This document shows positions 1 through 64,000 of a stretch of DNA of 64,000 bases, in pieces. The position numbers and the translations under genes are program-made. The stretch comes from Mumia flava (GTDB taxonomy: Bacteria; Actinomycetota; Actinomycetes; Propionibacteriales; Nocardioidaceae): NCBI RefSeq assembly GCF_002797495.1, contig NZ_PGEZ01000002.1, positions 1,054,001 to 1,118,000 of the forward strand, in the 5' to 3' direction. A model generated the notes under the pieces. That model did no database searches and had not been told where the DNA came from. It saw only the letters and a program-made list of their open reading frames with translations. The first letter of the stretch is position 1; every line of letters begins with the position of its first letter.

Positions 1-926
1 AGGAGGCCGGAGTCGATCGTGCCGGTCACACCGACGACCTCGCCCGGCCGCAGGGTCGCAGTGACGTCACGGACGCGACCGCCGCCGATGCCGGACAGCG
101 TGACCGACTCGGCGGGCGCGCCCGACACGGGCGGGTAGTGCCCGATCAGGTCGCCGGGCGCGCCGTCGCGGCCGAGCACGAGCCGGGTCAGCGCCGCCTC
201 GTCGAGCGCGGCGACGTCGACGCCGGTCTCGACGACCCGGCCGTTGCGCAGCGCCGTGACGCGGTCGCCGAGCGCGAGGACCTCCTTGAGGTCGTGGCTG
301 ACGAACAGCACTGCCGTGCCCTGCTCGGCGAGGAACCGCACCATCGCGTAGAACGCAGGCAGCGCCTCGTGCGGGATCGCCCGCGACGACTCGTCGAAGA
401 CGACGACGCCGCTCCCCTCGGCCCGTTCCTGGAGCGCCCTGGCGACCGCGACCGCGACCCGCTCGCTCGGGTCGAGCGAGCCGACGGTCGCGTCAGGGTC
501 GATCGGGACGCCGAGGAATGCGAACGTCTGCCGGACCGCGGCGCGATCGGCCGCACGGTCGATCCGGCGGGTGACCGCGTTGACCGCGTGGCGCCCGACC
601 CGCACGTTCTCGGCCACGGTCAGGTCGTTGATCAGTCCCAGGTCCTGGTGGACGAACGCGAGGCCCTGCTGGTGCAGCCGGCCGGCGTGCACCGGCGGCC
701 CGATGGCGGTGCCGTCGACCAGCACCTCGCCGCCCGGATCGGCCCGGTGGACGCCGCTGATCAGCTTGATCAGCGTCGACTTGCCCGAGCCGTTCTGACC
801 GACCAGCGCGTGGATCTCGCCCGGCGCGAGCCGCAGGTGCGCGTCGCGCAGCACGGTCACGCCGGAGAACGTCTTCGAGAGTCCGCGCACCTCCAGGCGG
901 GGAACGGCACCGTCGGCTCGGGTCAT
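1..926 (-). CDS. Sugar-type ABC transporter ATP-binding protein, 3' end outside window
   Basis: This is the ATPase of an importer resembling the RbsA/MglA family, which carries two ABC domains. The window holds the N-terminal 308 or so residues: a complete first domain and the beginning of a second (PGEVVGVTGT). Walker A is GQNGSGKST, the Q-loop is FVHQD and the switch histidine is in FVSHD. The Walker B region reads VVVFDESS, so the usual DEPT is DESS, and the signature region reads SLDPSERVAVAVARAL rather than a clear LSGGQ. Start is ATG at 926. A palindrome lies just upstream (952-967). Permease and binding-protein genes would lie beyond the left edge; the substrate cannot be told. Confidence 0.88.
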   Translation of the reverse strand, partial: MTRADGAVPRLEVRGLSKTFSGVTVLRDAHLRLAPGEIHALVGQNGSGKSTLIKLISGVHRADPGGEVLVDGTAIGPPVHAGRLHQQGLAFVHQDLGLINDLTVAENVRVGRHAVNAVTRRIDRAADRAAVRQTFAFLGVPIDPDATVGSLDPSERVAVAVARALQERAEGSGVVVFDESSRAIPHEALPAFYAMVRFLAEQGTAVLFVSHDLKEVLALGDRVTALRNGRVVETGVDVAALDEAALTRLVLGRDGAPGDLIGHYPPVSGAPAESVTLSGIGGGRVRDVTATLRPGEVVGVTGTIDSGL

Positions 927-951
927 CGCACCTCTCCAGATCGTCGGTTCG

Positions 952-1002
952 CGTGACCGCGGTCACGTTGGGTCACAGTTGTACCACTCACTTGTCACTG
1001 TG
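952..1002. promoter_or_regulatory. Palindromes upstream of the ABC gene
   Basis: A perfect 16-bp palindrome, cgtgaccgcggtcacg, covers 952-967, 26 bp before the ABC ATPase start. A second, looser inverted repeat follows (cacagt at 974-979, actgtg at 997-1002). They look like operator sites for a regulator of the ABC genes, possibly the adjacent LysR protein or one outside the window. This is inferred from position and symmetry only. Confidence 0.4.
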
Positions 1003-1104
1003 TCCAGCGAGTGCGCGATACGACAACTCAGCGCATGAAGAGAGGCGCGGGGGCGAGCGCATGGGAAACCGTGGGCCGTACGGGGGCGTACCGGAACCGT
1101 GGGC

Positions 1105-2052
1105 CTACGGTGCGGCGGGGACCGAGAGCCGAGCGGCCTCGACGAGGACCGCGCCGAGCCAGTCGATGAAGCTGGCGTCGGCGAGCCGCGGGTTCCACAC
1201 GAGGTCGATCCCGAGGCCCGGGAGCGGGTACGGGAACTCCGCGACCCGCAGCGGGAACATCTCGCTCATCGCCCCGATCACGCTCGCCCGGTGCACCGCG
1301 ACACCGCCGACGGGCGCGACCAGCGCCGGGATCAGCATGTTGTCGGGGACGAGCTGGCCCACGCGGTACGGAATCCGGTGGTCGTCGAGCGCGACGTACG
1401 GCGCGCTGCTCCGCAGACCCTCCTCGAACACGACGTGCGGGAGGTCGCGCAGCAGATCGAGTGCGGTCGCGTCCACCGGCGCGGCGTCGGGTGCGGCGAC
1501 GACAACCCAGCGGTCGTCATAGAGCCGCTCGCGCGGGTACGGCGCCGGGACGCCCTCGGACAGGAGCACGGCGTCGACACCGCCGGAGGTGAAGTCGGAC
1601 TCGGCCGGCACCGCGAACGTCCGCAGCCGCAGCGTGGCCTGCGGAGCACCCTGCGCGACCAGCCGTGCAAGCGCGCTGCCGAGCACGAAGGCCGTGCTCG
1701 TGGTCGACGCGACCGTGATCGTGCGACGGTCGGTCGCTGGGTCGAACCCGGGGAACCGGACGACCCGCCCGGCGTGCTCCAACGCCTGGCGCAGCGGCAC
1801 GACCAGCTCGGCCGCGCGGGGGGTGAGGGTCATCCCGGCGCCGTGGCGGACCAGCAGCTCGTCACCGAGGAGCCGCCGCATCCGGCCGAGCGCGTGGCTC
1901 ATCGCCGGCTGCGAGAGGCCGACCCGGGCGGCGGCGCGGGTGACCGAGCGTTCCTCGAGCAGCGCGAGCAGCGGCACGAGCAGGTTCAGGTCGACCGACG
2001 CGAGCCGGTCGAGCCCGGAAGCGTCGCTCTGCCCGTCGTCCACCCTCCGCAC
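1105..2052 (-). CDS. LysR family transcriptional regulator
   Basis: A 315-residue LysR-type regulator. The N-terminal winged helix-turn-helix is clear (SVTRAAARVGLSQPAMSHAL, about residues 35-55, followed by a LGDELLVRHGAGMTLT wing). The rest fits the periplasmic-binding-protein-like effector domain. The start used is GTG at 2052; a nearby GTG at 2043 would shorten it slightly. It is encoded on the same strand as the P450/ferredoxin genes upstream of it and the ABC gene downstream. It could regulate either; the inducer is unknown. Confidence 0.88.
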   Translation of the reverse strand: MRRVDDGQSDASGLDRLASVDLNLLVPLLALLEERSVTRAAARVGLSQPAMSHALGRMRRLLGDELLVRHGAGMTLTPRAAELVVPLRQALEHAGRVVRFPGFDPATDRRTITVASTTSTAFVLGSALARLVAQGAPQATLRLRTFAVPAESDFTSGGVDAVLLSEGVPAPYPRERLYDDRWVVVAAPDAAPVDATALDLLRDLPHVVFEEGLRSSAPYVALDDHRIPYRVGQLVPDNMLIPALVAPVGGVAVHRASVIGAMSEMFPLRVAEFPYPLPGLGIDLVWNPRLADASFIDWLGAVLVEAARLSVPAAP

Positions 2053-2308
2053 CGTACCCCGCGTCGCACCAACTGATCGGCCGTGGACTCGTGCCCGAGG
2101 CGGACCAGCGCCTGGCGGTACGGCGGACCATGCTCGTCAGGGACGCGACCCACCACGAGGCGGTCTCGCGCGCGGTGTCGGTCGGTCGCCACCGCGGCCG
2201 GGATGCACGGCGCGACGAGCGGGCACGGCCGTGCGGGCTCGACTGCCGTCGCGCCCTCGGTGATCCTCGATGCCCAGGGTCGGACGCTGGTCTACCGCGC
2301 CCACCTCG
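2053..2308. other. Intergenic stretch with no supported gene
   Basis: The 256 bases between the LysR start and the ferredoxin reductase stop contain only short overlapping open frames on both strands, none with a recognisable family or a ribosome binding site. It may hold the LysR promoter. I see no convincing hairpin or operator. Confidence 0.4.
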
Positions 2309-3436
2309 TCAGGCCACAGCGGTCTCGCAGAGCCGTCGCAGCCGCGGCACCGGGATCCGGTAGTTCACGGCGGCCGCCGCACCCGGCCACTGCACGAGGC
2401 ACGCGTCGCCGGTGCCGTCGACGACAACCGGGTCGCCCGCGGCCGGCATCACGCCGGCCGCCTTCACCGAGAGGCCGAACTGCTCGGTCCAGAAGTACGG
2501 ACGGGCCCGGTACGGCACCGCGTCGTCGCCACGCAGCAAAGCCGCGGCGGCGACCCGAGCCTGCTCGATCGCGCTGGTCCACAGCGGGGTCCGACGAGGT
2601 CCGTCGGTCGACGGGAAGGCCGCGACGTCCCCCGCCGCGACGACGTCCTGGCGGACCCGTCCGCGGGAGTCGACCACGAGCCGACCACCGCCGAGCAGTC
2701 CGCTGGATCCGAGCCACGCGTCGTTCGGCACGTCTCCGACCGCGGTCACGACGAGGTCGGCCGGCGGCCGCGGAGCGTCGGCGGGCAGGATCCGCAGCCC
2801 CCGTGCGCGGGCCGCGTCGACGAGCAGGTCCGACAGCCACCGCCCGAGCTGGTCGAGCAGCGGCGGGCCCAGCGACATCAGCGTCGTGTCGCACCCGGCG
2901 TCCAGGCAACCCGACGCGATCTCCATCCCGAGCGGTCCCCCGCCGATCACGAGCACCGATGGCCGGGATGCGATCCGCTCCCGCAGCGCGAGTGCGTCGT
3001 CGAGGTTCCGCAGCGCGAGCGCGTCGTCGCGTCTGCCGGCGCCTGTGCCGGGCCCGGTTCCGGTCGCCGCTTCCGCCCCGAGGCGACGCGGTCGGCAGCC
3101 GCTCGCCACGACCAGCCCGTCGTACGGGAGCGTCTCGCCGTCGTCCAGCACGACCCGGCGCCGCCCGACGTCGAGCGCCGTCGCGCGGACGCCGAGCAGC
3201 TCGACCGCGCCGTGGTCCGACGGGGGCAGCGTGTGCGACGCGAGATCGTCGATGTCGCGCAGCAGCGCCTTGGACAGTGCCGGCCGGCTGTAGGCGGGGC
3301 GTGGCTCGTCGCCCACGATCGTCAGCTCGCCGTCGAAACCCTCGGCACGTAGCGTGTCCGCGGCCGTGAGTCCGGCGATGCCGTGGCCGACGACGACGAC
3401 CCTGCGCGGCCTGCTCACGACGGACCCGCTGGTCAT
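2309..3436 (-). CDS. NAD(P)H-dependent ferredoxin reductase (class I P450 redox partner)
   Basis: A 375-residue FAD enzyme of the putidaredoxin/rhodocoxin reductase type, passing electrons from NAD(P)H to a ferredoxin. The N-terminal FAD-binding motif is VVVGHGIAGLTAADTL, and PAYSRPALSKALL is the family-typical segment after it. A second GxGxxG-type motif (VIGGGPLGMEIASG) binds NAD(P)H, and an ATGDV-like motif is present as VVAAGDVAAF. The ATG at 3436 overlaps the stop of the ferredoxin gene by 4 bp (ATGA), so it is translationally coupled to ferredoxin and P450 in one unit. Confidence 0.93.
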   Translation of the reverse strand: MTSGSVVSRPRRVVVVGHGIAGLTAADTLRAEGFDGELTIVGDEPRPAYSRPALSKALLRDIDDLASHTLPPSDHGAVELLGVRATALDVGRRRVVLDDGETLPYDGLVVASGCRPRRLGAEAATGTGPGTGAGRRDDALALRNLDDALALRERIASRPSVLVIGGGPLGMEIASGCLDAGCDTTLMSLGPPLLDQLGRWLSDLLVDAARARGLRILPADAPRPPADLVVTAVGDVPNDAWLGSSGLLGGGRLVVDSRGRVRQDVVAAGDVAAFPSTDGPRRTPLWTSAIEQARVAAAALLRGDDAVPYRARPYFWTEQFGLSVKAAGVMPAAGDPVVVDGTGDACLVQWPGAAAAVNYRIPVPRLRRLCETAVA

Positions 3437-3621
3437 GACAGCCGCAGCGCGGCGACGGGGCAGACCCGCACGGCTGCGTTCGCGGCGGCGGTCTCGGAGT
3501 CGCCGAGCTCCTCGCGGTCGAGGACGAGCTCGCCGTCGTCGTCGAGATGCATCAGGGCGGGCGCAGCCTCCTCGCAGAGCCCGTGCCCCTCGCAGCGCGG
3601 TCGGTCCAGGACGATCCTCAT
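3433..3621 (-). CDS. Small ferredoxin, 3Fe-4S type, P450 partner
   Basis: A 62-residue ferredoxin. The cluster ligands are C10, C16 and C54 in the pattern CEGHGLC ... CP. The second cysteine of a 4Fe-4S motif is replaced by His (C-x2-H-x2-C), which is characteristic of the single 3Fe-4S ferredoxins encoded next to actinobacterial P450s. It shuttles electrons from the reductase (2309-3436) to the P450 (3618-4805). The genes on both sides overlap it by 4 bp, giving a P450-ferredoxin-reductase cassette. The gene is too short to be noticed by length alone but its motif is unambiguous. Confidence 0.93.
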   Translation of the reverse strand: MRIVLDRPRCEGHGLCEEAAPALMHLDDDGELVLDREELGDSETAAANAAVRVCPVAALRLS

Positions 3622-4805
3622 GCCGGCACCACCTCGAGGACGCGCAACTCCTCGATGCTGCGGGTGATGTTGCTCGGCACGCGAACGGCGTCGGCGACCT
3701 CGAGCCGCTCGACCCGCGCGGCCAGGGACGCGATCACGGCGTGCACCTCGAGCCGGGCCAGGCCCTGGCCTGCGCAGCCGTGCGGCCCGTACCCGAAGGA
3801 CAGGTGGTCGACCGGGTTGCGCTCGACCCGGAACGTGTCGGCGTCCTCGTAGTGCCGCGGGTCGCGGTTGCCGGCACCGAAGAGGATCGCCACCTGCGCT
3901 CCCGCCGGGACGACGGCGCCGTCGATCTCGACCTCCCGGGTGGTGCGCCGGCCCCACGCGTGCACGGGCGCCCAGAAGCGCAGCGCCTCGTTGAACGCGG
4001 CCGGCACGAGCGTCGGGTCCCGGCGTACGAGGGCCAGCTGGTCGGGGTGCGCGGCCATCAGCGCGACGACGTTGCCGAGCGCGGCGATCGTCGTATCGAC
4101 CCCGGCGCCGAGATACTGGTGGATGATGTGCCCGGCGGTGCCGGGAGGGATGTCGCCGCGCTCCTCGGCATCGAAGATCCCGCGCCCCACCGAGCCCGGC
4201 GCGAGCTCGTCGGCGGTCACCGTCGAGCACCACCCGTACAGCTCGCCGGCGATCGGGAAACTCTCGGCCGTGCGCTGGTTGAGCGGGCCGATCACCTGCA
4301 TCGCGGCCTGACCCCAGCGGAGCATGTTCGCGCGCACCTCGCCGGTGAAGCCGATCAGGTCGGCGACCACCTCGAGCGGGAGGGCACGGGCGAGGTCGTC
4401 GATCGCCTCGAACGACCCACGCTCGACCAGCGCGGCGACGAGCGTGTCGGCCTTCGCCTGGATCTGCGCCTTGAGACCGCGCAGCGCTCGTGGGGAGAGG
4501 TTCTCCGACAGCGTGGCCCGGAGCTGGGTGTGGACCGGCGGGTCCGAGGCGAGCGACGTCCCGGCGAGGGCCTCATTCACCATCGGGTTGAAGCCGATCG
4601 CACCGTCGGAGGAGAATGTCTCGGGGTCCGCGAGCGCCTTGCGGATCGGCTCGTACCGGGTCAGCGCGTGGACGTCGTTGGCGGGAAGGTGGACGACCGC
4701 GGCGCTCTCGCGCAGCGCACGGTACGTCGGGTACGGGTCGACGAGGACGTCGTCGCCGAAGAGATCGACGTCCGCCGTCACAGGCCGGAGGGGTGTGGAT
4801 GACAT
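3618..4805 (-). CDS. Cytochrome P450
   Basis: A 395-residue soluble bacterial P450. Seen directly: the I-helix oxygen-activation motif AGVDTTIAA, the K-helix ExxR in EALRFW, and the heme-ligand loop FGYGPHGCAGQGLAR with the proximal cysteine. It monooxygenates an unknown small substrate using the downstream ferredoxin and reductase, whose start overlaps its stop (ATGA). The ATG at 4805 has no obvious Shine-Dalgarno; a leaderless message or a GTG a few codons later are alternatives. A TetR gene lies directly upstream on the same strand, separated by 79 bp. Confidence 0.93.
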   Translation of the reverse strand: MSSTPLRPVTADVDLFGDDVLVDPYPTYRALRESAAVVHLPANDVHALTRYEPIRKALADPETFSSDGAIGFNPMVNEALAGTSLASDPPVHTQLRATLSENLSPRALRGLKAQIQAKADTLVAALVERGSFEAIDDLARALPLEVVADLIGFTGEVRANMLRWGQAAMQVIGPLNQRTAESFPIAGELYGWCSTVTADELAPGSVGRGIFDAEERGDIPPGTAGHIIHQYLGAGVDTTIAALGNVVALMAAHPDQLALVRRDPTLVPAAFNEALRFWAPVHAWGRRTTREVEIDGAVVPAGAQVAILFGAGNRDPRHYEDADTFRVERNPVDHLSFGYGPHGCAGQGLARLEVHAVIASLAARVERLEVADAVRVPSNITRSIEELRVLEVVPA

Positions 4806-4852
4806 GACGTCAAGTGAATGTGCTCACCGTCATATCTGTCCAACGCATTCTC

Positions 4853-4870
4853 TGCATGGACTGTCATGCA
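4853..4870. promoter_or_regulatory. Inverted repeat between TetR and P450 genes
   Basis: An inverted repeat tgcatg-N6-catgca lies about 50 bp upstream of the P450 start, in an unusually AT-rich spacer for this genome. Position and symmetry suggest an operator for the adjacent TetR protein, but this is inference. Confidence 0.35.
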
Positions 4871-4884
4871 CAGAGTGAATATAG

Positions 4885-5487
4885 TCAGCCGGCGTCGGTC
4901 AGCAGGTGGCACCAGGAGTCGGTGAGCTCCTCGAGGCAGATCTCGCGCGGCGTCGCCCAGCCGACCGCGAAGTAGCGCCGCGACAGGTACTCGAGCTGCC
5001 CGAACGCGAGCGTGCAGCGGATCTTGCGCACCGAGGCGTCGAACCGCCCGGCCTTGTCGAGCCCCGCGATCATGTCGCCGACCGCGCTCTCGAACCACTG
5101 CTCGGTCCGCTCGATCACGTCGGGCTCGTGCATCGCCTGGTACGACGCGGTGAGGTAGGGCTTGATCTCGTCCCACTGCGAGAACTTCCGGTCGAGCCAT
5201 GCGCGGATCAGCGCCCGCGAGCCCGACTCGACCACGACCGGCAGCGGCGGGTCGTCCGACGAGGTCAGGATCGTGTCGACCTTCTCGAGCAGCGCGCTCA
5301 TCAGCTCCGCCTTCGAGGCGAAGTGCAGGTAGAACGTCGTCCGCGTCGAGCCGGCCGCGCTCGCGATGTCGTCGACGGTCGTGGCGGCGTAGCCCTTCGT
5401 CCCGAAGAGCTCGAGCCCCTTCTCCAGGAAGAGCTCGTAGGTCATCCGCTTCTGGGCCGCGCGCAACGTAGACACGCACCGCAGCAT
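4885..5487 (-). CDS. TetR family transcriptional regulator
   Basis: A TetR-type repressor of about 200 residues. The helix-turn-helix is TTVDDIASAAGSTRTTFYLHF, preceded by the canonical LFLEKGLELFGTKGY helix; the C-terminal two thirds form the ligand domain. ATG at 5487 is preferred because it gives a usual TetR N-terminus; ATG at 5520 would add 11 residues and would start right next to the divergent -35 element. It lies between the P450 unit and the phosphotriesterase-like operon and is well placed to repress both. Confidence 0.9.
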   Translation of the reverse strand: MLRCVSTLRAAQKRMTYELFLEKGLELFGTKGYAATTVDDIASAAGSTRTTFYLHFASKAELMSALLEKVDTILTSSDDPPLPVVVESGSRALIRAWLDRKFSQWDEIKPYLTASYQAMHEPDVIERTEQWFESAVGDMIAGLDKAGRFDASVRKIRCTLAFGQLEYLSRRYFAVGWATPREICLEELTDSWCHLLTDAG

Positions 5488-5524
5488 AGCGGCTGACCAA
5501 CCAAACATCTTCGAGTTCATTGGC

Positions 5525-5554
5525 TTGACAGCGTGTAAAGTGACTGCTTACTTT
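5525..5554 (+). promoter_or_regulatory. Sigma-70-like promoter with overlapping inverted repeat
   Basis: A perfect TTGACA -35 hexamer at 5525-5530 is followed 17 bp later by TTACTT (5548-5553) as a weak -10. An inverted repeat aaagt ... acttt (5537-5541 and 5550-5554) lies across the spacer and -10, where a bound TetR protein would block polymerase. It would drive the plus-strand operon starting at 5617. Confidence 0.5.
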
Positions 5555-5616
5555 GATCAGGCAGCGCGTGACGCCGGTCACCCGCATCCGACCGCAAGCC
5601 CGTCTGGAAGGTCCTC

Positions 5617-6585
5617 ATGACGCACCTGGTCAGCACCGTCCTCGGCCCCGTCCCCGCCGACGACCTCGGCGTCGTCGCGGTGCACGAGGCCCTTCTCTCC
5701 GTCGTCCCCGGCGCCGAGCACGCGTACGACATCGCCTACGACCGCGCAGCGATCTTCGAGACGCTGGAGAAGAAGCTCACCGACTTCCGCAACGCCGGCG
5801 GCGGCACGATCGTCGACAGCACCGGGATGTTCGCCGGGCGCGACGTCCGTTTGTACGAGGCGTTGTCGCGCACCACGGGCGTGCACGTCGTCGCGTCGAC
5901 CGGGATGGGCCCCGAGGAGATGCTCGGCGGCTACTTCCTCACCCCGCAGACGAACCCGCCGACCCCCTGGCCGGCCGAACGGTTCGCCGGGCTGTTCGGC
6001 GACGAGGTCCGCGACGGCATGGTCGTCCCCCGCGTCGAGCGCCGTGGCGCGGCAGGCCTGATCGCGACCGCAGCCACCCGTACGGGCATGACCGCGACCG
6101 ACGAGAGCCTGTTCCGCGGGGCGGCGCGCGCCGCGTCCGCCACCGGTGTCGCGGTCTCGATCCGGTTCGGCGCTGACGCGGTGGACGACCTCGACGTCGT
6201 CCTCGGCGAGGGGCTGCCGGCCGACCGCGTCGTGGTCGGCGGTCTCGACCGTACGGACGCCGTCGCCGCCGGAGCCCCGCTCGCCGTCGCCCGGCGCGGC
6301 GCGTACGTCGCGCTCGACCACGTCGGCCTGAACGACGACCCCGGCCACGTCACCGACGCGGCCCGCGTCGACCTCGTGCGCGAGCTCCTGGCCGCCGGCT
6401 TCGGCGACCGGGTGCTGCTGTCGAGCAACGCGGTCGGGGTGGCGCTCGGACACAGGCCGTACGACCTGCCCTACGAGCATGTGCTGACCGCGTTCGCGCC
6501 GCTGCTGCGCAGCCACGGCGTCACGGACAACGACGTACGGCGGCTGCTGGTCGACAACCCCCGCGACCTGCTGACCCCGCGCTGA
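5617..6585 (+). CDS. Phosphotriesterase-family protein lacking metal ligands (probable pseudoenzyme)
   Basis: A 322-residue member of the phosphotriesterase/lactonase amidohydrolase fold, aligned end to end with its neighbour at 6646. The fold is kept (TVLGPVPADDLGVVAVHE, GGGTIVDSTG, LVDNPRDLLT). Of the metal ligands only H23 of the HxH pair remains. The second His is A25, the bridging Lys position is A150, the two later His positions are R183 and G209, and the catalytic Asp is N271. Binuclear metal catalysis therefore looks impossible. It could be a ligand-binding or regulatory partner of its intact paralog, or a decaying copy, though its reading frame is intact and it is first in the operon. 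Confidence 0.85.
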   Translation: MTHLVSTVLGPVPADDLGVVAVHEALLSVVPGAEHAYDIAYDRAAIFETLEKKLTDFRNAGGGTIVDSTGMFAGRDVRLYEALSRTTGVHVVASTGMGPEEMLGGYFLTPQTNPPTPWPAERFAGLFGDEVRDGMVVPRVERRGAAGLIATAATRTGMTATDESLFRGAARAASATGVAVSIRFGADAVDDLDVVLGEGLPADRVVVGGLDRTDAVAAGAPLAVARRGAYVALDHVGLNDDPGHVTDAARVDLVRELLAAGFGDRVLLSSNAVGVALGHRPYDLPYEHVLTAFAPLLRSHGVTDNDVRRLLVDNPRDLLTPR

Positions 6586-6632
6586 TCTGACCCCGCGCTG
6601 ATCTGACCCTGCGCTGACCCGACCTGCGCTGA
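6571..6632 (+). repeat. 16-bp tandem repeat across the stop codon of the first phosphotriesterase-like gene
   Basis: Three consecutive 16-bp units (ctgaccccgcgctgat at 6571-6586 and 6587-6602, then one with two changes at 6603-6618) and a partial fourth lie across the stop codon (6583-6585) and fill the spacer to the next gene. The array leaves about 13 bp for the ribosome binding site (agagagaagga) before ATG 6646. It likely arose by slippage and alters only the spacer length. Confidence 0.75.
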
Positions 6633-6645
6633 GAGAGAAGGACCC

Positions 6646-7599
6646 ATGTCGAAGGTGAACACCGTCCTGGGGACGATCCCCACGGCCGAGCTCGGCGTCG
6701 TCGCCGTCCACGAGCACGTCGGCTACGGCATGCCCGGCTCCGAGCTGGACACCCAGTGGTGGAAGACGCCCGAGGAGCGGTACGCGGAGACGGTCCCGAA
6801 GCTGCGGGCGTTCCACGAGCACGGCGGCGGCACGTTCGTCGACGCGACCGGCATCTGCAACGGCCGCGACGTCGACTACTACAAGTCGCTGTCGGCGAAG
6901 ACCGGCGTCCACATCGTCGCGTGCACCGGGTTCGTCGGCGGCGACACCGCGCTCCCCCACTTCGCCCGGGCGTCGGTCGACTACCTGACCCGTCAGTTCG
7001 CTCACGAGATCACCGTCGGCATCGGCGACACCGGCAGCAGGGCCGGCGTGATCAAGGTCGGCGTGAGCCGCGGCGGCCGGATGACCGAGCTGGACAAGAC
7101 GATCTACCGCGCCGGAGCGCGCGCCGCGGTCGCGACCGGGGTCCCGATCCTCACCCACCTCGCGATCGACCCCGAGCCGGCGGTCGCGATCTTCCGCGAG
7201 GAAGGCCTCCCCCTCGACCGGGTGCTGTTCGGCCACGCCGACGACGGCCTGAACGCCGACCAGACCCCGCACGACTGGATCGTCTCGCAGGGCGGACGGC
7301 TCGGGTTCGACACGTTCGGGTACGAGACCGAGCTCGAGGACCCGCCGTTCTGGGCGCGGGCGCGCAAGGAGCGGCTCGACCACTTCCTCGACCTGGTCGC
7401 GAAGGGCTACCTGCCGCGCCTGCTGGTCTCCGCCGACGCGAACTGCAGCCCGCTCGGCTGGCCCGGCGTCAAGGGCCACACCGTCAACTACCTGTTCGAG
7501 GACCTGGTCCCCGACCTGCGTGAGCGCGGGGTCGACGAGGCCACGATCACGACGCTGCTCGTCGACAACCCGGCCGACTTCCTGACCATCAAGGCCTGA
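6646..7599 (+). CDS. Phosphotriesterase-family metal-dependent hydrolase (lactonase-like)
   Basis: A 317-residue phosphotriesterase-like protein with the full set of metal ligands: H22 and H24 (VHEHV), the bridging Lys K137 (GVIKVG), H171 (ILTHLA), H197 (FGHADD) and D264 (SADAN). The family binds two metals inside a TIM barrel and hydrolyses lactones, esters or organophosphates; phosphotriesterase-like lactonases are the closest general description. Start ATG is preceded by agagagaagga. It follows a ligand-less paralog and precedes a flavin monooxygenase 15 bp downstream, so a ring-opened lactone formed after an oxygenase step is a plausible substrate class. Confidence 0.9.
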   Translation: MSKVNTVLGTIPTAELGVVAVHEHVGYGMPGSELDTQWWKTPEERYAETVPKLRAFHEHGGGTFVDATGICNGRDVDYYKSLSAKTGVHIVACTGFVGGDTALPHFARASVDYLTRQFAHEITVGIGDTGSRAGVIKVGVSRGGRMTELDKTIYRAGARAAVATGVPILTHLAIDPEPAVAIFREEGLPLDRVLFGHADDGLNADQTPHDWIVSQGGRLGFDTFGYETELEDPPFWARARKERLDHFLDLVAKGYLPRLLVSADANCSPLGWPGVKGHTVNYLFEDLVPDLRERGVDEATITTLLVDNPADFLTIKA

Positions 7600-7614
7600 C
7601 CGAAGGACATCACC

Positions 7615-8754
7615 ATGCATCACTCCGATCTCAAGAACCTCGACGTCGCGATCGTCGGGGCCGGGTACGGCGGCGCCGCCGCGGCGAAGGCCCTGAGCCT
7701 GCTCGGTGCGAACGTCGCCGTGTACGAGCAGGCGAGCGAGACCCGCGAGGTCGGCGCCGGCATCGGGCTGCGCCCGTCCACGATGGACCTCTTCCGCCGG
7801 TGGGGGATCTTCGACGCGATCGCCGCCGTGAGCTCGCCCAGCGACTACTTCGAGATCCTCACGCCGACCGGCGAGCCGATCATGAAGGACGCGTGGCCGG
7901 GGATGGACGACTACGGCGTCAAGACTCACACCCACCTGATCCACCGCGGCGACTTCATCGAGGCGCTGCTCGGCGTGCTCCCTGACGGCATGGTGCGTCT
8001 CGGCCACAAGCTCGAGACGATCGAGGACCACGGCGACAGCGCGACGCTGTCGTTCGCGAACGGCACCTCTGTCACGGCCGACCTCGTGATCGGCGCCGAC
8101 GGCATCCGCTCCGTCGTCCGCGAGCAGCTGTTCAGCCAGGCCGGTCCGGTGTTCTCCGGCGAGCACGCGTACCGCACGGTGCTCGACGCCGACGACGCGT
8201 ACGGCACGGTGATCGACGACAACCTGCGGATGTACATCGGCCGCGGAACCAAGGTCTACCTCCTGCCGCTGCGCCACCGCGGCCAGGTGTCGTTCGACGT
8301 CACCTCGCTGAATGCGGACCCGACCTGGTCCCCGCAGGTCACGAAGGACGACCTGCTGGCGACGCTCGAGGGGTTCGACGAGCGGCTCGTGAGCATGGCC
8401 CGCGACCTCGATCTCGCGACCTGCAACGTCCGTGCCGTCTACGACATCGACCCGTTCGAGCGCTGGCACACCGACGCGGTCGCGCTTCTCGGCGACTCGG
8501 CGCACTCGATGCTGCACCACCAGGGCCAGGGCGCGAACTCCGCGATCCTCGACGCCGGCGCGCTCGCGACCGCGCTGGTCGAGTCCGACTCGGTCGCGGC
8601 GGCGCTGACCGCGTACCAGGCCGTGCGCAAGCCCGTCACCGACGAGCTCCAGGCGATCTCGCGGCAGGGCTGGGAGGAGGACGCGCTCGACGACGTCTTC
8701 CCCGGCCAGAAGCCGGCCTCGCAGAAGGCGGCGACCCCGCAGACGGCTCGCTGA
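7615..8754 (+). CDS. FAD-dependent aromatic-type monooxygenase
   Basis: A 379-residue group A flavoprotein monooxygenase of the salicylate hydroxylase/UbiH type. The N-terminal dinucleotide-binding motif is VAIVGAGYGGAAAAKAL, the DG motif is VIGADGIRSVVR and the GD motif is LLGDSAHSMLHHQGQGAN. Single-component enzymes of this group take electrons directly from NAD(P)H and hydroxylate a ring or similar substrate. Its TGA overlaps the ATG of the next gene by one base (TGATG). It sits in a run of hydrolases, consistent with a catabolic pathway of hydroxylation followed by hydrolysis. Confidence 0.92.
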   Translation: MHHSDLKNLDVAIVGAGYGGAAAAKALSLLGANVAVYEQASETREVGAGIGLRPSTMDLFRRWGIFDAIAAVSSPSDYFEILTPTGEPIMKDAWPGMDDYGVKTHTHLIHRGDFIEALLGVLPDGMVRLGHKLETIEDHGDSATLSFANGTSVTADLVIGADGIRSVVREQLFSQAGPVFSGEHAYRTVLDADDAYGTVIDDNLRMYIGRGTKVYLLPLRHRGQVSFDVTSLNADPTWSPQVTKDDLLATLEGFDERLVSMARDLDLATCNVRAVYDIDPFERWHTDAVALLGDSAHSMLHHQGQGANSAILDAGALATALVESDSVAAALTAYQAVRKPVTDELQAISRQGWEEDALDDVFPGQKPASQKAATPQTAR

Positions 8755-9704
8755 TGGCGCTGCACCCCGAGATCGCGAAGGTCCTCGCGACCCTCCCCCC
8801 GCCCCCGCCCGGCCCGATCGACCCGGCCGTCCTGCGGGCCGCCGAAGAGGCCGAGGTACGCCCGGTCGAGGAGCGCCTCCCGCTGCACGCGGTCACGGAC
8901 ACGACCGCCGACACGGCGTACGGCCCGGTGCCGGTGCGGATCTACACGCCGACGCAAGCCCCCTCGTACGGGGTGCTGGTCTACGTCCACGGCGGCGCAT
9001 TCTTCCTCGGCAGCCTGGAGACGCACGACCACGTCGCGCGGTCCCTGGCGTCGGCGACCGGCCTGAAGGTCGTCTCCGTCGGCTATCGCCGGGCACCCGA
9101 GTCGGCGTTCCCGGCCGGGCTGCGCGACTGCTACGGCGTGGCCCGCTGGGTCACGGACCACTCCGAGAGGCTCCGCTGGGACGGCGAGACCCTCGCGCTG
9201 GTCGGCGACAGCTCCGGCGGGACGTACGTCGCGGCGGTGACCGCGCTCGCGTACGACGACGCGGCTGCCGGTCGCCCGAGCGCCCCGATCACGCACCAGG
9301 TGCTGTACTACCCGTCGCTGGACCTCGACTTCGACGTCACGCGGTACGCGTCGCTGCGCGAGAACGCGCAAGGGTACGGCCTGGAGACCGCGGGTCTGAA
9401 GCCGTTCAACGCCTTCTACCTCGACAGCGGCGCCGACCCGGACGACCCGCGGGTGTCGCCGATCAAGCGCGAGGATCTGACGGGACTCCCGCCGACGCTG
9501 GTCGTCACCGCGGAGCACGACCCGCTGCGCGACGAGGGCGAGCTGTACGGGCGGCGGCTCGCGGAGGCCGGCGTCGCCGCGACGGTGAGCCGGTACGACG
9601 GGGCGGGGCACGGGTTCGTGCAGCACTTCGGGTGGATCCCGGAGTACCACCGGGTGTTCGACGAGACCGCCGCGTTCCTGCGTGGCCCCGGGGTCGAGGC
9701 ATGA
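8754..9704 (+). CDS. Alpha/beta hydrolase, hormone-sensitive lipase family
   Basis: A 316-residue esterase/lipase. The oxyanion-hole motif HGGAFF and nucleophile elbow GDSSGG are those of the HSL (bacterial family IV) group; the acid and histidine are in EHDPLRDEG and GAGHGF. It would hydrolyse a short acyl ester. It overlaps the monooxygenase before it by 1 bp and the MBL-fold gene after it by 4 bp (ATGA), so the operon is tightly coupled. Confidence 0.93.
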   Translation: MALHPEIAKVLATLPPPPPGPIDPAVLRAAEEAEVRPVEERLPLHAVTDTTADTAYGPVPVRIYTPTQAPSYGVLVYVHGGAFFLGSLETHDHVARSLASATGLKVVSVGYRRAPESAFPAGLRDCYGVARWVTDHSERLRWDGETLALVGDSSGGTYVAAVTALAYDDAAAGRPSAPITHQVLYYPSLDLDFDVTRYASLRENAQGYGLETAGLKPFNAFYLDSGADPDDPRVSPIKREDLTGLPPTLVVTAEHDPLRDEGELYGRRLAEAGVAATVSRYDGAGHGFVQHFGWIPEYHRVFDETAAFLRGPGVEA

Positions 9705-10657
9705 CCGCGGCGGCCCGGAGCGCGGTCGAGATCCATCCGCTGGTCTCGCCGTGGGGCCGGTTCGGCCTCTACAGCTTCTTCATCGACGCGCCCGAGCCGG
9801 CGATCGTCGACGCCGGGATCGCGTCGTCGCCCACCGAGGGCATGGCGCCCGCGCTCGAGGCGATCGGACGTCGGATCGAGGACGTCCGCTGGATCCTGCT
9901 GACCCACGGCCACATCGACCACGTCGGCGGCGCGCACGCGCTGTGGGAGCTGACGGGCCGGCGGGCCGAAATCGTGATCGGAGCCGCCGACGCCCCGATG
10001 CTGCGGTCGCGGCAGGCGCACGTCGAGGAGTACGCGGCGGGCCGGGGGCGCTACCTCGGCGACCCCGATGGCGCGGCGTCGGTGGCGGCGGCGGCGCAGG
10101 CCGTGATCTCCGGCGAGCTGGAGCCGACGCGCCTCGTGACCGGCGGCGAGACACTGCCGCTCGGCGGCGACGTCACCGTCTCGGTCCATGCGATCGGCGG
10201 TCACACCCCCGGCTCGGTCGCCTACGTGGTCGACGGGCAGCAGTCCGTGTTCGTCGGCGACGCGGTCCAGGTCCACGGGGCCGCGAACGGCTTCCCTGGC
10301 TACGTGGACCCCGCCGCGTACCGCGCGAGCCTCACGTACCTGCGTGACGAGGTCCGTCCCCAGCACCTCTACCTCGGCCACCCGTACCGCCGTACCGACG
10401 CCACCCCGTACGGCGTCGAGCTCGATGCCGATCAGGCCCGGGCGGCGCTCGACGAGAGCCTCGCGATCGAGGCGCGGGTCCGTGTGGCCGCAGCCCGGTG
10501 CATCGCGGCCGGACTGCCGCACACCGACTCGCCCTACTCCCCCTTCGCCGCTGCCGCCGAACAGCTCGGCTACGCCGGCGACCCCACGCTCGAGCCGTCG
10601 CCGTTCTTCACGACGCTGCACGGCTACGTGACCGAGGAACAGGAGCTGCACCCATGA
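9701..10657 (+). CDS. MBL-fold metallo-hydrolase
   Basis: A 318-residue metallo-beta-lactamase-fold protein. The zinc-binding HxHxDH is H69-G-H71-I-D73-H74 (LTHGHIDHVGG); further ligands are likely in GGHTPGS, FVGDAV and the C-terminal LYLGHP. The family includes lactonases, thioesterases and glyoxalase II. Start is ATG 9701, chosen because it overlaps the stop of the preceding esterase (ATGA); the open frame extends further upstream but without family-like sequence. It is part of the same operon and may act on a lactone or thioester intermediate. Confidence 0.9.
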   Translation: MTAAARSAVEIHPLVSPWGRFGLYSFFIDAPEPAIVDAGIASSPTEGMAPALEAIGRRIEDVRWILLTHGHIDHVGGAHALWELTGRRAEIVIGAADAPMLRSRQAHVEEYAAGRGRYLGDPDGAASVAAAAQAVISGELEPTRLVTGGETLPLGGDVTVSVHAIGGHTPGSVAYVVDGQQSVFVGDAVQVHGAANGFPGYVDPAAYRASLTYLRDEVRPQHLYLGHPYRRTDATPYGVELDADQARAALDESLAIEARVRVAAARCIAAGLPHTDSPYSPFAAAAEQLGYAGDPTLEPSPFFTTLHGYVTEEQELHP

Positions 10658-12384
10658 CCGACGACCAGTTCATCACTGACCTCAAGATCATGGACGCCGG
10701 CGGGCAGAAGATCGCCGTGCGCAAGGACCTGCGGGTGCCGATGCGCGACGGCGTCACGCTCGCGACCGACGTCTACCACGGAGTCGAGGACAAGCCGCGT
10801 CCCGCGCTCGTCGCGCTCAGCCCGTACGGCAAGGAGCTGCAAGCGCTCGCGCTCACGACACCGCCGCAGCGTCGTCCGTCGCCGATGTGGGACGGGTGCA
10901 TCGAGGCCGGTGACATCGCGCGCGTCGTCGCCGAGGACTACGCCCACGTGATCGGCGACCTGCGCGGCTCGGGCGCGTCGGAGGGCGAGCACGTCGGCAA
11001 CTACAACGCCGGCGGCGTGCCGCTCGGCCAGGACGCGTACGACCTGATCGAGTGGGTCGCCGAGCAGCCGTGGTGCGACGGCAACGTCGGGATGATCGGC
11101 ATCTCGTACTTCGGCTCGATGCAGGTGCTCGCGGCCGCCGAGCGACCGCCGCACCTCAAGGCGATCTTCGTCTCCGGCGGCCACTTCGACTTCTACGAGA
11201 CGACCTACCACGGCGGCATCATGTGGTTCATGCCGCGCGCAGCACGGGAGGGCCGCGGCGGCGACTCGGGCTGGGCGTTCACCGACCGGATCACGTCGCG
11301 GATGCTGGAGACGTACTCCTCCGAGGAGATCGAGGCCCGCGTCACCGCACGGCTCGCCGACCCGGACGTCGCCGCCTGGCCCAACCTCGTGCACACCCTG
11401 CACTACCCGAAGAACCACGAAGCCTGGTTCGACATCGTCCTCAACGACCTCGACGGCGCGTGGTACGAGGAGCGCAACCCGGTCAACCTCGCGAAGAACA
11501 TCGAGGTCCCCGTCTACCTCCAGATCGACCAGGGGCGCGGGTGGACCGTCGACGGCCACATCGAGCTGTACGAGAACCTCCGCGGTCCGAAGCGGCTGGA
11601 GATCGGGTCGTACCCGCCGATGCAGTCGCGGCCGTGGGTCGAGGAGCACGACACGATGTTCCGTTGGTACGACTACTGGCTGAAGAGCATCGAGAACGGC
11701 GTGATGGACGAGCCGGCGGTCAGTGTGTTCGTCGAGGGCACGCGTGAGGTCGTCACCGCGCAGGCGTGGCCGCCCAAGGAGATCGACTACCGTCCGCTCT
11801 ACCTGCGACCGCGGCGCACGCTGTCTCCGGAGCCGGAGCGGATGGGCGCCGAGCACGCCGCGCCGGACGGCTTCTACCAGGCCCCGCTCACCGTGACGGA
11901 CCAGGTGGAGATCATCGACTGGCGGACCGCGCCCTTCGAGGAGCCGACCGAGCTGATCGGAACCGGCGCGGCTCACCTGTTCGTCGAGATCGACCAGCCG
12001 GACACGAACCTCATCATGCGGCTGTGGGACGAGGCTCCCGGCGGGGCGCGCCAGCTGCTCACGACCGGGTTCCTCAAGGCGTCGCACCGCGAGCTCGACG
12101 ACCGGACCACCGAGGGCAACCCGTACCACCCGCACACCCGCGCGGTCCCGGTCGAGCCGGGGACCATCGAGGAGTACGTGCTCCGGCTGTACCCGTTCGC
12201 GGCCACCCTGCGGTCGGGCCACCGCCTCGTCGCCGAGCTGTCGAACGACGAGCCGCTCGCCGATGCGCACAACGCGTTGCTGCCGCCCGACGCCTTCCAC
12301 CTACCGGTCGGCCGTCCGGTGACCCACAAGGTGTATCGCGACGCCGCTCACCACTCGCGGCTCGTGCTTCCGTTCACGCGCTGA
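10654..12384 (+). CDS. CocE/NonD family hydrolase (X-Pro dipeptidyl-peptidase fold)
   Basis: A 576-residue serine hydrolase of the cocaine esterase / X-Pro dipeptidyl-peptidase S15 family. The N-terminal RVPMRDGVTLATDVY segment, nucleophile motif GISYFG and oxyanion-type DLRGSGASEG are typical; a jelly-roll C-terminal domain follows. Members cleave esters or amides of bulky substrates. ATG 10654 overlaps the MBL gene stop by 4 bp. It is the last gene of the plus-strand operon that starts at 5617, which ends at a strong hairpin 20 bp downstream. Confidence 0.92.
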   Translation: MTDDQFITDLKIMDAGGQKIAVRKDLRVPMRDGVTLATDVYHGVEDKPRPALVALSPYGKELQALALTTPPQRRPSPMWDGCIEAGDIARVVAEDYAHVIGDLRGSGASEGEHVGNYNAGGVPLGQDAYDLIEWVAEQPWCDGNVGMIGISYFGSMQVLAAAERPPHLKAIFVSGGHFDFYETTYHGGIMWFMPRAAREGRGGDSGWAFTDRITSRMLETYSSEEIEARVTARLADPDVAAWPNLVHTLHYPKNHEAWFDIVLNDLDGAWYEERNPVNLAKNIEVPVYLQIDQGRGWTVDGHIELYENLRGPKRLEIGSYPPMQSRPWVEEHDTMFRWYDYWLKSIENGVMDEPAVSVFVEGTREVVTAQAWPPKEIDYRPLYLRPRRTLSPEPERMGAEHAAPDGFYQAPLTVTDQVEIIDWRTAPFEEPTELIGTGAAHLFVEIDQPDTNLIMRLWDEAPGGARQLLTTGFLKASHRELDDRTTEGNPYHPHTRAVPVEPGTIEEYVLRLYPFAATLRSGHRLVAELSNDEPLADAHNALLPPDAFHLPVGRPVTHKVYRDAAHHSRLVLPFTR

Positions 12385-12403
12385 AGCGAAGAGGGGGCGG
12401 ATC

Positions 12404-12447
12404 GAGATTCCTGGTACACCGTACGCGCACGGTGTACCAGGAATCTC
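12404..12447. terminator. Long perfect hairpin between convergent genes
   Basis: A 19-bp perfect stem (left arm gagattcctggtacaccgt) closes a 6-nt loop, acgcgc. It lies between the stop of the CocE-type gene (12384) and the stop of the opposing giant secreted protein (12470). There is no U-tract on either strand, so it resembles the U-less hairpins proposed as bidirectional terminators in high-GC actinomycetes. Confidence 0.75.
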
Positions 12448-12469
12448 GTGCAGGCACTCGTCCTTGCGG

Positions 12470-15400
12470 CTACCGCCGGCGCACCCGTACCTTCACCGTG
12501 CGCGTGGACGACGACAGCTGGTCGCTCCCGCGGTAGGTCACGGTGAAGCGCTGGCGCCCGGCCCTCGGGAGGCGACCCAACCGGACCTTCGCGACGCCGT
12601 GGCGAACTCGCGCCGTCGCGTCGACCCCGCGCCCGCGAACCGTGACGAGGCCGCGCGGACGGACGCCGTGGGCTCCGCGCACCCGCACGACGACCTTCAC
12701 CCGGGTCCGCTCGGCCACCACCTTCCGCGGCTTCACCTTCGCCGCCGTGATCCGGGAGCGTGCCTTCGTGATCCGCAGCCGGACCGTGTCCGACGACGCC
12801 CGGTGACGCTCGTCGCCGCGGTAGCGCACCGTGAGCGTGTGACGGCCAGGGGCGAGCGACCGGGCCGGCACACGGACGGTGGTGACGCCCCGCCTCGCCG
12901 ACGTCGAACCGAGCACCCGCGAGCCCTTCCGAACCTCGACCCGACCGGTCGGGTGCCCGGCAGGAGAGGTGACCCGCGCGGTCACGACCGCCGACCGCCC
13001 GTACGCGACCGCCCACGGCCGCACCTGCGCGGAGGTCGACGTCGTCGCCTTCTCCGGCGCCGGTCGCTCGTCCGGATCGAGCGACGCGACGTAGCGCGGC
13101 GTACCGGCCGACGTGCCGGCCACGAGCCGGTAGGCCTCGAGAGCGGAGCCCTGGGCCAGCGCGACCTCGAACGTCGCGTCGCCCGCGTCGTCCGCCGCCG
13201 CCTGACCGACGTACGCGACGTCGCCGGCACCCGGTGCGTCGGCATCAGCGTCGCCGTCGAGCACCAGCACTCCGACCTGCCCACCGGCCGCGGCGGCCCC
13301 GCCGTGCAGCGTCACCGTCGCGACCCCGTCGGCGAGCACGGCGTCGTGCGCCATCGCCGACCCGTCCTCGGCCTGCCCCACGACGCTCGGCGCCGGGTGC
13401 CGAAGCGCGTACGACACCGGCTCGACCGTGACCGCGCCGCGCTCGACGGCCGCCGAGGAACGCTGCGCCCGCCCGTCTGCCGGCTCGTCTGCTCGCCGCA
13501 GCACCGGCCGCTGCGCCTCGTCGTCCCAGCGCCACACGCTGTCGAGGTCCCAGCCGAGCCGGCCGGTCCACGTGTCGGCGCTCTGTGTCTCGGCTGTCGT
13601 GACCGTCTCCCCGTTCAGCGTGGTCGGGCCGGTCGCCGTGACCGACTGCGTCTGCGCGACCAGCGTCTCGATGGCGAGGTTGTTCGACAGGGTGGCGGTC
13701 TGCCCCGACGCGTAGCGGGCGACCACCCGGTGGGCCAGCGACGTCGCGGTGACCGACGGGTTCAGCGCGATGCTGTCGCGGACGACGGTCCCGCTGTCGC
13801 GTGCGTACCCGGTGAGCCCGCCGGCCGTCGTCCCCGACGCGGTGACCGCGCCCGTCGCGTACACCCGCTCGGTGGTGCTCGGGCTGTCCGCCACACCGAT
13901 GATCCCGCCGGCGTAGTTGCCGCCCGTCGTGCTCACCTCGGCGGTGGAGTACACGTCGCGGATCGTCCCGAACGAGTCGCCCGCGACGCCGCCGGCGTAC
14001 GAGAGGCTGCTCACCGAACCGCCGACCGAGACCCGCTCGACCGTGCCGCGCAGCGAGTCGACCAGGATGCCGGCCTTGCTGGCGGACTTCGTCACGGTGG
14101 CGTCGACGAGCTCGAGATCGTGCACCGACGCGCCCGCGTCGATCGTGCCGAACAGGCCACCGGACGTCGAGGTGAAGCCGCGCAGGACGTGCCCCGCACC
14201 GTCCAGCTCGCCGGTGAACGGCGCCGGGAACCCGAGCTGCGGCAGCGTGACGCCGTCGAGGTCGAGGTCCGACGTCAGCCGGAACGACTCGTCGGGCCAG
14301 GCGGCGACCTCCTCGAGATCGGCCGGCTTCGTGATCAGGTACGCACCGTCGTCGGCCTGCTCGAGCGCGGGCGCCTCCGGCTCCTCGGGGAGCGGCGGGA
14401 CGTCCTCGAAGGCGTTCTGCAGGACGGGGCGCTTCCCGTCCTCGTCCCACGCCCACACCGTGTCGAAGTCCCAGCCCCGGGCGACGAAGAACGCCTGCGT
14501 CCGCGCCTGCGCAGCCGCGACCACCGCACCCTTCGGGTTGTCGGCGGCAGGCTCGTCGGTCAGGCTCTCGCCGCTGATCGCGACGGCGTCGCTCACGTGG
14601 TTGTCGAGCAGGTCGGCGACCTGGCCGGCTCCGACCCGTCCCACGATCGCGTGCGCCCACGTCGGCGCGACGACCTGCGCGTTCAGGGCGACGACGTGGT
14701 GGACGACGGTCTCGTCGTAGCCGTAGCTGACGACGCCGCCGGCGTTGCGTCCGTCGGCCGTGACCGCTCCGGACGCGTACGCGTTCTCGGTGACGGACCC
14801 GCCGATCGCGATCCCGACGACGCCGCCGGAGTACAGACCGGTCGCCCGGACGTCCGCCGTCGAGTAGCTGTCGCGGACCACGCCGTAGTGGTCGCCGACG
14901 ATGCCGCCGACGCGACCGGCGCCGGTGATCGAGCCCTCGGTCCGGACCTGCTCGATCGTGCCGTGGTTGACGTCGGCCAGCAGACCGATCGTCGTCTTGG
15001 CGGACTCGACGTCGCCGCGGACGACGAGGTTGCGGATCGTCCCCTGGTTGTCGGCGAACAGGCCGACGCCCTGGTTCGACGGCGCCGTGAAGCCGCTGAT
15101 GGTGTGTCCGTCCCCGTCGAGGACGCCGCGGAACGAGACGAGGCGGTCGATCTGGTCCGTCGTCGTGCCGGACAGATCGAGATCGGTCGTGAGCCGGTAG
15201 TGCTTCGCCGGGTCGTTCGCGATCTTCGCGAGGTCGGCGGCGCTCGCGATCAGGTACGGGTCGTCGGCCGTCCCGTCACCGGCGATCCCCTCGCGAACCG
15301 TGATCGCCGGGCGGATCGGTTGTGCGCTCTCCAGCCCGTCCCACAGGTAGACCCTGAGGGTGTCGCTCGGCGCGACCGGCAGCGGCTCGTCGAAGGTCAC

Positions 15401-18289
15401 GAACTGCTCGACGCCCCGGTGGTCCAAGGTCGCGTCGACACTGCGCATCGCGCCCATCTGCCGGCCGCTGCTGTCGTACGTCGCGGCGACGACCGTGACG
15501 TCGTCGCGGCTGCCCGGGTAGCTGAGCAGGCCGACGCCGTCGAGCCGGCGGTCGACCACGTCGGTCGACGTCACCTTCCAGGTCCCCCTCGGCTTGCGCA
15601 CCGTGTAGGAGTCGACCTCGCGTCCGTCCACCGTGTACGTGGCGATCTTCAGGCCCTCGTCGGTGACCTCGAGGACGCCACCGACCTGGGTGTCCTCGTC
15701 GAAGACGACGTCGTCCCACCAGTGCACCGTGTTCTCGTAGAACTTCGGCCCGGCCGAGCCCATCGTCACGTACGTCGTCCCGAGCGCCTCCTCCTCGGGG
15801 GTCTGCGCGAGCCGGCCGTCGTAGATCGTGGACCGCTTGTACAGGTGGTCGTGACCACCGACGTAGAGGTCGACGCCGAGCCGGTCGAGCGCGGCGGTGA
15901 TCTTCGGACGGTCACCGGCCAGGTCGGCGTCGTCGCCGTGCTGGCCGCCGTAGTAGGAGTAGTGGCCGACGACGACGTTCCACGTGCGTGTCGACGAACG
16001 GATGTCGTCGGTCAGCCAGGCGAGCTGGGCATCCATGTCCTTCACGGAGTTGAGCACCGAGACGTGGACGTCGCCACGGTCGAACGAGTAGTTGCTCTCC
16101 CCGATCGCGCCGTTCTTCGGAAGGTCGTAGAGGTTCGAGAAGATCGCGGTCCGCTCGGTCGTGGTCGAGTCGTAGTCGAGGTCGCCGTACGTCTCGTGGT
16201 TGCCGGCGACGGGGGCGACCTGCACGTCGAGACCCTCGAAGACGTGCTCGAACACCTCGTCCCAGTACTGTCCGCGGCCGCCGTTGTCGACGAGGTCGCC
16301 GGTCTGCACCAGCGTCCGGCCGCCGGGCGCCTCGGTCTCGAGCCGGTCGAGCACGTCGCGGAGCATCCCCAGGTCGTCGGCGTCGTGGCTCGTGGCCTGG
16401 AGGTCACCGATCACGTAGATCGGCTCGTCGTCAGCGCCGCCGGCGACGAGCTCGCCCTCGACGTCGGTCCACGCCGCGTCGTCGTCCGGGTCCGGCGCCC
16501 CACCGTCGCGCGCCACCCCGAAGCGGTACTCGTAACGGCCGTCCGTGTCAAGCCCGGCGACATCGAACTCGTGGCTGCGCAGCGTCTGCCCGGTGATGGA
16601 GTGCTGGTAGGTCTCCTCGTCGTTGCCGATCGTGTTGACCTCGTACGGGCGGTCGTTCGTCGACGTGAGCACGTCGGCGTCGTCCCAGCCCTCCGTACCG
16701 GCCTCGCGGACCTGGGCGTAGACGGTCTCGATCGAACGGTCGGTGGACACCGCGATCCCCGCACCCCCGGGCTTCTCCGTGACCGCGGCGGTGCTGCCGA
16801 AGTACTGGAAGACCCCGGCCGGGTCGAGCGCGTCCTGGTCGACCGTGATCCGGAGCAGCTCTGCGTTGGTGCTGCCGGCGTCGTCGGTGGCCTTGACGAC
16901 CACGTAGTGCGGGTCGTAGCTGCGCACCCGGAACGCGCCGTCGGCGACGGGAACCTCGCCGGCGGCGTCGTACACCTCGTACGTCACGGTGGGGGTCGTG
17001 CCCGAGTCGTCGGTCGCGGTCGCCTCGGGCAGCGCGACCTCCTCGCCGTACACCGCGGTCTCGACGAAACCGTCCGGCACGGTGATCTCGGGCGCGTAGT
17101 TCGCGCCGCGCGTCGTCTCGCCGACCCAGACCGGCGCCGAGACCACCACGTCACCGTCGGCCTGCCCGGCCCGCACGAAGTAGTAGTCCCCGTCGGCGAC
17201 GTCGCGTTCGAGGCTCAGGGAGACCTCGTGGCCGGAGACGTCGTCGAACTGCTTCGCGACCGTGCCGCCGTTCGTGACGAGCTCGACCGAGGTGAACACG
17301 TCGTCGGCGTCTGCATCGGTCAGCCGGATGTCGAACGTGGTCGTGGTGGTGTCGGCCGGGAGCACCGAGCCCATCAGCACGTCACCGGCGCCGAACTCGA
17401 GCACGGTGTCGACGTCCTGCGTGCTGAACACGCTGCGGTCCTTCATCGCCCCGTAAAGACCGTCGAGGGAGTGGTCGCTCGCCCAGAGCCCGGTGATGGC
17501 GTCGTTGCCGGAGACCCAGGAGGCCGAGTGCTCGTCCCCGTTCCAGACCGGCCCGACGTGCCAGCCCGCATCCAGCGCCTTCTCGTACTGCGCGAGATGA
17601 CCGGCGGACTTGACCTCGATCAGCTCCATCCGGTCGTCGGTGACGGGGTCGAGCCCGGTGAAGCCGAAGAAGTTGCCCTTCGACGTCGTGCTCGGGTGGT
17701 TGAACTGCGCGATCGCGTCGGGGTCGAGCTTCAGCCGCGCGTAGAAGGTGGCGAGGTCGTACTTGAGGTCGCCGGTGCCGAAGCTGTTGGCGAACCCGTC
17801 GACGCTCCCCTTCTCGGTGGCGCGCGCCGTCGCCTTCCAGTCGGTGTTGAAGACGTTGATGTGACCGGTGCCGTCGTACCAGGTGTTCTCGATCGACGGC
17901 ACGGCGACGAGGTCGTCCTGCGAGGCGTTGTACGTCTCGACCTCCTCGTGGACCGCCCGCCACTCGCGCGAGTCGGCGTCACGCCAGTCGTCGACGAAGT
18001 CGTCGCCGTTGCGCAGGTCCCACATCACGTCGTGCTCGGAGACGGTGAAGAAGTCCGCGTCGGTCTCGTCGTGCACGTGCTCGAACGCGTCGGGCGGCAT
18101 CTCCACCCCGTCGCTGACCGACGTGTGCGCGTGGAACTCCCCCGTGTAGAAGGTCTTGCCGCGGTACGTCGGCCGGTCGTCCTCCTCCGCTGCGGCCGCG
18201 GGTGGCGCGGCCGCAGCGAGGAGTCCCGCGATCACCGCCCCCGAGAGTGCCCCTGCCCAGACCTTGCGATGACGCGACCGTACGCGCAC
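12470..18289 (-). CDS. Giant secreted PHP-domain / metallophosphoesterase / GLUG-repeat protein
   Basis: A 1,939-residue exported protein. A signal peptide (residues 1-34, basic start then an Ala-rich core) leads to a PHP-type hydrolase domain with H53-A-H55 and SEHD at 84-87 (about 45-300). Ig/FnIII-like segments run to about 615. A calcineurin-type metallophosphoesterase follows (about 620-900) with GDLVDNG 664-670, GNHE 696-699, GHYS 775-778 and GGHDH 811-815. Two blocks of GLUG-like repeats (about 1080-1630, GG-x2-G-x7-V-x-NSYSTADV style) and two Ig-like domains in a basic C-terminus complete it. Two different phosphoesterase-type catalytic domains in one secreted chain suggest scavenging of phosphate from extracellular esters; the GLUG and Ig parts probably bind cell wall or polymer. 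Confidence 0.88.
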   Translation of the reverse strand: MRVRSRHRKVWAGALSGAVIAGLLAAAAPPAAAAEEDDRPTYRGKTFYTGEFHAHTSVSDGVEMPPDAFEHVHDETDADFFTVSEHDVMWDLRNGDDFVDDWRDADSREWRAVHEEVETYNASQDDLVAVPSIENTWYDGTGHINVFNTDWKATARATEKGSVDGFANSFGTGDLKYDLATFYARLKLDPDAIAQFNHPSTTSKGNFFGFTGLDPVTDDRMELIEVKSAGHLAQYEKALDAGWHVGPVWNGDEHSASWVSGNDAITGLWASDHSLDGLYGAMKDRSVFSTQDVDTVLEFGAGDVLMGSVLPADTTTTTFDIRLTDADADDVFTSVELVTNGGTVAKQFDDVSGHEVSLSLERDVADGDYYFVRAGQADGDVVVSAPVWVGETTRGANYAPEITVPDGFVETAVYGEEVALPEATATDDSGTTPTVTYEVYDAAGEVPVADGAFRVRSYDPHYVVVKATDDAGSTNAELLRITVDQDALDPAGVFQYFGSTAAVTEKPGGAGIAVSTDRSIETVYAQVREAGTEGWDDADVLTSTNDRPYEVNTIGNDEETYQHSITGQTLRSHEFDVAGLDTDGRYEYRFGVARDGGAPDPDDDAAWTDVEGELVAGGADDEPIYVIGDLQATSHDADDLGMLRDVLDRLETEAPGGRTLVQTGDLVDNGGRGQYWDEVFEHVFEGLDVQVAPVAGNHETYGDLDYDSTTTERTAIFSNLYDLPKNGAIGESNYSFDRGDVHVSVLNSVKDMDAQLAWLTDDIRSSTRTWNVVVGHYSYYGGQHGDDADLAGDRPKITAALDRLGVDLYVGGHDHLYKRSTIYDGRLAQTPEEEALGTTYVTMGSAGPKFYENTVHWWDDVVFDEDTQVGGVLEVTDEGLKIATYTVDGREVDSYTVRKPRGTWKVTSTDVVDRRLDGVGLLSYPGSRDDVTVVAATYDSSGRQMGAMRSVDATLDHRGVEQFVTFDEPLPVAPSDTLRVYLWDGLESAQPIRPAITVREGIAGDGTADDPYLIASAADLAKIANDPAKHYRLTTDLDLSGTTTDQIDRLVSFRGVLDGDGHTISGFTAPSNQGVGLFADNQGTIRNLVVRGDVESAKTTIGLLADVNHGTIEQVRTEGSITGAGRVGGIVGDHYGVVRDSYSTADVRATGLYSGGVVGIAIGGSVTENAYASGAVTADGRNAGGVVSYGYDETVVHHVVALNAQVVAPTWAHAIVGRVGAGQVADLLDNHVSDAVAISGESLTDEPAADNPKGAVVAAAQARTQAFFVARGWDFDTVWAWDEDGKRPVLQNAFEDVPPLPEEPEAPALEQADDGAYLITKPADLEEVAAWPDESFRLTSDLDLDGVTLPQLGFPAPFTGELDGAGHVLRGFTSTSGGLFGTIDAGASVHDLELVDATVTKSASKAGILVDSLRGTVERVSVGGSVSSLSYAGGVAGDSFGTIRDVYSTAEVSTTGGNYAGGIIGVADSPSTTERVYATGAVTASGTTAGGLTGYARDSGTVVRDSIALNPSVTATSLAHRVVARYASGQTATLSNNLAIETLVAQTQSVTATGPTTLNGETVTTAETQSADTWTGRLGWDLDSVWRWDDEAQRPVLRRADEPADGRAQRSSAAVERGAVTVEPVSYALRHPAPSVVGQAEDGSAMAHDAVLADGVATVTLHGGAAAAGGQVGVLVLDGDADADAPGAGDVAYVGQAAADDAGDATFEVALAQGSALEAYRLVAGTSAGTPRYVASLDPDERPAPEKATTSTSAQVRPWAVAYGRSAVVTARVTSPAGHPTGRVEVRKGSRVLGSTSARRGVTTVRVPARSLAPGRHTLTVRYRGDERHRASSDTVRLRITKARSRITAAKVKPRKVVAERTRVKVVVRVRGAHGVRPRGLVTVRGRGVDATARVRHGVAKVRLGRLPRAGRQRFTVTYRGSDQLSSSTRTVKVRVRRR

Positions 18290-18354
18290 GTCCTACCTCC
18301 GTCGTCAGCGAAACTGCCTCGGCGAGTGCATCAGCGCCGACCGAACGCGGGGCG

Positions 18355-18370
18355 TTGGTCAGGTGACCAA
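18355..18370. promoter_or_regulatory. Palindromic operator candidate, divergent promoter region
   Basis: A 16-bp inverted repeat, TTGGTCAGGTGACCAA (7-bp arms, 2-bp centre), lies in the 141-bp gap between the divergent giant secreted protein and the aminotransferase. TGGTC/GACCA half-sites are typical of GntR-family operators. No GntR gene is seen in the window, so the regulator is unknown. Confidence 0.45.
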
Positions 18371-18430
18371 AAGGTGTCGTGCGGATGCACACAGCACACC
18401 TCACGGCCCTCGGCGACCTACGGTGGGTGT

Positions 18431-20131
18431 GTGGCACACCAGAGCGTCGAGACGTCGCTGGTCCGCAGGATCCGGGAGTCCGTGATCGGTGAGGACCAGG
18501 TCGTGCCGGGCCCGTACGGGCCACGACGGATCACCTACGCCGACTACACCGCGTCGGGCCGCGCACTCACCTTCATCGAGGACTTCATCCGCGACGAGGT
18601 GCTGCCGCGCTACGCGAACACGCACACGGAGTCCAGCGGCACCGGCCTGCAGACCACGCGGCTGCGCGAGGACGCACGCGCGCTGATCCACGAAGCCGTC
18701 GGAGGCACGAGCGAGGACGTGGTGATCTTCTCCGGGTCCGGGTCCACCGGCGCGATCGACAAGCTGATCGCGATCCTCGGACTGCGGGTGCCGTCGGCGC
18801 TGGACGACCGCTACCACCTCACCGACACGATCCCCGCGGACCAGCGCCCGGTGGTGTTCGTGGGGCCGTTCGAGCACCACTCGAACGAGCTGCCGTGGCG
18901 GGAGTCGATCGCGGACGTCATCGAGATCGCGCAGGACACCGACGGGCACATCGACCTCGCGGAGCTGGAGCAGCAGCTCGTCGACCACGCCGACAGGCCC
19001 GTGCGGATCGGGTCGTTCTCGGCCGCGAGCAACGTCACCGGCATCGTCTCCGACACCGTCGCGATCGCGTCGCTGCTGCACCGCCACGGCGCACTGTCGT
19101 TCTGGGACTTCGCCGCCGCCGCCCCGTACGTCGCGATCTCGATGCGGGCGGCGGAGGGTGAGCCCGACTCGTACAAGGACGCGATCTTCCTGAGTCCGCA
19201 CAAGTTCGTCGGCGGCCCCGGCACACCCGGCGTCCTGGTGGTGCGCCGCGAGCTCCTCCAGAACAGGGTTCCCGCGGTCGTCGGCGGGGGCACCGTCGAG
19301 TACGTCAACCAGGAGGAGCAGCACTACCTCCACGACGTCGTCGCCCGCGAGGAGGGCGGTACGCCTGCGATCGTCGAGTCCATCCGCGCCGGCCTGGTCT
19401 TCGGGCTCAAGAACGCGGTCGGCGTCGACGTCATCCGCGCCAACGAGGATCGGCTCCTGCAGCGCGTGGTCGCGGCCTGGTCCGAGGTGCCGGGCCTGGA
19501 GATCCTCGGCAATCTCGCGTCCGAGCGGCTCTCGATCGTCTCGTTCGTGGTCCGCTCGCCGTCCGGACGCTTCCTCCACCACAACTTCGTCGTGGCACTG
19601 CTCAACGACCTGTTCGGCATCCAGTCGCGGGGCGGGTGCTCGTGCGCAGGACCGTACGGCCACCGGCTGCTGGGGATCGACCTGGACCGCTCCCACCTCT
19701 ACGAGCGCCAGGTCGCCGGCGGGTGCGAGGGCATCAAGCCGGGATGGGTGCGCGTCAACGTCAACTACTTCATCTCCGAGGGCGTGCTCGACTACGTGAT
19801 CGAGGCGGTCACGTTCGTGGCCCGATACGGCCACCTGTTCCTCGAGGACTACCGGTTCGACCCGGCGAGCGCGCTGTGGCGACATCGGTCCGGGCCCGCC
19901 GAGCCTCCGCTGCGACTCGACCAGCTGCGCTACGGCGCAGACGGCACCCTGGAGTACCCGCACCACGGCGACCGGGCGCCCGAGAGCGCCCTCGCCGGCT
20001 ATCTCGCGGAGGCGCACCGGCTCGCGGCCGACCGCGCGGACCACACCGCGCCGGGGGTCGATGCGCACCTGAGTCCCGACTTCGACGCCCTGCGCTGGTT
20101 CGACCTGCCCGTACCCTGCGTGAACGCGTAG
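18431..20131 (+). CDS. Class V aminotransferase-fold PLP enzyme (cysteine desulfurase-like)
   Basis: A 566-residue PLP-dependent protein. The Schiff-base lysine is K258 in SPHKFVGGPGTPG, and the preceding SFWDFAAAAPY holds the PLP-ring aspartate, as in class V aminotransferases and cysteine desulfurases. It is about 150 residues longer than IscS/SufS; a cysteine-bearing loop (RGGCSCAGPYG, around 400) may carry the reactive thiol. GTG 18431 is chosen as the start because upstream in-frame sequence is antisense to the secreted protein gene. Substrate (cysteine or another amino acid) is not determined. The next gene starts 34 bp downstream. Confidence 0.85.
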   Translation: MAHQSVETSLVRRIRESVIGEDQVVPGPYGPRRITYADYTASGRALTFIEDFIRDEVLPRYANTHTESSGTGLQTTRLREDARALIHEAVGGTSEDVVIFSGSGSTGAIDKLIAILGLRVPSALDDRYHLTDTIPADQRPVVFVGPFEHHSNELPWRESIADVIEIAQDTDGHIDLAELEQQLVDHADRPVRIGSFSAASNVTGIVSDTVAIASLLHRHGALSFWDFAAAAPYVAISMRAAEGEPDSYKDAIFLSPHKFVGGPGTPGVLVVRRELLQNRVPAVVGGGTVEYVNQEEQHYLHDVVAREEGGTPAIVESIRAGLVFGLKNAVGVDVIRANEDRLLQRVVAAWSEVPGLEILGNLASERLSIVSFVVRSPSGRFLHHNFVVALLNDLFGIQSRGGCSCAGPYGHRLLGIDLDRSHLYERQVAGGCEGIKPGWVRVNVNYFISEGVLDYVIEAVTFVARYGHLFLEDYRFDPASALWRHRSGPAEPPLRLDQLRYGADGTLEYPHHGDRAPESALAGYLAEAHRLAADRADHTAPGVDAHLSPDFDALRWFDLPVPCVNA

Positions 20132-20164
20132 ATCAGCGCGGGCCACCGGGCGTAGGTTGAGGGC

Positions 20165-20956
20165 ATGGTCGACGCCGAGGAAGGCCGTCTGTCCACCGGG
20201 GTCCCGTACCTCCGACTCGGACACGGCCCTCCCCTGCTCGTCGCGGCCGGTCTGAGCCCGCAGCACCGCAGCCCGCACGGGATGATGAGGCGGATGGCGC
20301 TGGGCTGGGCGGCGCCGTTCGCCGAGCACTTCACCGTCTACCTCGTCAACCGGCGCCCCGGCCTGGAGCCGGGCTCCACCATGAGCGACATCGCCGCCGA
20401 CTACGCGAGTGCGATCGAGAACGACCTCGGTGCGCCGGCGATGGTGCACGGGACCTCGACCGGCGGGTCGGTGACCCTCCAGCTCGCGGTCGACCGACCG
20501 GATCTCGTCCGCAGGCTCGTCCTGGGCTCGTCCGCGTGCCGCCTGTCGCCGTACGGCCGGCACGTCCAGGCGGAGGTTCTGCGCCACACCCAGGCGGGCG
20601 ATCCGCGACGGGCCGCCGCGGTCCTCGCCGACGCGATGGCGCCGGGTCCGCTCGCGTACCCGGCCCGCGGCGTCGGCTGGATCGCCGGGGGTCTGATGCC
20701 CGCGGGCAGCCCCGACATGATGGCGACGATCGCGGCGGAGGACGCGTTCGACGCCGAGCCGCACCTCGACCGCGTCACCGCACCGACGCTGGTGCTCGGC
20801 GGGACGCGGGACCCGTTCTACAGCGACGATCTCTTCCGGCTCACCGCCGCGGGTGTCCAGGACGGGCACGTGGTGATGTTCGGGGGGAAGACCCACGGGT
20901 GGGTGGCGGGATCGAAGGTCCCCGCCGCGATCGCGCTGGGCTTCCTGCTGGGCTGA
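20165..20956 (+). CDS. Alpha/beta hydrolase
   Basis: A 263-residue alpha/beta-hydrolase-fold protein. The nucleophile elbow is GTSTGG (HGTSTGGSVTLQLA), the acid is likely in GGTRDPFYS and the histidine in GKTHGW. The N-terminus (YLRLGHGPPLLVAAGLSP) fits the usual core. It follows the aminotransferase on the same strand with a 33-bp gap and is probably co-transcribed with it. No specific substrate can be assigned. Confidence 0.88.
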   Translation: MVDAEEGRLSTGVPYLRLGHGPPLLVAAGLSPQHRSPHGMMRRMALGWAAPFAEHFTVYLVNRRPGLEPGSTMSDIAADYASAIENDLGAPAMVHGTSTGGSVTLQLAVDRPDLVRRLVLGSSACRLSPYGRHVQAEVLRHTQAGDPRRAAAVLADAMAPGPLAYPARGVGWIAGGLMPAGSPDMMATIAAEDAFDAEPHLDRVTAPTLVLGGTRDPFYSDDLFRLTAAGVQDGHVVMFGGKTHGWVAGSKVPAAIALGFLLG

Positions 20957-20965
20957 ACGCGCCGC

Positions 20966-21733
20966 TCAGAGCGAGGTCCCGGTCTCCAGCTCGGACTTGA
21001 GCGACGAGTAGATGTACGGGGTGTCGCGCTCGGCTGCGGCCGCGGTCGCGGGGCCCATCGCGCTCAGCGACACGACCAGCTTCGTGAGTTCGCCCGTCTC
21101 GTCGGCGTCGGTGAGCACGTAGTCCAGGATGCCCGCCGGCTCGGCATCGACGTCGGCGTCCCAGTGGCAGTCGAACCCGAGCGTCAGGCGCGAGCACTCC
21201 TCGACCACCAGCACCTCGCCGTCGATCATCACGAATCCTTCGGCGTCCTGCGCGTAGGACGACCCGACCCGCCAGTCCGTGGTCGTCACCGTGTCGTACA
21301 ACCATCCGCGGGGCGTCCCGGTGGCGGTCAGGGCCTCCCAGACACGCGCGCGGGGCGCTCGGATGACGATGGTGAAGACGGTCGTCGGTGCCGTGTCCGA
21401 GGGGAAGGAGGTCTCGGTCATCTCGCGCTCCTCGAGGGCGTGTCGCAGCGCCAGCAGGGCGCGGCTCGTGGTGGCGGTGTAGTCGGTGAGCCAGCGGTCC
21501 TGGACCTCGACCAACGGCACCGGGTTGAGATAGTGCAGCTTCCGTCTCCCGCTGCGCACGACGCTGATCAGGTCGGCGTCCGCAAGCACGCGCAGGTGGG
21601 AGCTGACTCCGAAGCGGGTCATCTGGGGCAGCTTTGCACTGAGCTCGGTGAGCGTCAGTCCGCTGGACCGTCGGAGGGTGTCGAGGAGCAGCCGACGCGA
21701 GGGGTCGGCGAGCGCCTTGAAGACCAAGTCCAC
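20966..21733 (-). CDS. ArsR-SRPBCC (AHSA1-like) fusion regulator
   Basis: A 255-residue two-domain protein. Residues 1-90 are an ArsR winged helix (VFKALADPSRRLLLDTL, then LSAKLPQMTRFGVSSHLRVLADADLISVVRSG). Residues about 105-225 are an SRPBCC/AHSA1-type ligand pocket (FTIVIRAPRARVWEALTATGTPRGWLYD). Such domains are usually encoded as two adjacent genes; here they are joined, so a small hydrophobic ligand may directly control DNA binding. GTG 21733 is chosen as start because the ArsR domain begins there; the open frame extends upstream through a palindromic operator. Confidence 0.85.
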   Translation of the reverse strand: MDLVFKALADPSRRLLLDTLRRSSGLTLTELSAKLPQMTRFGVSSHLRVLADADLISVVRSGRRKLHYLNPVPLVEVQDRWLTDYTATTSRALLALRHALEEREMTETSFPSDTAPTTVFTIVIRAPRARVWEALTATGTPRGWLYDTVTTTDWRVGSSYAQDAEGFVMIDGEVLVVEECSRLTLGFDCHWDADVDAEPAGILDYVLTDADETGELTKLVVSLSAMGPATAAAAERDTPYIYSSLKSELETGTSL

Positions 21734-21742
21734 CCGACCACA

Positions 21743-21766
21743 ATAGGTGAGTCGATACTCACCTAT
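21743..21766. promoter_or_regulatory. Palindromic operator of the ArsR-SRPBCC gene
   Basis: Arms ataggtgagt and actcacctat are perfectly complementary around a 4-bp centre. The site ends 10 bp before the GTG start of the ArsR-SRPBCC gene, in the position expected for autoregulation. Direct evidence is the symmetry; the binding protein is inferred from proximity. Confidence 0.65.
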
Positions 21767-21820
21767 CAAGAGCCGCGCTCGCAGGTCGCGAACCGGCATT
21801 GCGCGTCGAGGTCTCGCGCA

Positions 21821-22240
21821 TCAGCGGAGCGAACGTGCGCGCAGGGAGGTCACGTCCGCGATCGCTTCGAAGGCTGCGTCCTTGTGCACCAGGGTCGCGT
21901 CGTTGCGGATGGCGATCGCCGCGATCAGACAGTCATTCAGGCTTCGGACGGTACGACCGCTGCGGCGCACCGCGCGGAAGATGCTGGCTGCGGACCGGTA
22001 GTCGAGATCAGGCTCGAGCCGCAACGTCGGGAGCCCGTTCACCATGATCTCGAGGCGGTCGTGCACGACGTCGCGGTCCGCACCGGCGAGGAGCTCCATC
22101 GCGATCGGTTCGCAGCAGACGATCGACTGCGCTGACGCCGTAGGGCCGGAGCCCTCGATCAACGCGTGGACGGTCGCCGCAGCGCGTGACCCCGTACCGC
22201 GCAGATAGTCGATCCACGCGGACGTGTCGATCAGATTCAT
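21821..22240 (-). CDS. vapC: VapC-type PIN-domain toxin
   Basis: A 139-residue PIN-domain ribonuclease. The acidic active-site residues are visible: D5 (LIDTSAW), E44 or E49 (CEPIAMEL), D103 ([10 protein letters not shown]) and D121. VapC toxins cleave specific structured RNAs, often initiator tRNA or rRNA, and are held inactive by VapB. The ATG overlaps the vapB stop by 4 bp (ATGA), the normal antitoxin-first order. The gene appears full length. Confidence 0.9.
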
Positions 22241-22401
22241 CGAGCGTCGACGGGATCGGACGACCGCATCTCGTCCAGATCGCCGTCCCAGCCGATCCCC
22301 TCCAGCGACAGCAGGAACGCGCGGTCGACCGGACTCCCCACGAGCCTCCGCAGCGCGAGGTCGACGGCGTCCTTCTTCGTCGAGACGTCGAAGCGACGCA
22401 T
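22237..22401 (-). CDS. vapB: VapB-type antitoxin, N-terminally truncated
   Basis: A 54-residue antitoxin remnant beginning at [21 protein letters not shown], the middle of the ribbon-helix-helix domain in related VapB proteins, and ending with a typical toxin-binding tail ([13 protein letters not shown]). The usual N-terminal strand of about 15 residues, which makes the DNA contact, is absent. The sequence that should encode it is a palindromic repeat (22424-22470). Toxin neutralisation may be kept while DNA binding and autoregulation are lost. ATG 22401 is the only plausible start. Confidence 0.75.
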
Positions 22402-22423
22402 CACACCTCTGCGGCACTCCCAT

Positions 22424-22470
22424 CGGTGCGGTGGATCCGGGGCAGCCCGTGCCACCGATCCACCGCACTG
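22424..22470. repeat. Dispersed palindrome, copy 1 (at vapB 5' end)
   Basis: Left arm gtgcggtggatc (22426-22437) pairs with gatccaccgcac (22457-22468), with a gggcagcccg-containing loop. Nearly the same arms and loop sequence occur at 41431-41477. Both copies sit at gene boundaries. Here the element replaces the start of vapB and lies 22 bp upstream of the TetR gene at 22491. Confidence 0.75.
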
Positions 22471-22490
22471 GCGGGTGCCATACTCGGCGC

Positions 22491-23126
22491 ATGAGCGAGC
22501 GCACGCCCGAGCCGCGCGCACGTCGGCGCGGCCGGCCGGGCTACGACCAGGAGACCGTCCTGCGGCGGGCGATCGACCTGTTCAACCGGCAGGGGTACGA
22601 GGCGACGAGCGTCGGGGACATCGCTGCCGAGCTCGGGCTGGTGAAGTCCGCGATCTACCACCACGTCCCCAGCAAGGAGCACCTGCTCGCGGCCGCGCTC
22701 GACGAGGCGCTCGACGGATTGAGCGCCGCGATCGATGCGGCCACGCAACGGCACGGCGGCGCCCCGGCGTACGACCGGCTGGTCGCCGTGGTGCGCGAGT
22801 CGGTGCAGATTCTCGCCGCGCACCAGCCGGCTGTGACGCTGCTGCTGCGTGTCCGCGGCAACAGCGAGGTCGAGCAGGCGGCGCTGAAGCGGCGCCGCGA
22901 GATCGACGACAAGCTCGCCACCCTGGTCGCGGAGGCCGCCGAGGAGGGGTACGTCCGCAGCGACATCCCGGCCGACCTCGCCAGCCGCCTGCTGTTCGGG
23001 ATGGTGAACTCGCTCATCGAGTGGTACCGCCCCGACGGTCCGCTCGGCGTCGACGAGCTCGCGGACCAGGTGGTCGAGATGGCATTCGAGGGCCTGCGCA
23101 CGCCGCCGCTGCGGCCCGGCCGCTGA
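22491..23126 (+). CDS. paaR: TetR family regulator, probable PaaR of the phenylacetate genes
   Basis: A 211-residue TetR protein. The helix-turn-helix is [27 protein letters not shown], behind [15 protein letters not shown]. It is convergent with paaI, the last gene of the paa operon, 35 bp apart. TetR repressors next to paa genes in actinobacteria (PaaR) respond to phenylacetyl-CoA. The palindrome at 27710-27731, with a CGATCG core upstream of paaA, is the likely operator. The assignment rests on neighbourhood, not on a unique motif. Confidence 0.75.
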
Positions 23127-23160
23127 GCAGCGCCGCGCCCGTACGGCGGGTCGCGGCCGG

Positions 23161-23637
23161 TCAGTCGCGCTCGAGCGCCGGGTTCGTCTGCGACGTCATC
23201 CTGCTGCGGCCGCGGAACACCGCGAGCACCGCGCCGTCGCGGTCCCGGACGACGTCCACGTCGTACAGCCCGCCTCTCCCCCGCACCACGACCTCGCGCG
23301 CTCGCGCCACCAGCAGGTCACCGCGCCGCGCGGGCTCGACGAACGTCACGTCGAACCCGGCCGCGAGCGTCACCATGCCGTGGGAGTTGCAGGCCAGCGC
23401 GAACGCCGAGTCGGCGACGGACGCCACCAGACCGCCGTGGCACAGGCCCCAGCCGTTCACCATGTCCTCGCGCACGAGCATCGAGACCGTCGCCGTGCCG
23501 GGACCGCACGCGACGATCTCCATACCGAGGGACCGGCTCGCGTGGTCCTCGGCCCACATCGCCGCGGCGCTCAGGCGAGCGACCTCCTCGGGGGTCGCCG
23601 GGGTGGCCGGCGGCGGCGACTGCGTCGGCTCGGTCAT
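23161..23637 (-). CDS. paaI: Phenylacetate pathway thioesterase PaaI
   Basis: A 158-residue single hotdog-fold thioesterase. The family signature is NGWGLCHGGLVASVADSAFALACNS (about residues 62-86), with the HGG and the acidic helix residue used in catalysis. PaaI hydrolyses hydroxyphenylacetyl-CoA and related thioesters that would trap CoA. It starts 5 bp after the paaE stop and is the last gene of the operon. Confidence 0.9.
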   Translation of the reverse strand: MTEPTQSPPPATPATPEEVARLSAAAMWAEDHASRSLGMEIVACGPGTATVSMLVREDMVNGWGLCHGGLVASVADSAFALACNSHGMVTLAAGFDVTFVEPARRGDLLVARAREVVVRGRGGLYDVDVVRDRDGAVLAVFRGRSRMTSQTNPALERD

Positions 23638-23641
23638 GGCG

Positions 23642-24727
23642 TCACGCGTCGAAGTCGACGGTCAGCTCGTCGCCGACGGGGTGGCTCTGGCAGGTCAGGA
23701 CGAAGCCCGCGGCGAGCTCGTCGTCGTCCAGCGCATAGTTGCGTCGCATGTCCACCTCTCCGCCACACACCCGGGCACGGCACGTGCCGCACACCCCACC
23801 CTTGCACGCGAACGGGACATCGGTCCGCATCGTCTGCGCCGACTCCAGCACGGTTCGCGCCCGCGGCACGGTCGCGGTCGTACGGCGTCCGTCGAGCACG
23901 ACGGTCACGGTGCTCGTCTCCCCCTCGAGCACCGGGTCCGGTCGGTGCAGCTCGGGCGGGGGCTCGTCGACGTAGAAGAGCTCGGAGTGGATCCGCTCCA
24001 CGGCCACGCCACGGTCGCGCAGGGCCTCCCGGGCGTCGGTGATCATCCCGTACGGCCCGCACAACCACACGTGGTCGAGATCGCCGACGGGCACGAGCGC
24101 TCCCAGCAGGCGTCGGACGCGGTCGGCGTCGAGCCGTCCGGAGAACAGCTCGACGTCGCGCGGCTCGCGGGACAGCACGTGCACGATCTCGAACCGCGGC
24201 CCGTACGCGTCCTTCAGGTCGGCAAGCTCCTCCGCGAACATCACGGAGGCCGTCGTGCGGTTGCCGTAGAGCAGCGTGACGGAGGCCGAGGGGTTCGCGA
24301 GCAGCGTCGCCGCGATCGAGAGCACCGGCGTGATCCCGGACCCGGCGGCGATGCACAGGTGGCGCCCGTCGGCGTCCGGGTCGGCGCGGAACCGTCCGGT
24401 CGGCGTCTGCACCTCGACCATGTCCCCCGGCCGTACGTCGTGGCCCAGCCAGGCGGAGAACAGTCCGTCCGGGATCTCGCGAACGCCGATGCGCAGCGGC
24501 GCACCGACCCGGGCGCAGATCGAGTAGTCGCGCCGCTCCTCCACCCCGTCGACGAACCGCCGCACCGTGACCGACTGGCCGGCGTCGAACGCGTACGCGT
24601 CGGCGAGGTCGGCCGGCACGGCGAAGGTGACCGCGACCGCGTCCTCGGTGAGCCGTTCGACCCCAGCGACCTCGAGCGCGTGGAACCGTGCCCGGGTCGG
24701 GCTCGGCGCGGGAGTCGTCAGCGTCAT
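23642..24727 (-). CDS. paaE: Phenylacetyl-CoA epoxidase reductase PaaE
   Basis: A 361-residue reductase with an N-terminal FAD domain (RRDYSICARVG), an NAD(P)H domain (AAGSGITPVLSIA, CGPYGM) and a C-terminal plant-type 2Fe-2S ferredoxin (CKGGVCGTCRARVCGG and a later LTCQSHP). It delivers electrons from NADPH to the PaaA diiron centre of the PaaABCE epoxidase. The ATG starts one base after the paaD stop. Confidence 0.95.
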   Translation of the reverse strand: MTLTTPAPSPTRARFHALEVAGVERLTEDAVAVTFAVPADLADAYAFDAGQSVTVRRFVDGVEERRDYSICARVGAPLRIGVREIPDGLFSAWLGHDVRPGDMVEVQTPTGRFRADPDADGRHLCIAAGSGITPVLSIAATLLANPSASVTLLYGNRTTASVMFAEELADLKDAYGPRFEIVHVLSREPRDVELFSGRLDADRVRRLLGALVPVGDLDHVWLCGPYGMITDAREALRDRGVAVERIHSELFYVDEPPPELHRPDPVLEGETSTVTVVLDGRRTTATVPRARTVLESAQTMRTDVPFACKGGVCGTCRARVCGGEVDMRRNYALDDDELAAGFVLTCQSHPVGDELTVDFDA

Positions 24728-24728
24728 C

Positions 24729-25364
24729 TCAGATCTCCTTGACGTGCTCGAAGGGCTCGGCGCACGCCGTGCAGCGGTAGACCGCGGTGCAGGGCGTCGG
24801 GCCGAACTCGCTCAGCACCTCGGTCTCGGCACTCCCGCACCGCGGGCACCGGAGCGTCCGGCGGGTCGGGGCGAGGGTCAGGGCGACGGGACCGGCGTCG
24901 GTTGCGCCCTCCCGTACGGGGCCGGGCGCCGACAGCCCGTGGGTCTCGAGCGCGCGTCGGCCGCGCTCGGTGATCCAGTCGCTCGACCACGGCGGGTCGA
25001 GCGCGACGTCGACCCGGACCTCGGCGAAGCCCGCACCGCGCAGCACGCGGACCAGGTCGTCGCGCATCGCGGCCATCGCCGGACAGCCGGAGTACGTCGG
25101 CGTGATCGTCGCGGTCACCGCCCCGTCGCCGTCGACGCGGACGTCGCGCAGGACGCCCAGGTCGGCGAGCGTGAGCATCGGCATCTCCGGATCGGTCACC
25201 GCCGCCGCGACGTCGTACGCGCGGCTGCGCGCCGGAGTCTCCCCCGCCGGTCGAGGCGCGGTCTCCCCCGCCGGTCGAGGCGCGGTCTCCCCCGCCTCCC
25301 CCGCCTCCCCCGCCGGTCGAGGCGCGAGCGAAGCGAGCGATCGAGACCCCCCGTACGCACCCAT
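24729..25364 (-). CDS. paaD: PaaD, Fe-S assembly-related protein, with repeat-derived N-terminal extension
   Basis: A 211-residue PaaD. The DUF59/MIP18-like core begins near AYDVAAAVTDPEMPMLTLADLG and the C-terminus keeps the zinc-type CPRCGS ... CTACAEP cysteines. PaaD is needed for maturation of the phenylacetyl-CoA epoxidase. The first 45 or so residues (Ser-Leu-Ala then repeated APRPAGET) are encoded by a tandem repeat (25237-25350) absent from ordinary PaaD proteins, which are about 160-170 residues. ATG 25364 is 3 bases past the paaC stop; no internal start without the extension is evident. Confidence 0.9.
   Translation of the reverse strand: MGAYGGSRSLASLAPRPAGEAGEAGETAPRPAGETAPRPAGETPARSRAYDVAAAVTDPEMPMLTLADLGVLRDVRVDGDGAVTATITPTYSGCPAMAAMRDDLVRVLRGAGFAEVRVDVALDPPWSSDWITERGRRALETHGLSAPGPVREGATDAGPVALTLAPTRRTLRCPRCGSAETEVLSEFGPTPCTAVYRCTACAEPFEHVKEI
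25237..25350. repeat. In-frame tandem repeat in the start of paaD
   Basis: Copies of a 24-bp unit containing cccccgccggtcgaggcgcg plus a 9-bp sub-repeat tcccccgcc end in an ggcgcgagcgaagcgagcga tail that continues to cgagacc. The units are multiples of three and keep the paaD frame. The same core and tail occur at 53020-53135 and, in reverse orientation, at 26642-26740. Confidence 0.85.
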
Positions 25365-25366
25365 CC

Positions 25367-26296
25367 TCACCACCGCCCCGACGGGTGCGCCCGGGCGACC
25401 ACCTGCATCTCCGCGAGCATCCGGCCGAGCGCCTCGGTGTGGATCCCGTCGCGGCCGGTGCGTCCGGCGACCGGCCCCGCCGGCGGGACCTCGGGCCGTA
25501 CGAGCTCGGCTGCCGCGAGCACCTGCTCCAGCACCTCGTCGATCTCCGCACGGAGCTCCGCCGGGTCCACACCGAAGCCCTGCTCCGCCGCGACCCGCTC
25601 GACGTCGTGCGTGGCGGCCAGCTCCCCGGCGTACGCGAGGACCTGCGGCAGCGCCTCCGTGATCCGGCGTCGCGACTCGTCGGTGCCCTGTGCGAGCGTG
25701 ACGCACCAGCGGGCGGCGTAGTCGCGGTGGTAGGTGACCTCCTTGACGCCCTTCGCCGCGATCGCCGCGAGGACCGGGTCGCCGGAGTCGCGCAGGCGCG
25801 CGAGCAGAGCCAGGCGGTACGTCGCGAAGACCATCAGGCGCACCATGGTGAGAGCGAAGTCGCCGTTCTCGGCCTCGACCAGGCGGACGTTGCGGAAGCC
25901 GTCGGCGTCGCGGAAGTAGGCGAGCGCATCCTCGGCCGGGACCGGTGACCCGTCGGGCAGCGCCGGAACGAGCGACGGATCGGCGGCGCTCGCCCGCGCG
26001 TACAGCAGGCGAGCCTGACCGAGCAGGTCGAGCGCGACGTTCGCGATCGCGATGTCCTCCTCCAGGTCCGGGGCGTTGCTGCACCACTGCGACAGCCGGT
26101 TGGCGTGGACGAGGGCGTCGTCGCCGAGCGCGAGGCAGTAGCGTCCGAGCGCTGTCGGGTCGACGCCGTCCGGGATCGTGCCCCCTCCGCCGATCGCCGC
26201 GAACGGGTCGTCGAAGTCCGTGCCGAACGCCCAGTGGCCGTCCTCACCGCCGGCGAGCAACCCGTCGTACGCGTTGCCGCTCGTCCTGCTGCTCAT
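25367..26296 (-). CDS. paaC: Phenylacetyl-CoA epoxidase structural subunit PaaC
   Basis: A 309-residue helical, ferritin-like protein that pairs with PaaA. Typical segments include YCLALGDDALVHANRLSQWC, EEDIAIANVALDLLGQAR and KEVTYHRDYAARW. PaaC resembles a diiron protein but in characterised systems serves as a structural partner. About 40 residues at the N-terminus look variable. It starts 37 bp after the paaB stop; its stop is three bases from the paaD start. Confidence 0.93.
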   Translation of the reverse strand: MSSRTSGNAYDGLLAGGEDGHWAFGTDFDDPFAAIGGGGTIPDGVDPTALGRYCLALGDDALVHANRLSQWCSNAPDLEEDIAIANVALDLLGQARLLYARASAADPSLVPALPDGSPVPAEDALAYFRDADGFRNVRLVEAENGDFALTMVRLMVFATYRLALLARLRDSGDPVLAAIAAKGVKEVTYHRDYAARWCVTLAQGTDESRRRITEALPQVLAYAGELAATHDVERVAAEQGFGVDPAELRAEIDEVLEQVLAAAELVRPEVPPAGPVAGRTGRDGIHTEALGRMLAEMQVVARAHPSGRW

Positions 26297-26333
26297 CCGT
26301 GCTCCTTCCCGTCCGCCCCGTCCACGAGAGGGG

Positions 26334-26627
26334 TCACATGTGGGGGACGTCGTCGCCGATGTCGTAGAACGTGGGGTGCCGGTAGACCTTGTCGTGGCTC
26401 GGTGCGAAGAACGGGTCCTTCTCGTCCGGGCTGGACGCCGCGATGGCGTCGGAGCGGACCACCCAGATGCTCACGCCCTCGTTGCGACGGGTGTAGACGT
26501 CGCGGGCGTGCCGCAGGGCCAGGTCGTCGTCGGGCGCGTGCAGGGACCCGACGTGCACGTGGTTCAGGCCCCGCTTGCCGCGGACGAACACCTCGTACAG
26601 CGGCCAGTCGCCGCGGATCTCGGTCAT
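26334..26627 (-). CDS. paaB: Phenylacetyl-CoA epoxidase small subunit PaaB
   Basis: A 97-residue PaaB. The start [20 protein letters not shown] and the following [23 protein letters not shown] are closely family-like; length is normal. PaaB bridges PaaAC heterodimers in the epoxidase complex. ATG 26627 overlaps the paaA stop by 4 bp (ATGA). A longer open frame upstream in the same frame is antisense/out-of-frame noise over paaA. Confidence 0.94.
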
Positions 26628-27682
26628 GGGCGGGCCTCCGGGTCTCGATCGTCGCTTCGCTCCGCCTCGACCAGCGGGGAGGAGACGCTTCGCTCCGCCT
26701 CGACCAGCGGGGAGGAGACGCTTCGCTCCGCCTCGACCAGCGTCCGCGCCGCGTAGGCCGTCGCCGCCTCGCGGACCCAGGCACCGTCGTCGTGCGCCCG
26801 GCGACGGTGCGCGATCCGCTGCGCGTTGCAGGGCCCGGCGCCGCTGATCACCGCGGCGAACTCGTCCCAGTCCGGCTGCCCGAAGTCGTAGTGCCCACGC
26901 TCGGCGTTCCACGCGAGCGCGGGGTCGGGCAGCGTGACACCGAGCGCCTCGGCCTGCGGGACGGTCATGTCGACGAACTTCTGCCGCAGGTCGTCGTTGG
27001 TGTCGCGCTTGATCCCCCACGCCATCGACTGCGCCGTGTTCGGCGAGGCGTCGTCGGGCGGGCCGAACATCATCAGCGACGGCCACCAGAACCGGTCCAC
27101 CGACTCCTGCACCATCGACCGCTGCGCGTCGGTCCCGCGCATCATCGTGGCGAGCAGCTCGTAGCCCTGCCGCTGGTGGAACGACTCCTCCTTGCAGATC
27201 CGGATCATCGCCCGCCCGTAGGGCCCGTAGGAGGTGCGGCACAGCGGCACCTGGTTGCAGATCGCCGCGCCGTCGACGAGCCACCCGATCGTCCCGACGT
27301 CGGCGTACGAGAGCGTCGGGTAGTTGAAGATCGAGGAGTACTTCTGCCGTCCGGACATCAGCTTGTCGACCAGGTCCGCACGGGAGGCGCCGAGCGTCTC
27401 GCACGCCGCGTAGAGGTACAGGCCGTGGCCGGCTTCGTCCTGGACCTTGGCCAGCAGGATCGCCTTGCGCCGCAGCGAGGGGGCGCGGGTGATCCAGTTG
27501 CCCTCCGGCTGCATCCCGATGATCTCGGAGTGCGCGTGCTGCGCGACCTGGCGCACGACCGTGGCGCGGTACTTCTCCGGCATCCAGTCGCGTGGCTCGA
27601 TCCGCTCGTGACGCGCGACCGTCGCGTCGAAGTGCGCCTGGAGCGCGTCGGTGTCACCCGTCTCCTGCACCGCAGTCGTCAT
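26624..27682 (-). CDS. paaA: Phenylacetyl-CoA epoxidase catalytic subunit PaaA, with repeat-derived C-terminal tail
   Basis: A 352-residue diiron oxygenase that epoxidises the ring of phenylacetyl-CoA. Iron ligands are visible in [11 protein letters not shown] (E83, H86) and [10 protein letters not shown] (about 164-172), the two ExxH motifs. The family core ends near residue 313 (EAATAYAAR). The last 39 residues contain [11 protein letters not shown] repeats encoded by a 33-bp tandem array (26655-26740), an addition not expected in PaaA. It is the first gene of the operon, 28 bp below a palindromic operator. Confidence 0.95.
26642..26740. repeat. 33-bp in-frame tandem repeat at the 3' end of paaA
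   Basis: Two full 33-bp units (26655-26687, 26688-26720) beginning cttcgctccgcctcgaccag and a partial third (26721-26740), preceded by ggtctcgatcgtcg. On the opposite strand it reads ctggtcgaggcggagcgaag, matching the core/tail of the repeats in paaD and the carboxylase epsilon gene. Each unit is a multiple of three and adds 11 residues to PaaA. Confidence 0.85.
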
Positions 27683-27709
27683 CGTGTCCCTCCCGACCGG
27701 TCGCGAGAG

Positions 27710-27731
27710 TTACAGAACGATCGGTCAGTAA
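27710..27731. promoter_or_regulatory. Candidate PaaR operator upstream of paaA
   Basis: A 22-bp imperfect palindrome runs from ttac to gtaa around a CGATCG centre (ttacagaacgatcg on the left half). It ends 28 bp before the paaA start, a position suited to repression. Assignment to the TetR protein at 22491 is inferred from genome context. Confidence 0.6.
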
Positions 27732-27779
27732 GAGTCTGGCACGCGATCCCGAGCGAAGCAATGCCCGATGCGCGGGGCC

Positions 27780-28712
27780 CTACGCGTCCAGGACGAGCTT
27801 CGGGCAGGCGCTCCGGGAGACGCAGGCCATCATCGTGGCGCCGGACTCCTGCTCGGCCGGCGTGAGGAGGTCGTCACGGTGGTCCACGGTCCCGGCGAGC
27901 ACCTTGACCTCGCACGTCCCACAGATCCCCATCTCGCAGGACGACGGGTGGTCGACCCCAGCACGGCGGATCGCCTCGAGGACCGTCTCCTCCGACCCGA
28001 CGAGGACGGACGTCCCCGTACGCGCGAGCTCGATCTCGAACGTGTCGCCGTCAGTCGCGACCAGCGCGGGAGCGGAGAACCGCTCGGTCCGCAGCACGTC
28101 GCCCCGCCCGGCCGACTCCAGCCGCGCGGCGAGGTCGTCGAGCATCCCTGCCGGCCCGCAGGCGTAGACCGCGGACTCGTGCGCGGAGGCGACGATCCCG
28201 TCCAGATCGAGCGTGCCCTCCACGCGCTCGACCCGGGGGCCGTACGCAACGAGCTCGGCCGTGAACGCGTGCCGTCCCGGCCGCGCCGCGTACACCAGGC
28301 GCCAGTCGCGACCGGCGGCCTCCGCAGCCGCGACCATCGGCAGGATCGGCGTGATCCCGATGCCCCCGGCGACGAACAGCACCGACCCGGCACCGTCGAG
28401 CGCGAAGTCGTGCCGCGGCGCCCCGACCAGCACCTCCGCGCCCGGGCGCAGCGCACGATGCACCTCGCACGAGCCCCCGCGACCGTCGACCACCTCGAGC
28501 ACCGCGATCCGGTAGCGGCCGGGATCCGCCGGCTCGCCGCACAGCGAGTACTGCCGCACGGTGCCGGACGGAAGGTGGACGTCGACGTGCGCGCCGGGCT
28601 CCCAGGCCGCGACCGCGTCGCCGTCGAGCGGGACGAGGTCGTAGCTCGTGACGCCCGGCGCCTGCCAGCGGGCGACGTCCACCCGCATCGCACGGGGGTC
28701 AGGCCCGGACAC
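27780..28712 (-). CDS. Phthalate-dioxygenase-type reductase (VanB-like)
   Basis: A 310-residue reductase in the domain order of phthalate dioxygenase reductase: flavin domain (RQYSLCG), NAD domain (GGIGITPILPMV, YACGPAGM) and a C-terminal plant-type 2Fe-2S domain (CEMGICGTCEVKVLAG, later ACVSRS). It feeds electrons to the Rieske oxygenase encoded just upstream, whose stop it overlaps by 14 bp. It is a paralog of the reductase at 60966. It is the last gene of the unrecognised operon that starts at the permease (34442). Confidence 0.93.
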   Translation of the reverse strand: MSGPDPRAMRVDVARWQAPGVTSYDLVPLDGDAVAAWEPGAHVDVHLPSGTVRQYSLCGEPADPGRYRIAVLEVVDGRGGSCEVHRALRPGAEVLVGAPRHDFALDGAGSVLFVAGGIGITPILPMVAAAEAAGRDWRLVYAARPGRHAFTAELVAYGPRVERVEGTLDLDGIVASAHESAVYACGPAGMLDDLAARLESAGRGDVLRTERFSAPALVATDGDTFEIELARTGTSVLVGSEETVLEAIRRAGVDHPSSCEMGICGTCEVKVLAGTVDHRDDLLTPAEQESGATMMACVSRSACPKLVLDA

Positions 28713-29772
28713 GGCTCTGCTCCTGGGCCCGGTCGCCGACGTGGTCCGCCGCGCGGCCCTCGACCCGACGCATCAGGTCACCGAAGCAGCGCCGGTAGTT
28801 CAGGGTGAACAGGTCCGCGGGCACCGAGAACTCCTCGACCTCGTGGTCCCACGGGATCTCGCGCGGGTCGAGGTCCTCGACGATCGGGACGTCCTCGAGG
28901 TAGACCATCTCCTCGATCCGCAGGTTCTCCTCGAGGCTCGCGCCGCGGTAGTCGACGGCGTTCGCGACGGCCCAGAAGATCGTCACGTGGTCGTACGAGA
29001 CCGGCGACGGGAACCCCGCGACCACCCGGACGCCGTACTTCTCGTAGTCGTAGGTGATCGACGCGAGCCCGGGTGCGATGCAGTGGTACTTCATCAGGCA
29101 GTCCCCGTCGCCGGCCCACTCCCCGGTGCCGGCGTTGAGCGGCCGGTACATCCACACGTCGAGCCCGTCGCGCTCCACGTCGAGCGGTTCGACGACCTCC
29201 GGGGTCGGCCCCATCGACACCTTGTGCACGAACGGGAAGTGGGCGACGTCCCGGAAGTTCTCGACGGTCACCCCGACGCCGACCGGCGAGTCGATCGGGT
29301 CCGCGGCGAGCCACTCGAGCTCGACCGCTTGCCACTCCTCCGGGTCGTACATGTCGCGGACCGGGTCCTCCAGGACGGTCCACACGTGCCCGAACCGCTC
29401 GACGGCCGGGTAGGTCGCGATCTTCGCCTTCGGCGGGATCTTCGCCTGGTCCGGCAGGGAGGGCACTCGGACGCACGCACCGTTCTCGGCCGCGAACTCC
29501 CACCCGTGGTAAGGGCACGCGATCGACGACTCCTTCGCCTCTCCGATCGACAGGTCGCCACCACGGTGCGGGCACCGCCGGGAGCTGACCCGTGCGGCGC
29601 CGCTGCCGTCGCGCCACACGACGAGCTTCTCGCCGAGCAGCGTCGCCTTCTGCGGAGTCGCGAGGTCGACCGACCGGGCCACCGGGAACCACGAGTGCCG
29701 CATCGCCTCCTCGGCGAGTTCACGCTTCGTGGCGGCGGGTGCGGTCGCGGTGCGTTCGGGTGCGATGGTCAT
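28699..29772 (-). CDS. Rieske non-heme iron oxygenase, alpha subunit
   Basis: A 357-residue single-component-type oxygenase of the vanillate demethylase / phthalate dioxygenase group. The Rieske cluster ligands are C67, H69, C86 and H89 (CPHRGGDLS, CPYHGWEF). The catalytic iron site is in FRDVAHFPFVHKVSMG, the D-x2-H-x4-H pattern. It would hydroxylate or demethylate a substrate with the adjacent reductase (27780-28712). No beta subunit is present, as expected for this group. The start ATG is 24 bp after the SDR stop. Confidence 0.94.
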   Translation of the reverse strand: MTIAPERTATAPAATKRELAEEAMRHSWFPVARSVDLATPQKATLLGEKLVVWRDGSGAARVSSRRCPHRGGDLSIGEAKESSIACPYHGWEFAAENGACVRVPSLPDQAKIPPKAKIATYPAVERFGHVWTVLEDPVRDMYDPEEWQAVELEWLAADPIDSPVGVGVTVENFRDVAHFPFVHKVSMGPTPEVVEPLDVERDGLDVWMYRPLNAGTGEWAGDGDCLMKYHCIAPGLASITYDYEKYGVRVVAGFPSPVSYDHVTIFWAVANAVDYRGASLEENLRIEEMVYLEDVPIVEDLDPREIPWDHEVEEFSVPADLFTLNYRRCFGDLMRRVEGRAADHVGDRAQEQSRVRA

Positions 29773-29795
29773 GGGTGTGTCCTTTCTCCGGCGCG

Positions 29796-30578
29796 TCAGA
29801 TCCCGACGCGCAGCGCCCCGCCGTTGACGGGGATGGTCTGGCCGGTGATGAAGCCGGCCGCGTCCGATGCGAGGAACGCGACGACGGCCGCGACCTCGTC
29901 GGGCTCACCGAGGCGGCCCAGCGGCACGGCGGCGACCTCGAGGTCGTACACGTCGTCGGGCACCATGCGCGTACGGACGGCGCCCGGGGCGATCGCGTTG
30001 ACGAGCACCCGGTCGCCGATCAGCTCGTCGGCGAGCGCCTTCATCAGCCCGAGCTGGCCGGCCTTGGAGACCATGTAGCCGTACGAGTGGCCGTCGGGCA
30101 CCTGTCCCCACTGCGACGAGACGAAGATGATCCGTCCGTGGACGCTCGCCCGCAGGATCGGCGCCGCCGCGCGGCTCAGCGCGTACGGGGCGGTGACGTT
30201 GACCGCGAGGTACCGCTCGAGGTCCTCCGCGGTCGTCTCCTCCAGCCGGCGCCAGTCGTGCGCGAGCCCGGCGTTGTGGACGAGGATGTCCAGACCGCCG
30301 AAGGTGTCGACCGTGACACGGACGAGCTCCTCGGCCGCACCCGCCCCGGTGACGTCGGCAGCGACCGCCCGCACGGGGTGCCCCCGCTCGGCGAGGTCCG
30401 CCGCCGTCTTCTCGACCTCGCTGTCGAGGTCGACCAGCACGACCGATGCGCCGCGCTCGGCGAGCAGCCTCGCGTGCGACGCCCCCATCCCTCGCGCGGC
30501 GCCCGTCACCAGCGCGACGCGACCGTCGAGCCGACCGCTGGTGTCGACGTCGAGCGGGGGCGCGGACGACACGGTCAC
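29796..30578 (-). CDS. Short-chain dehydrogenase/reductase (SDR)
   Basis: A 260-residue classical SDR. Visible are the Rossmann motif TGAARGMGASHA, NNAG-equivalent HNAG, the catalytic Ser (FVSSQWG), the YxxxK pair in YGYMVSKAG, and the C-terminal TGQTIPVNGG. It likely oxidises an alcohol or reduces a ketone with NAD(P). GTG 30578 is the start: it overlaps the VOC gene stop as GTGA. It precedes the Rieske oxygenase in the operon. Confidence 0.92.
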   Translation of the reverse strand: MTVSSAPPLDVDTSGRLDGRVALVTGAARGMGASHARLLAERGASVVLVDLDSEVEKTAADLAERGHPVRAVAADVTGAGAAEELVRVTVDTFGGLDILVHNAGLAHDWRRLEETTAEDLERYLAVNVTAPYALSRAAAPILRASVHGRIIFVSSQWGQVPDGHSYGYMVSKAGQLGLMKALADELIGDRVLVNAIAPGAVRTRMVPDDVYDLEVAAVPLGRLGEPDEVAAVVAFLASDAAGFITGQTIPVNGGALRVGI

Positions 30579-30997
30579 GCCTCGGCCTGGTGCGGCTCGG
30601 TGACGTACAGCATGTTGCCGTCGGGGTCGAAGAACGGCCGGTACCGGTACCAGGTGCCGCTCGGGTGCTTCCACTCGATCCGCTCGTCGACCCACTCGAC
30701 GTGGCCGTCGAGGGCGGCCTCGGCCGCGTCGAGGTCGTCGACCTCGAACGCCATCGAGTCGTAGCCCGGCGCGTTCTCCGGGTTCACCGCCGTACGGCGC
30801 GGTGCGTGCTCGCCGACCTCGGACTTGAACAGGTAGAGCGTCAGGTTGCCCAGGTCGATCGCCGCCCACTCCTCCTCCTTCTCGTACGGAAGGTGGAACG
30901 GCAGGCCGAGAAGTCCGTGGTAGAACGCCACGAGCCGGTCGACGTCGTGGGTCAGGATGTCCATGTTGTCGATGCGCTTCAGGTTCAGCGTGCTCAT
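30575..30997 (-). CDS. VOC-family protein (dioxygenase/glyoxalase fold), possible internal start
   Basis: A 140-residue vicinal-oxygen-chelate protein with two beta-alpha-beta-beta-beta modules (IDNMDILTHDVDRLVAFYHGLLGLPF; YDSMAFEVDDLDAAEAAL; FFDPDGNMLYVTEP). Likely metal ligands are the His in LTHD and the Glu in YVTEP. ATG 30997 has a strong Shine-Dalgarno, gaggag at 31004-31009, six bases upstream. It lies in the same frame as the preceding acyltransferase gene with no stop between them. It can therefore be made alone, as the C-terminal part of a fusion, or both. Substrate is unknown. Confidence 0.85.
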   Translation of the reverse strand: MSTLNLKRIDNMDILTHDVDRLVAFYHGLLGLPFHLPYEKEEEWAAIDLGNLTLYLFKSEVGEHAPRRTAVNPENAPGYDSMAFEVDDLDAAEAALDGHVEWVDERIEWKHPSGTWYRYRPFFDPDGNMLYVTEPHQAEA

Positions 30998-32101
30998 CGT
31001 GCTCTCCTCGTTCGGTGGTGCTGACAGAGATTCGTGGTGGGCGGGCAGCCGCGGATGGGTACACGGCCCGCCGGGCTCGGCGTCGAGCGTCCCCGCGCGC
31101 GGGTCGACGACGACGGTGGCGAGCGTGCGGTAGCGGGGCGTGTCCGGGCGCTGTTCGTCCGGGTGGCAGCACAGGCCGCCACCCCCGAGCAGGTGGCTGT
31201 CCATCGCGGCCAGGACGTCCGGGACGGCGACGCGGTCGCGCCCACCGAGCCGGCGACGCAGCAGGTCGAGCCGGACGACGGTGTCCGGGCCGGTGACGAG
31301 CTCGGTGTCGCGCCGCGCGGCCGGCTCGGTCAGGAAATGGTTCGTGTGCAGCAGGAGGCCGTGCTCGTCGGGGAAGGCGTACCCGATCCGATCCGGGTTG
31401 ACCTCGACGCTGACGGCGGCCGCCTCGTCGCCGCGGGCGGAGACCAGGGTGAGCGACGACGACGCCGACACCGGGGCCGCGGCGAGCAGCGCGAGCGCCT
31501 GGTTCAGGTCGGTGCAACCGTCGAGCACCGAGCGCGCGAGCACGTGCACGGGCGCTCCGACCGGCCCGCCGTCGGCCTCGTGGTGCAGGATGTTGAACAG
31601 CACCCCCAGGCCGTCGGCGTTGACGCCGATCTTGCCGACGATCCCGAACTCCGTGAGCGTGCGCGTGACCCGCCCGTCGGGGTGCGGGATTTCCCAGACC
31701 AGCCACAGGTCGGCCAGCGACTCGAACCAGTCCCAGGCCTGCATCGCGACCGGGCCGTCCTCGTACAGCTTCACGACGGTCGAGCACTCGCCGCGCGTGA
31801 CGGCTCCGCAGGCCGCGAGGATCTCGGTGCGCGCGTTGATCGCGGCGACCTCGGCGACGTCGCGGCCGGCGCCGGCCGCGATGCCTTCGATCTCCTCGGC
31901 GAGGTCGGTCGAGACCGCGCGGATCGCGACCAGCGCCTGTGCCCCCAGCGCGTGCACGTCGACCGTACGGCCGGCCACGTCGGCGAACAGCGCCGTGTAG
32001 GCGTCGACGCAGGCGCTGACCTCGCGGGCGTGCGCACGACCGAACTCCTCGCCCCGCTCGCGGGGTGGGAGGACGCTCGAGCGGAAGGTCCGCACGGTCA
32101 T
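30575..32101 (-). CDS. C45 acyltransferase/peptidase-like protein running in frame into the VOC domain
   Basis: From ATG 32101 an open frame of 508 residues continues to 30575. Residues 1-368 fit the acyl-CoA:6-aminopenicillanate acyltransferase (C45, Ntn-hydrolase) family. The likely autoprocessing nucleophile is C106 (TRGECSTVV), with later NILHHEADGG and LLLHTNHFL typical of the fold. The linker HHESLSAPPNEEST leads, with no stop codon, into the VOC domain (369-508). The ribosome binding site inside the linker suggests two ancestral genes whose intervening stop was lost. The start overlaps the deacetylase stop as ATGA. Confidence 0.8.
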   Translation of the reverse strand: MTVRTFRSSVLPPRERGEEFGRAHAREVSACVDAYTALFADVAGRTVDVHALGAQALVAIRAVSTDLAEEIEGIAAGAGRDVAEVAAINARTEILAACGAVTRGECSTVVKLYEDGPVAMQAWDWFESLADLWLVWEIPHPDGRVTRTLTEFGIVGKIGVNADGLGVLFNILHHEADGGPVGAPVHVLARSVLDGCTDLNQALALLAAAPVSASSSLTLVSARGDEAAAVSVEVNPDRIGYAFPDEHGLLLHTNHFLTEPAARRDTELVTGPDTVVRLDLLRRRLGGRDRVAVPDVLAAMDSHLLGGGGLCCHPDEQRPDTPRYRTLATVVVDPRAGTLDAEPGGPCTHPRLPAHHESLSAPPNEESTMSTLNLKRIDNMDILTHDVDRLVAFYHGLLGLPFHLPYEKEEEWAAIDLGNLTLYLFKSEVGEHAPRRTAVNPENAPGYDSMAFEVDDLDAAEAALDGHVEWVDERIEWKHPSGTWYRYRPFFDPDGNMLYVTEPHQAEA

Positions 32102-32943
32102 CGGTCCAGCCCCAGCAGCGGCCGCGTGTGCGCCGCCACCTCGTCGAGGCGCGCCCACCAGACGTCGTCGCGCTCAGCGATCCGCGCCACGACCGCCTCG
32201 AGCTCCGCGAGCCGGTACGGGCGCCCGATCACCTCGGGGTGCATCGTGAAGCTCGTGTGCCGGTGCTCCGCGACGGCGGAGTCGAACTCGGCGAGCCAGC
32301 TGCGGCGCATCTCGGCGGGATCGGCGACGTTGCCGCCCCCGTCGATGTTCCAGCCGTAGCGTGGCCAGTCGTCGAGCGACCAGTGCACCGGGATCTCGAG
32401 GATCTCGCGTCCGTCCCAGCTCTCGACGTACGGGCGGTCGTCGCCCATGCAGCTCGAGTCGTACCCGAACCCGCGGTCGACGAGCAGGTCGAACGTCTCC
32501 GGCGTGAGCTCCCAGGAGGTGGAGCGGTATCCGGTCACGTCGTCGGCTCCAGCCTTCGCGAGCGCCTCGAGGCCACGGTCGATCTCCTCGGTCTGCGCGG
32601 CCGCGTCCACGTGGTCGCTGCGCAGGTGCAGGTAGCCGTGGTGGGCGACCTCGTGCCCGCCGTCGAGGAGCCGGCGGACGAGGTCCGGGTGGGTCTCGGC
32701 GGTGTAGCCGGGGACGAAGAACGTCGCCGGGATGGCGTACCGGTCGAGCAGGTCGAGGATGCGCGGGACGCCGCGGACCACCCCGTACCGCCCCTCGGAG
32801 AGGATTGTCAGCCGACGGGCGTACTCCTCGCCCTCGCCGAGCCAGCCGGCCTCGGCGTCGACGTCGAAGGTGAGCGAGACGGCCACGTCCTTGCCGTGCG
32901 GCCAGGCCCAGTCCGACACGTCGGTGGTCGGTGCGGTGCTCAT
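32098..32943 (-). CDS. CE4 polysaccharide deacetylase-family hydrolase
   Basis: A 281-residue NodB-type (CE4) protein. The metal/catalytic motifs are TFDVDAE (motif 1) and HEVAHHGYLHLR (motif 2, H-x3-H). It has no signal peptide, so it acts in the cytoplasm. The subgroup includes PuuE-like allantoinases and other C-N hydrolases acting on small molecules, which fits a catabolic operon better than cell wall editing. It overlaps its neighbours by 4 bp at both ends. Confidence 0.9.
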   Translation of the reverse strand: MSTAPTTDVSDWAWPHGKDVAVSLTFDVDAEAGWLGEGEEYARRLTILSEGRYGVVRGVPRILDLLDRYAIPATFFVPGYTAETHPDLVRRLLDGGHEVAHHGYLHLRSDHVDAAAQTEEIDRGLEALAKAGADDVTGYRSTSWELTPETFDLLVDRGFGYDSSCMGDDRPYVESWDGREILEIPVHWSLDDWPRYGWNIDGGGNVADPAEMRRSWLAEFDSAVAEHRHTSFTMHPEVIGRPYRLAELEAVVARIAERDDVWWARLDEVAAHTRPLLGLDR

Positions 32944-34442
32944 GCGTGCTCCTTCACGGTGTCGGTCTCGGGACCGGGGCCGGTCGCGGGCTCGTTCTCC
33001 ACCAGGTCCGCGGTGACCTCGGAGACCGGCTCCTTCCACGCCCACTCCTGCTTGTCCTGCACGAGTCGGCGGTACGCGTAGAGCACGACCGACAGCGACA
33101 GGACGAGGACGCCGATGACGAGCTCGCGGGTGCCTCCGTAGCCGGTGATGTTGGCGCTCAGCGCACCGACGACGACGAGGACGGTGTCGACCACGGCGAG
33201 CACGCCGGCGACGTAGACCCACTGGCGGCCGAGCTTGATCGGCCGCTCGGCGTCGGGGAGGTCGCGACGCAGGTTCAGGAAGCCGGTCAGCGACAGCACG
33301 TGGCAGATCAGGTAGCCGAGGATGCCGGCGACGATCACGGCCAGCGCCTCGCCGACGAAGAGGATGAGGATCACGTTGACCACGAGGTCGAGCGACATCG
33401 CGCGACCGGGGACCTTGAAGCGGTTGAGCACGCCGAGCTGCTTGATCGTGAGACCTTCGAGCGCGCTGCCGTGGAGCACCCGGCCGCCGTCCGCGGTCGT
33501 CATGATCATGAGCAGCAGCAGTCCGGCGATCAGGCAGACCGTCATGATGATGTCGCCGCCGGGGAAGAGGCTCTCGAACGCCCCGAGGTAGAAGGTCACC
33601 GGGTTCTCGGCGACCTCGGCCTGGTCGACCATGCCGCCGACGCCGAACGGCACCAGCAGGTAGACGGCGACGACGAAGAGGCCGGCGAGGCGCAGGGCGA
33701 TCCGGGTGTCGCGCACGGTGTCGCGGAACTCCGGGACGAAGGAGGCGACGGCCTCGATCCCGTAGACCGACCACGCCAGGACGAACATCCACGCGATGGC
33801 GGTCTGCCAGCCCGGGGCACCGCTGGCTGCGATGTCCCAGTGCATGTTCGACAGGGACCAGTCGCTGGAGATGATCGGCGCGAGCGCGAAGGCGATGATC
33901 GGGATCATCACGAGGACGCCGGTCGCGTACATCAGCCACATCGCCGGACGCATGCCGAGCACGTTCAGCGCCCAGCCGAGCACCAGCACGCCGAGCGCGA
34001 CCATGTGCGGGAAGCCGATCTCCGCCAGTCCGGTCGAGAAGGTCCAGGTCTGGTCCGGGAACCACTCGGCCTGGACGAGCGTGCCGATCTGGAGTCCGTA
34101 GATCGCGAGCGAGCTGGACCACGCGAACCAGTAGCCGTACGTCGCGAGCGGACCGACGAGCGTGGATCGCGTGCGCCAGCCCTGGTGGGCGTACATCGAG
34201 ATGCCGCCGACCTTGTCGGTGAACATGCCGGCCATCTCGGAGTAGATGTAGTTCTGCAGGCACGCGATCACCGCGACGGCGCCGAGCAGCGCGAGCGCCG
34301 TCCAGGCGCCGATGAAGCCGATCGCGTACCCCATCCCGATGAACAGTGCGGCCGGGATGGACAGGCTGATGGTGAAGCCGTCCCACCAGCGCAAGGTCTT
34401 CTCGTAGGCGTGATCGCCCGCGATGGCGTCGTGTGCGCTCAT
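32940..34442 (-). CDS. APC-superfamily amino acid/amine permease
   Basis: A 500-residue membrane protein with about 12 predicted hydrophobic segments. The N-terminal LRWWDGFTISLSIPAALFIGMGYAIGF corresponds to the first APC helix with its small-residue-rich break. It would import an amino acid or amine across the cytoplasmic membrane. ATG 34442 is the first sensible start. It is the first gene of the operon and is divergent from an Lrp-type regulator (34659), which suggests regulation by an amino-acid-like substrate. Confidence 0.92.
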   Translation of the reverse strand: MSAHDAIAGDHAYEKTLRWWDGFTISLSIPAALFIGMGYAIGFIGAWTALALLGAVAVIACLQNYIYSEMAGMFTDKVGGISMYAHQGWRTRSTLVGPLATYGYWFAWSSSLAIYGLQIGTLVQAEWFPDQTWTFSTGLAEIGFPHMVALGVLVLGWALNVLGMRPAMWLMYATGVLVMIPIIAFALAPIISSDWSLSNMHWDIAASGAPGWQTAIAWMFVLAWSVYGIEAVASFVPEFRDTVRDTRIALRLAGLFVVAVYLLVPFGVGGMVDQAEVAENPVTFYLGAFESLFPGGDIIMTVCLIAGLLLLMIMTTADGGRVLHGSALEGLTIKQLGVLNRFKVPGRAMSLDLVVNVILILFVGEALAVIVAGILGYLICHVLSLTGFLNLRRDLPDAERPIKLGRQWVYVAGVLAVVDTVLVVVGALSANITGYGGTRELVIGVLVLSLSVVLYAYRRLVQDKQEWAWKEPVSEVTADLVENEPATGPGPETDTVKEHA

Positions 34443-34538
34443 TCGCTCGTCCCCTTCGTGGACCGTTCCTCTGATCGTGACCACCCAGAGCAGCCTCGCC
34501 CTGCGCGTATGTGATTGGCAAGACACTAGGACTACGCA

Positions 34539-34551
34539 TTGCGCAGCGCAA
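34539..34551. promoter_or_regulatory. Palindrome in the divergent permease/Lrp region
   Basis: TTGCGCAGCGCAA is a perfect palindrome with a single-base centre, followed by further TGCGCG and TTGCGT half-sites up to about 34580. The region is AT-richer than its surroundings. Several similar half-sites in a row fit the repeated binding expected for an Lrp/AsnC octamer. The regulator at 34659 is the natural candidate. Confidence 0.5.
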
Positions 34552-34658
34552 GGGTCTGCGCGAAGATATTTTGCGTGGTTCATGATCGAAACACTCGTGC
34601 AACGCGCGGAACGGGCGCCGCGGCCCCGCGCATCGCGCACGGCGATAGGGTGCGGAGC

Positions 34659-35120
34659 GTGGCAGAGCACGCACTGGATGAGCTCGATCGGGCGATCATC
34701 GGGGAGCTGGAGTCGGACGGGCGGCGCGCCTTCCGCGAGATCGCCCGCAACCTCGGTGCCTCGGAGGCGACCGTACGGGCCCGCGTGAAGCGACTGCAGG
34801 AGCTGAACGTCCTGCGCATCGTCGCCTTCGCCGACCCCGAGCAGCTCGGCGGGTCCCAGCTCAACCTGATGCTCGTCCGCGTGACCCCGAGCCGGCACCA
34901 GGCGGTCGTCGAGACCCTGACGGACCGCCCGGAGGTCACCTACCTCTCGACCCTCCTCGGGTCGCACGACCTGTGCATCGAGGTCTCCACGACGGACAAC
35001 GCCGAGCTGTGGCAGTTCGTCCAGAAGCACGTGCAGACCCTCGACGGGGTGCAGGCAGTCGAGACGCTGCCGATCCTCAAGGTGCACAAGCTGCGCTACG
35101 CGAACATCGACCTGAGCTGA
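34659..35120 (+). CDS. Lrp/AsnC family transcriptional regulator
   Basis: A 153-residue Lrp-type regulator. The helix-turn-helix is FREIARNLGASEATVRARVKRLQE and the C-terminal RAM ligand domain follows (LVRVTPSRHQAVVETL, YLSTLLGSHDLCIEV). GTG 34659 is the start because the standard LDELDRAIIGEL segment begins right after it. It is divergent from the permease-led operon (34442-27780) and probably controls it in response to an amino acid or amine. Confidence 0.9.
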   Translation: MAEHALDELDRAIIGELESDGRRAFREIARNLGASEATVRARVKRLQELNVLRIVAFADPEQLGGSQLNLMLVRVTPSRHQAVVETLTDRPEVTYLSTLLGSHDLCIEVSTTDNAELWQFVQKHVQTLDGVQAVETLPILKVHKLRYANIDLS

Positions 35121-35199
35121 GCGCCCCGCCCCCGTACAACGGCCACCCCGTTCACCCGCCCGCGACCTACCGTGATCCCAGGGACGGCGAGGGGGAAGC

Positions 35200-36009
35200 A
35201 TGAGCCAGGGCACCGAACGGGTCACGGACCCGACCGCACGAGCAGGACTGGACCCGGCGCAGCTCGCCGAGCTCCTCACGATCCTGCCGGACATGGACTC
35301 CGTCGAGCTCAAGCTCGCCGTGGACGACGCGCAGCGCCGGTCGGTGATCGCGGCGCTCGGGCTCGACCCGGTCGGCGCGCAGATCCGCGAGATCGTCTTC
35401 GTCGACACGCTCGACCTCGACCTCCTCGCGGCGGGGGTGATCCTGCGCGGCCGCCGGTCGATCGATCGCGCCGACGTCGTGGTCAAGCTGCGCCCCGTCG
35501 ACCTGCGCACGGTCCCCGAGCACATCCACGGCCTGAAGCGGTTCAAGGTCGAGGTCGACGTGTCGCCGCAGGGCTTCTCGGCGTCGTGCTCCCTGCGGGC
35601 GAAGGTCTCGGGCGACCAGGTCCAGGCGCTCGTGACGGGAGGGCACAGCATCACCGACCTGTTCGACGCCCACCAGCAGGAGCTGCTCCGACCCCGGGTC
35701 GCCGACCTGGACCTGTCCCGACTGGTGCCGCTCGGCCCTGTCCCGGTGCTCAAGCGCGTGATCGAGCCGAAGGGGCTGGGTCACAGGCTCGTCGCCGAGA
35801 TGTGGTTCCTGCCGGACGGGCGCCGCGCGCTCGAGCTGTCCACGCGCTGCACACCTGCCGAGGCATTCATGGTCGCGGCGGAGACGAAGGCCTTCCTCGG
35901 GACGAACGGTGTCGATCTTGCCGCGCCGCAGGCACCGAAGACGCGGACGGCGCTCGACGCGCTCGTCGCGGACCACAGGGCCGGTGACGCGGCGGCCGCA
36001 GGTCAGTAG
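35200..36009 (+). CDS. CYTH-like (triphosphate tunnel) domain protein
   Basis: A 269-residue protein with a pattern like CYTH domains: MDSVELKLAV at the start, then FVDTLDLDLLAAGVILRGRR and VVVKLRPVD. The usual ExExK start is partly degenerate (one acidic residue missing). The family binds triphosphates in a beta-barrel tunnel and includes adenylate cyclases and triphosphatases. Function here is not established; the degenerate motif argues against confident enzyme calling. ATG 35200 has gagggggaag upstream. Its 3' end overlaps the opposing YrhK gene by 7 bp. Confidence 0.6.
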   Translation: MSQGTERVTDPTARAGLDPAQLAELLTILPDMDSVELKLAVDDAQRRSVIAALGLDPVGAQIREIVFVDTLDLDLLAAGVILRGRRSIDRADVVVKLRPVDLRTVPEHIHGLKRFKVEVDVSPQGFSASCSLRAKVSGDQVQALVTGGHSITDLFDAHQQELLRPRVADLDLSRLVPLGPVPVLKRVIEPKGLGHRLVAEMWFLPDGRRALELSTRCTPAEAFMVAAETKAFLGTNGVDLAAPQAPKTRTALDALVADHRAGDAAAAGQ

Positions 36010-36311
36010 TCCGCGCTGCCGCTGCCACCGCCGGCGAGCTCGGGGTGCAGCCTCTTGAGGTGGATCCGGCGCGCGAGCCGGATGCCGGGGCGGATCAGCA
36101 TCTCGATGCTGCCGAGGACGAAGAGCGCCGTCCCGATCTCGGCCGTCGAGGAGAAGAAGAACAGCACGCTCCCGACGAGGAACCACACGCCGATCAGGAT
36201 GTCGTTCGCGATGCTGAGGACCTCGTACCGGTCGCGGATCACCAGCTCGGCGTGACCGATGCGGAAGCCGACGGTCCCGTCGTCGGCGCTGGTTGGTCCG
36301 TCCGGGCTCAT
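36003..36311 (-). CDS. YrhK-domain membrane protein
   Basis: A 102-residue protein matching the YrhK domain: IRDRYEVLSIANDILIGVWFLVGSVLFFF, then LFVLGSIEMLIRPGIRLARRIHLKR. Two membrane segments are evident (about 36-55 and 62-78). The domain is widespread and uncharacterised. It is convergent with the CYTH-like gene and divergent from the YCII gene at 36443. Confidence 0.8.
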   Translation of the reverse strand: MSPDGPTSADDGTVGFRIGHAELVIRDRYEVLSIANDILIGVWFLVGSVLFFFSSTAEIGTALFVLGSIEMLIRPGIRLARRIHLKRLHPELAGGGSGSADY

Positions 36312-36442
36312 GCGCCCAGGGTAGGCAGCCGGAGCACCGCTCCGCTCGGTCGCCGCCCCGGGCAGAAGCCTGTTCGATCTGCCGCCGAGCCGCAGACGGG
36401 TGACGATGGTGAGGATCGACCTCGGTCGGACAAGGGACCGCC

Positions 36443-36874
36443 ATGGCGAAGTACATGCTGATCATCCGGACCATCGACGACGTGCCGAGCGCCTCGGAGA
36501 CCGTCGACCTCGACCAGCTCCTGGACGAGGTCGGCCGCTTCAACGACGCCCTGATCCGAGCAGGGGTCCTGCTGGCGGCGGAAGGGCTCGACCCCGATCC
36601 GGCCGAGAGCGTGGTGGTCGACTTCACCGGGGACGCGCCCGTCGTCGTGGACGGGCTGTACGGCCGCTCGGGTTCGCGGTTCAGCGGTTTCTACGTGCTC
36701 GCGGTCGCCGACCGCCAGGAGGCGGTGGAGTGGGCGAAGCGCATGCCGCGGACGAAGGGCGCGATGATCGAGATCCGGCGTGTCACGACGCTCGACGAGG
36801 TCGCGCAGGTCGCCGGCGACAACCGGTGGATCGCCGAGGAGCGAGCGTGGCGCGAGAGCACGGGACAGCTCTGA
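36443..36874 (+). CDS. YCII/DGPF-family protein, copy 1
   Basis: A 143-residue YCII-related protein (MAKYMLIIRT start, AAEGLDPDP, EIRRV near the end). The group, also called DGPF proteins, is typically encoded beside ECF42 sigma factors; its catalytic role is unproven. The name-giving DGPF region reads VDGLYGRSG here, whereas copy 2 (38240) has TDGPYGETKE, so this copy has drifted. The two share most of their sequence, including the ERAWRESTGQL end. It is probably a product of the same regulon. Confidence 0.88.
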   Translation: MAKYMLIIRTIDDVPSASETVDLDQLLDEVGRFNDALIRAGVLLAAEGLDPDPAESVVVDFTGDAPVVVDGLYGRSGSRFSGFYVLAVADRQEAVEWAKRMPRTKGAMIEIRRVTTLDEVAQVAGDNRWIAEERAWRESTGQL

Positions 36875-36940
36875 GCCGGGCGCGAGCGGGCGTGGCAGGA
36901 TCGCTCCGAGACCGGCACCGAACCGACGCGGGAGGACCCG

Positions 36941-37402
36941 ATGGCCCGTAGCATCGCGACCAGCACGACCGTCTCGATCGACGACCTCCTGGCGTTCGTA
37001 CGACCGCGCCACCGCATGGTCCTGCTGACCGAACGGGCCGACGGCACGACGCAGGCGTCGCCGGTCACCGGCGGGGTGGACGACGAGGGCAGGGTCGTGA
37101 TCTCCACCTATCCCGAGCGCGCCAAGGCCCGCAACGTACGAGCCCGTCCGCGCGCGAGCGTGGTGGTGCTGTCCGAGGAGTGGGACGGGCCGTGGGTCCA
37201 GGTCGACGGCGACGCCGAGGTCCTCGACGTCCCGGAGGCCCTGGACGCGTTCGTCGAGTACTTCCGGAACATCTCCGGCGAGCACCCCGACTGGGACGAG
37301 TACCGCCAGGCGATGCTCGACCAGGGCAAGGCGCTGGTCCGGATCACGCCGACGCGATGGGGACCGGTCGCCACCGGCGGATTCCCCGCGCGCCTGGCCT
37401 GA
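36941..37402 (+). CDS. PPOX-class, F420/FMN-dependent oxidoreductase-like protein
   Basis: A 153-residue split-barrel protein of the pyridoxamine 5'-phosphate oxidase superfamily. Typical features are LLTERADGTTQASPVTGGVDDEGRVVIST, then ERAKARNVRARPRASVVVL and WVQVDGDAEV. In actinobacteria such small proteins frequently bind F420; FMN or heme are alternatives. It follows a YCII gene by 66 bp and is probably in the same transcription unit as the sigma-factor locus. Confidence 0.85.
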   Translation: MARSIATSTTVSIDDLLAFVRPRHRMVLLTERADGTTQASPVTGGVDDEGRVVISTYPERAKARNVRARPRASVVVLSEEWDGPWVQVDGDAEVLDVPEALDAFVEYFRNISGEHPDWDEYRQAMLDQGKALVRITPTRWGPVATGGFPARLA

Positions 37403-37464
37403 TCCGCGCGACCGCGGCGTTCGAGCCCGCCAGCCTATACCGTCCGGCTGGTACAGTTCCTGCC

Positions 37465-37812
37465 GTGAAGAGCTGGCTCCTGCTCGGGACGGCGATCGGC
37501 TTGGAGGTGGCCGGTTCGCTGTCGCTCAGCGCCGGGCAGGACGCTCCGGCGTGGTACGTCGTGACCGTCGTCGGCTACCTCGGCGCGTTCGTCGGGCTGT
37601 GGCTGGTCCTGCGGACCGGGATGCCGCTCGGCGTTGCGTACGGCGTGTGGGGCGCGAGCGGAGTCGCCCTGACCGCACTCGGCGGCACCGTGCTGCTCGG
37701 CGACCCGTTCACGCTCACGATGGGGATCGGGATCGTCCTCGTCGCGCTCGGGATCCTCGCCATCGAGACCGGCTCCCGCTCCCGCCCGTCGCTCGAGCGG
37801 AGCGAGCCGTGA
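37465..37812 (+). CDS. Small multidrug resistance (SMR) subunit 1
   Basis: A 115-residue four-helix SMR protein (SWLLLGTAIGLEVAGSLSLSAG start, PLGVAYGVWGASGVALTALGGTVLLGDP middle). The essential membrane glutamate is E14. GTG 37465 is the start; a longer open frame upstream overlaps another gene. Its stop overlaps the start of a second SMR gene (TGATG), the arrangement of paired, heterodimeric SMR pumps such as EbrAB. The C-terminal tail is longer and more charged than that of single-gene SMR proteins, which fits the paired type. Confidence 0.9.
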   Translation: MKSWLLLGTAIGLEVAGSLSLSAGQDAPAWYVVTVVGYLGAFVGLWLVLRTGMPLGVAYGVWGASGVALTALGGTVLLGDPFTLTMGIGIVLVALGILAIETGSRSRPSLERSEP

Positions 37813-38129
37813 TGTGGCTCGCGCTGCTCGGGGCGATCCTGGCCGAGGTCGGTGCGACCCTCTCCCTTCGGATGCTGGCCCACGGAAGACGGACGTGGAT
37901 CGTCCCGGTGGTGGCCGGATACGCCGTCTCCTTCGGACTTCTCGCCCTGACCCTTCACCTCGGGCTGACGATCGGCGTCGCGTACGGCATCTGGACCGCG
38001 GTCGGCGTCGCGGTCACCGCGCTCGCGGGCCACGTCCTGTTCGGCGAGCCGCTGACCGCGCTGATGGGCCTCGGGATCGCGCTCGTCGCCGCCGGCGTGC
38101 TCTTCATCGAGGCCGGCGCGACGCACTGA
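37812..38129 (+). CDS. Small multidrug resistance (SMR) subunit 2
   Basis: A 105-residue SMR protein (MWLALLGAILAEVGATLSLRM start, TIGVAYGIWTAVGVAVTALAGHVLFGEP middle). The conserved glutamate is E12. ATG 37812 shares one base with the stop of subunit 1. The pair likely forms an antiparallel heterodimer exporting cationic or guanidinium-like compounds with proton exchange. Confidence 0.9.
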   Translation: MWLALLGAILAEVGATLSLRMLAHGRRTWIVPVVAGYAVSFGLLALTLHLGLTIGVAYGIWTAVGVAVTALAGHVLFGEPLTALMGLGIALVAAGVLFIEAGATH

Positions 38130-38160
38130 CCCCGAGACCAAGGAAGAATCCGGGTCGTCG

Positions 38161-38187
38161 TGTCGATCCGGGCGGACGCCGTTCGAC
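38161..38187 (+). promoter_or_regulatory. Candidate ECF42-type promoter
   Basis: TGTCGA at 38161-38166 and CGAC at 38184-38187 are separated by 17 bp, 52 bp upstream of the second YCII gene. From memory, ECF42 sigma factors recognise a TGTCGA -35 and a CGA/TC -10, so this would be a self-controlled promoter for the YCII-sigma pair. The match is seen in sequence; the recognition is inferred. Confidence 0.55.
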
Positions 38188-38239
38188 CTCCGGGTGACGA
38201 GGGGTCGCACGGACCCCCGCGAACGTTAGGACTGGAACC

Positions 38240-38659
38240 ATGGCCAAGTACATGCTGATCATGCGGGCCTCCGAGGACATGAGCGCATTCGAGGGACTCG
38301 ACTTCGACCAGATCCTCGAGCAGGTCGGCCGCTTCAACGACGAGCTGATCCGGGCCGGTGTGCTCCTCGCCGCCGAGGGCCTGGACCCGGACCCGTCCGA
38401 GAGCATCGTCGTCGACTTCACCGGCGAGACGCCGGTCGTGACCGACGGACCCTACGGCGAGACGAAGGAGCTGTTCAACGGCTACTACGTGCTCGACGTC
38501 GCCACCAAGCAGGAGGCGGCCGAGTGGGCGAAGCGGATGCCGCTGACCGACGGCTCCCGGATCGAGGTCCGCCGGGTCACGACGATCGACGAGTTCCCCG
38601 CGGACAACGAGTGGATCGCCAAGGAGCGGGCTTGGCGGGAGAGCACCGGCCAGCTCTAG
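38240..38659 (+). CDS. YCII/DGPF-family protein, copy 2
   Basis: A 139-residue YCII/DGPF protein, close paralog of 36443-36874 (shared MAKYMLI start, AAEGLDPDPSES and WRESTGQL end). It keeps the diagnostic TDGPYGETKE segment. It lies 15 bp upstream of the ECF42-like sigma gene and behind a promoter-like TGTCGA-N17-CGAC element, the standard DGPF-sigma arrangement. Confidence 0.92.
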   Translation: MAKYMLIMRASEDMSAFEGLDFDQILEQVGRFNDELIRAGVLLAAEGLDPDPSESIVVDFTGETPVVTDGPYGETKELFNGYYVLDVATKQEAAEWAKRMPLTDGSRIEVRRVTTIDEFPADNEWIAKERAWRESTGQL

Positions 38660-38674
38660 AGCGCCGGGTCGACG

Positions 38675-39964
38675 ATGAGCGGGAGCGAGGCGAGGAGTGC
38701 CGTCGAGGCGGTGTGGCGGAAGTCGTCCGCCCGCATCGTCGGCGCTCTCGCCCGCTACACCGGCGACGTCGCCCTCGCCGAGGACGTCGCCCAGGAGGCG
38801 CTCGCCGAAGCACTCGTCGGCTGGGCGACCGGCGGCGTCCCCACGAACCCGGACGGCTGGCTGCTCGCGGTCGGGCGGCGGCGCGCGATCGACGCCTTCC
38901 GCAGGCGTGCCGGGCGCGACGAGCGGTATGCGGCGCTCGCCCGCGAGCTGGACGAGAGCGAGCCCGGCGTGGACGTGCTGTTCGACCCGGACGCCATCGA
39001 CGACGACGTGCTCGCGCTGATCTTCACCGCGTGCCACCCCGTCCTCTCCAAGGAGGCGCGGATCGCCCTCACCCTGCGGGTGGTCGGCGGCCTGACAAGC
39101 GACGAGATCGCCAAGGCCTTCCTCGTCGGCACCCCGACCGTCCAGGCCAGGATCACGCGCGCGAAGAAGACGCTGGCCGCGGCGGGAGTGCGGTTCGCGG
39201 TCCCGCCGCCCGAGGAGCGCCGCGAACGGATCGGCTCGGTCCTCGGCGTCCTGTACCTCGTCTTCACCGAAGGGTCGTCGGCGTCGGGCAGCGAGACGTG
39301 GATCCGCAACGACCTCGCCGGGGAGGCGCTGCGCCTGGCTCGGATCCTGGCCCGGCTCGCACCGGACAACGAGACGTACGGGCTGCTCGCGCTGATGGAG
39401 CTGACCGCCGCCCGGTTCCCCGCACGGCTCGACCGCGACGGTCGCCCGGTGCTGCTGGAGGACCAGGACCGTCGCCGCTGGGACACCGGTGCGATCAGGC
39501 GCGGACAGGCTGCGCTCGCGCGGGCGATCGACGTCGGTCGCGGCCTGGGCCCGTACGGGCTGCAGGCGTCGATCGCGCAGTGCCACGCCGTCGCGCGCAC
39601 CGTGGACGAGACGGACTGGGACCGGATCGTGAGTCTGTACGAGGCGCTCGGCCAGGTCGCGCCGTCACCGGTGGTCGACCTCAACCGGGCGGTCGCGGTG
39701 GCGATGGCGTCGGGGCCGACCCTGGGTCTGCAGGCGGTGGACGAGATCGTCGAGCGAGGCGATCTGACCTCCTCGCACCTGCTGCCGGCGGTCCGCGCGG
39801 AGATGCTGGCGCGCGCCGGCCGAGCGGCCGAGGCGCGCCGCGAGTACGAGCGCGCGGCCGAGATGTGTGCGAGCCCCGCCGAGCGGGCCGTCCTGGAGGA
39901 CAAGCTCGCCGCGTTGGGGCGACCTCCCTCTGCGCCCTCCCGGCCACGCCGCCTTGAAAGTTAA
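38675..39964 (+). CDS. ECF sigma factor, ECF42-like with C-terminal TPR-type extension
   Basis: A 429-residue sigma factor. Region 2 includes VALAEDVAQEALAEALVGW and PDGWLLAVGRRRAIDAFRRR; region 4 includes LTLRVVGGLTSDEIAKAFLVGTPTVQARITRAKK. About 240 residues follow that resemble helical TPR-like repeats (YLVFTEGSSAS, then QASIAQCHA and EAARREYERAAEM-like helices). This long extension and the DGPF neighbour define group ECF42, which has no membrane anti-sigma factor. It probably controls the YCII, PPOX and SMR genes upstream. The stop lies inside a palindrome (39962-39972). Confidence 0.9.
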   Translation: MSGSEARSAVEAVWRKSSARIVGALARYTGDVALAEDVAQEALAEALVGWATGGVPTNPDGWLLAVGRRRAIDAFRRRAGRDERYAALARELDESEPGVDVLFDPDAIDDDVLALIFTACHPVLSKEARIALTLRVVGGLTSDEIAKAFLVGTPTVQARITRAKKTLAAAGVRFAVPPPEERRERIGSVLGVLYLVFTEGSSASGSETWIRNDLAGEALRLARILARLAPDNETYGLLALMELTAARFPARLDRDGRPVLLEDQDRRRWDTGAIRRGQAALARAIDVGRGLGPYGLQASIAQCHAVARTVDETDWDRIVSLYEALGQVAPSPVVDLNRAVAVAMASGPTLGLQAVDEIVERGDLTSSHLLPAVRAEMLARAGRAAEARREYERAAEMCASPAERAVLEDKLAALGRPPSAPSRPRRLES

Positions 39965-39972
39965 TGTCATTA
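39962..39972. promoter_or_regulatory. Small palindrome before the alpha/beta hydrolase gene
   Basis: TAATGTCATTA is a perfect 11-bp palindrome overlapping the sigma factor stop codon and lying 17-27 bp before the hydrolase start. The AT-rich run is unusual for this genome and could be an operator or a -10 region, possibly for the TetR encoded after the hydrolase. Confidence 0.4.
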
Positions 39973-39989
39973 GCCGTATGGTGATGGAC

Positions 39990-40844
39990 ATGAGCCAGAA
40001 CGAGTCCACCACACTGCGGCGGCTCGCCCTGCCCGGGGGCGAGATCGCCTACACCGACACCGGGACGGGCCCGCTCGTCGTCGCCGTGCCCGGCATGGGC
40101 GACACCCGGGCGACGTACGAGCGGCTCGGGCCGCGGCTGGTCGAGGTCGGATACCGGGTCGTGGTCACCGACCTGCGCGGCCACGGCGACTCCGACACGA
40201 CCTTCACGTCCTTCGGCGACGCTGTCACGGCGAGCGACCTCGTCGCGCTGCTCGAGCGCCTCGACGCCGGTCCGGCCGTGCTCATCGGCAGCTCGATGGG
40301 CGGATCCGCCGCCCTGATCGCTGCGGCCGACCGACCCGACCTGGTCCGCGGCGTCGTCCTGCTCGCCGGGTTCCTCCGCGAGTCGACGTCGCCGGCCACG
40401 GGCGCGCTCCTCCGGCTCGCCTACCGCATCCTCTTCGCACGGCCCTGGGGCGGCGCCTTCTGGGCGTGGTACGTCCGCAGCGCGCTGTCCAACGGGCGAC
40501 CGACCCCGGGCCTCGACGAGCGGGTCGCCGGCCTGCGCGCCGCGTACCGCGATCCCGCACGCCTGCGCAGCCTGCGGCGGTTGGCGGTCTCGCTCGACCA
40601 TCGCGAGGTCGAGCGGCGCCTCACCGACGTACGCGTGCCGGTGCTGGCGATCTACGGCAGCACCGACCCGGACTTCTCCGACGCCGACGCCGAGCTCGAG
40701 TACGCCCGGGAGACTCTCGGCGCCGACGGCCTGGTGCTGGACGGCGTCGGCCACTACCCGCAGCTGCAGGCCGTCGACGAGGTCGCGAGCGCCGTGCTCC
40801 CGTTCCTCGCACGCTCGACCGACCATCCGGACAACGATGCCTAG
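39990..40844 (+). CDS. Alpha/beta hydrolase
   Basis: A 284-residue alpha/beta-hydrolase with the nucleophile elbow GSSMGG (VLIGSSMGGSAALIAA), oxyanion HG-type GMGDTR, the acid in YGSTDPDFS and the histidine in GVGHYPQ. ATG 39990 is used; ATG 39978 would add four residues. The adjacent TetR gene starts before its stop (8-bp overlap), so both are co-transcribed; the hydrolase is a likely target of that repressor. Substrate unknown. Confidence 0.88.
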   Translation: MSQNESTTLRRLALPGGEIAYTDTGTGPLVVAVPGMGDTRATYERLGPRLVEVGYRVVVTDLRGHGDSDTTFTSFGDAVTASDLVALLERLDAGPAVLIGSSMGGSAALIAAADRPDLVRGVVLLAGFLRESTSPATGALLRLAYRILFARPWGGAFWAWYVRSALSNGRPTPGLDERVAGLRAAYRDPARLRSLRRLAVSLDHREVERRLTDVRVPVLAIYGSTDPDFSDADAELEYARETLGADGLVLDGVGHYPQLQAVDEVASAVLPFLARSTDHPDNDA

Positions 40845-41427
40845 GGTCGGCCTCAACCGCCCTCGCGTCGTCGCGGTCGCGCTCGACGTCGTCGACGCCG
40901 GCGGGCCGCGCGGGTTCGACGACCTGACGCTGGCGTCCGTCGCGTCCGCAGCCGGCGTCAGCACTCCGAGCCTCTACAAGCACGTGGCCTCGCTGGCGGA
41001 CCTGCGGCGCGACCTCGCCACCCACGCCGTCGCCGAGCTCACCCGGCTCACGAGCCGGGCGACCGTGGGACGCAGCGGTCCGGAGGCGATCCGGGCGCTC
41101 GCCGCGGCCATGCGCGACTACGGCCGCAGCCACCCCGGCCGGTACGCCGCGCTCCAGGTCGCAGCCGACCCCGACGATCCCGACGACGCGGCGCTCGGCG
41201 ACGCCGGTCGCGACGCCGTGGCCGTGATCGCGGCGGTGCTGCGCGGTGCGGGCGTCTGCGAGGACCGGCTGATCGACGCGGTGCGGATCCTGCGGGCGGC
41301 CGTGCACGGATTCGTCCTGCTGGAGATCGGCGGCGGGTTCCGCCTGCCCGAGGACCTGGACGTCACGTTCGACGCGATGCTCGACGTGGTCGTCGCCGGT
41401 CTGGCGGTGCTCGACGCGGCGGAGTGA
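40837..41427 (+). CDS. TetR family transcriptional regulator
   Basis: A 196-residue TetR protein with helix-turn-helix LTLASVASAAGVSTPSLYKHVASLADL. The C-terminal half resembles the WHG-type ligand domain common in actinobacterial TetR proteins. It overlaps the hydrolase gene by 8 bp. Autoregulation of the pair through the palindrome at 39962 is plausible but unproven. A strong hairpin follows the stop. Confidence 0.9.
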   Translation: MPRVGLNRPRVVAVALDVVDAGGPRGFDDLTLASVASAAGVSTPSLYKHVASLADLRRDLATHAVAELTRLTSRATVGRSGPEAIRALAAAMRDYGRSHPGRYAALQVAADPDDPDDAALGDAGRDAVAVIAAVLRGAGVCEDRLIDAVRILRAAVHGFVLLEIGGGFRLPEDLDVTFDAMLDVVVAGLAVLDAAE

Positions 41428-41430
41428 CAG

Positions 41431-41477
41431 CAGTGCGGTGGATCCAGGGCAGCATGGGCCCCGGATCCACCGCACTG
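41431..41477. terminator. Dispersed palindrome, copy 2; hairpin between convergent genes
   Basis: Perfect 15-bp arms, cagtgcggtggatcc and ggatccaccgcactg, flank a 17-nt loop beginning agggcagc. It lies 3 bp after the TetR stop and 21 bp before the stop of the convergent carboxypeptidase gene, so it can act as a bidirectional terminator. Arms and loop closely match the element at 22424-22470. Confidence 0.75.
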
Positions 41478-41497
41478 ATGCGTGGCGTCTCCGGCCG

Positions 41498-43093
41498 CTA
41501 CTTCCGCAGCACCAGCAGCTTCGTCGTCGTCGAGGACGGCGCGCTGGTCGGCGACCCGGCGTACGTCACCGTCAGCTCGTGGCGTCCACGCGACAGCGTG
41601 CTCGCATCGATCCTCACGGCCGCACGGCCCTTGAAGAGCGTGCCGTCGCCGATCTCCCGGCCGTCGACCTCGACGACGATCTCGCCGTCGGGCTTGGGCT
41701 TGCCCTGCACGTGCGCCAGCACGACCGTGTCGAGCCCGAAGACCGCGGGCAGTGCGGTCGCCTTCACCGTCGTGGGCTCACGGCAGGCGTCGAGCGCCGC
41801 CTCGACGGACTCCCCGACGTCGACGTTGACCGTCGTGCTGGCGGTGCGCCCGGTCGGCGACTCGCAGGTCAGCGTGTACGGCTCGGTCAGGTACTCCGTC
41901 TGCGGACCCTCCACACCGTTCTCGGTGTAGGCAGGCACCGGCCGGTACGAGGAGTTCACACCCCACGAGAACGTGCCGTCGTCCGCGGTGACCGTCATCG
42001 ACGACTCGAGGTGCTCCTCGAACGACGTCGGCGCGACCGTCCCGTCGGCCTGCTCGTACGGGGACGTCCACATCGTGAAGTCCTTCGTCAGGGTCAGCTT
42101 CGACCCCTTCGGAGCCACACCCGTGATCGTCGCGTGCTCGGCCGGGTCCGCGGCGGTCGTGAACGCCTTCGTCATCGCCTCGGCGTGGTTGTCGTAGACG
42201 TCCAGCACCTCGGGACCGAACTCGTGACCCCGCGGACGCACGTCCGGGCAGGTCTCGGTGGTGATCGAGAGCCCGCGCGTCGCGTAGTACGCGTAGTCGA
42301 TCGCCTCGCCGTTCGTCTCGTAGTCGTCAGCGGACGCGAGCGCGGAGTAGTCCGGTCCGTACGACGCGGCGACGTCGGCGGCGAGCGCGTGCAGTCGCGG
42401 GGTGTCCTGCGCGGGGCCGGCCGCCTTGAGCAGCGGCGGGTAGAGCACGACCTTGATGCAGGTGTGCTGGGTGTTGAACACCGTGCCCTGCGACGTCGAG
42501 AGGAGCCAGCGCATGTTCCGCGTCTCCGGCTCCGACCACGGCCCGGTGCCCGGACGCGACCGGTTCGCCCAGCCGAACCCGTAGTTGCGGTTCATGTCCA
42601 CACCGGTGGCGACCTGGCGGGTGTCGGCGATCAGCCCGTCGACGTTGACCACCGGGACGACGACGAGGCGGGCGTCGTCGAGCAGCGACGCGTACGTCGG
42701 GCTGTCGGCGTTCTCGACGACCTCGATCGCGTACTCCATCGTGAGCTCGGCGCTCGCCCACTCGTTGCCGTGGTGGAGCCCGACGTCCACGAAGGCAGGC
42801 TTGTCGTCCGCGGTCGCGACGTCGGAGCTGATCACGAGCCCGTAGACCTCGCGACCCTGGGTCGTCTTCTCGGGCATCACGAACTTCTCGACCAGGTCGG
42901 GGTGCTCGGCGGCCAGCCGATCCATCTCGGCGACGTAGTCGTCCCAGGTGCGGAAGTCGGTGTTGCCGCTGGGCAGCGACGCTTCCTCCGCGGTCGCGAC
43001 ACTCGTCCCCGCGACCAGGCCCGGCGCCGTCAGCGCGACGACTCCGACGAGGGCGGCGAGCCAGCGGGCGGTGCCACGTTTCGTCGTTCTCAT
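41498..43093 (-). CDS. Secreted M14 zinc carboxypeptidase
   Basis: A 531-residue exported protein. A signal peptide (basic MRTTKRGTARW, hydrophobic core, AXA-like site near residue 34) precedes an M14 domain. Zinc ligands are in LHHGNEWAS (HxxE) and a downstream NTQHT; the substrate-binding region NRNYGFGWANRS is typical. The C-terminal 170 residues hold Ig-like beta domains ending in KLLVLRK. It likely trims peptides outside the cell. ATG 43093 has gaggagaca upstream. Confidence 0.9.
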   Translation of the reverse strand: MRTTKRGTARWLAALVGVVALTAPGLVAGTSVATAEEASLPSGNTDFRTWDDYVAEMDRLAAEHPDLVEKFVMPEKTTQGREVYGLVISSDVATADDKPAFVDVGLHHGNEWASAELTMEYAIEVVENADSPTYASLLDDARLVVVPVVNVDGLIADTRQVATGVDMNRNYGFGWANRSRPGTGPWSEPETRNMRWLLSTSQGTVFNTQHTCIKVVLYPPLLKAAGPAQDTPRLHALAADVAASYGPDYSALASADDYETNGEAIDYAYYATRGLSITTETCPDVRPRGHEFGPEVLDVYDNHAEAMTKAFTTAADPAEHATITGVAPKGSKLTLTKDFTMWTSPYEQADGTVAPTSFEEHLESSMTVTADDGTFSWGVNSSYRPVPAYTENGVEGPQTEYLTEPYTLTCESPTGRTASTTVNVDVGESVEAALDACREPTTVKATALPAVFGLDTVVLAHVQGKPKPDGEIVVEVDGREIGDGTLFKGRAAVRIDASTLSRGRHELTVTYAGSPTSAPSSTTTKLLVLRK

Positions 43094-43170
43094 GATGTCT
43101 CCTCTCGATGAAACGTGGCAACAACCTAGAGGCCGTTGGTGTTGGCAACCAGTCGTCGACACGCAGGAGC

Positions 43171-43188
43171 GGTCTCGTATGCGAGACC
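43171..43188. promoter_or_regulatory. Inverted repeat upstream of the carboxypeptidase gene
   Basis: ggtctcg-tatg-cgagacc gives 7-bp perfect arms about 80 bp before the carboxypeptidase start, with a further cgagacc-like half-site (gcgagacc) near 43230. It may be an operator or part of the promoter; the rest of the 186-bp gap shows nothing else clear. Confidence 0.35.
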
Positions 43189-43279
43189 CGAAACGGTGTC
43201 GTAATCGCGCGTAACCGGGGGTCCCACGATGCGAGACCGGCGCGTCCTCGGACCGGCGGCGCCCACAGACAGCCGGGCG

Positions 43280-44032
43280 TCAGCCCGGCGCGTACGCAGG
43301 GCGCTGCCGCCCGAGCGGACCCGCGAGCCCGAGCACCGTGGTCGACGCGGCGATGCTCTGCGCCGCCAGCAGCCCGACGAGCACGAGGGTCTGGACGAGC
43401 GCGGCCTCGTACGGCGACGCACCGCCGAGCAGCAGCCCGACGTACGCACCGGGAAGCGTCACGACGCCGGCCGCGCGCGTCTGGTCCAGACCCGGCGTCA
43501 GCGCCCGCGCCACCGCACGTGGGCCGAACTCGGCGACCGCCTGCCGCGGCATCAGCCCCAACGACACCCCGGCCTCGATCTCGCCCCACCGATCGGCCAC
43601 GTCGTCGCGCAGCCGCTGCCCGGCCAGGGACGAGGCGACCATGGCGCCACCGATCACCTGTGCGGCGTACGGCACCACCAGCTCGGGCCCGCCGGGCAGG
43701 ACGTCGAACGCGACGACGAGCGCGACGGTGACCGCCGAGCCGGCCGCGATCGCGCCGAGGACCACCGGATAGACCGCCGACCCGAGGGCGATGCGCCGCG
43801 TCGACGTCCACGCGGCAGCAGCCAGCATCACCACCAGCAGAGCGCCTGCGGCCGCCGGGTGCCGGAAGGCCCACGCGATGACCAACGAGATCAGGCTGAG
43901 CTGCGCGATCGCACGCAGCGTCGCGACGACGGCGTCCGCGCGCAGCCTCACGCCGGCCCGGGTCATCACCACGACCGTGACCGCCGTCAGCACGGCGAGC
44001 ACGATCGCGAACCGCAGGAGATCCACGTCCAC
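43280..44032 (-). CDS. UPF0014 family membrane protein (FetB-type ABC permease)
   Basis: A 250-residue protein with about six hydrophobic segments. The diagnostic segment VVTLPGAYVGLLLGGASPYEAALVQTLVL matches the UPF0014/FetB family, and RAIAQLSLISLVIAW fits its start. FetB works with the ATPase FetA in metal homeostasis in Escherichia coli; no ATPase gene is adjacent here, so the partner is unknown. GTG 44032 is used; GTG 44026 is an equal alternative. Confidence 0.8.
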   Translation of the reverse strand: MDVDLLRFAIVLAVLTAVTVVVMTRAGVRLRADAVVATLRAIAQLSLISLVIAWAFRHPAAAGALLVVMLAAAAWTSTRRIALGSAVYPVVLGAIAAGSAVTVALVVAFDVLPGGPELVVPYAAQVIGGAMVASSLAGQRLRDDVADRWGEIEAGVSLGLMPRQAVAEFGPRAVARALTPGLDQTRAAGVVTLPGAYVGLLLGGASPYEAALVQTLVLVGLLAAQSIAASTTVLGLAGPLGRQRPAYAPG

Positions 44033-44096
44033 ACGGTAGAGAACGACTGCGCGCGAGTACCGTACGCGCGCCGTCCGCGCGCAGTAGGGTTCCGAC

Positions 44097-46208
44097 ATGT
44101 CGACCGAACCGCCCCGGCCGAGACCGCGACGGCGACGCTTCGCACCGACGTGGGGCGACCTCGGACGCGCCGCCCTGGCTCTGCTCGGGGCGGCCGCCGG
44201 CCTCGAGATCGCCACCTGGATCGTCCCGGACTTCACCCTGCCGGACAACGTGTTCCTGGTCGCCGTGCTCGTGTTCGTCTGGGGCGTCGTCCTCCGGCCG
44301 GTCCTCGTCTGGCTCGCGGTGCTGATGGGCTGGTTCGGTGCCGCCCTGGTCGGGCTGTTCGGGCAGGCGATCATCATCATGGCCGCCACCTACGACCCGA
44401 CCGACGGCGACTCGGTCAGCCTGCTCGGTGCGCTGCTCGCCTCGTGGATCGTCGCGGCCGTCTCCACGCTGCTGGTCTACCTGGCCACCGCGGGCACCTC
44501 CGACGCCGTGACCGCGTCGGTCCTGCGGCGAGCACGGCGACGCCCGGTGACCGTCGACGACCCCGAGGTCGCCGGCATCGTCTTCGTCCAGATCGACGGC
44601 TTTCCCTACCCGGTGCTCGAGTCGGCCGTGCGCGGCGGCACCCTCCCGACGCTGTCGCGCTGGATCCGCAGCGGCGAGTACGTGATGGCGGAGTGGCGCC
44701 CGAAGCTCCCGGCGACGACGCCTGCCAGCCAGATGGGCATCCTGCACGGCACGATCGACGGCATCCCGGCCTTCCGGTGGATCGAGCGGGCCGAGGGACG
44801 GACGTACGTCGCGAACAAGCCGGCCGACGCGGCCGTGATCGAGGCCCGGCACAGCAACGGCCGCGGGCTGCTCGCCGACGACGGGGTGTCGGTCAGCAAC
44901 CTGTTCACCGGCGACGCCCCGACGGCGTACGCGACGATGAGCGCGATCGAGCGGACCCAGGAGACCCGGGAGACCCGGCTCGCCCTGTCGCGCTACCTCG
45001 CCAGCCCGGCCGGCATGGCCCGCGGCATCCCGCGTGTCCTCACCGAGGTGGTGCGGGAGTGGTTCCAGGCGTCGCAGGCGGTTCGCCGCGACATCCGACC
45101 GCGGGTGCACCGCGGGTGGAGCTTCACCGTCGAACGGGCCGGGCTCACCGGTGTGATGCGTGACCTGAACACCGCCCTCGTCGCCGACTCGATGCTGAAG
45201 GGCCGGCGCGCGATCTACGTGGACTACGTGGACTACGACGCGATCGCGCACCACGCCGGGATCCTCCGTCCGGAGTCGCTGGCGGCCCTGGTCGACATCG
45301 ACGCGGTGCTCGCGCAGCTCGAGCAGATCTGCGAGGTGACGCCGCGCCCGTACCACCTCGTCGTGCTGTCCGACCACGGCCAGTCGCAGGGCGAGGTGTT
45401 CGCCGACCGCTACGGCGAGGACCTGGCGGCGCTGGTCGCACGCCTCGCCGGGACGGAGACGTCGGGGACGGCGGAGAGCCACGAGGGCGTCAGCTCGCTG
45501 AACTCCGTGGTCGCCGGATCGAGCAGCGACGACAGCGTGCTCGGTCGCGCGCTGCAGCGGACCTCCGACCGGATCGCCGCCAGCGTCGAGGAGGAGCCCG
45601 AGGCCGCAGCGGACTCCCCGACGGACCACGACCCCGGCACCCACGACGGGTTCGTGGTGTTCGGCTCCGGCAACCTCGGTCTCGTCTACGTCGCGGACCA
45701 GCCGCGACGGATCGTGCGGGAGGAGCTCGACCAGTGGTTCCCGGACCTGGTGCCCGGGCTCGCCGCCCACCCCGGGGTCGCGTTCGTGGTCGTCGACTCG
45801 CGTGAGGACGGGCCGGTGGTGATCGGGGCCGACGGGGAGCACCACCTCGTGTCGGGGACCGTCCACGGAACGGATCCGCTGGCTCCCTTCGGTCCGCACG
45901 CTCCCGGGTTCGTGCTGCGAGCGGCACGGATGCCGCAGGCCCCCGACCTGTACGTCAACAGCCTGCTGGACGACCTCGGCGAGGTCGCCGCGTTCGAAGG
46001 GCTGGTCGGCTGCCACGGCGGGCTCGGCGGATGGCAGGACCGAGCGGTCCTGGTGCACCCCGCCGGGTTCGAGGCGCCGGAGGAGATGGTCGTCGGGGCC
46101 GACGCGATGCACCGGGTCCTGGTCGAGTGGCTCGAACGGCTCGGCCACCGGCGCGACCTGCGCGAGGGGCCGCCCGCCGATCAGGACCGCGCCGCGGAAC
46201 CGACCTGA
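44097..46208 (+). CDS. Membrane-anchored alkaline phosphatase-superfamily phosphodiesterase
   Basis: A 703-residue protein. The first 135 residues carry four or so hydrophobic segments like mycobacterial/phage-holin IV-type membrane domains. The remainder is an alkaline phosphatase/nucleotide pyrophosphatase fold: metal-binding D in FVQIDGFPYPVL, nucleophile Thr in ATTPASQMG, and metal sites in YDAIAHHAG and VLSDHGQSQG. It likely hydrolyses a phosphodiester at or outside the membrane. It is divergent from the UPF0014 gene; a vWA gene follows on the same strand after 132 bp. Confidence 0.85.
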   Translation: MSTEPPRPRPRRRRFAPTWGDLGRAALALLGAAAGLEIATWIVPDFTLPDNVFLVAVLVFVWGVVLRPVLVWLAVLMGWFGAALVGLFGQAIIIMAATYDPTDGDSVSLLGALLASWIVAAVSTLLVYLATAGTSDAVTASVLRRARRRPVTVDDPEVAGIVFVQIDGFPYPVLESAVRGGTLPTLSRWIRSGEYVMAEWRPKLPATTPASQMGILHGTIDGIPAFRWIERAEGRTYVANKPADAAVIEARHSNGRGLLADDGVSVSNLFTGDAPTAYATMSAIERTQETRETRLALSRYLASPAGMARGIPRVLTEVVREWFQASQAVRRDIRPRVHRGWSFTVERAGLTGVMRDLNTALVADSMLKGRRAIYVDYVDYDAIAHHAGILRPESLAALVDIDAVLAQLEQICEVTPRPYHLVVLSDHGQSQGEVFADRYGEDLAALVARLAGTETSGTAESHEGVSSLNSVVAGSSSDDSVLGRALQRTSDRIAASVEEEPEAAADSPTDHDPGTHDGFVVFGSGNLGLVYVADQPRRIVREELDQWFPDLVPGLAAHPGVAFVVVDSREDGPVVIGADGEHHLVSGTVHGTDPLAPFGPHAPGFVLRAARMPQAPDLYVNSLLDDLGEVAAFEGLVGCHGGLGGWQDRAVLVHPAGFEAPEEMVVGADAMHRVLVEWLERLGHRRDLREGPPADQDRAAEPT

Positions 46209-46340
46209 CGCGCTCCGCGCTCCCCGACAGGTCCGCGGCCCACGCGCCGACCTGACCTCGCGGTCTCGTACGGTGGGGCGCGGCTCCGTGCACTCGGGCC
46301 GGCGGCCGGCAGGCCCCGCGGAGCAGAAGGAGTCGCCGTC

Positions 46341-48365
46341 GTGTCGCCCCTCCCCCGGTTCGTGCGCACCGCCCTGTCCCTGACCGCCAGCTCCACCGTC
46401 CTCGTCGCCGGTCCGGCCTGGGTCGTCGCACCCGCCGCCGCGGACGAGACTCCCGGAGCGACCGACGGCGCCGCCGACCAGCGGATGCAGCTCGTGCTGG
46501 ACTCGTCGGGCTCGATGGCCGAGCCGGCGCGCGGCGGCGGGACGAAGATCGACGCGGCCCGCACGGCGCTCGACCACGTGGTGGACACGCTGCCCGCGGA
46601 CGCGACGGTCGGCATGCGGGTCTACGGCGCGACCGTCGACTCCGGCAGGGGCGCGTGCACCGACTCCCAGGAGGTGGTGGCGCCCGGGACCGACAACCGC
46701 GACCAGCTGCGGGCGGCCGTCGACGCGTACGAGCCGCTGGGCGAGACCCCGATCGGGTACGCGCTCGAACAGGCGGCCGTCGACCTCGGGTCCGAGGGGA
46801 AGCGCACGATCGTCCTGGTCTCCGACGGCGAGTCCACCTGCGCACCCGACCCGTGCAAGATCGCCCGTGGTCTGGCGAAGGACGGCATCGACATGCGCGT
46901 CGACGTGGTCGGGCTGTCGGTCGACAGGCGGACCCGCAAGCAGCTGCGCTGCATCGCCGACGCCGGCAACGGGTCGTACTACGACGCCGACGGCGCCGCG
47001 GACCTGACGAAGCGGCTCGAGGTGACCTCGACGCGCGCGTTCCGTCCGTTCCGGTTCACCGGCACCCCGGTCGACGGGGCGACCGAGGCGATCGACGCGC
47101 CCACCGTGACCGGCGGGCGGTACGTCGACACCTTCGACCCCGCCGGCGAGATGCTCCACTACCGGATCGAGCGCACGCAGCCGGGCACCACCGTGTACGT
47201 GTCCGCGACCACCCGCTCACCCGACGGAGCTCTGGTCGCGAGCCTCGGGCTCGACCTGTCCGACGAGGAGGGCAACCGGTGCGGGTCCTCCTCTCGCAGC
47301 ATCAAGACGAACCTCTTCGGGGCACGTCCGCTCGTGTCGGTGTCGACGAGCTCCTGGGAGGAGGCGCGCGAGCAGACCCCGAGCACCCAGGAGACGCCGT
47401 CCGACCCGACCGCGACCCCCAGCGCGACCCCCAGCGCGGACCCGTGCGCCGACGGGTCCGTCCTGTACGCGTCGCTCAAGCGCCTGGTCGCGAGCGACGA
47501 TCTCGATGGCGAGCCGTTCGAGCTGCTCGTCTCGGAGGAGCCGCCGTTGGTCGAGGGCGCGTACGACGACCTCCCGCCCGCGACCGAGTCGGTGCGCTGG
47601 ACGGCGATCGAGCCCGAGGAAGCCCCGTCCAGCGTGGTCCCGGGAGACTCGCTCTCGAACGCCCCCGTGGTCGAGCCCGGGTCGTACGCGGGCGAGGTGC
47701 TCGGCGGCGAGACGCAGGTGTTCGCGATCCCCGTGGACTGGGGGCAGCAGCTCCAGGCGCAGCTCGACCTCGGCCCGCTGACCGAGCGGCAGTGGGACGC
47801 GACCGGCATCGCCTCCGGGATCAGCGTCGACGTCTTCGACCCCGATCGCACGCCGACGATCTCGACGCTGCGGATCGAGAACGAGCCGGAGTGGTGGCGC
47901 GACGGGTTCACCCAGCTGTTCGGCGAGGAGGTGAAGACCTACCGCACGGGTGCGACGACACCCGTGGTCCGCTACCGCAACCGCGCGGAGTTCTCGGCGC
48001 GCGACGGCGCTCGGGCCGGCGTCCGCTACGTCGAGGTCAACATGTCCACGAACGTCGACGACGGCGTCACCATCCCGTACACCCTGACGCTGCAGACCTA
48101 CGGCACCGCCGGTGACGGCGCTCCGGAGTACGCCGAGGTGGACGGGCTGGACACCTCGACCGGCGTCGGCGCTCCCCCGACGACCGGCGCGGGCGGCACG
48201 TCGGACGACGGCGCCGACAGCGGGTCGGACGGCGACGCGGCCGCGGCGTCGGACGGTTCGACCGTGCCGTCCTGGCTGGTCGTCGCGCTCGGCGTGGTCG
48301 TGGCTCTGCTGCTCGCCGCGGTCGTCGCCGTGGTCGTGCTGGCGCGGCGCGCATCACGCAGCTGA
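46341..48365 (+). CDS. Secreted von Willebrand factor A domain protein with C-terminal membrane anchor
   Basis: A 674-residue protein. The signal peptide (to about residue 36) is followed by a vWA domain with the MIDAS motif LDSSGSM, a later Thr and SDGES. The middle (about 230-600) is beta-rich with no family I can name. A Gly/Ser/Asp-rich linker leads to a single transmembrane helix (WLVVALGVVVALLLAAVVAVVVL) and a short basic tail. It starts at GTG 46341, preceded by agaaggag. It may bind a surface ligand or extracellular matrix in a metal-dependent way. Confidence 0.85.
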   Translation: MSPLPRFVRTALSLTASSTVLVAGPAWVVAPAAADETPGATDGAADQRMQLVLDSSGSMAEPARGGGTKIDAARTALDHVVDTLPADATVGMRVYGATVDSGRGACTDSQEVVAPGTDNRDQLRAAVDAYEPLGETPIGYALEQAAVDLGSEGKRTIVLVSDGESTCAPDPCKIARGLAKDGIDMRVDVVGLSVDRRTRKQLRCIADAGNGSYYDADGAADLTKRLEVTSTRAFRPFRFTGTPVDGATEAIDAPTVTGGRYVDTFDPAGEMLHYRIERTQPGTTVYVSATTRSPDGALVASLGLDLSDEEGNRCGSSSRSIKTNLFGARPLVSVSTSSWEEAREQTPSTQETPSDPTATPSATPSADPCADGSVLYASLKRLVASDDLDGEPFELLVSEEPPLVEGAYDDLPPATESVRWTAIEPEEAPSSVVPGDSLSNAPVVEPGSYAGEVLGGETQVFAIPVDWGQQLQAQLDLGPLTERQWDATGIASGISVDVFDPDRTPTISTLRIENEPEWWRDGFTQLFGEEVKTYRTGATTPVVRYRNRAEFSARDGARAGVRYVEVNMSTNVDDGVTIPYTLTLQTYGTAGDGAPEYAEVDGLDTSTGVGAPPTTGAGGTSDDGADSGSDGDAAAASDGSTVPSWLVVALGVVVALLLAAVVAVVVLARRASRS

Positions 48366-48395
48366 GCTCGGCGCGTACGGGTGGGGCCGGCCGCC

Positions 48396-49277
48396 TCAGG
48401 AACCGCCGTCGGCCGCCCAGCGCTCGACGAACGCGCAGAACCGTGCCGCCGCCGGCGCGAGCGCGACGTCGGTCCGCCAGGTCAGCCCGATCGAGCGGCG
48501 GGCCCCGCGCGCCGCGAGCGTGATCCCGGCCGTGCCGGAGACGCCGGCCAGCGTCTCCGGCAGCAGCGCGACGCCGAGCCCGGCCGCGACCAGGCCCTCG
48601 ATCGTCGCCAGGTCGGCGCTCTCGAAGGCGACCTGCGGCACGACCCCGGCAGCGCCGAACAACGAGTCGACCAACCGGCGGTAGCCGAACCCGACCGGGG
48701 TCGTCACGAGGTCCTCGCCGGCGAGGTCGACGAGCGAGACGCGGCGGCGGCCGGCGAGACGGTGCGACGGCGCCACCACCAGGACCAGGCGCTCCTCCTG
48801 GAGACCGATCCAGCCGAACGCCCCGGCCGGGCGCAGCGAGGTGACCGCGAGCTCGGCGGCACCGGATCCGAGGTCGCGGACGATCTCGTGACCCGGCTCC
48901 TGACGCAGCTCGATCCGGGCGCGCGGCGCGGCCTGGTGGAAGTCGCGGAGCAGGCGCGGGACGAGCGAGGTCGCCATCGAGTCGAGGAACGCGAGGCGCA
49001 CCACGCCGCTGTCGGGGTCGAGGCGTTCGGCGAGGTCGGCGCGGAGCCGCTCGTACCGCTCGACGAGCTCGCGGGCCGCGGCGAGGGCGAGCTCGCCGTC
49101 CGGGTTCAGGACGACACCGCTCGGCACGCGCTCGAACAGCCGGACGCCGAGCTCCGTCTCCACCCGGCCGAGCGATCGCGACATCGTCGGCTGCGTGATG
49201 CCCAGAGCGGCCGCCGCATCGGTCACACCGCCGTGCTCGGCCACGGCGATCACGCCGGCCAGGTCGCGGATCTGCAT
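48396..49277 (-). CDS. LysR family transcriptional regulator
   Basis: A 293-residue LysR regulator with helix-turn-helix VTDAAAALGITQPTMSRSLGRVE and a usual effector-binding domain. It is divergent from the MFS exporter at 49361, the classic LysR-target layout. ATG 49277 is chosen; ATG 49289 would add four residues. Regulation of the transporter from the shared 83-bp region is the natural reading. Confidence 0.9.
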   Translation of the reverse strand: MQIRDLAGVIAVAEHGGVTDAAAALGITQPTMSRSLGRVETELGVRLFERVPSGVVLNPDGELALAAARELVERYERLRADLAERLDPDSGVVRLAFLDSMATSLVPRLLRDFHQAAPRARIELRQEPGHEIVRDLGSGAAELAVTSLRPAGAFGWIGLQEERLVLVVAPSHRLAGRRRVSLVDLAGEDLVTTPVGFGYRRLVDSLFGAAGVVPQVAFESADLATIEGLVAAGLGVALLPETLAGVSGTAGITLAARGARRSIGLTWRTDVALAPAAARFCAFVERWAADGGS

Positions 49278-49287
49278 GGGAGTGATC

Positions 49288-49333
49288 ATACGGATATCGC
49301 ATGGATAGGGCACTCTTGCGACATTTGCCGTAT
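49288..49333. promoter_or_regulatory. Inverted repeat in the divergent LysR/MFS region
   Basis: atacgg (49288-49293) and ccgtat (49328-49333) form an inverted repeat across the short divergent promoter region; a second small palindrome, gatatc, lies inside. Spacing and position suit LysR recognition and activation sites, inferred only. Confidence 0.4.
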
Positions 49334-49360
49334 CGACAGGCGCGGCGCAGAGTGGACCGG

Positions 49361-50614
49361 GTGAGCAGCGACGCGATCACCGGGGGCGAGTGCGGACCCG
49401 ACGGCGAGCGGGGCCACCGGCCCGGCAGCCGTGCGTACCGCCGGGTCTCGGTGTCGTTGTTCGCCGCTGGGCTGGCGACGTTCGCGCTGATCTACAGCAC
49501 GCAGGCGCTGCTTCCCGAGCTCGCCGCCGACTTCGGAGTCTCCTCCGCCCAGAGCACGCTCTCGCTGTCGCTGACCACCCTCGGGCTCGCGGCGGCCCTG
49601 CTCGTCGCCGGGCCGCTGTCGGACCGCGTCGGCCGGACCCGCCTGATCCACCTGTCGCTGACCGCCTCCGCGATCATCGCCGCCGCCTGCGCGCTCGCAC
49701 CGACCTGGCACGCGCTGCTCCTGCTGCGGCTCGCCGAAGGAGTCGCACTGGCCGGCCTTCCCGCGGTCGCCACCGCGTACCTCCGTGAAGAGCTCCATCC
49801 CGGCAGCCACGCCCGCGCGGCCGGCCTGTACGTCGGCGGGACCGCGATCGGCGGGATGGCCGGGCGGCTGGTCACCGGATCGGTCGCGGAGGCGTTCGGC
49901 TGGCGGTGGGGGCTCGCCACGATCGCGCTGGTGGCGCTCGCCTGCGCGGCGACCGTCGCCGCCCTCCTGCCCGCCTCGCGCGGCTTCGAACCCTCGCCGG
50001 CCGGGTGGCGGCACCTCGCGACGACGACGCGCCGCGCGGTGACCGATCCCGCGCTGCTCGCGCTGTACGGCGTGGGCGCGTGCTCGGTCGGCGCGCTGGT
50101 CGCCGTGTTCAACACACTCGGGTTCCGGCTCACGGAAGCGCCGTTCGGTCTCGGGCTCGCCGCCGCCAGCCTCGTCTTCCTCGTCTACCCGCTGGGCACG
50201 ATCAGCTCGACCACGTTCGGCCGGCTCGCCGACCGCCTCGGGCGGCGCACGGTGCTCCCGCTCGGTTGCGCGATCGCGATCGGCGGCGTGCTGCTGACCG
50301 AGATCCCGACACTGCCCGGCGTGATCGTCGGCGTCGCGCTGCTGACCGCAGGGTTCTTCGCGGTCCACGGGGTGGCCAGCGGATGGGTCCCGGCCCGGGC
50401 GCACGCGGGCGGTGTGTCGGCCGGGCAGGCCGCGTCGCTGTACCTGTTCGCCTACTACGTCGGCTCGTCGGTCTTCGGCAGCGCTGCCGGCCGGTCGTGG
50501 TCGGGCGCAGGGTGGCCGGGCGTCGAGCTGCTCGCCGTCGGGCTCCTGCTGACGACGGCGGCCCTCGCCTGGCTGCTGCGCCGGACGCCGTCCCTGCTGC
50601 CCGCATCCGCCTGA
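49361..50614 (+). CDS. MFS transporter (YnfM/arabinose-efflux type)
   Basis: A 417-residue major facilitator with about 12 transmembrane segments. The motif A-like loop GPLSDRVGRTRLI and its C-terminal counterpart GRLADRLGRRTVL are present; IYSTQALLPELAADFGVS is the family-like first periplasmic loop. It probably exports a small molecule. GTG 49361 is used; GTG 49352 is possible. It is controlled by the adjacent divergent LysR gene in all likelihood. Confidence 0.9.
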   Translation: MSSDAITGGECGPDGERGHRPGSRAYRRVSVSLFAAGLATFALIYSTQALLPELAADFGVSSAQSTLSLSLTTLGLAAALLVAGPLSDRVGRTRLIHLSLTASAIIAAACALAPTWHALLLLRLAEGVALAGLPAVATAYLREELHPGSHARAAGLYVGGTAIGGMAGRLVTGSVAEAFGWRWGLATIALVALACAATVAALLPASRGFEPSPAGWRHLATTTRRAVTDPALLALYGVGACSVGALVAVFNTLGFRLTEAPFGLGLAAASLVFLVYPLGTISSTTFGRLADRLGRRTVLPLGCAIAIGGVLLTEIPTLPGVIVGVALLTAGFFAVHGVASGWVPARAHAGGVSAGQAASLYLFAYYVGSSVFGSAAGRSWSGAGWPGVELLAVGLLLTTAALAWLLRRTPSLLPASA

Positions 50615-50637
50615 CGCCTGCGGTCCGCCCGCGCGGC

Positions 50638-51324
50638 TCAGGTCCGCCCGGCGCCGTTCGGCCCGGTCGACCACGCCGCGAGCGCACGAGACACGGCTGC
50701 CTCGACCGCGGCCGGCGACTCGCCCTCGCGTACGACGACCAGCGCGGCGGACGCGCTCGTACCGTCACCGGGCGGCTCGAAGATCCGGTTCACCTCGGCC
50801 AGCGCGCTGTCGATCGCGACCTGCGGATCGGTGGTCTCGCGCCGCAGCCAGCGCCGCAGCGCACGGTTGTGGGCAGCGACCACCGCAGCCGCCATCAGCT
50901 CCGCACGCAGCTCCGAGGTCTCCGAGCCGTCGCTCCACCGACTGATGTAGCGGCGGAACAGCTGTTGGTAGCGGGCGGTGCTGACCAGCTCGCGCTCGCG
51001 CAGCGCCGGGACGGTCGTGGTCAACCGGTAGCGCTCACGGGCCCGCTCCCCCTCCGCGACGTAGTGGAACAGCACGATCCGGACGGCGTCGGAGACTGCC
51101 GCGATCGCCGAGGCCTCGCTGGACGCCTCCAGACGGTGCTCGACGCGGGACAGCAGCGTCTCGTGGTCGGGGAAGATCACCGCCTCCTTCGACCCGTACG
51201 AGCGGAAGAAGGTGCTGCGGCTGACTCCCGCGGCCGCCGCGATGTCGTCCACACTGGTGGAGTCGTAGCCCTGGCTGCCGAACAGCCGGAACGCCGCGTC
51301 GGCGATCGCCTGTCGAGTGCTCAC
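50638..51324 (-). CDS. TetR family transcriptional regulator, divergent from carboxylase genes
   Basis: A 228-residue TetR protein (RQAIADAAFRLFGSQGYDSTSVDDIAAAAGVSRSTFFRSYGSKEAV). GTG 51324 is supported by gaggaga upstream. It is divergent from the acyl-CoA carboxylase genes and convergent with the MFS gene. Repression of the carboxylase operon through the 91-bp AT-richer intergenic region, which contains a direct repeat aactgcaactgag, is plausible. Confidence 0.88.
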   Translation of the reverse strand: MSTRQAIADAAFRLFGSQGYDSTSVDDIAAAAGVSRSTFFRSYGSKEAVIFPDHETLLSRVEHRLEASSEASAIAAVSDAVRIVLFHYVAEGERARERYRLTTTVPALRERELVSTARYQQLFRRYISRWSDGSETSELRAELMAAAVVAAHNRALRRWLRRETTDPQVAIDSALAEVNRIFEPPGDGTSASAALVVVREGESPAAVEAAVSRALAAWSTGPNGAGRT

Positions 51325-51415
51325 GGGTCTCCTCGGGCCGGCATGGACAAGCACGTGCGTGAGTCTTAGTATCATCAACTGCAACTGAGTTTCAATCGAT
51401 GAGCGGACGGATTCC

Positions 51416-53014
51416 TTGAGCGCAGAAGCGGCACCCGAACCGGAGCAGATCGACACGCACACCACGGCGGGCAAGCTCGCCGACCTCGACCGCCGCCTCG
51501 ACCAGGCCGTGCACGCGGGCTCGGCCCGTGCGGTCGAGAAGCAGCACGCACGCGGCAAGAAGACCGCGCGCGAGCGGATCGAGCTGCTCTTCGACGAGGG
51601 CTCGTTCGTCGAGGTCGACGAGCTCGCCCGGCACCGCAGCACGGCCTTCGGCCTGGAGAAGAACCGCCCGTACGGCGACGGCGTCGTGACCGGCTACGGC
51701 ACGGTCGACGGCCGCCAGGTGTGCGTGTTCTCCCAGGACTTCACGGTCTTCGGCGGCAGCCTCGGCGAGGTCTACGGCGAGAAGATCACGAAGATCATGG
51801 ACCTCGCGATCAAGACCGGCTCGCCGATCATCGGCATCAACGAGGGCGCCGGCGCGCGGATCCAGGAGGGTGTGGTCTCGCTCGGCCTCTACGGCGAGAT
51901 CTTCAAGCGCAACGTGCACGCGTCCGGCGTGATCCCGCAGATCAGCATGATCATGGGCTCCTGCGCCGGCGGCCACGTCTACTCCCCCGCCGTCACCGAC
52001 TTCACGATCATGGTCGACGGCACCTCCAACATGTTCATCACCGGCCCCGACGTCATCAAGACCGTCACCGGCGAGGACGTCTCGATGGAGGAGCTCGGCG
52101 GCGCCCGCGCCCACAACACGAAGTCGGGCAACGCGCACTACATGGCCTCCGACGAGGACGACGCGATCGAGTACGTCAAGGCGCTGCTGTCGTTCCTCCC
52201 GCAGAACAACATGGAGGATGCGCCGTCCTTCGAGGACCCGGCGGACCTCGAGCTCAGCGACGTCGACCTCGCGCTGGACACGCTGATCCCGGACTCCCCG
52301 AACCAGCCGTACGACATGCACACCGTGATCGAGTCGGTGCTGGACGACGAAGACTTCCTCGAGGTCCAGCCGCTGTTCGCCCCGAACATCCTGATCGGGT
52401 ACGGCCGCGTCGAGGGCCGCAGCGTCGGCGTGGTCGCGAACCAGCCGATGCAGTTCGCGGGCACGCTCGACATCGACGCCTCGGAGAAGGCAGCGCGGTT
52501 CGTCCGGACCTGCGACGCCTTCAACATCCCGGTGCTCACGTTCGTCGACGTCCCGGGCTTCCTGCCGGGCACCGACCAGGAGTGGAACGGCATCATCCGC
52601 CGCGGCGCGAAGCTGATCTACGCCTACGCCGAGGCCACCGTCCCGCTGCTCACGGTGATCACGCGCAAGGCGTACGGCGGAGCGTACGACGTGATGGGGT
52701 CCAAGCACCTCGGCGCCGACCTCAACATTGCGTGGCCGACCGCGCAGATCGCGGTGATGGGAGCGCAGGGCGCGGTCAACATCCTGCACCGCAAGACCCT
52801 CGCCGCGGCCGACGATCCGGACAGCAAGCGGATCGAGCTGATCGACGAGTACGAGCAGACGCTCGCCAACCCCTACATCGCGGCCGAGCGCGGCTACATC
52901 GACCAGGTGGTCCAGCCGCACGAGACCCGCGCCGAGATCGTCCGCGGCCTGCGGCTGCTGCGCACCAAGCGCGAGACGCTGCCGCCCAAGAAGCACGGGA
53001 ACATCCCGCTGTGA
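51416..53014 (+). CDS. pccB: Acyl-CoA (propionyl-CoA) carboxylase beta subunit
   Basis: A 532-residue carboxyltransferase of the AccD5/PccB group. Oxyanion-hole regions are [12 protein letters not shown] and [14 protein letters not shown]. The Asp in GGAYDVM is the position reported to select propionyl-CoA in Streptomyces PccB, against Ile in AccB, so propionyl-CoA is the favoured substrate. It makes methylmalonyl-CoA with the alpha subunit (53419-55200). TTG 51416 is the only in-frame start near the family N-terminus; ggacgg lies upstream. The stop overlaps the epsilon gene (GTGA). Confidence 0.92.
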
Positions 53015-53355
53015 GCGCCGACCCCACCCCCGTCGGTCGAGGCGCGAGCGACGACCCCACCCCCGTCGGTCGAGGCGCGAGCGACGACCCCACCCCCGTC
53101 GGTCGAGGCGCGAGCGAAGCGAGCGATCGAGACCCCACCACACCCCTCCTTCGCATCGTCAAGGGCGACCCGACGCCGGAGGAGACCGCGGCGCTGGTCG
53201 CGGTCGTGAGCGCCCGCGCGGCCGCAGCCGCAGCAGCGGCCGCGGCGAACACCCGCCCGAAGCGCCGCTCCGCGTGGGGCGACCCGGCCCTCGCCGTACG
53301 CCCGCCGCACCGTCACGGCCCGGACGGCTGGCACCGTTCGGCGCTCGCCCGCTGA
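53011..53355 (+). CDS. pccE: Acyl-CoA carboxylase epsilon subunit with repeat-derived N-terminal extension
   Basis: A 114-residue epsilon subunit. The conserved part starts at [25 protein letters not shown] and ends [26 protein letters not shown], which is typical. The first 44 residues are [11 protein letters not shown] repeats encoded by a 33-bp tandem array. The epsilon subunit stimulates and stabilises the alpha-beta complex in actinobacteria. GTG 53011 overlaps the beta-subunit stop (GTGA); no in-frame start without the repeats is evident, so the extension is probably translated. Confidence 0.88.
53020..53135. repeat. 33-bp in-frame tandem repeat at the start of the epsilon gene
   Basis: Three 33-bp units begin at 53020, 53053 and 53086 with gaccccacccccgtcggtcg and share the core ggtcgaggcgcgagcg. 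The last unit continues as aagcgagcgatcgagacc. It belongs to the same family as the arrays in paaD and paaA and keeps the reading frame. Confidence 0.88.
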
Positions 53356-53418
53356 CTCCCGGGCCGACCGGGCCCACCGACCACCGACTTCGCCACACAA
53401 CCACAGGAGCCCCATCGC

Positions 53419-55200
53419 ATGACTGGACCCACCGTCACCCCTCTGCAGAAGGTGCTGGTCGCGAACCGCGGCGAGATCGCGGTCCGGGTGGTGCGCGCGT
53501 GCAAGGACGCCGGCATCGGCAGCGTCGCGGTGTACGCCGACGCCGACCGTGACGCGCTGTTCGTCAAGCTGGCCGACGAGGCGTACGCGCTCGGCGGCGT
53601 GACGCCGGCGGAGACGTACCTGTCGATCGAGAAGATCGTCGAGCTCGCGAAGCGCAGCGGCGCCGACTCGGTCCACCCCGGGTACGGATTCCTCGCCGAG
53701 AACGCCGACTTCGCCCAGGCCGTGATCGACGCCGGCCTGATCTGGATCGGCCCCCCGCCGGCCGCGATCGAGGCCCTGGGCGACAAGGCCAAGGCCAAGC
53801 ACATCGCCGAGCGGGCCGACGCGCCCTTGGCGCCGGGCACCAAGGACCCGGTCGCCGACGCGGACGAGATCATCGCGTTCGCGGAGGAGCACGGCCTTCC
53901 GGTCGCCATCAAGGCTGTCTTCGGCGGGGGCGGCCGCGGCCTGAAGGTCGCCCGCACGCTGGAGGAGATCCCCGAGCAGTTCGACTCCGCGGTCCGTGAG
54001 GCGGTCACCGCCTTCGGTCGGGGCGAGTGCCTCGTCGAGAAGTTCCTCGACAAGCCGCGGCACGTCGAGACACAGTGCCTGGCCGACTCTCACGGCAACG
54101 TCGTGGTCGTCTCGACCCGCGACTGCTCGCTGCAGCGCCGTCACCAGAAGCTCGTCGAGGAGGCGCCCGCGCCGTTCCTCACCGACGACCAGCTCGAGCG
54201 CCTCTACTCCTCGTCGAAGGCGATCCTGCGCGAGGCCGGCTACGTCGGCGCGGGCACGTGCGAGTTCCTCGTCGGCACCGACGGCACGATCTCGTTCCTC
54301 GAGGTCAACACCCGCCTGCAGGTCGAGCACCCGGTCTCCGAGGAGGTCACCGGGCGCGACCTCGTCCGCGAGATGTTCCGGATCGCCGCCGGCGAGGAGC
54401 TGGGGTACGACGACCCGGAGATCCGCGGACACTCGATCGAGTTCCGGATCAACGCCGAGGACGCGGGCCGCAACTTCCTCCCGGCGCCGGGGACGCTCGC
54501 GCGGTTCGAGCCGCCGTCGGGCCCAGGCGTGCGGATGGACTCCGGCTACGTCGAGGGTGAGACGGTCCCGGGCTCGTTCGACTCGCTGATCGCGAAGTTG
54601 ATCGTCACCGGCGCGACCCGCGAGCAGGCGATCGAGCGCTCGCGTCGCGCGCTGGACGAGTTCGTGATCGACGGCATGCCGACCGTGATCCCGTTCCACC
54701 GCCGCGTGCTCGACGACCCCGCGTACAACGCGGCCGGCGGCACGTTCGGCGTCTACACGACGTGGATCGAGACCGACTTCGACAACGACATCGCGCCGTA
54801 CGAGGCGGTGCCGGCGGACGCGCCCGAGGCCGGTGAGCGTGAGTCCGTCACGGTCGAGGTCGGCGGCAAGCGGCTCGAGGTCGTGCTGCCCGCGGGGATG
54901 GGCGCGATCGGCGCCGCGGCCGCAGCGGGCGGCGCGAAGAAGCCGAAGCGCGGCAAGAAGGCCGGCGGCGGTGCTGCGGCCGGCGGCGACGCGCTCGTCT
55001 CCCCGATGCAGGGCACGATCGTCAAGACCGTGGTCGAGGACGGTCAGACCGTCGCCGAGGGCGAGCTGATCGTCGTGATCGAGGCGATGAAGATGGAGCA
55101 GCCCCTGAACGCGCACAAGGCCGGCACGGTGACCGGACTGAACGCGACGCCGGGCGAGACCCTCGCCGCGGGCGCGGTCGTCTGCGAGATCAAGGACTGA
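53419..55200 (+). CDS. pccA: Acyl-CoA carboxylase alpha subunit (biotin carboxylase plus carrier)
   Basis: A 593-residue fusion of biotin carboxylase and biotin carboxyl carrier. [17 protein letters not shown] begins the carboxylase domain; the ATP-grasp loop [11 protein letters not shown] and active-site [15 protein letters not shown] are present. An Ala/Gly/Lys-rich linker precedes the carrier with the biotinylated lysine in EAMKMEQP. It carboxylates biotin for the beta subunit at 51416. ATG 53419 follows the epsilon gene by 63 bp. A perfect hairpin follows its stop. Confidence 0.94.
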
Positions 55201-55211
55201 CCTCTGACGAA

Positions 55212-55254
55212 CGACGATGCATCCGGACCACCTCACGGTCCGGATGCATCGTCG
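55212..55254. terminator. Perfect hairpin after the carboxylase operon
   Basis: An 18-bp perfect stem (left arm cgacgatgcatccggacc) with a 7-nt loop begins 12 bp after the alpha-subunit stop and ends 32 bp before the stop of the opposing GNAT gene. There is no U-tract. It likely terminates transcription from both sides. Confidence 0.75.
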
Positions 55255-55285
55255 ATTCGCATCAGCCTGCGTCAGGCCGTGCAGG

Positions 55286-55747
55286 TCAGAGCGTCAGGGT
55301 CATGAAGGTGCTGTTCGGGTCCTCGCGGTAGGCCCCGAACGGCGCGCACTCGGTGAACCCCGCGGACGCGTACAGCGCCCGGGCCGGTGCGAAGTACTCC
55401 ATGCTCCCCGTCTCCAGCGAGACGCGTTCGACGCCGCGGTCCCGTGCGTCGTAGAGCATCCAGGTGAGCATGCGGCGGGCGAGGCCCTCACCCCGTACGG
55501 AGGGGTCGGTGCGCATGCTCTTGATCTCCTCGTGGCCCGGCTCGAGCTCGACGATCGCGCCGGTCCCGCGGATCACCTCGCCCTCGCGTACGACCCACAT
55601 CCGTACGTTCGGAGCGCGCAGCGCGTCGAGGTCGAGCGCATGTCGGCTCTCCGGCGGAGCGGTCGGCTCCATGTCGTCGAGGTGCTGCTGGAGGAAGGCG
55701 GCCAGCTGGGGGTCGTCGAAGTTGGCCGGCTCGATCAGGAGGTCCAC
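55286..55747 (-). CDS. GNAT family N-acetyltransferase
   Basis: A 153-residue GNAT protein. The acetyl-CoA loop is [16 protein letters not shown], followed by RVSLETGSMEYFAPARALYASAGF, a typical motif B region. GTG 55747 is chosen because the following DLLIEPANFDDPQLAAFL fits the fold start; the open frame extends upstream into the next gene. Substrate unknown. Confidence 0.88.
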   Translation of the reverse strand: MDLLIEPANFDDPQLAAFLQQHLDDMEPTAPPESRHALDLDALRAPNVRMWVVREGEVIRGTGAIVELEPGHEEIKSMRTDPSVRGEGLARRMLTWMLYDARDRGVERVSLETGSMEYFAPARALYASAGFTECAPFGAYREDPNSTFMTLTL

Positions 55748-55778
55748 CGGGACATTCTGCACTTGCCCGACAAACCCG

Positions 55779-56816
55779 TCAGGCGGCGGCCGACGGAGTC
55801 GTGGTGATGTCGACGCGCCCGGCACTGGGCAGAGCCCTCCGTACGGCAGCGGCTGCGCGACCGGCGATGGCGTCAGCTGCCGCCACGCTGGTGCCCGGAG
55901 AGACCGCGACGCTCACCTGAACCAGCAGACGGTGCCCGGACCACCGCAACCGGACGTCGGTCGTGCGCTCGACGTCCGGGACCTCGACGAGGGCCTGCTC
56001 GACCTGCGCGACCAGGCCGGGGTCGACGCCGTCGAGCAGGCGACGGCCGACATCGCGTGCGGTTCCGGCGAGCAGGACGACGATGGCGGCTGTGATGACG
56101 AGCCCGACGATCGGGTCGGCGAGAGGAAAGCCGGCCCAGACGCCGCCGGCGCCGATCACCACCGCGAGCGACGTGAACCCGTCCGCCCGTGCATGCACGC
56201 CGTCGGCGACCAGCGCCGCCGAGCCGATGCGCCGCCCCACACGGATGCGGAGCACCGCGACGGCTTCGTTGCCGGCGAACCCCACGACACCGGCTGCTGC
56301 CACCCACCCGAGGTGCTCGAGCGGTTGGGGGTCCGCGAGGCGCCGGACGGACTCGACGCCGGCCACCAGTGCGGACAGTGCGATCATCGCGACGACGAAC
56401 AGGCCGGCCAGGTCCTCCGCACGTCCGAACCCGTACGGGTAGCGCGGCGATGCCGGGCGCCGGGCGAGCACGAAGGCGATCCAGAGCGGAATCGCCGTGA
56501 GTGCGTCGGAGACGTTGTGGATCGTGTCGGCGAGCAGCGCAACCGATCCACTCACGACGACGATCACGAGCTGAGCCGCGGCGGTCAGGCCGAGAAGGAC
56601 GAGGCTGACCTTCACCGCGCGGATACCCGCTCGGCTGGCCTGGAGGGCGTCGTCGATCGAGTCGGAGACGTCGTGCGAGTGCGGGACGAACACGCCCTTC
56701 AGCCATGCCCGGACGCCGTGGGCGTGACTGTGCCCGTGGCTGTGCGCGTGACCGTGCCCGTGGCTGTGCGCGTGGCGGGTGGCGTCCACGTCACGCTCCA
56801 CGTGCGGACGGGGCAT
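55779..56816 (-). CDS. Cation diffusion facilitator with His-rich N-terminus
   Basis: A 345-residue CDF metal exporter. Residues 16-35 are a HxH-type stretch (HSHGHGHAHSHGH), a metal buffer. Six membrane segments carry the metal-site residues in LLADTIHNVSDAL and LVADGVHARADGF; a C-terminal ferredoxin-like domain follows. It overlaps the upstream KmtR-like gene by 26 bp. In Mycobacterium tuberculosis KmtR controls the CDF exporter CdfA, so Ni/Co export is likely here, though Zn is possible. Start is ATG 56816. Confidence 0.92.
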   Translation of the reverse strand: MPRPHVERDVDATRHAHSHGHGHAHSHGHSHAHGVRAWLKGVFVPHSHDVSDSIDDALQASRAGIRAVKVSLVLLGLTAAAQLVIVVVSGSVALLADTIHNVSDALTAIPLWIAFVLARRPASPRYPYGFGRAEDLAGLFVVAMIALSALVAGVESVRRLADPQPLEHLGWVAAAGVVGFAGNEAVAVLRIRVGRRIGSAALVADGVHARADGFTSLAVVIGAGGVWAGFPLADPIVGLVITAAIVVLLAGTARDVGRRLLDGVDPGLVAQVEQALVEVPDVERTTDVRLRWSGHRLLVQVSVAVSPGTSVAAADAIAGRAAAAVRRALPSAGRVDITTTPSAAA

Positions 56817-57153
56817 GGTGCGCGGGCTGCTCGTCGACCGCGTGCTCGGCCTGGAAGACGGCCTGGGTGACGAGCGTCCGAGCGTGCTCGTCGACGAGCG
56901 AGTAGTACACACGGTTCCCCTCCTGGCGCGCACGCACGATCCGCCCCCACCGCAGCTTCGCGAGGTGCTGGGAGACCGCCGCCGGCGACTTCCCCACCGT
57001 CTCGGCCAGGTTGCCCACCGAGGACTCGCCTGAGCGCAGCACCAAGATGATCCGGATCCGCGTCGGGTCCGCGAGCAGCGTGAAGACCTCGGCGGCGAGA
57101 TCCACGTACGGGCTGTCGATCCCGACCTGGACTTCCTTAGTATCTGCGTGCAT
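56791..57153 (-). CDS. kmtR: ArsR/SmtB metal sensor, KmtR-like (Ni/Co)
   Basis: A 120-residue ArsR repressor with helix-turn-helix SVGNLAETVGKSPAAVSQHLAKLR. The C-terminal metal residues align with those of KmtR: H90 (DEH), E103-H104 (QAEHA) and H112-H113 (AHH); H2 in MHAD is also kept. KmtR represses itself and a CDF exporter until Ni or Co binds. The gene overlaps the CDF gene by 26 bp, and its start codon lies inside a perfect palindrome. Confidence 0.88.
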   Translation of the reverse strand: MHADTKEVQVGIDSPYVDLAAEVFTLLADPTRIRIILVLRSGESSVGNLAETVGKSPAAVSQHLAKLRWGRIVRARQEGNRVYYSLVDEHARTLVTQAVFQAEHAVDEQPAHHAPSARGA

Positions 57154-57165
57154 ACGCAGATACTA
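57138..57165. promoter_or_regulatory. KmtR-type operator covering its own start codon
   Basis: Arms tagtatctgcgt (57138-57149) and acgcagatacta (57154-57165) are perfectly complementary around gcat. The ATG of the sensor gene (57153-57151) lies in the centre. Binding would block a start-proximal promoter, so a leaderless or nearly leaderless message is implied. Confidence 0.75.
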
Positions 57166-57241
57166 ATGCGATCTCGCGATGCCGGAAACCCTTCCCCTGT
57201 TCTCCACCTCGAGGCCATGGGGTGCAGGCCTGGACGCAATG

Positions 57242-57269
57242 AGTTGTGCACAACTGAATTGCGCGCAAT
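57242..57269. promoter_or_regulatory. Two adjacent palindromes at the ohrR promoter
   Basis: agttgtgcacaact (57242-57255) and attgcgcgcaat (57258-57269) are both perfect palindromes, two bases apart and 15 bp before the ohrR start. The second matches the AT-flanked GCGC centre of known OhrR boxes. Together they give two repressor sites. Confidence 0.7.
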
Positions 57270-57284
57270 ACTTACCGCGTGGCC

Positions 57285-57740
57285 ATGCCGACACTCGACC
57301 AGCAGCTGTGCTTCGCGCTCTACTCCGCGTCCCGCGCGATGACCGCGTCGTACCGTCCGCTGCTCGCCGAGCTCGGCATCACCTACCCGCAGTACCTCGT
57401 GATGCTCGTGGTGTGGGAGCAGGAGCGCCTCAGTGTCGGGGACCTGGGCGAACGCCTGCGACTCGACAGCGGCACCCTCTCCCCGCTCCTCAAGCGACTG
57501 GAGTCGGCCGGGCTGGTCCGCCGTGAGCGGTCGGCCTCCGACGAGCGGGTCGTGGACGTCGTGCTGACCGACGACGGTCGGGCCCTGGAGCAGCGGGCGC
57601 GCGACGTTCCGCGCCAGGCGTACCTCGCCACCGGCCTGAGCCTCGACGAGTCGGCAGACCTGCGCGATGCGGTTCGCCGACTCGCGGACTCTCTGGACGA
57701 GAACCGACACGATCCCCATCGACGGAAGGACAGCGCATGA
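57285..57740 (+). CDS. ohrR: OhrR, MarR-family organic peroxide sensor
   Basis: A 151-residue MarR regulator with the OhrR N-terminal redox cysteine in LDQQLCFALYSASRAM, and winged helix LSVGDLGERLRLDSGTLSPLLKRLE. Oxidation of this cysteine by organic hydroperoxides releases DNA and derepresses ohr. ATG 57285 is used; GTG 57279 would add two residues. Its stop overlaps the ohr start by 4 bp (ATGA). Confidence 0.93.
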   Translation: MPTLDQQLCFALYSASRAMTASYRPLLAELGITYPQYLVMLVVWEQERLSVGDLGERLRLDSGTLSPLLKRLESAGLVRRERSASDERVVDVVLTDDGRALEQRARDVPRQAYLATGLSLDESADLRDAVRRLADSLDENRHDPHRRKDSA

Positions 57741-58159
57741 CCCCCCTCTACACCGCTGAAGCACTCGCCACCGGCGACGGACGCAACGGCTCCGGCCGCT
57801 CCTCCGACGGCCGCGTCGAGGTCGACCTCGCGATCCCCAAGGAGATGGGCGGGAGCGGCGACGGGACGAACCCGGAGCAGCTCTTCGCGGTCGGCTACGC
57901 CGCATGCTTCCACTCAGCACTGCGCAGCGTCGCCCGCGCCACCAAGGCCGACGTGTCCGACTCGACCGTCGGCGCGCGGGTCTCGATCGGCCAGAACGGC
58001 GAGGGCGGGTTCGGACTCGCCGTCGAGCTCGAGGTCGCCCTGCCGAACCTCGACCGCGCCACCGCCGAGCAGCTGACCGAGCAGGCCCACCAGGTCTGCC
58101 CGTACTCGAACGCGACCCGCGGCAACATCGAGGTCACCCTCACCGTCACCGACGACTGA
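57737..58159 (+). CDS. ohr: Organic hydroperoxide reductase Ohr
   Basis: A 140-residue Ohr/OsmC-fold peroxidase. The catalytic cysteines are C57 (YAACFHSAL) and C121 (HQVCPYSNATRGN). It reduces organic hydroperoxides using lipoylated or dithiol partners. It is co-transcribed with ohrR through an ATGA overlap and is followed by an array of three hairpins. Confidence 0.95.
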   Translation: MTPLYTAEALATGDGRNGSGRSSDGRVEVDLAIPKEMGGSGDGTNPEQLFAVGYAACFHSALRSVARATKADVSDSTVGARVSIGQNGEGGFGLAVELEVALPNLDRATAEQLTEQAHQVCPYSNATRGNIEVTLTVTDD

Positions 58160-58210
58160 GGGCTGCGTACGACCGCGGCCCCTGCGCCCGCCGTCCGGTC
58201 CCGGGCTGGC

Positions 58211-58377
58211 GGTGAGTGGGTTCCCACGCAGCGCGAGCCCGTGGGAACCCACTCACCACCCCCGCCCGGCGGTGAGCTGGTTCCCACGCAGCGCATGCCC
58301 GTGGGAACTCACTCACCACCCCCGGTCGGCGGTGAGCTGTTTCCCACGCAGCGCGTGACCGTGGGAACTCACTCACC
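58211..58377. repeat. Three tandem 60-bp hairpin units
   Basis: Units start at 58211, 58271 and 58331 with an exact 60-bp period. Each has a left arm ggtgag...ttcccacg, a cagcgcnngncc-type loop and a right arm cgtgggaa...ctcacc. The first has a perfect 18-bp stem (ggtgagtgggttcccacg). In units 2 and 3 the left arm has changed (ggtgagctg) while the right arms are the same, so the stems have mismatches. It fills the space between convergent ohr and the membrane protein gene and probably terminates transcription. Confidence 0.85.
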
Positions 58378-58417
58378 GCCGGCCCCGCCGGCGGTGCGAG
58401 CCGGCGCCCGCCCTCGT

Positions 58418-59023
58418 TCACCCCACGACGGCGATCGCGAGTGCGCCCGCGCCGAGGGTGATGTCGAGTCCGGCGCACCACTGCGCCATTGATGGCGCGA
58501 CCACGACGCGCCGCCTGAGGTGGACGATGTCCCACGCGCCGTGCGCGAGCAGACCGATCGCGACGACGACCACCGCGGCCCCGGTGTCGAGCCAGACGGT
58601 GCTGAGGACGCACGCGATGAATCCGAATCCCGCCCACCCCTGCCACGCCTGCTCACGCGGCGGCGGCCGCCACCTCCCCTGGATCGCACCGAGGACGACG
58701 ACCTCGAGCGTGACGATCGTGATGAGGGCGATCCCGGGTACGGGGAGCAGCTCGCCCGCGAGATGGATGGCGACCACGACTGCGAGCAGGGGCCACGACC
58801 ACGCGGGCCGTCCCGCGTAGGCGATCACGGCGTACCCGCCGGTGGCGAGCAGGAGCACGGTCAGGATCCCGTCCAGATCGTGCGGGTCGGAGACGAGCTG
58901 GAAGACGCCCGCCGCGATGCCGATGAGCGCGGGCGTCCATGACAGCCACGTACGCCACCACGCGGGGCGCCGTGCGGCCGGGCCCGACTCATCCCCCAGC
59001 GGCCGGGTGAGGCTCCGGTGCAC
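58418..59023 (-). CDS. Membrane protein of unknown function
   Basis: A 201-residue protein with about six hydrophobic segments (for example ALIGIAAGVFQLV, GILTVLLLATGGYAVIAYAG, AALVVAIGLLAHGAWDIVHLRR-like helices). I do not recognise a specific family. GTG 59023 overlaps the stop of the upstream membrane protein gene by 35 bp, so a later start is possible. The two membrane proteins appear co-transcribed and divergent from the TetR gene at 59513. Confidence 0.65.
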   Translation of the reverse strand: MHRSLTRPLGDESGPAARRPAWWRTWLSWTPALIGIAAGVFQLVSDPHDLDGILTVLLLATGGYAVIAYAGRPAWSWPLLAVVVAIHLAGELLPVPGIALITIVTLEVVVLGAIQGRWRPPPREQAWQGWAGFGFIACVLSTVWLDTGAAVVVVAIGLLAHGAWDIVHLRRRVVVAPSMAQWCAGLDITLGAGALAIAVVG

Positions 59024-59420
59024 GATCCACCTCCGCTCCGTGACGGTGCGCGTACTCGTGCGGTCGCCGCAGCATGACGGCCAGCATCAGCACGACCATC
59101 GCGACGTGACCGAGCGCGTACATCGCGTCACCGCCGATCGCACCGGCCCACAGCAGCGGGAAGAACAGCACGAACCCCGCGTACATCGCCAGCGACATCT
59201 CCCAGATCGCAGCCCGGCCGTGCCCGCGGAACCACATCCATGCCGCCATCGGCACGGCCATCGCCGTCGCCATCGCCAGCGCGTCGATCTCGGCCCAGCC
59301 CATCCACGCGGCGTCGGTCGCGTCCGCGACAGCGCGCCACGGCGGGTGCAGCAGCATCATCCCCAGCACCATCGCCAGGATCATCTCGGCGAAGTGCCGT
59401 ACGAAGCGAACGACCGTCAT
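58989..59420 (-). CDS. Small His/Met-rich membrane protein
   Basis: A 143-residue protein with four probable membrane helices, rich in Met (EMILAMVLGMMLL, ALAMATAMAVPMAAWMWF, EMSLAMYAGFVLFF, MYALGHVAMVVLMLAVMLRR). The pattern recalls small flagellar-biosynthesis-unrelated DUF membrane proteins of actinobacteria; no firm family. ATG 59420 has ggggaagagag directly upstream. It is the first gene of the minus-strand pair and its promoter region carries a TetR-like operator. Confidence 0.7.
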   Translation of the reverse strand: MTVVRFVRHFAEMILAMVLGMMLLHPPWRAVADATDAAWMGWAEIDALAMATAMAVPMAAWMWFRGHGRAAIWEMSLAMYAGFVLFFPLLWAGAIGGDAMYALGHVAMVVLMLAVMLRRPHEYAHRHGAEVDRAPEPHPAAGG

Positions 59421-59433
59421 CTCTCTTCCCCCG

Positions 59434-59494
59434 ATCTCGTACACCTGTGTTCGAGATCGCGACACTACCACAAACTCGAACATGGCTGTACGAG
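59434..59494. promoter_or_regulatory. Two TetR-type operators between divergent genes
   Basis: Site 1: ctcgtaca-cctg-tgttcgag (59436-59455). Site 2: ctcgaaca-tggc-tgtacgag (59475-59494). Each is an 8-bp inverted repeat with one mismatch, and the two are reverse-complement images of each other. They flank the divergent start region of the membrane protein pair and the TetR gene at 59513, the likely repressor. Confidence 0.65.
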
Positions 59495-59512
59495 ATAAGT
59501 TCCTGCACCACA

Positions 59513-60100
59513 ATGGGGTTCGTGACCGACGCCAGCCCCGCGCCCAAGCGCGCCGACGCCCGGAAGAACATCGCCGCGATCATCGACGCCGCCGCGCGCT
59601 GTCTCGCGCGCAACCCGGATGCCACGATCGCCGAGATCGCGGACGAGGCCGGCGTCGGACGCGTCACGCTCTACGGGCACTTCGACTCGCGCGCGGCCCT
59701 GATCGAGCAGGTCGTCGACACCGTGATGACGCGCGCGGAGGACGAGCTGACCGCTGTGGACCTCGACGGGGATCCGATCGACGCGATCACGCGACTGCTG
59801 TCGGCCTCCTGGCGCGTCACCCACCGCACCGGCGCGCTCGTCCAGGCCGCCGAGAAGACGCTGAGCCCCGACACCCTCCGGACCGCGCACGAGCAGCCCG
59901 TCGTACGGATGCGCGCGCTGCTCGAGCGCGGCCGGTCCGCAGGGAGCTTCCGAACCGACCAGCCCGTGACGTGGCAGGTCACCATGATCCAGAGCATCCT
60001 CCACGGCGCCTCGGCCGCCGTGACCCGCGGCGACCACACGGCCGACGATGCCGAGCCGCTCCTGGTGAGCTCCATCCTGAGCGCGCTGGAGCCGCGGTGA
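59513..60100 (+). CDS. TetR family transcriptional regulator
   Basis: A 195-residue TetR protein with helix-turn-helix ATIAEIADEAGVGRVTLYGHFDSRAALI. ATG 59513 is the first plausible start after the double operator. Divergent from the two membrane proteins, which it probably represses together with itself. The next gene (IclR type) overlaps its stop as GTGA, so both regulators share a transcript. Confidence 0.9.
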   Translation: MGFVTDASPAPKRADARKNIAAIIDAAARCLARNPDATIAEIADEAGVGRVTLYGHFDSRAALIEQVVDTVMTRAEDELTAVDLDGDPIDAITRLLSASWRVTHRTGALVQAAEKTLSPDTLRTAHEQPVVRMRALLERGRSAGSFRTDQPVTWQVTMIQSILHGASAAVTRGDHTADDAEPLLVSSILSALEPR

Positions 60101-60873
60101 CCCCAGGCCCCTCAGCGGCGCCGGAGCCGCCCGACGGTGTGCTCGCCCGTGCGGTGAGGATCCTCAGCGCGTTCGACACCCGCTCGACGGCGCTGACGGT
60201 CTCCGAGCTGTCCCGCCGCTCCGGACTGCCGTTGTCGACGACCTCGCGGATGGTCGCGGAGCTGGTCCGCCACGACCTGCTCGCCCGCACCGACGACGGC
60301 CGCCGGATCCGCGTGGGCGTCCGACTCTGGGAGCTCGGATCCCGGGCGGCCCCGACACGTGGTCTGCGCGAGGCTGCGTTGCCGTTCATGGAGGACCTGC
60401 ACACCGTCGTACGCCACCACGTGCAGCTCGGCGTGCTCGAGGGGCACGACGTGCTGTTCGTCGAACGGCTCTCTGCCCGCAACGCCGTCATCAACGTCAC
60501 CGAGGTCGCGGGCCGCCTCCCGCTGCACGCGTCGTCGAGCGGCCTCGTCCTGCTCGCGCACGCGGACACGGAGGTTCAGGCGATGGTGCTCGCCGGGCCC
60601 CTGCGCCCGTACACCGCGGACACCATCACCAGCCCGGACCGTCTTCGCGTCCACCTGGCCGAGATCCGCCGGACCGGGTTCGTCCACACGCCCGGCCACA
60701 TCCGACCCGCGGCGGCCGGCGTGGCCGTGCCGGTCCGCGACGACCGCGACCGCGTGATCGCGGCGCTCGGCGTGGTGGTGCCCAACGACGACACGGCCGT
60801 ACGGGTGGTTCCGGCGCTGCGGGCCGCAGCCCAGGGCATCCAGCGGACGATGACGACGCCGGATCGCGCGTGA
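60097..60873 (+). CDS. IclR family transcriptional regulator
   Basis: A 258-residue IclR regulator with the winged helix LTVSELSRRSGLPLSTTSRMVAELVRHDLL and the ligand domain (HVQLGVLEGHDVLFVERL, GRLPLHASSSG, ALGVVVPND). GTG 60097 overlaps the TetR stop. IclR proteins commonly control aromatic-acid catabolism; the reductase/P450 pair downstream (60966-63207) is the obvious target, with the palindrome at 60916 in between. Confidence 0.9.
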   Translation: MTPGPSAAPEPPDGVLARAVRILSAFDTRSTALTVSELSRRSGLPLSTTSRMVAELVRHDLLARTDDGRRIRVGVRLWELGSRAAPTRGLREAALPFMEDLHTVVRHHVQLGVLEGHDVLFVERLSARNAVINVTEVAGRLPLHASSSGLVLLAHADTEVQAMVLAGPLRPYTADTITSPDRLRVHLAEIRRTGFVHTPGHIRPAAAGVAVPVRDDRDRVIAALGVVVPNDDTAVRVVPALRAAAQGIQRTMTTPDRA

Positions 60874-60915
60874 CGCGGGCCGCGGCGGGCGCGTGACGCG
60901 GCGCACACAACCCTC

Positions 60916-60926
60916 CCACTGAGTGG
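60916..60926. promoter_or_regulatory. Palindrome before the P450 reductase gene
   Basis: ccactgagtgg is a perfect palindrome with one central base, 40 bp before the reductase start. On the other strand the wider site reads ttccactcagtggga, the TTCC...GGAA-like form seen at several IclR targets. Assignment to the adjacent IclR protein is inferred. Confidence 0.5.
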
Positions 60927-60965
60927 AACGGGTCTTCGCCGGCACCGCTCCGCGGACCGACGATC

Positions 60966-61970
60966 GTGACCGTGCTCACATCCTCACCGCAGCCGTTCAC
61001 CGCCACCGCGGCGCCGACCGGCGACGCCGACAGCCGGACCACGGTGACGGTCGTCGCCAAGCGCCTCGTCGCCGACGGTGTGTGCGAGCTGACGCTCGCC
61101 GACCCGTACGGCCGCCGCCTGCCCGACTGGACGCCGGGCTCGCACATCGATCTCGTGCTCCCCGGCGACCACGTCCGGCAGTACTCGCTGTGCGGCGACC
61201 GGCGCGACGCCACCACGTACACGATCGCCGTCCTGCGTGAGCCCGACGGCCGCGGCGGCTCCGCAGCGGTCCACGACGACCTCGAACCGGGCGACCTGCT
61301 CGGCATCGGCGGCCCGCGGAACCACTTCCGGCTCTCCCCCGCACCGCATCATCTGTTCATCGCGGGCGGCATCGGGATCACGCCGATCCTGGCGATGGTG
61401 CGCGCGGTCGAGGCGATGGGCGGGTCGTGGGAGCTGCTGTACGGGGGACGCAGCCGGTCCTCGATGGCGTACCTCGAGGAGCTCGAGGCGTACGGGTCGC
61501 GGGTCCGGGTCGTGCCGCAGGACGCCGAGGGCCTCCTCGATCTCGGCGCGGCGATGGCGTCGCTCCCCGAAGGGACGCGGGTCTCGTGCTGCGGGCCGGC
61601 TCCGTTGCTCGCCGCCGTCGAGGCGCGCGGCACCATGCTGCCGGCGGGATCGGTCCGTACGGAGCGGTTCGTCGCCGCCGACCAGCCCGCGCCCGTCCGC
61701 AGCACGTCGTTCGAGATCGAGCTGGCCGCGTCCGGCCGGGTCGTCGAGGTCGCGCCGGGCCGCCCGGTCATCGACGCGCTCGCCGACGCCGGCGTCCACG
61801 TCCTCACCTCGTGCCGCCAGGGCATCTGCGGCACCTGCGAGACCGGCGTCGTCGCCGGCGTCCCCGACCACCGCGACGCCCTGCTGTCCGACGACGAGCG
61901 CGAGCGCGGCGACACGATGTTCGTCTGCGTCTCCCGAGCGTGCAGCGACCGCCTCGTCCTCGACCTCTGA
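60966..61970 (+). CDS. Phthalate-dioxygenase-type reductase, probable P450 partner
   Basis: A 334-residue FMN/2Fe-2S reductase. Flavin motif RQYSLCG, NAD motif GGIGITPILAMV, CGPAPL, and a C-terminal 2Fe-2S domain (CRQGICGTCETGVVAG and FVCVSRA). It resembles the reductase at 27780-28712 but is placed beside a P450 (34 bp downstream) instead of a Rieske oxygenase. Such reductases are fused to P450s in CYP116B-type class VII enzymes, so a split version is the likely reading. GTG 60966 is the start. Confidence 0.9.
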   Translation: MTVLTSSPQPFTATAAPTGDADSRTTVTVVAKRLVADGVCELTLADPYGRRLPDWTPGSHIDLVLPGDHVRQYSLCGDRRDATTYTIAVLREPDGRGGSAAVHDDLEPGDLLGIGGPRNHFRLSPAPHHLFIAGGIGITPILAMVRAVEAMGGSWELLYGGRSRSSMAYLEELEAYGSRVRVVPQDAEGLLDLGAAMASLPEGTRVSCCGPAPLLAAVEARGTMLPAGSVRTERFVAADQPAPVRSTSFEIELAASGRVVEVAPGRPVIDALADAGVHVLTSCRQGICGTCETGVVAGVPDHRDALLSDDERERGDTMFVCVSRACSDRLVLDL

Positions 61971-62004
61971 ACCGCCCGCGACCTCACCCTCCCTGGAGCC
62001 GACC

Positions 62005-63207
62005 ATGACCGTCCTCGACAGCGGAACCGCCCCGATCCTGACCGACGACCCGTTCGGCACCGAGGTGCTCAACGACCCGGCGCCGTTCCACCAGCGCCTG
62101 CGCGACGCCGGCCGGATCGCGTACCTGCCGCAGTACGACCTCTTCGCGATGGGGCGGTATGCCGACGTCCACGCCGCGCTGACCGACTGGCAGACCTTCC
62201 AGTCAGCGGCCGGGGTCGGGTTGTCGAACTTCCGGACCGAGAAGCCGTGGCGCCCGCCGAGCCTGCTGCTCGAGGCGGATCCGCCCCACCACGACGCGCC
62301 CCGGCACGTGCTCGAGGAGATCCTCAACCCGCGGCGTCTCCGCAGCCTGCGCGATCAGTGGTTCGCCGACGCGGAGACGCTGGTCGACGAGCTCCTCGAC
62401 CGGACCGAGCTCGACGGGGCGCACGACATCGCCGACGTGTTCCCGCTGCGGGTGTTCCCCGACGCCCTCGGACTCCGCCCCGACGGTCGGGAGAACCTCC
62501 TCCCGTACGGGGACCACGCCTTCAACGCGTTCGGTCCCGCGAACGAGCTGGTCCACAAGGGTCTGGCGCGCATCGGCGACGTCTCCGCGTGGATCGGGGC
62601 GCAGTGCGAGCGCGAAGCGCTGGCGGAGGTCGGGTTCGGCGCCGACATCTGGGCGGCGGCCGACCGCGGCGACATCACGCACGCGATGGCGCCGCTGATC
62701 GTGCGTTCGCTGCTCACGGCCGGAGTCGACACGACGGTCCACGGGCTCAGCTCCGTGCTGCACGCGTTCGCCGAACAGCCCGACCAGTGGGAGCGGCTGC
62801 GGGCTCAGCCGAGTCTCGCGCGGGTCGCGTTCGACGAGGCCGTACGGCTGGAGTCGCCGGTGCAGACGTTCTTCCGTACGACGACCTGCGACGTCGACGT
62901 GGACGGCGTGGTGGTTCCGGACGGGCACAAGGTGCTGCTCGTGCTCGCCTCCGCCAACCGCGACCCGCGGCGGTGGACCGACCCCGACCGCTTCGACCTG
63001 TCCCGCGACCCGTCCGGTCACGTCGGCTTCGGGATGGGGATCCACCAGTGCGTGGGACAGCACGTCGCGCGGCTCGAGGCCGAGGCCGTCCTCACGGCGA
63101 TGGCGCGCCGGATCGAGCGGATCGAGCTCGCCGGCACGGCCGTGCGGCACCACAACAACACGCTCCGCGGATGGCGCTCCGTCCCGCTCCGCATCACCCC
63201 GGCCTGA
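62005..63207 (+). CDS. Cytochrome P450, CYP199A-like
   Basis: A 400-residue P450. I-helix LTAGVDTTVHGLSSVL, ExxR in EAVRLES, heme loop FGMGIHQCVGQHVARLEAEAV. The C-terminal NNTLRGWRSVPLRI and general pattern resemble CYP199A enzymes, which oxidise or O-demethylate para-substituted benzoates. No ferredoxin gene is adjacent; the PDR-type reductase just upstream would supply electrons. Regulation by the IclR protein upstream fits an aromatic acid substrate. Confidence 0.9.
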   Translation: MTVLDSGTAPILTDDPFGTEVLNDPAPFHQRLRDAGRIAYLPQYDLFAMGRYADVHAALTDWQTFQSAAGVGLSNFRTEKPWRPPSLLLEADPPHHDAPRHVLEEILNPRRLRSLRDQWFADAETLVDELLDRTELDGAHDIADVFPLRVFPDALGLRPDGRENLLPYGDHAFNAFGPANELVHKGLARIGDVSAWIGAQCEREALAEVGFGADIWAAADRGDITHAMAPLIVRSLLTAGVDTTVHGLSSVLHAFAEQPDQWERLRAQPSLARVAFDEAVRLESPVQTFFRTTTCDVDVDGVVVPDGHKVLLVLASANRDPRRWTDPDRFDLSRDPSGHVGFGMGIHQCVGQHVARLEAEAVLTAMARRIERIELAGTAVRHHNNTLRGWRSVPLRITPA

Positions 63208-63306
63208 CCGGCGCCGACGACGAGCTTCGCACCGTCCGCGCCCGGCCTCGGCAGTCACGGCCGCGGCGAGGTTGGGTACGCGGCAGGCCCGCAGCGTCCT
63301 GCACAG

Positions 63307-63343
63307 CCCCGCTCGCGGGGCCGCCGCGTGTCTGGTGCACCAG
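63307..63343. terminator. Hairpins between P450 and LacI genes
   Basis: ccccgctcgcgggg (63307-63320) and ctggtgcaccag (63332-63343) are short GC-rich palindromes in the 200-bp gap between convergent genes. No U-tract follows. They may terminate both transcripts; nothing else is seen in the gap. Confidence 0.4.
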
Positions 63344-63407
63344 AGGGTGAGTCATTCCGTCCATCGTTGCGTGCGTACACCCGTGACCGAAGGGGGCGTT
63401 GTGACCG

Positions 63408-64000
63408 TCACGCGATCTTCATCGAGGAATCGCGGACGAGCACCTTCGGGGACAGGACCGCGCAGCGGTGGACGTGCTCCCCCGACTCCTCCACCTCGTC
63501 GGCAACCATTGCGGCGCCGACGCTGCCCATCTCGTGCCCAGGCTGCATGACGGTCGAGATGGGCAACGGGCTGTCCCACGCAGCCTGGTTGTTGTCGTAG
63601 CCGATGATGGCGACGTCGCGTGGGATCTGGATGTCACCACGACCCGCGAGAGACTGGACGATCCCTGCCGCCAGGAGGTCGGTGGAGGCAACGATGCCGT
63701 CCGCGTCTCCGTCGATGACCCGGCCGGCCAGGTCGGCACCGATACGCCATCCGTCAGCGCGGTTGATCCACGGGGGAACCACCTCGATCGCAGACACCCC
63801 GGACTCGGCGACAGCACGCCGGAACCCACGTGCTCGCTGCTGGATCGGTGCGAGCTTGTCCGGGCCCCCGACGAAGACCAGACGGCGGCGGCCTGTCTCG
63901 ATCAGGTGGCGGGTCGCAAGGTAACCCCCCAGCTCGTCGTCGACGCTCACCGAGCAGAATCGCCCAGGATCGGCTCGGTGGTTGAGCATGACGACGGGTG
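63408..64000 (-). CDS. LacI family transcriptional regulator, 5' end outside window
   Basis: The C-terminal 197 or so residues of a LacI/PurR-type regulator. Visible are SVSVDDELGGYLATRHLIETGRRRLVFVGG, RARGFRRAVAESG, ADGIVASTDLLAAGIVQSL and DVAIIGYDNNQAAW, the usual ligand-domain sequence. The DNA-binding domain lies beyond the right edge. Members generally respond to sugars. Confidence 0.9.
   Translation of the reverse strand, partial: PVVMLNHRADPGRFCSVSVDDELGGYLATRHLIETGRRRLVFVGGPDKLAPIQQRARGFRRAVAESGVSAIEVVPPWINRADGWRIGADLAGRVIDGDADGIVASTDLLAAGIVQSLAGRGDIQIPRDVAIIGYDNNQAAWDSPLPISTVMQPGHEMGSVGAAMVADEVEESGEHVHRCAVLSPKVLVRDSSMKIA

Follow-up and report, generated by a model that had tools for sequence, protein, structure and literature searches.

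The window analysed here, a stretch of 64,000 nucleotides from the genome of Mumia flava, contains two adjacent genes for proteins of the phosphotriesterase (PTE) family, and the first of them has kept a single metal ligand. Phosphotriesterase-like enzymes have been studied as homodimers and serve for the decontamination of organophosphates and for quorum quenching. The first gene, PTE1 (5617–6585, + strand), encodes 322 amino acids, and the second, PTE2 (6646–7599, + strand), encodes 317; both frames are intact, as the initial annotation had stated for PTE1. The PF02126 profile covers both proteins end to end (E values of 6.3e-35 for PTE1 and 4.7e-50 for PTE2; 121.5 and 171.1 bits at a cut-off of 22.4), which makes both of them members of the family. 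They align with each other over their entire length with 34% identity (E 1e-38), so the earlier description of a tandem phosphotriesterase-fold pair stands. PTE2 possesses all six metal ligands (H22, H24, K137, H171, H197 and D264), and the corresponding columns of PTE1 are occupied by H23, A25, A150, R183, G209 and N271, with H23 as the sole ligand retained; on re-alignment all residues previously listed for the two proteins proved correct.

Predicted models of PTE1 and PTE2 are both PTE barrels (mean pLDDT of 82 and 80, respectively), and the best fold matches of both are PTE/OpdA structures. With the Amidohydro_2 profile PTE1 scored 21.0 bits, below the cut-off of 26.4. The 4.4 Mb genome of the window contains only one other PTE-family match, in which the six ligands are complete. 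A 16-bp tandem repeat (3.9 copies, consensus CTGACCCTGCGCTGAT) was also noted at 6571–6632, extending from the final codons of PTE1 into the spacer that separates it from PTE2.

The pair is followed on the same strand by genes for an FAD monooxygenase (7615–8754), whose nearest solved relatives are 6-hydroxynicotinate 3-monooxygenase, decarboxylative vanillate 1-hydroxylase and tropone 2-monooxygenase, an alpha/beta hydrolase (8754–9704; Abhydrolase_3, LipP1-like though below the cut-off of that model), an MBL-fold hydrolase (9701–10657, ATG at 9701) and a CocE/NonD-type hydrolase (10654–12384, ATG at 10654). On the minus strand lie genes for a TetR regulator divergent from PTE1 (4885–5520), a cytochrome P450 with CYP199 enzymes as its best solved relatives (3618–4805), a small ferredoxin of 62 amino acids (3433–3621; Fer4_15), a ferredoxin reductase-like protein (2309–3436; Pyr_redox_2) and a LysR regulator (1105–2052), a relative of which is found near the P450 gene in some related loci. 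The solved relatives of the P450 and of the monooxygenase suggest a cluster for the catabolism of aromatic or heteroaromatic compounds. Judging by these relatives, the cluster looks like one for the breakdown of aromatic compounds. No description of it was found in the titles and abstract beginnings of the open-licence papers that our searches listed. The cluster adjoins a minus-strand gene (12470–18289) for a 1939-aa protein with calcineurin-like phosphoesterase and bacterial Ig-like domains, which shows no sign of membership.

Within the 96 bp between the divergent TetR and PTE1 genes we detected the palindrome AAAGTGACTGCTTACTTT (5537–5554), which occurs once in the window and in none of 100 shuffles; its exact core pattern was found in the window's own genome only (5 of 133 loci). 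It is a candidate operator, plausibly that of TetR. The clear promoter that had been placed before PTE1 was not borne out: a perfect TTGACA is present at 5525–5530, but the −10 element is weak, the palindrome lies about where it would fall, and a sigma-70 promoter scan of 5400–6700 found none.

To see whether the same pair exists elsewhere, as the initial annotation had proposed, genome contigs were scanned with PTE1 as a query, a search that reaches close relatives only. It returned 41 loci with 58–79% identity from Georgenia, Geodermatophilus, Actinomadura, Arthrobacter, Kocuria, Nocardia, Rhodococcus, Nocardiopsis, Nonomuraea, Citricoccus, Corynebacterium and other genera. Among 72,556 plasmids searched by tblastn, seven records gave a match, one of them at the ortholog level: plasmid p2 of the betaproteobacterium Caballeronia insecticola, whose cluster (8428–21095 of the retrieved locus) extends from the TetR and P450 genes through CocE and also includes transporters. 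PTE2 directly follows PTE1 on the same strand in all 41 loci and in Caballeronia (42/42). The two genes are separated by 60 bp in the window and by 3–57 bp (median 43, with starts chosen in the analysis) in the loci, and the annotated frames of Caballeronia overlap by 4 bp. The Caballeronia cluster is further accompanied by genes for a Phenol_MetA_deg protein, which hints at aromatic substrates, and an MFS transporter.

The reverse profile search with PTE2 gave the same picture. In the genus of one of the loci (L021), PTE2 was present in 30 of 150 sampled genomes, and PTE1 was located directly upstream of it in all 30, one of them being the genome of L021 itself. Co-occurrence of the prozyme type, that is with the paralog, is thus observed from both sides, the activity of PTE2 being deduced from its ligands. 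Other members of the cluster are less constant than the PTE1–PTE2 pair. The FAD monooxygenase and alpha/beta hydrolase genes are located downstream in 40 of 41 loci, the exception (L037) being a contig end; the MBL gene is found in 38 of 41, inverted in 10 of these 38, and the other three are short contigs; a P450 match lies within the retrieved flanks of 20 of 41. In phylum-wide samples PTE1 was present in 2 of 396 genomes and PTE2 in 2 of 392; both times these were the same two, the window's own genome among them. Among 57 relatives (5 of the same genus, 31 of the same family and 21 of the same order) no match at the level of PTE1 was found, the best reaching 80 bits against 584 for PTE1 itself. 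This patchy distribution of the cluster fits horizontal spread.

Ligand loss was analysed in 74 PTE1 sequences, comprising the window, the 41 loci of the contig scan, 31 further loci (L096–L126) and Caballeronia (L128). The set is made up of 42 whole frames, 31 tblastn segments and one annotated frame, with 73 distinct cores; in one of the loci (L125) PTE2 and the monooxygenase were matched in pieces and PTE1 in one piece. The residues at the six ligand columns form the strings HAARGN (27 sequences), HATRGN (22), HAARDN (14), HATRDN (3), HAARGS (2), HSVRGN (2), HSVRGS (1), HSVTGS (1), HAAREN (1) and SSVRGS (1). All 74 proteins are therefore missing five or more of the six ligands and keep at most H23, which is preserved in 73; in Caballeronia all six are gone, the H23 column being occupied by S, and none of the ligand-homologous columns is invariant throughout the 74 sequences. 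The string HHKHHD is found in 73 of 74 PTE2 proteins, the remaining one being a fragment. For comparison we used 33 other PTE-family proteins from the retrieved loci, with 26–36% identity to the better of the two queries (PTE2 in 32 of 33). Of these, 32 extend over the N-terminus, and every one of them has the HxH/H/H/D ligands; the 33rd, truncated there, keeps K/H/H/D. Thus, the ligand loss in PTE1 is unusual for the PTE family. In four of the 33 (L046, L057, L079 and L085) the column of the bridging lysine contains G or A, with the histidines and the aspartate kept; a residue elsewhere in the protein may take the place of the lysine, or the column may be misaligned.

Judged from its sequence, PTE1 is a pseudoenzyme in the sense that the catalytic motif is lost across all examined orthologs (74/74). 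An alternative metal site at the old ligand positions was considered and judged unlikely, because apart from H23 these positions are occupied by A, S, T, V, R, G or N, with D or E only at position 209 (18 of 74). The Caballeronia record, in which PTE1 is labelled 'phosphotriesterase', is a warning against inferring activity from a name.

The loss of ligands is not accompanied by signs of decay. None of the 74 PTE1 sequences contains an in-frame stop. The median NG86 dN/dS is 0.254 for PTE1 (42 sequences, 860 pairs with dS <1.5) and 0.209 for PTE2 (42 sequences, 861 pairs). The third positions are rich in G+C, which probably lowers dS, so that these values are likely too high. Among the 25 pairs with the smallest PTE2 dS, the dN/dS of PTE1 ranged from 0.11 to 0.44 and exceeded that of PTE2 in 21. 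It is well supported that PTE1 is under purifying selection and retained. The initial annotation had considered it probably retained and had named relaxed selection with frequent frameshifts as evidence to the contrary; the dN/dS values and the stop-free frames contradict the latter, and adjacency in both search directions and the invariant segments of PTE1 itself strengthen the former.

Conservation within PTE1 is unevenly distributed. A near-invariant segment, residues 95–120 (TGMGPEEMLGGYFLTPQTNPPTPWPA; 5899–5976, + strand), forms the loop after strand 3 with 97% mean column identity over residues 95–119 and is a candidate interface or capping loop. A second conserved segment, residues 134–147 (GMVVPRVERRGAAG; 6016–6057, + strand), has a mean column identity of 93%. 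For the loops after strands 1–8 the mean identity is 86, 98, 97, 78, 86, 94, 71 and 78% in PTE1 (73 distinct sequences) and 94, 98, 92, 99, 94, 87, 88 and 95% in PTE2 (68 distinct sequences). In loops 4, 7 and 8 PTE1 is thus more relaxed than PTE2, and it equals or exceeds PTE2 in loops 2, 3 and 6. When all loops of the catalytic face are averaged, PTE1 is less conserved than PTE2 (0.859 against 0.926); its opposite-face loops reach 0.872 and its helices 0.796. The loop borders are approximate, because the pLDDT of the PTE1 model is below 50 at residues 34–39, 70–74, 104–115 and 136–142, the last three of which fall inside all three conserved segments.

According to the structural literature, solved relatives in the PTE family and lactonases are homodimers with active sites near the subunit interface; residues 27, 72, 97, 98 and 263 of SsoPox line an inter-subunit groove that joins the two active sites, and position 34 of SisLac is a pivot of the interface (PMC3468530, PMC7084321). 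The ligands of SisLac are H22, H24, K137, H170, H199 and D256 (PMC3468530), a numbering close to that of PTE2 up to about residue 171, so that by rough register the groove residues would correspond to loops 1, 2, 3 and 8. We infer from this that the conserved loops 2 and 3 of PTE1 sit at the subunit interface. The conservation of these two loops agrees with such a role, whereas loops 1 (86%) and 8 (78%), which also belong to the groove by the residues given in these papers, are not specially conserved. Further observations speak against reading the pattern as an interface: loop 6 of PTE1 is conserved as well (94%), PTE2 itself is conserved in loops 2 (98%) and 3 (92%), and the PTE1 model has low pLDDT within each of the conserved segments.

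We favour, with guarded confidence, the explanation that PTE1 is a pseudoenzyme subunit of PTE2, an obligate and non-catalytic partner in a hetero-oligomer. PTE2 would be the paralog in which the binuclear metal site persists and which acts as a hydrolase on an intermediate of the catabolic pathway. PTE1 would have given up metal binding and turned into an obligate partner of its paralog; its near-invariant loops 2 and 3, placed against PTE2, would stabilise it and shape, cap or regulate its active site in the manner of a prozyme. The physical complex, the inactivity of PTE1 and its effect on PTE2 are what we infer here. Since the two genes stand side by side wherever either is found, the metal-less copy is most likely a working partner. 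A more specific version, in which loop 3 of PTE1 (TGMGPEEMLGGYFLTPQTNPPTPWPA) completes or gates the active site of PTE2 in trans within the obligate hetero-oligomer, is tentative and on present evidence rather doubtful; if true, the two subunits would share an active site, and the phosphotriesterase family would have a prozyme system. Among the roles suggested in the initial annotation, that of a partner is favoured by the constant pairing and the location of conservation, and those of a carrier or sensor rank lower.

Coevolution within the operon gave a mixed picture. Distances were compared for six operon genes in the 35 of 42 loci holding all six, plus the window. For PTE2, PTE1 was the only gene with a partial correlation of note (0.465; the next, with CocE, was 0.129), which speaks for a partnership, and PTE1 was correlated with LipP (0.472) as strongly as with PTE2. 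The top inter-protein column pair, position 37 of PTE1 with 117 of PTE2, had a z of 7.58 (P with V in 47 of 74 and an aromatic residue or H with Q or H in 25), and the LipP–CocE control reached 8.05. As this column covariation does not rise above control gene pairs, it was not counted as evidence. PTE1 and PTE2 form one clade each. A C20 mixture tree of 45 rows joined the two clades (SH-aLRT 96, with a long-branch warning), and in an LG+G4 tree of 61 rows, from which the 45 were obtained by leaving out 16, PTE2 was nearer to other PTEs than to PTE1. The two trees disagree on a possible origin of the pair by tandem duplication.

The main alternative is that PTE1 is a metal-free enzyme that uses new residues in the same barrel, similarly to LigI, and acts before or after PTE2. 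Catalysis by alternative residues had been listed in the initial annotation as a finding that would speak against its proposal, and it retains some probability even though no former ligand column is invariant. Tandem enzymes within single catabolic operons are common, and constant adjacency is equally expected of two enzymes acting in sequence. The polar residues D67, R75, D211, R212, D234 and S269 are invariant in all 74 PTE1 proteins, H23 and R183 are each present in 73, and the invariant ones are not obviously needed by a purely structural subunit. The high conservation of loops 2, 3 and 6, the purifying selection and the sub-threshold Amidohydro_2 match are also in line with catalysis. However, conservation on the catalytic face of PTE1 is lowest in loops 4, 7 and 8, the ones that contribute a large part of the active site of PTE2; H23 is replaced by S in Caballeronia and R183 by T in the Corynebacterium locus (L041); and D211 and D234 are invariant in PTE2 too (as D199 and D222) and are therefore possibly structural. 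We regard a metal-free enzyme as unlikely, though it deserves to be weighed.

Alternatively, PTE1 could be a ligand-binding carrier or sensor that forms no stable complex with PTE2, its former metal site having become a positive pocket (R183 and R212) for an acidic compound of the pathway. R212 is found in all 74 sequences at the column of the invariant D200 of PTE2, the aspartate after the strand-6 histidine, R183 stands in 73 of 74 at the column of a metal histidine, and the solved proteins closest to the flavin monooxygenase have names that refer to aromatic or heteroaromatic substrates. Such a role alone leaves unexplained why the pair is adjacent in all cases found while the MBL and P450 genes move, and why loop 3 is near-invariant; moreover, TetR, and in some loci LysR, are already available as sensors. 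We consider it distinctly improbable. The idea that PTE1 is no more than a decaying remnant travelling with the operon, as the loss of at least five of six ligands might suggest, is ruled out by its conservation in 41 loci and Caballeronia, its own invariant segments, the median dN/dS of 0.25 and the stop-free frames, and merits practically no credence.

A natural pair of one complete and one metal-less subunit, kept across many genera, offers a ready test of what the second subunit does, and the pair marks a catabolic cluster common to Actinomycetota and a betaproteobacterium.

Non-catalytic members of the amidohydrolase superfamily include collapsin response mediator proteins and inactive dihydroorotase subunits, which belong to the cyclic amidohydrolase branch and not to PF02126; like PTE1 they are barrels that have lost the metal site, and their role is structural or regulatory. 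LigI, a 2-pyrone-4,6-dicarboxylate lactonase of the same superfamily, is metal-independent. As a metal-free barrel hydrolase it is the precedent for catalysis by PTE1, the likeness being the sub-threshold Amidohydro_2 match; PTE1 differs from it in that its best listed matches, by both sequence and fold, are PTE-type enzymes. With PTE/OpdA, SsoPox and SisLac (PF02126) both proteins share the fold and the full-length profile, and PTE2 also the full ligand set. PTE1 differs from these enzymes by the loss of five to six of six ligands and by conserved segments of its own, and the solved relatives described are homodimers (PMC3468530, PMC4323659). Pairs of an active and an inactive paralog are known in other families, and in one of them an inactive homolog of S-adenosylmethionine decarboxylase, termed a prozyme, activates its active paralog by heterodimerization (PMC10211241). 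For the phosphotriesterase family our searches of open-licence papers found no pseudoenzyme or inactive-partner pair described. This prozyme belongs to an enzyme family other than that of PTE1 and PTE2; the two systems are alike in that an inactive paralog accompanies an active one, and by this analogy we propose that PTE1 may activate PTE2 through a shared interface.
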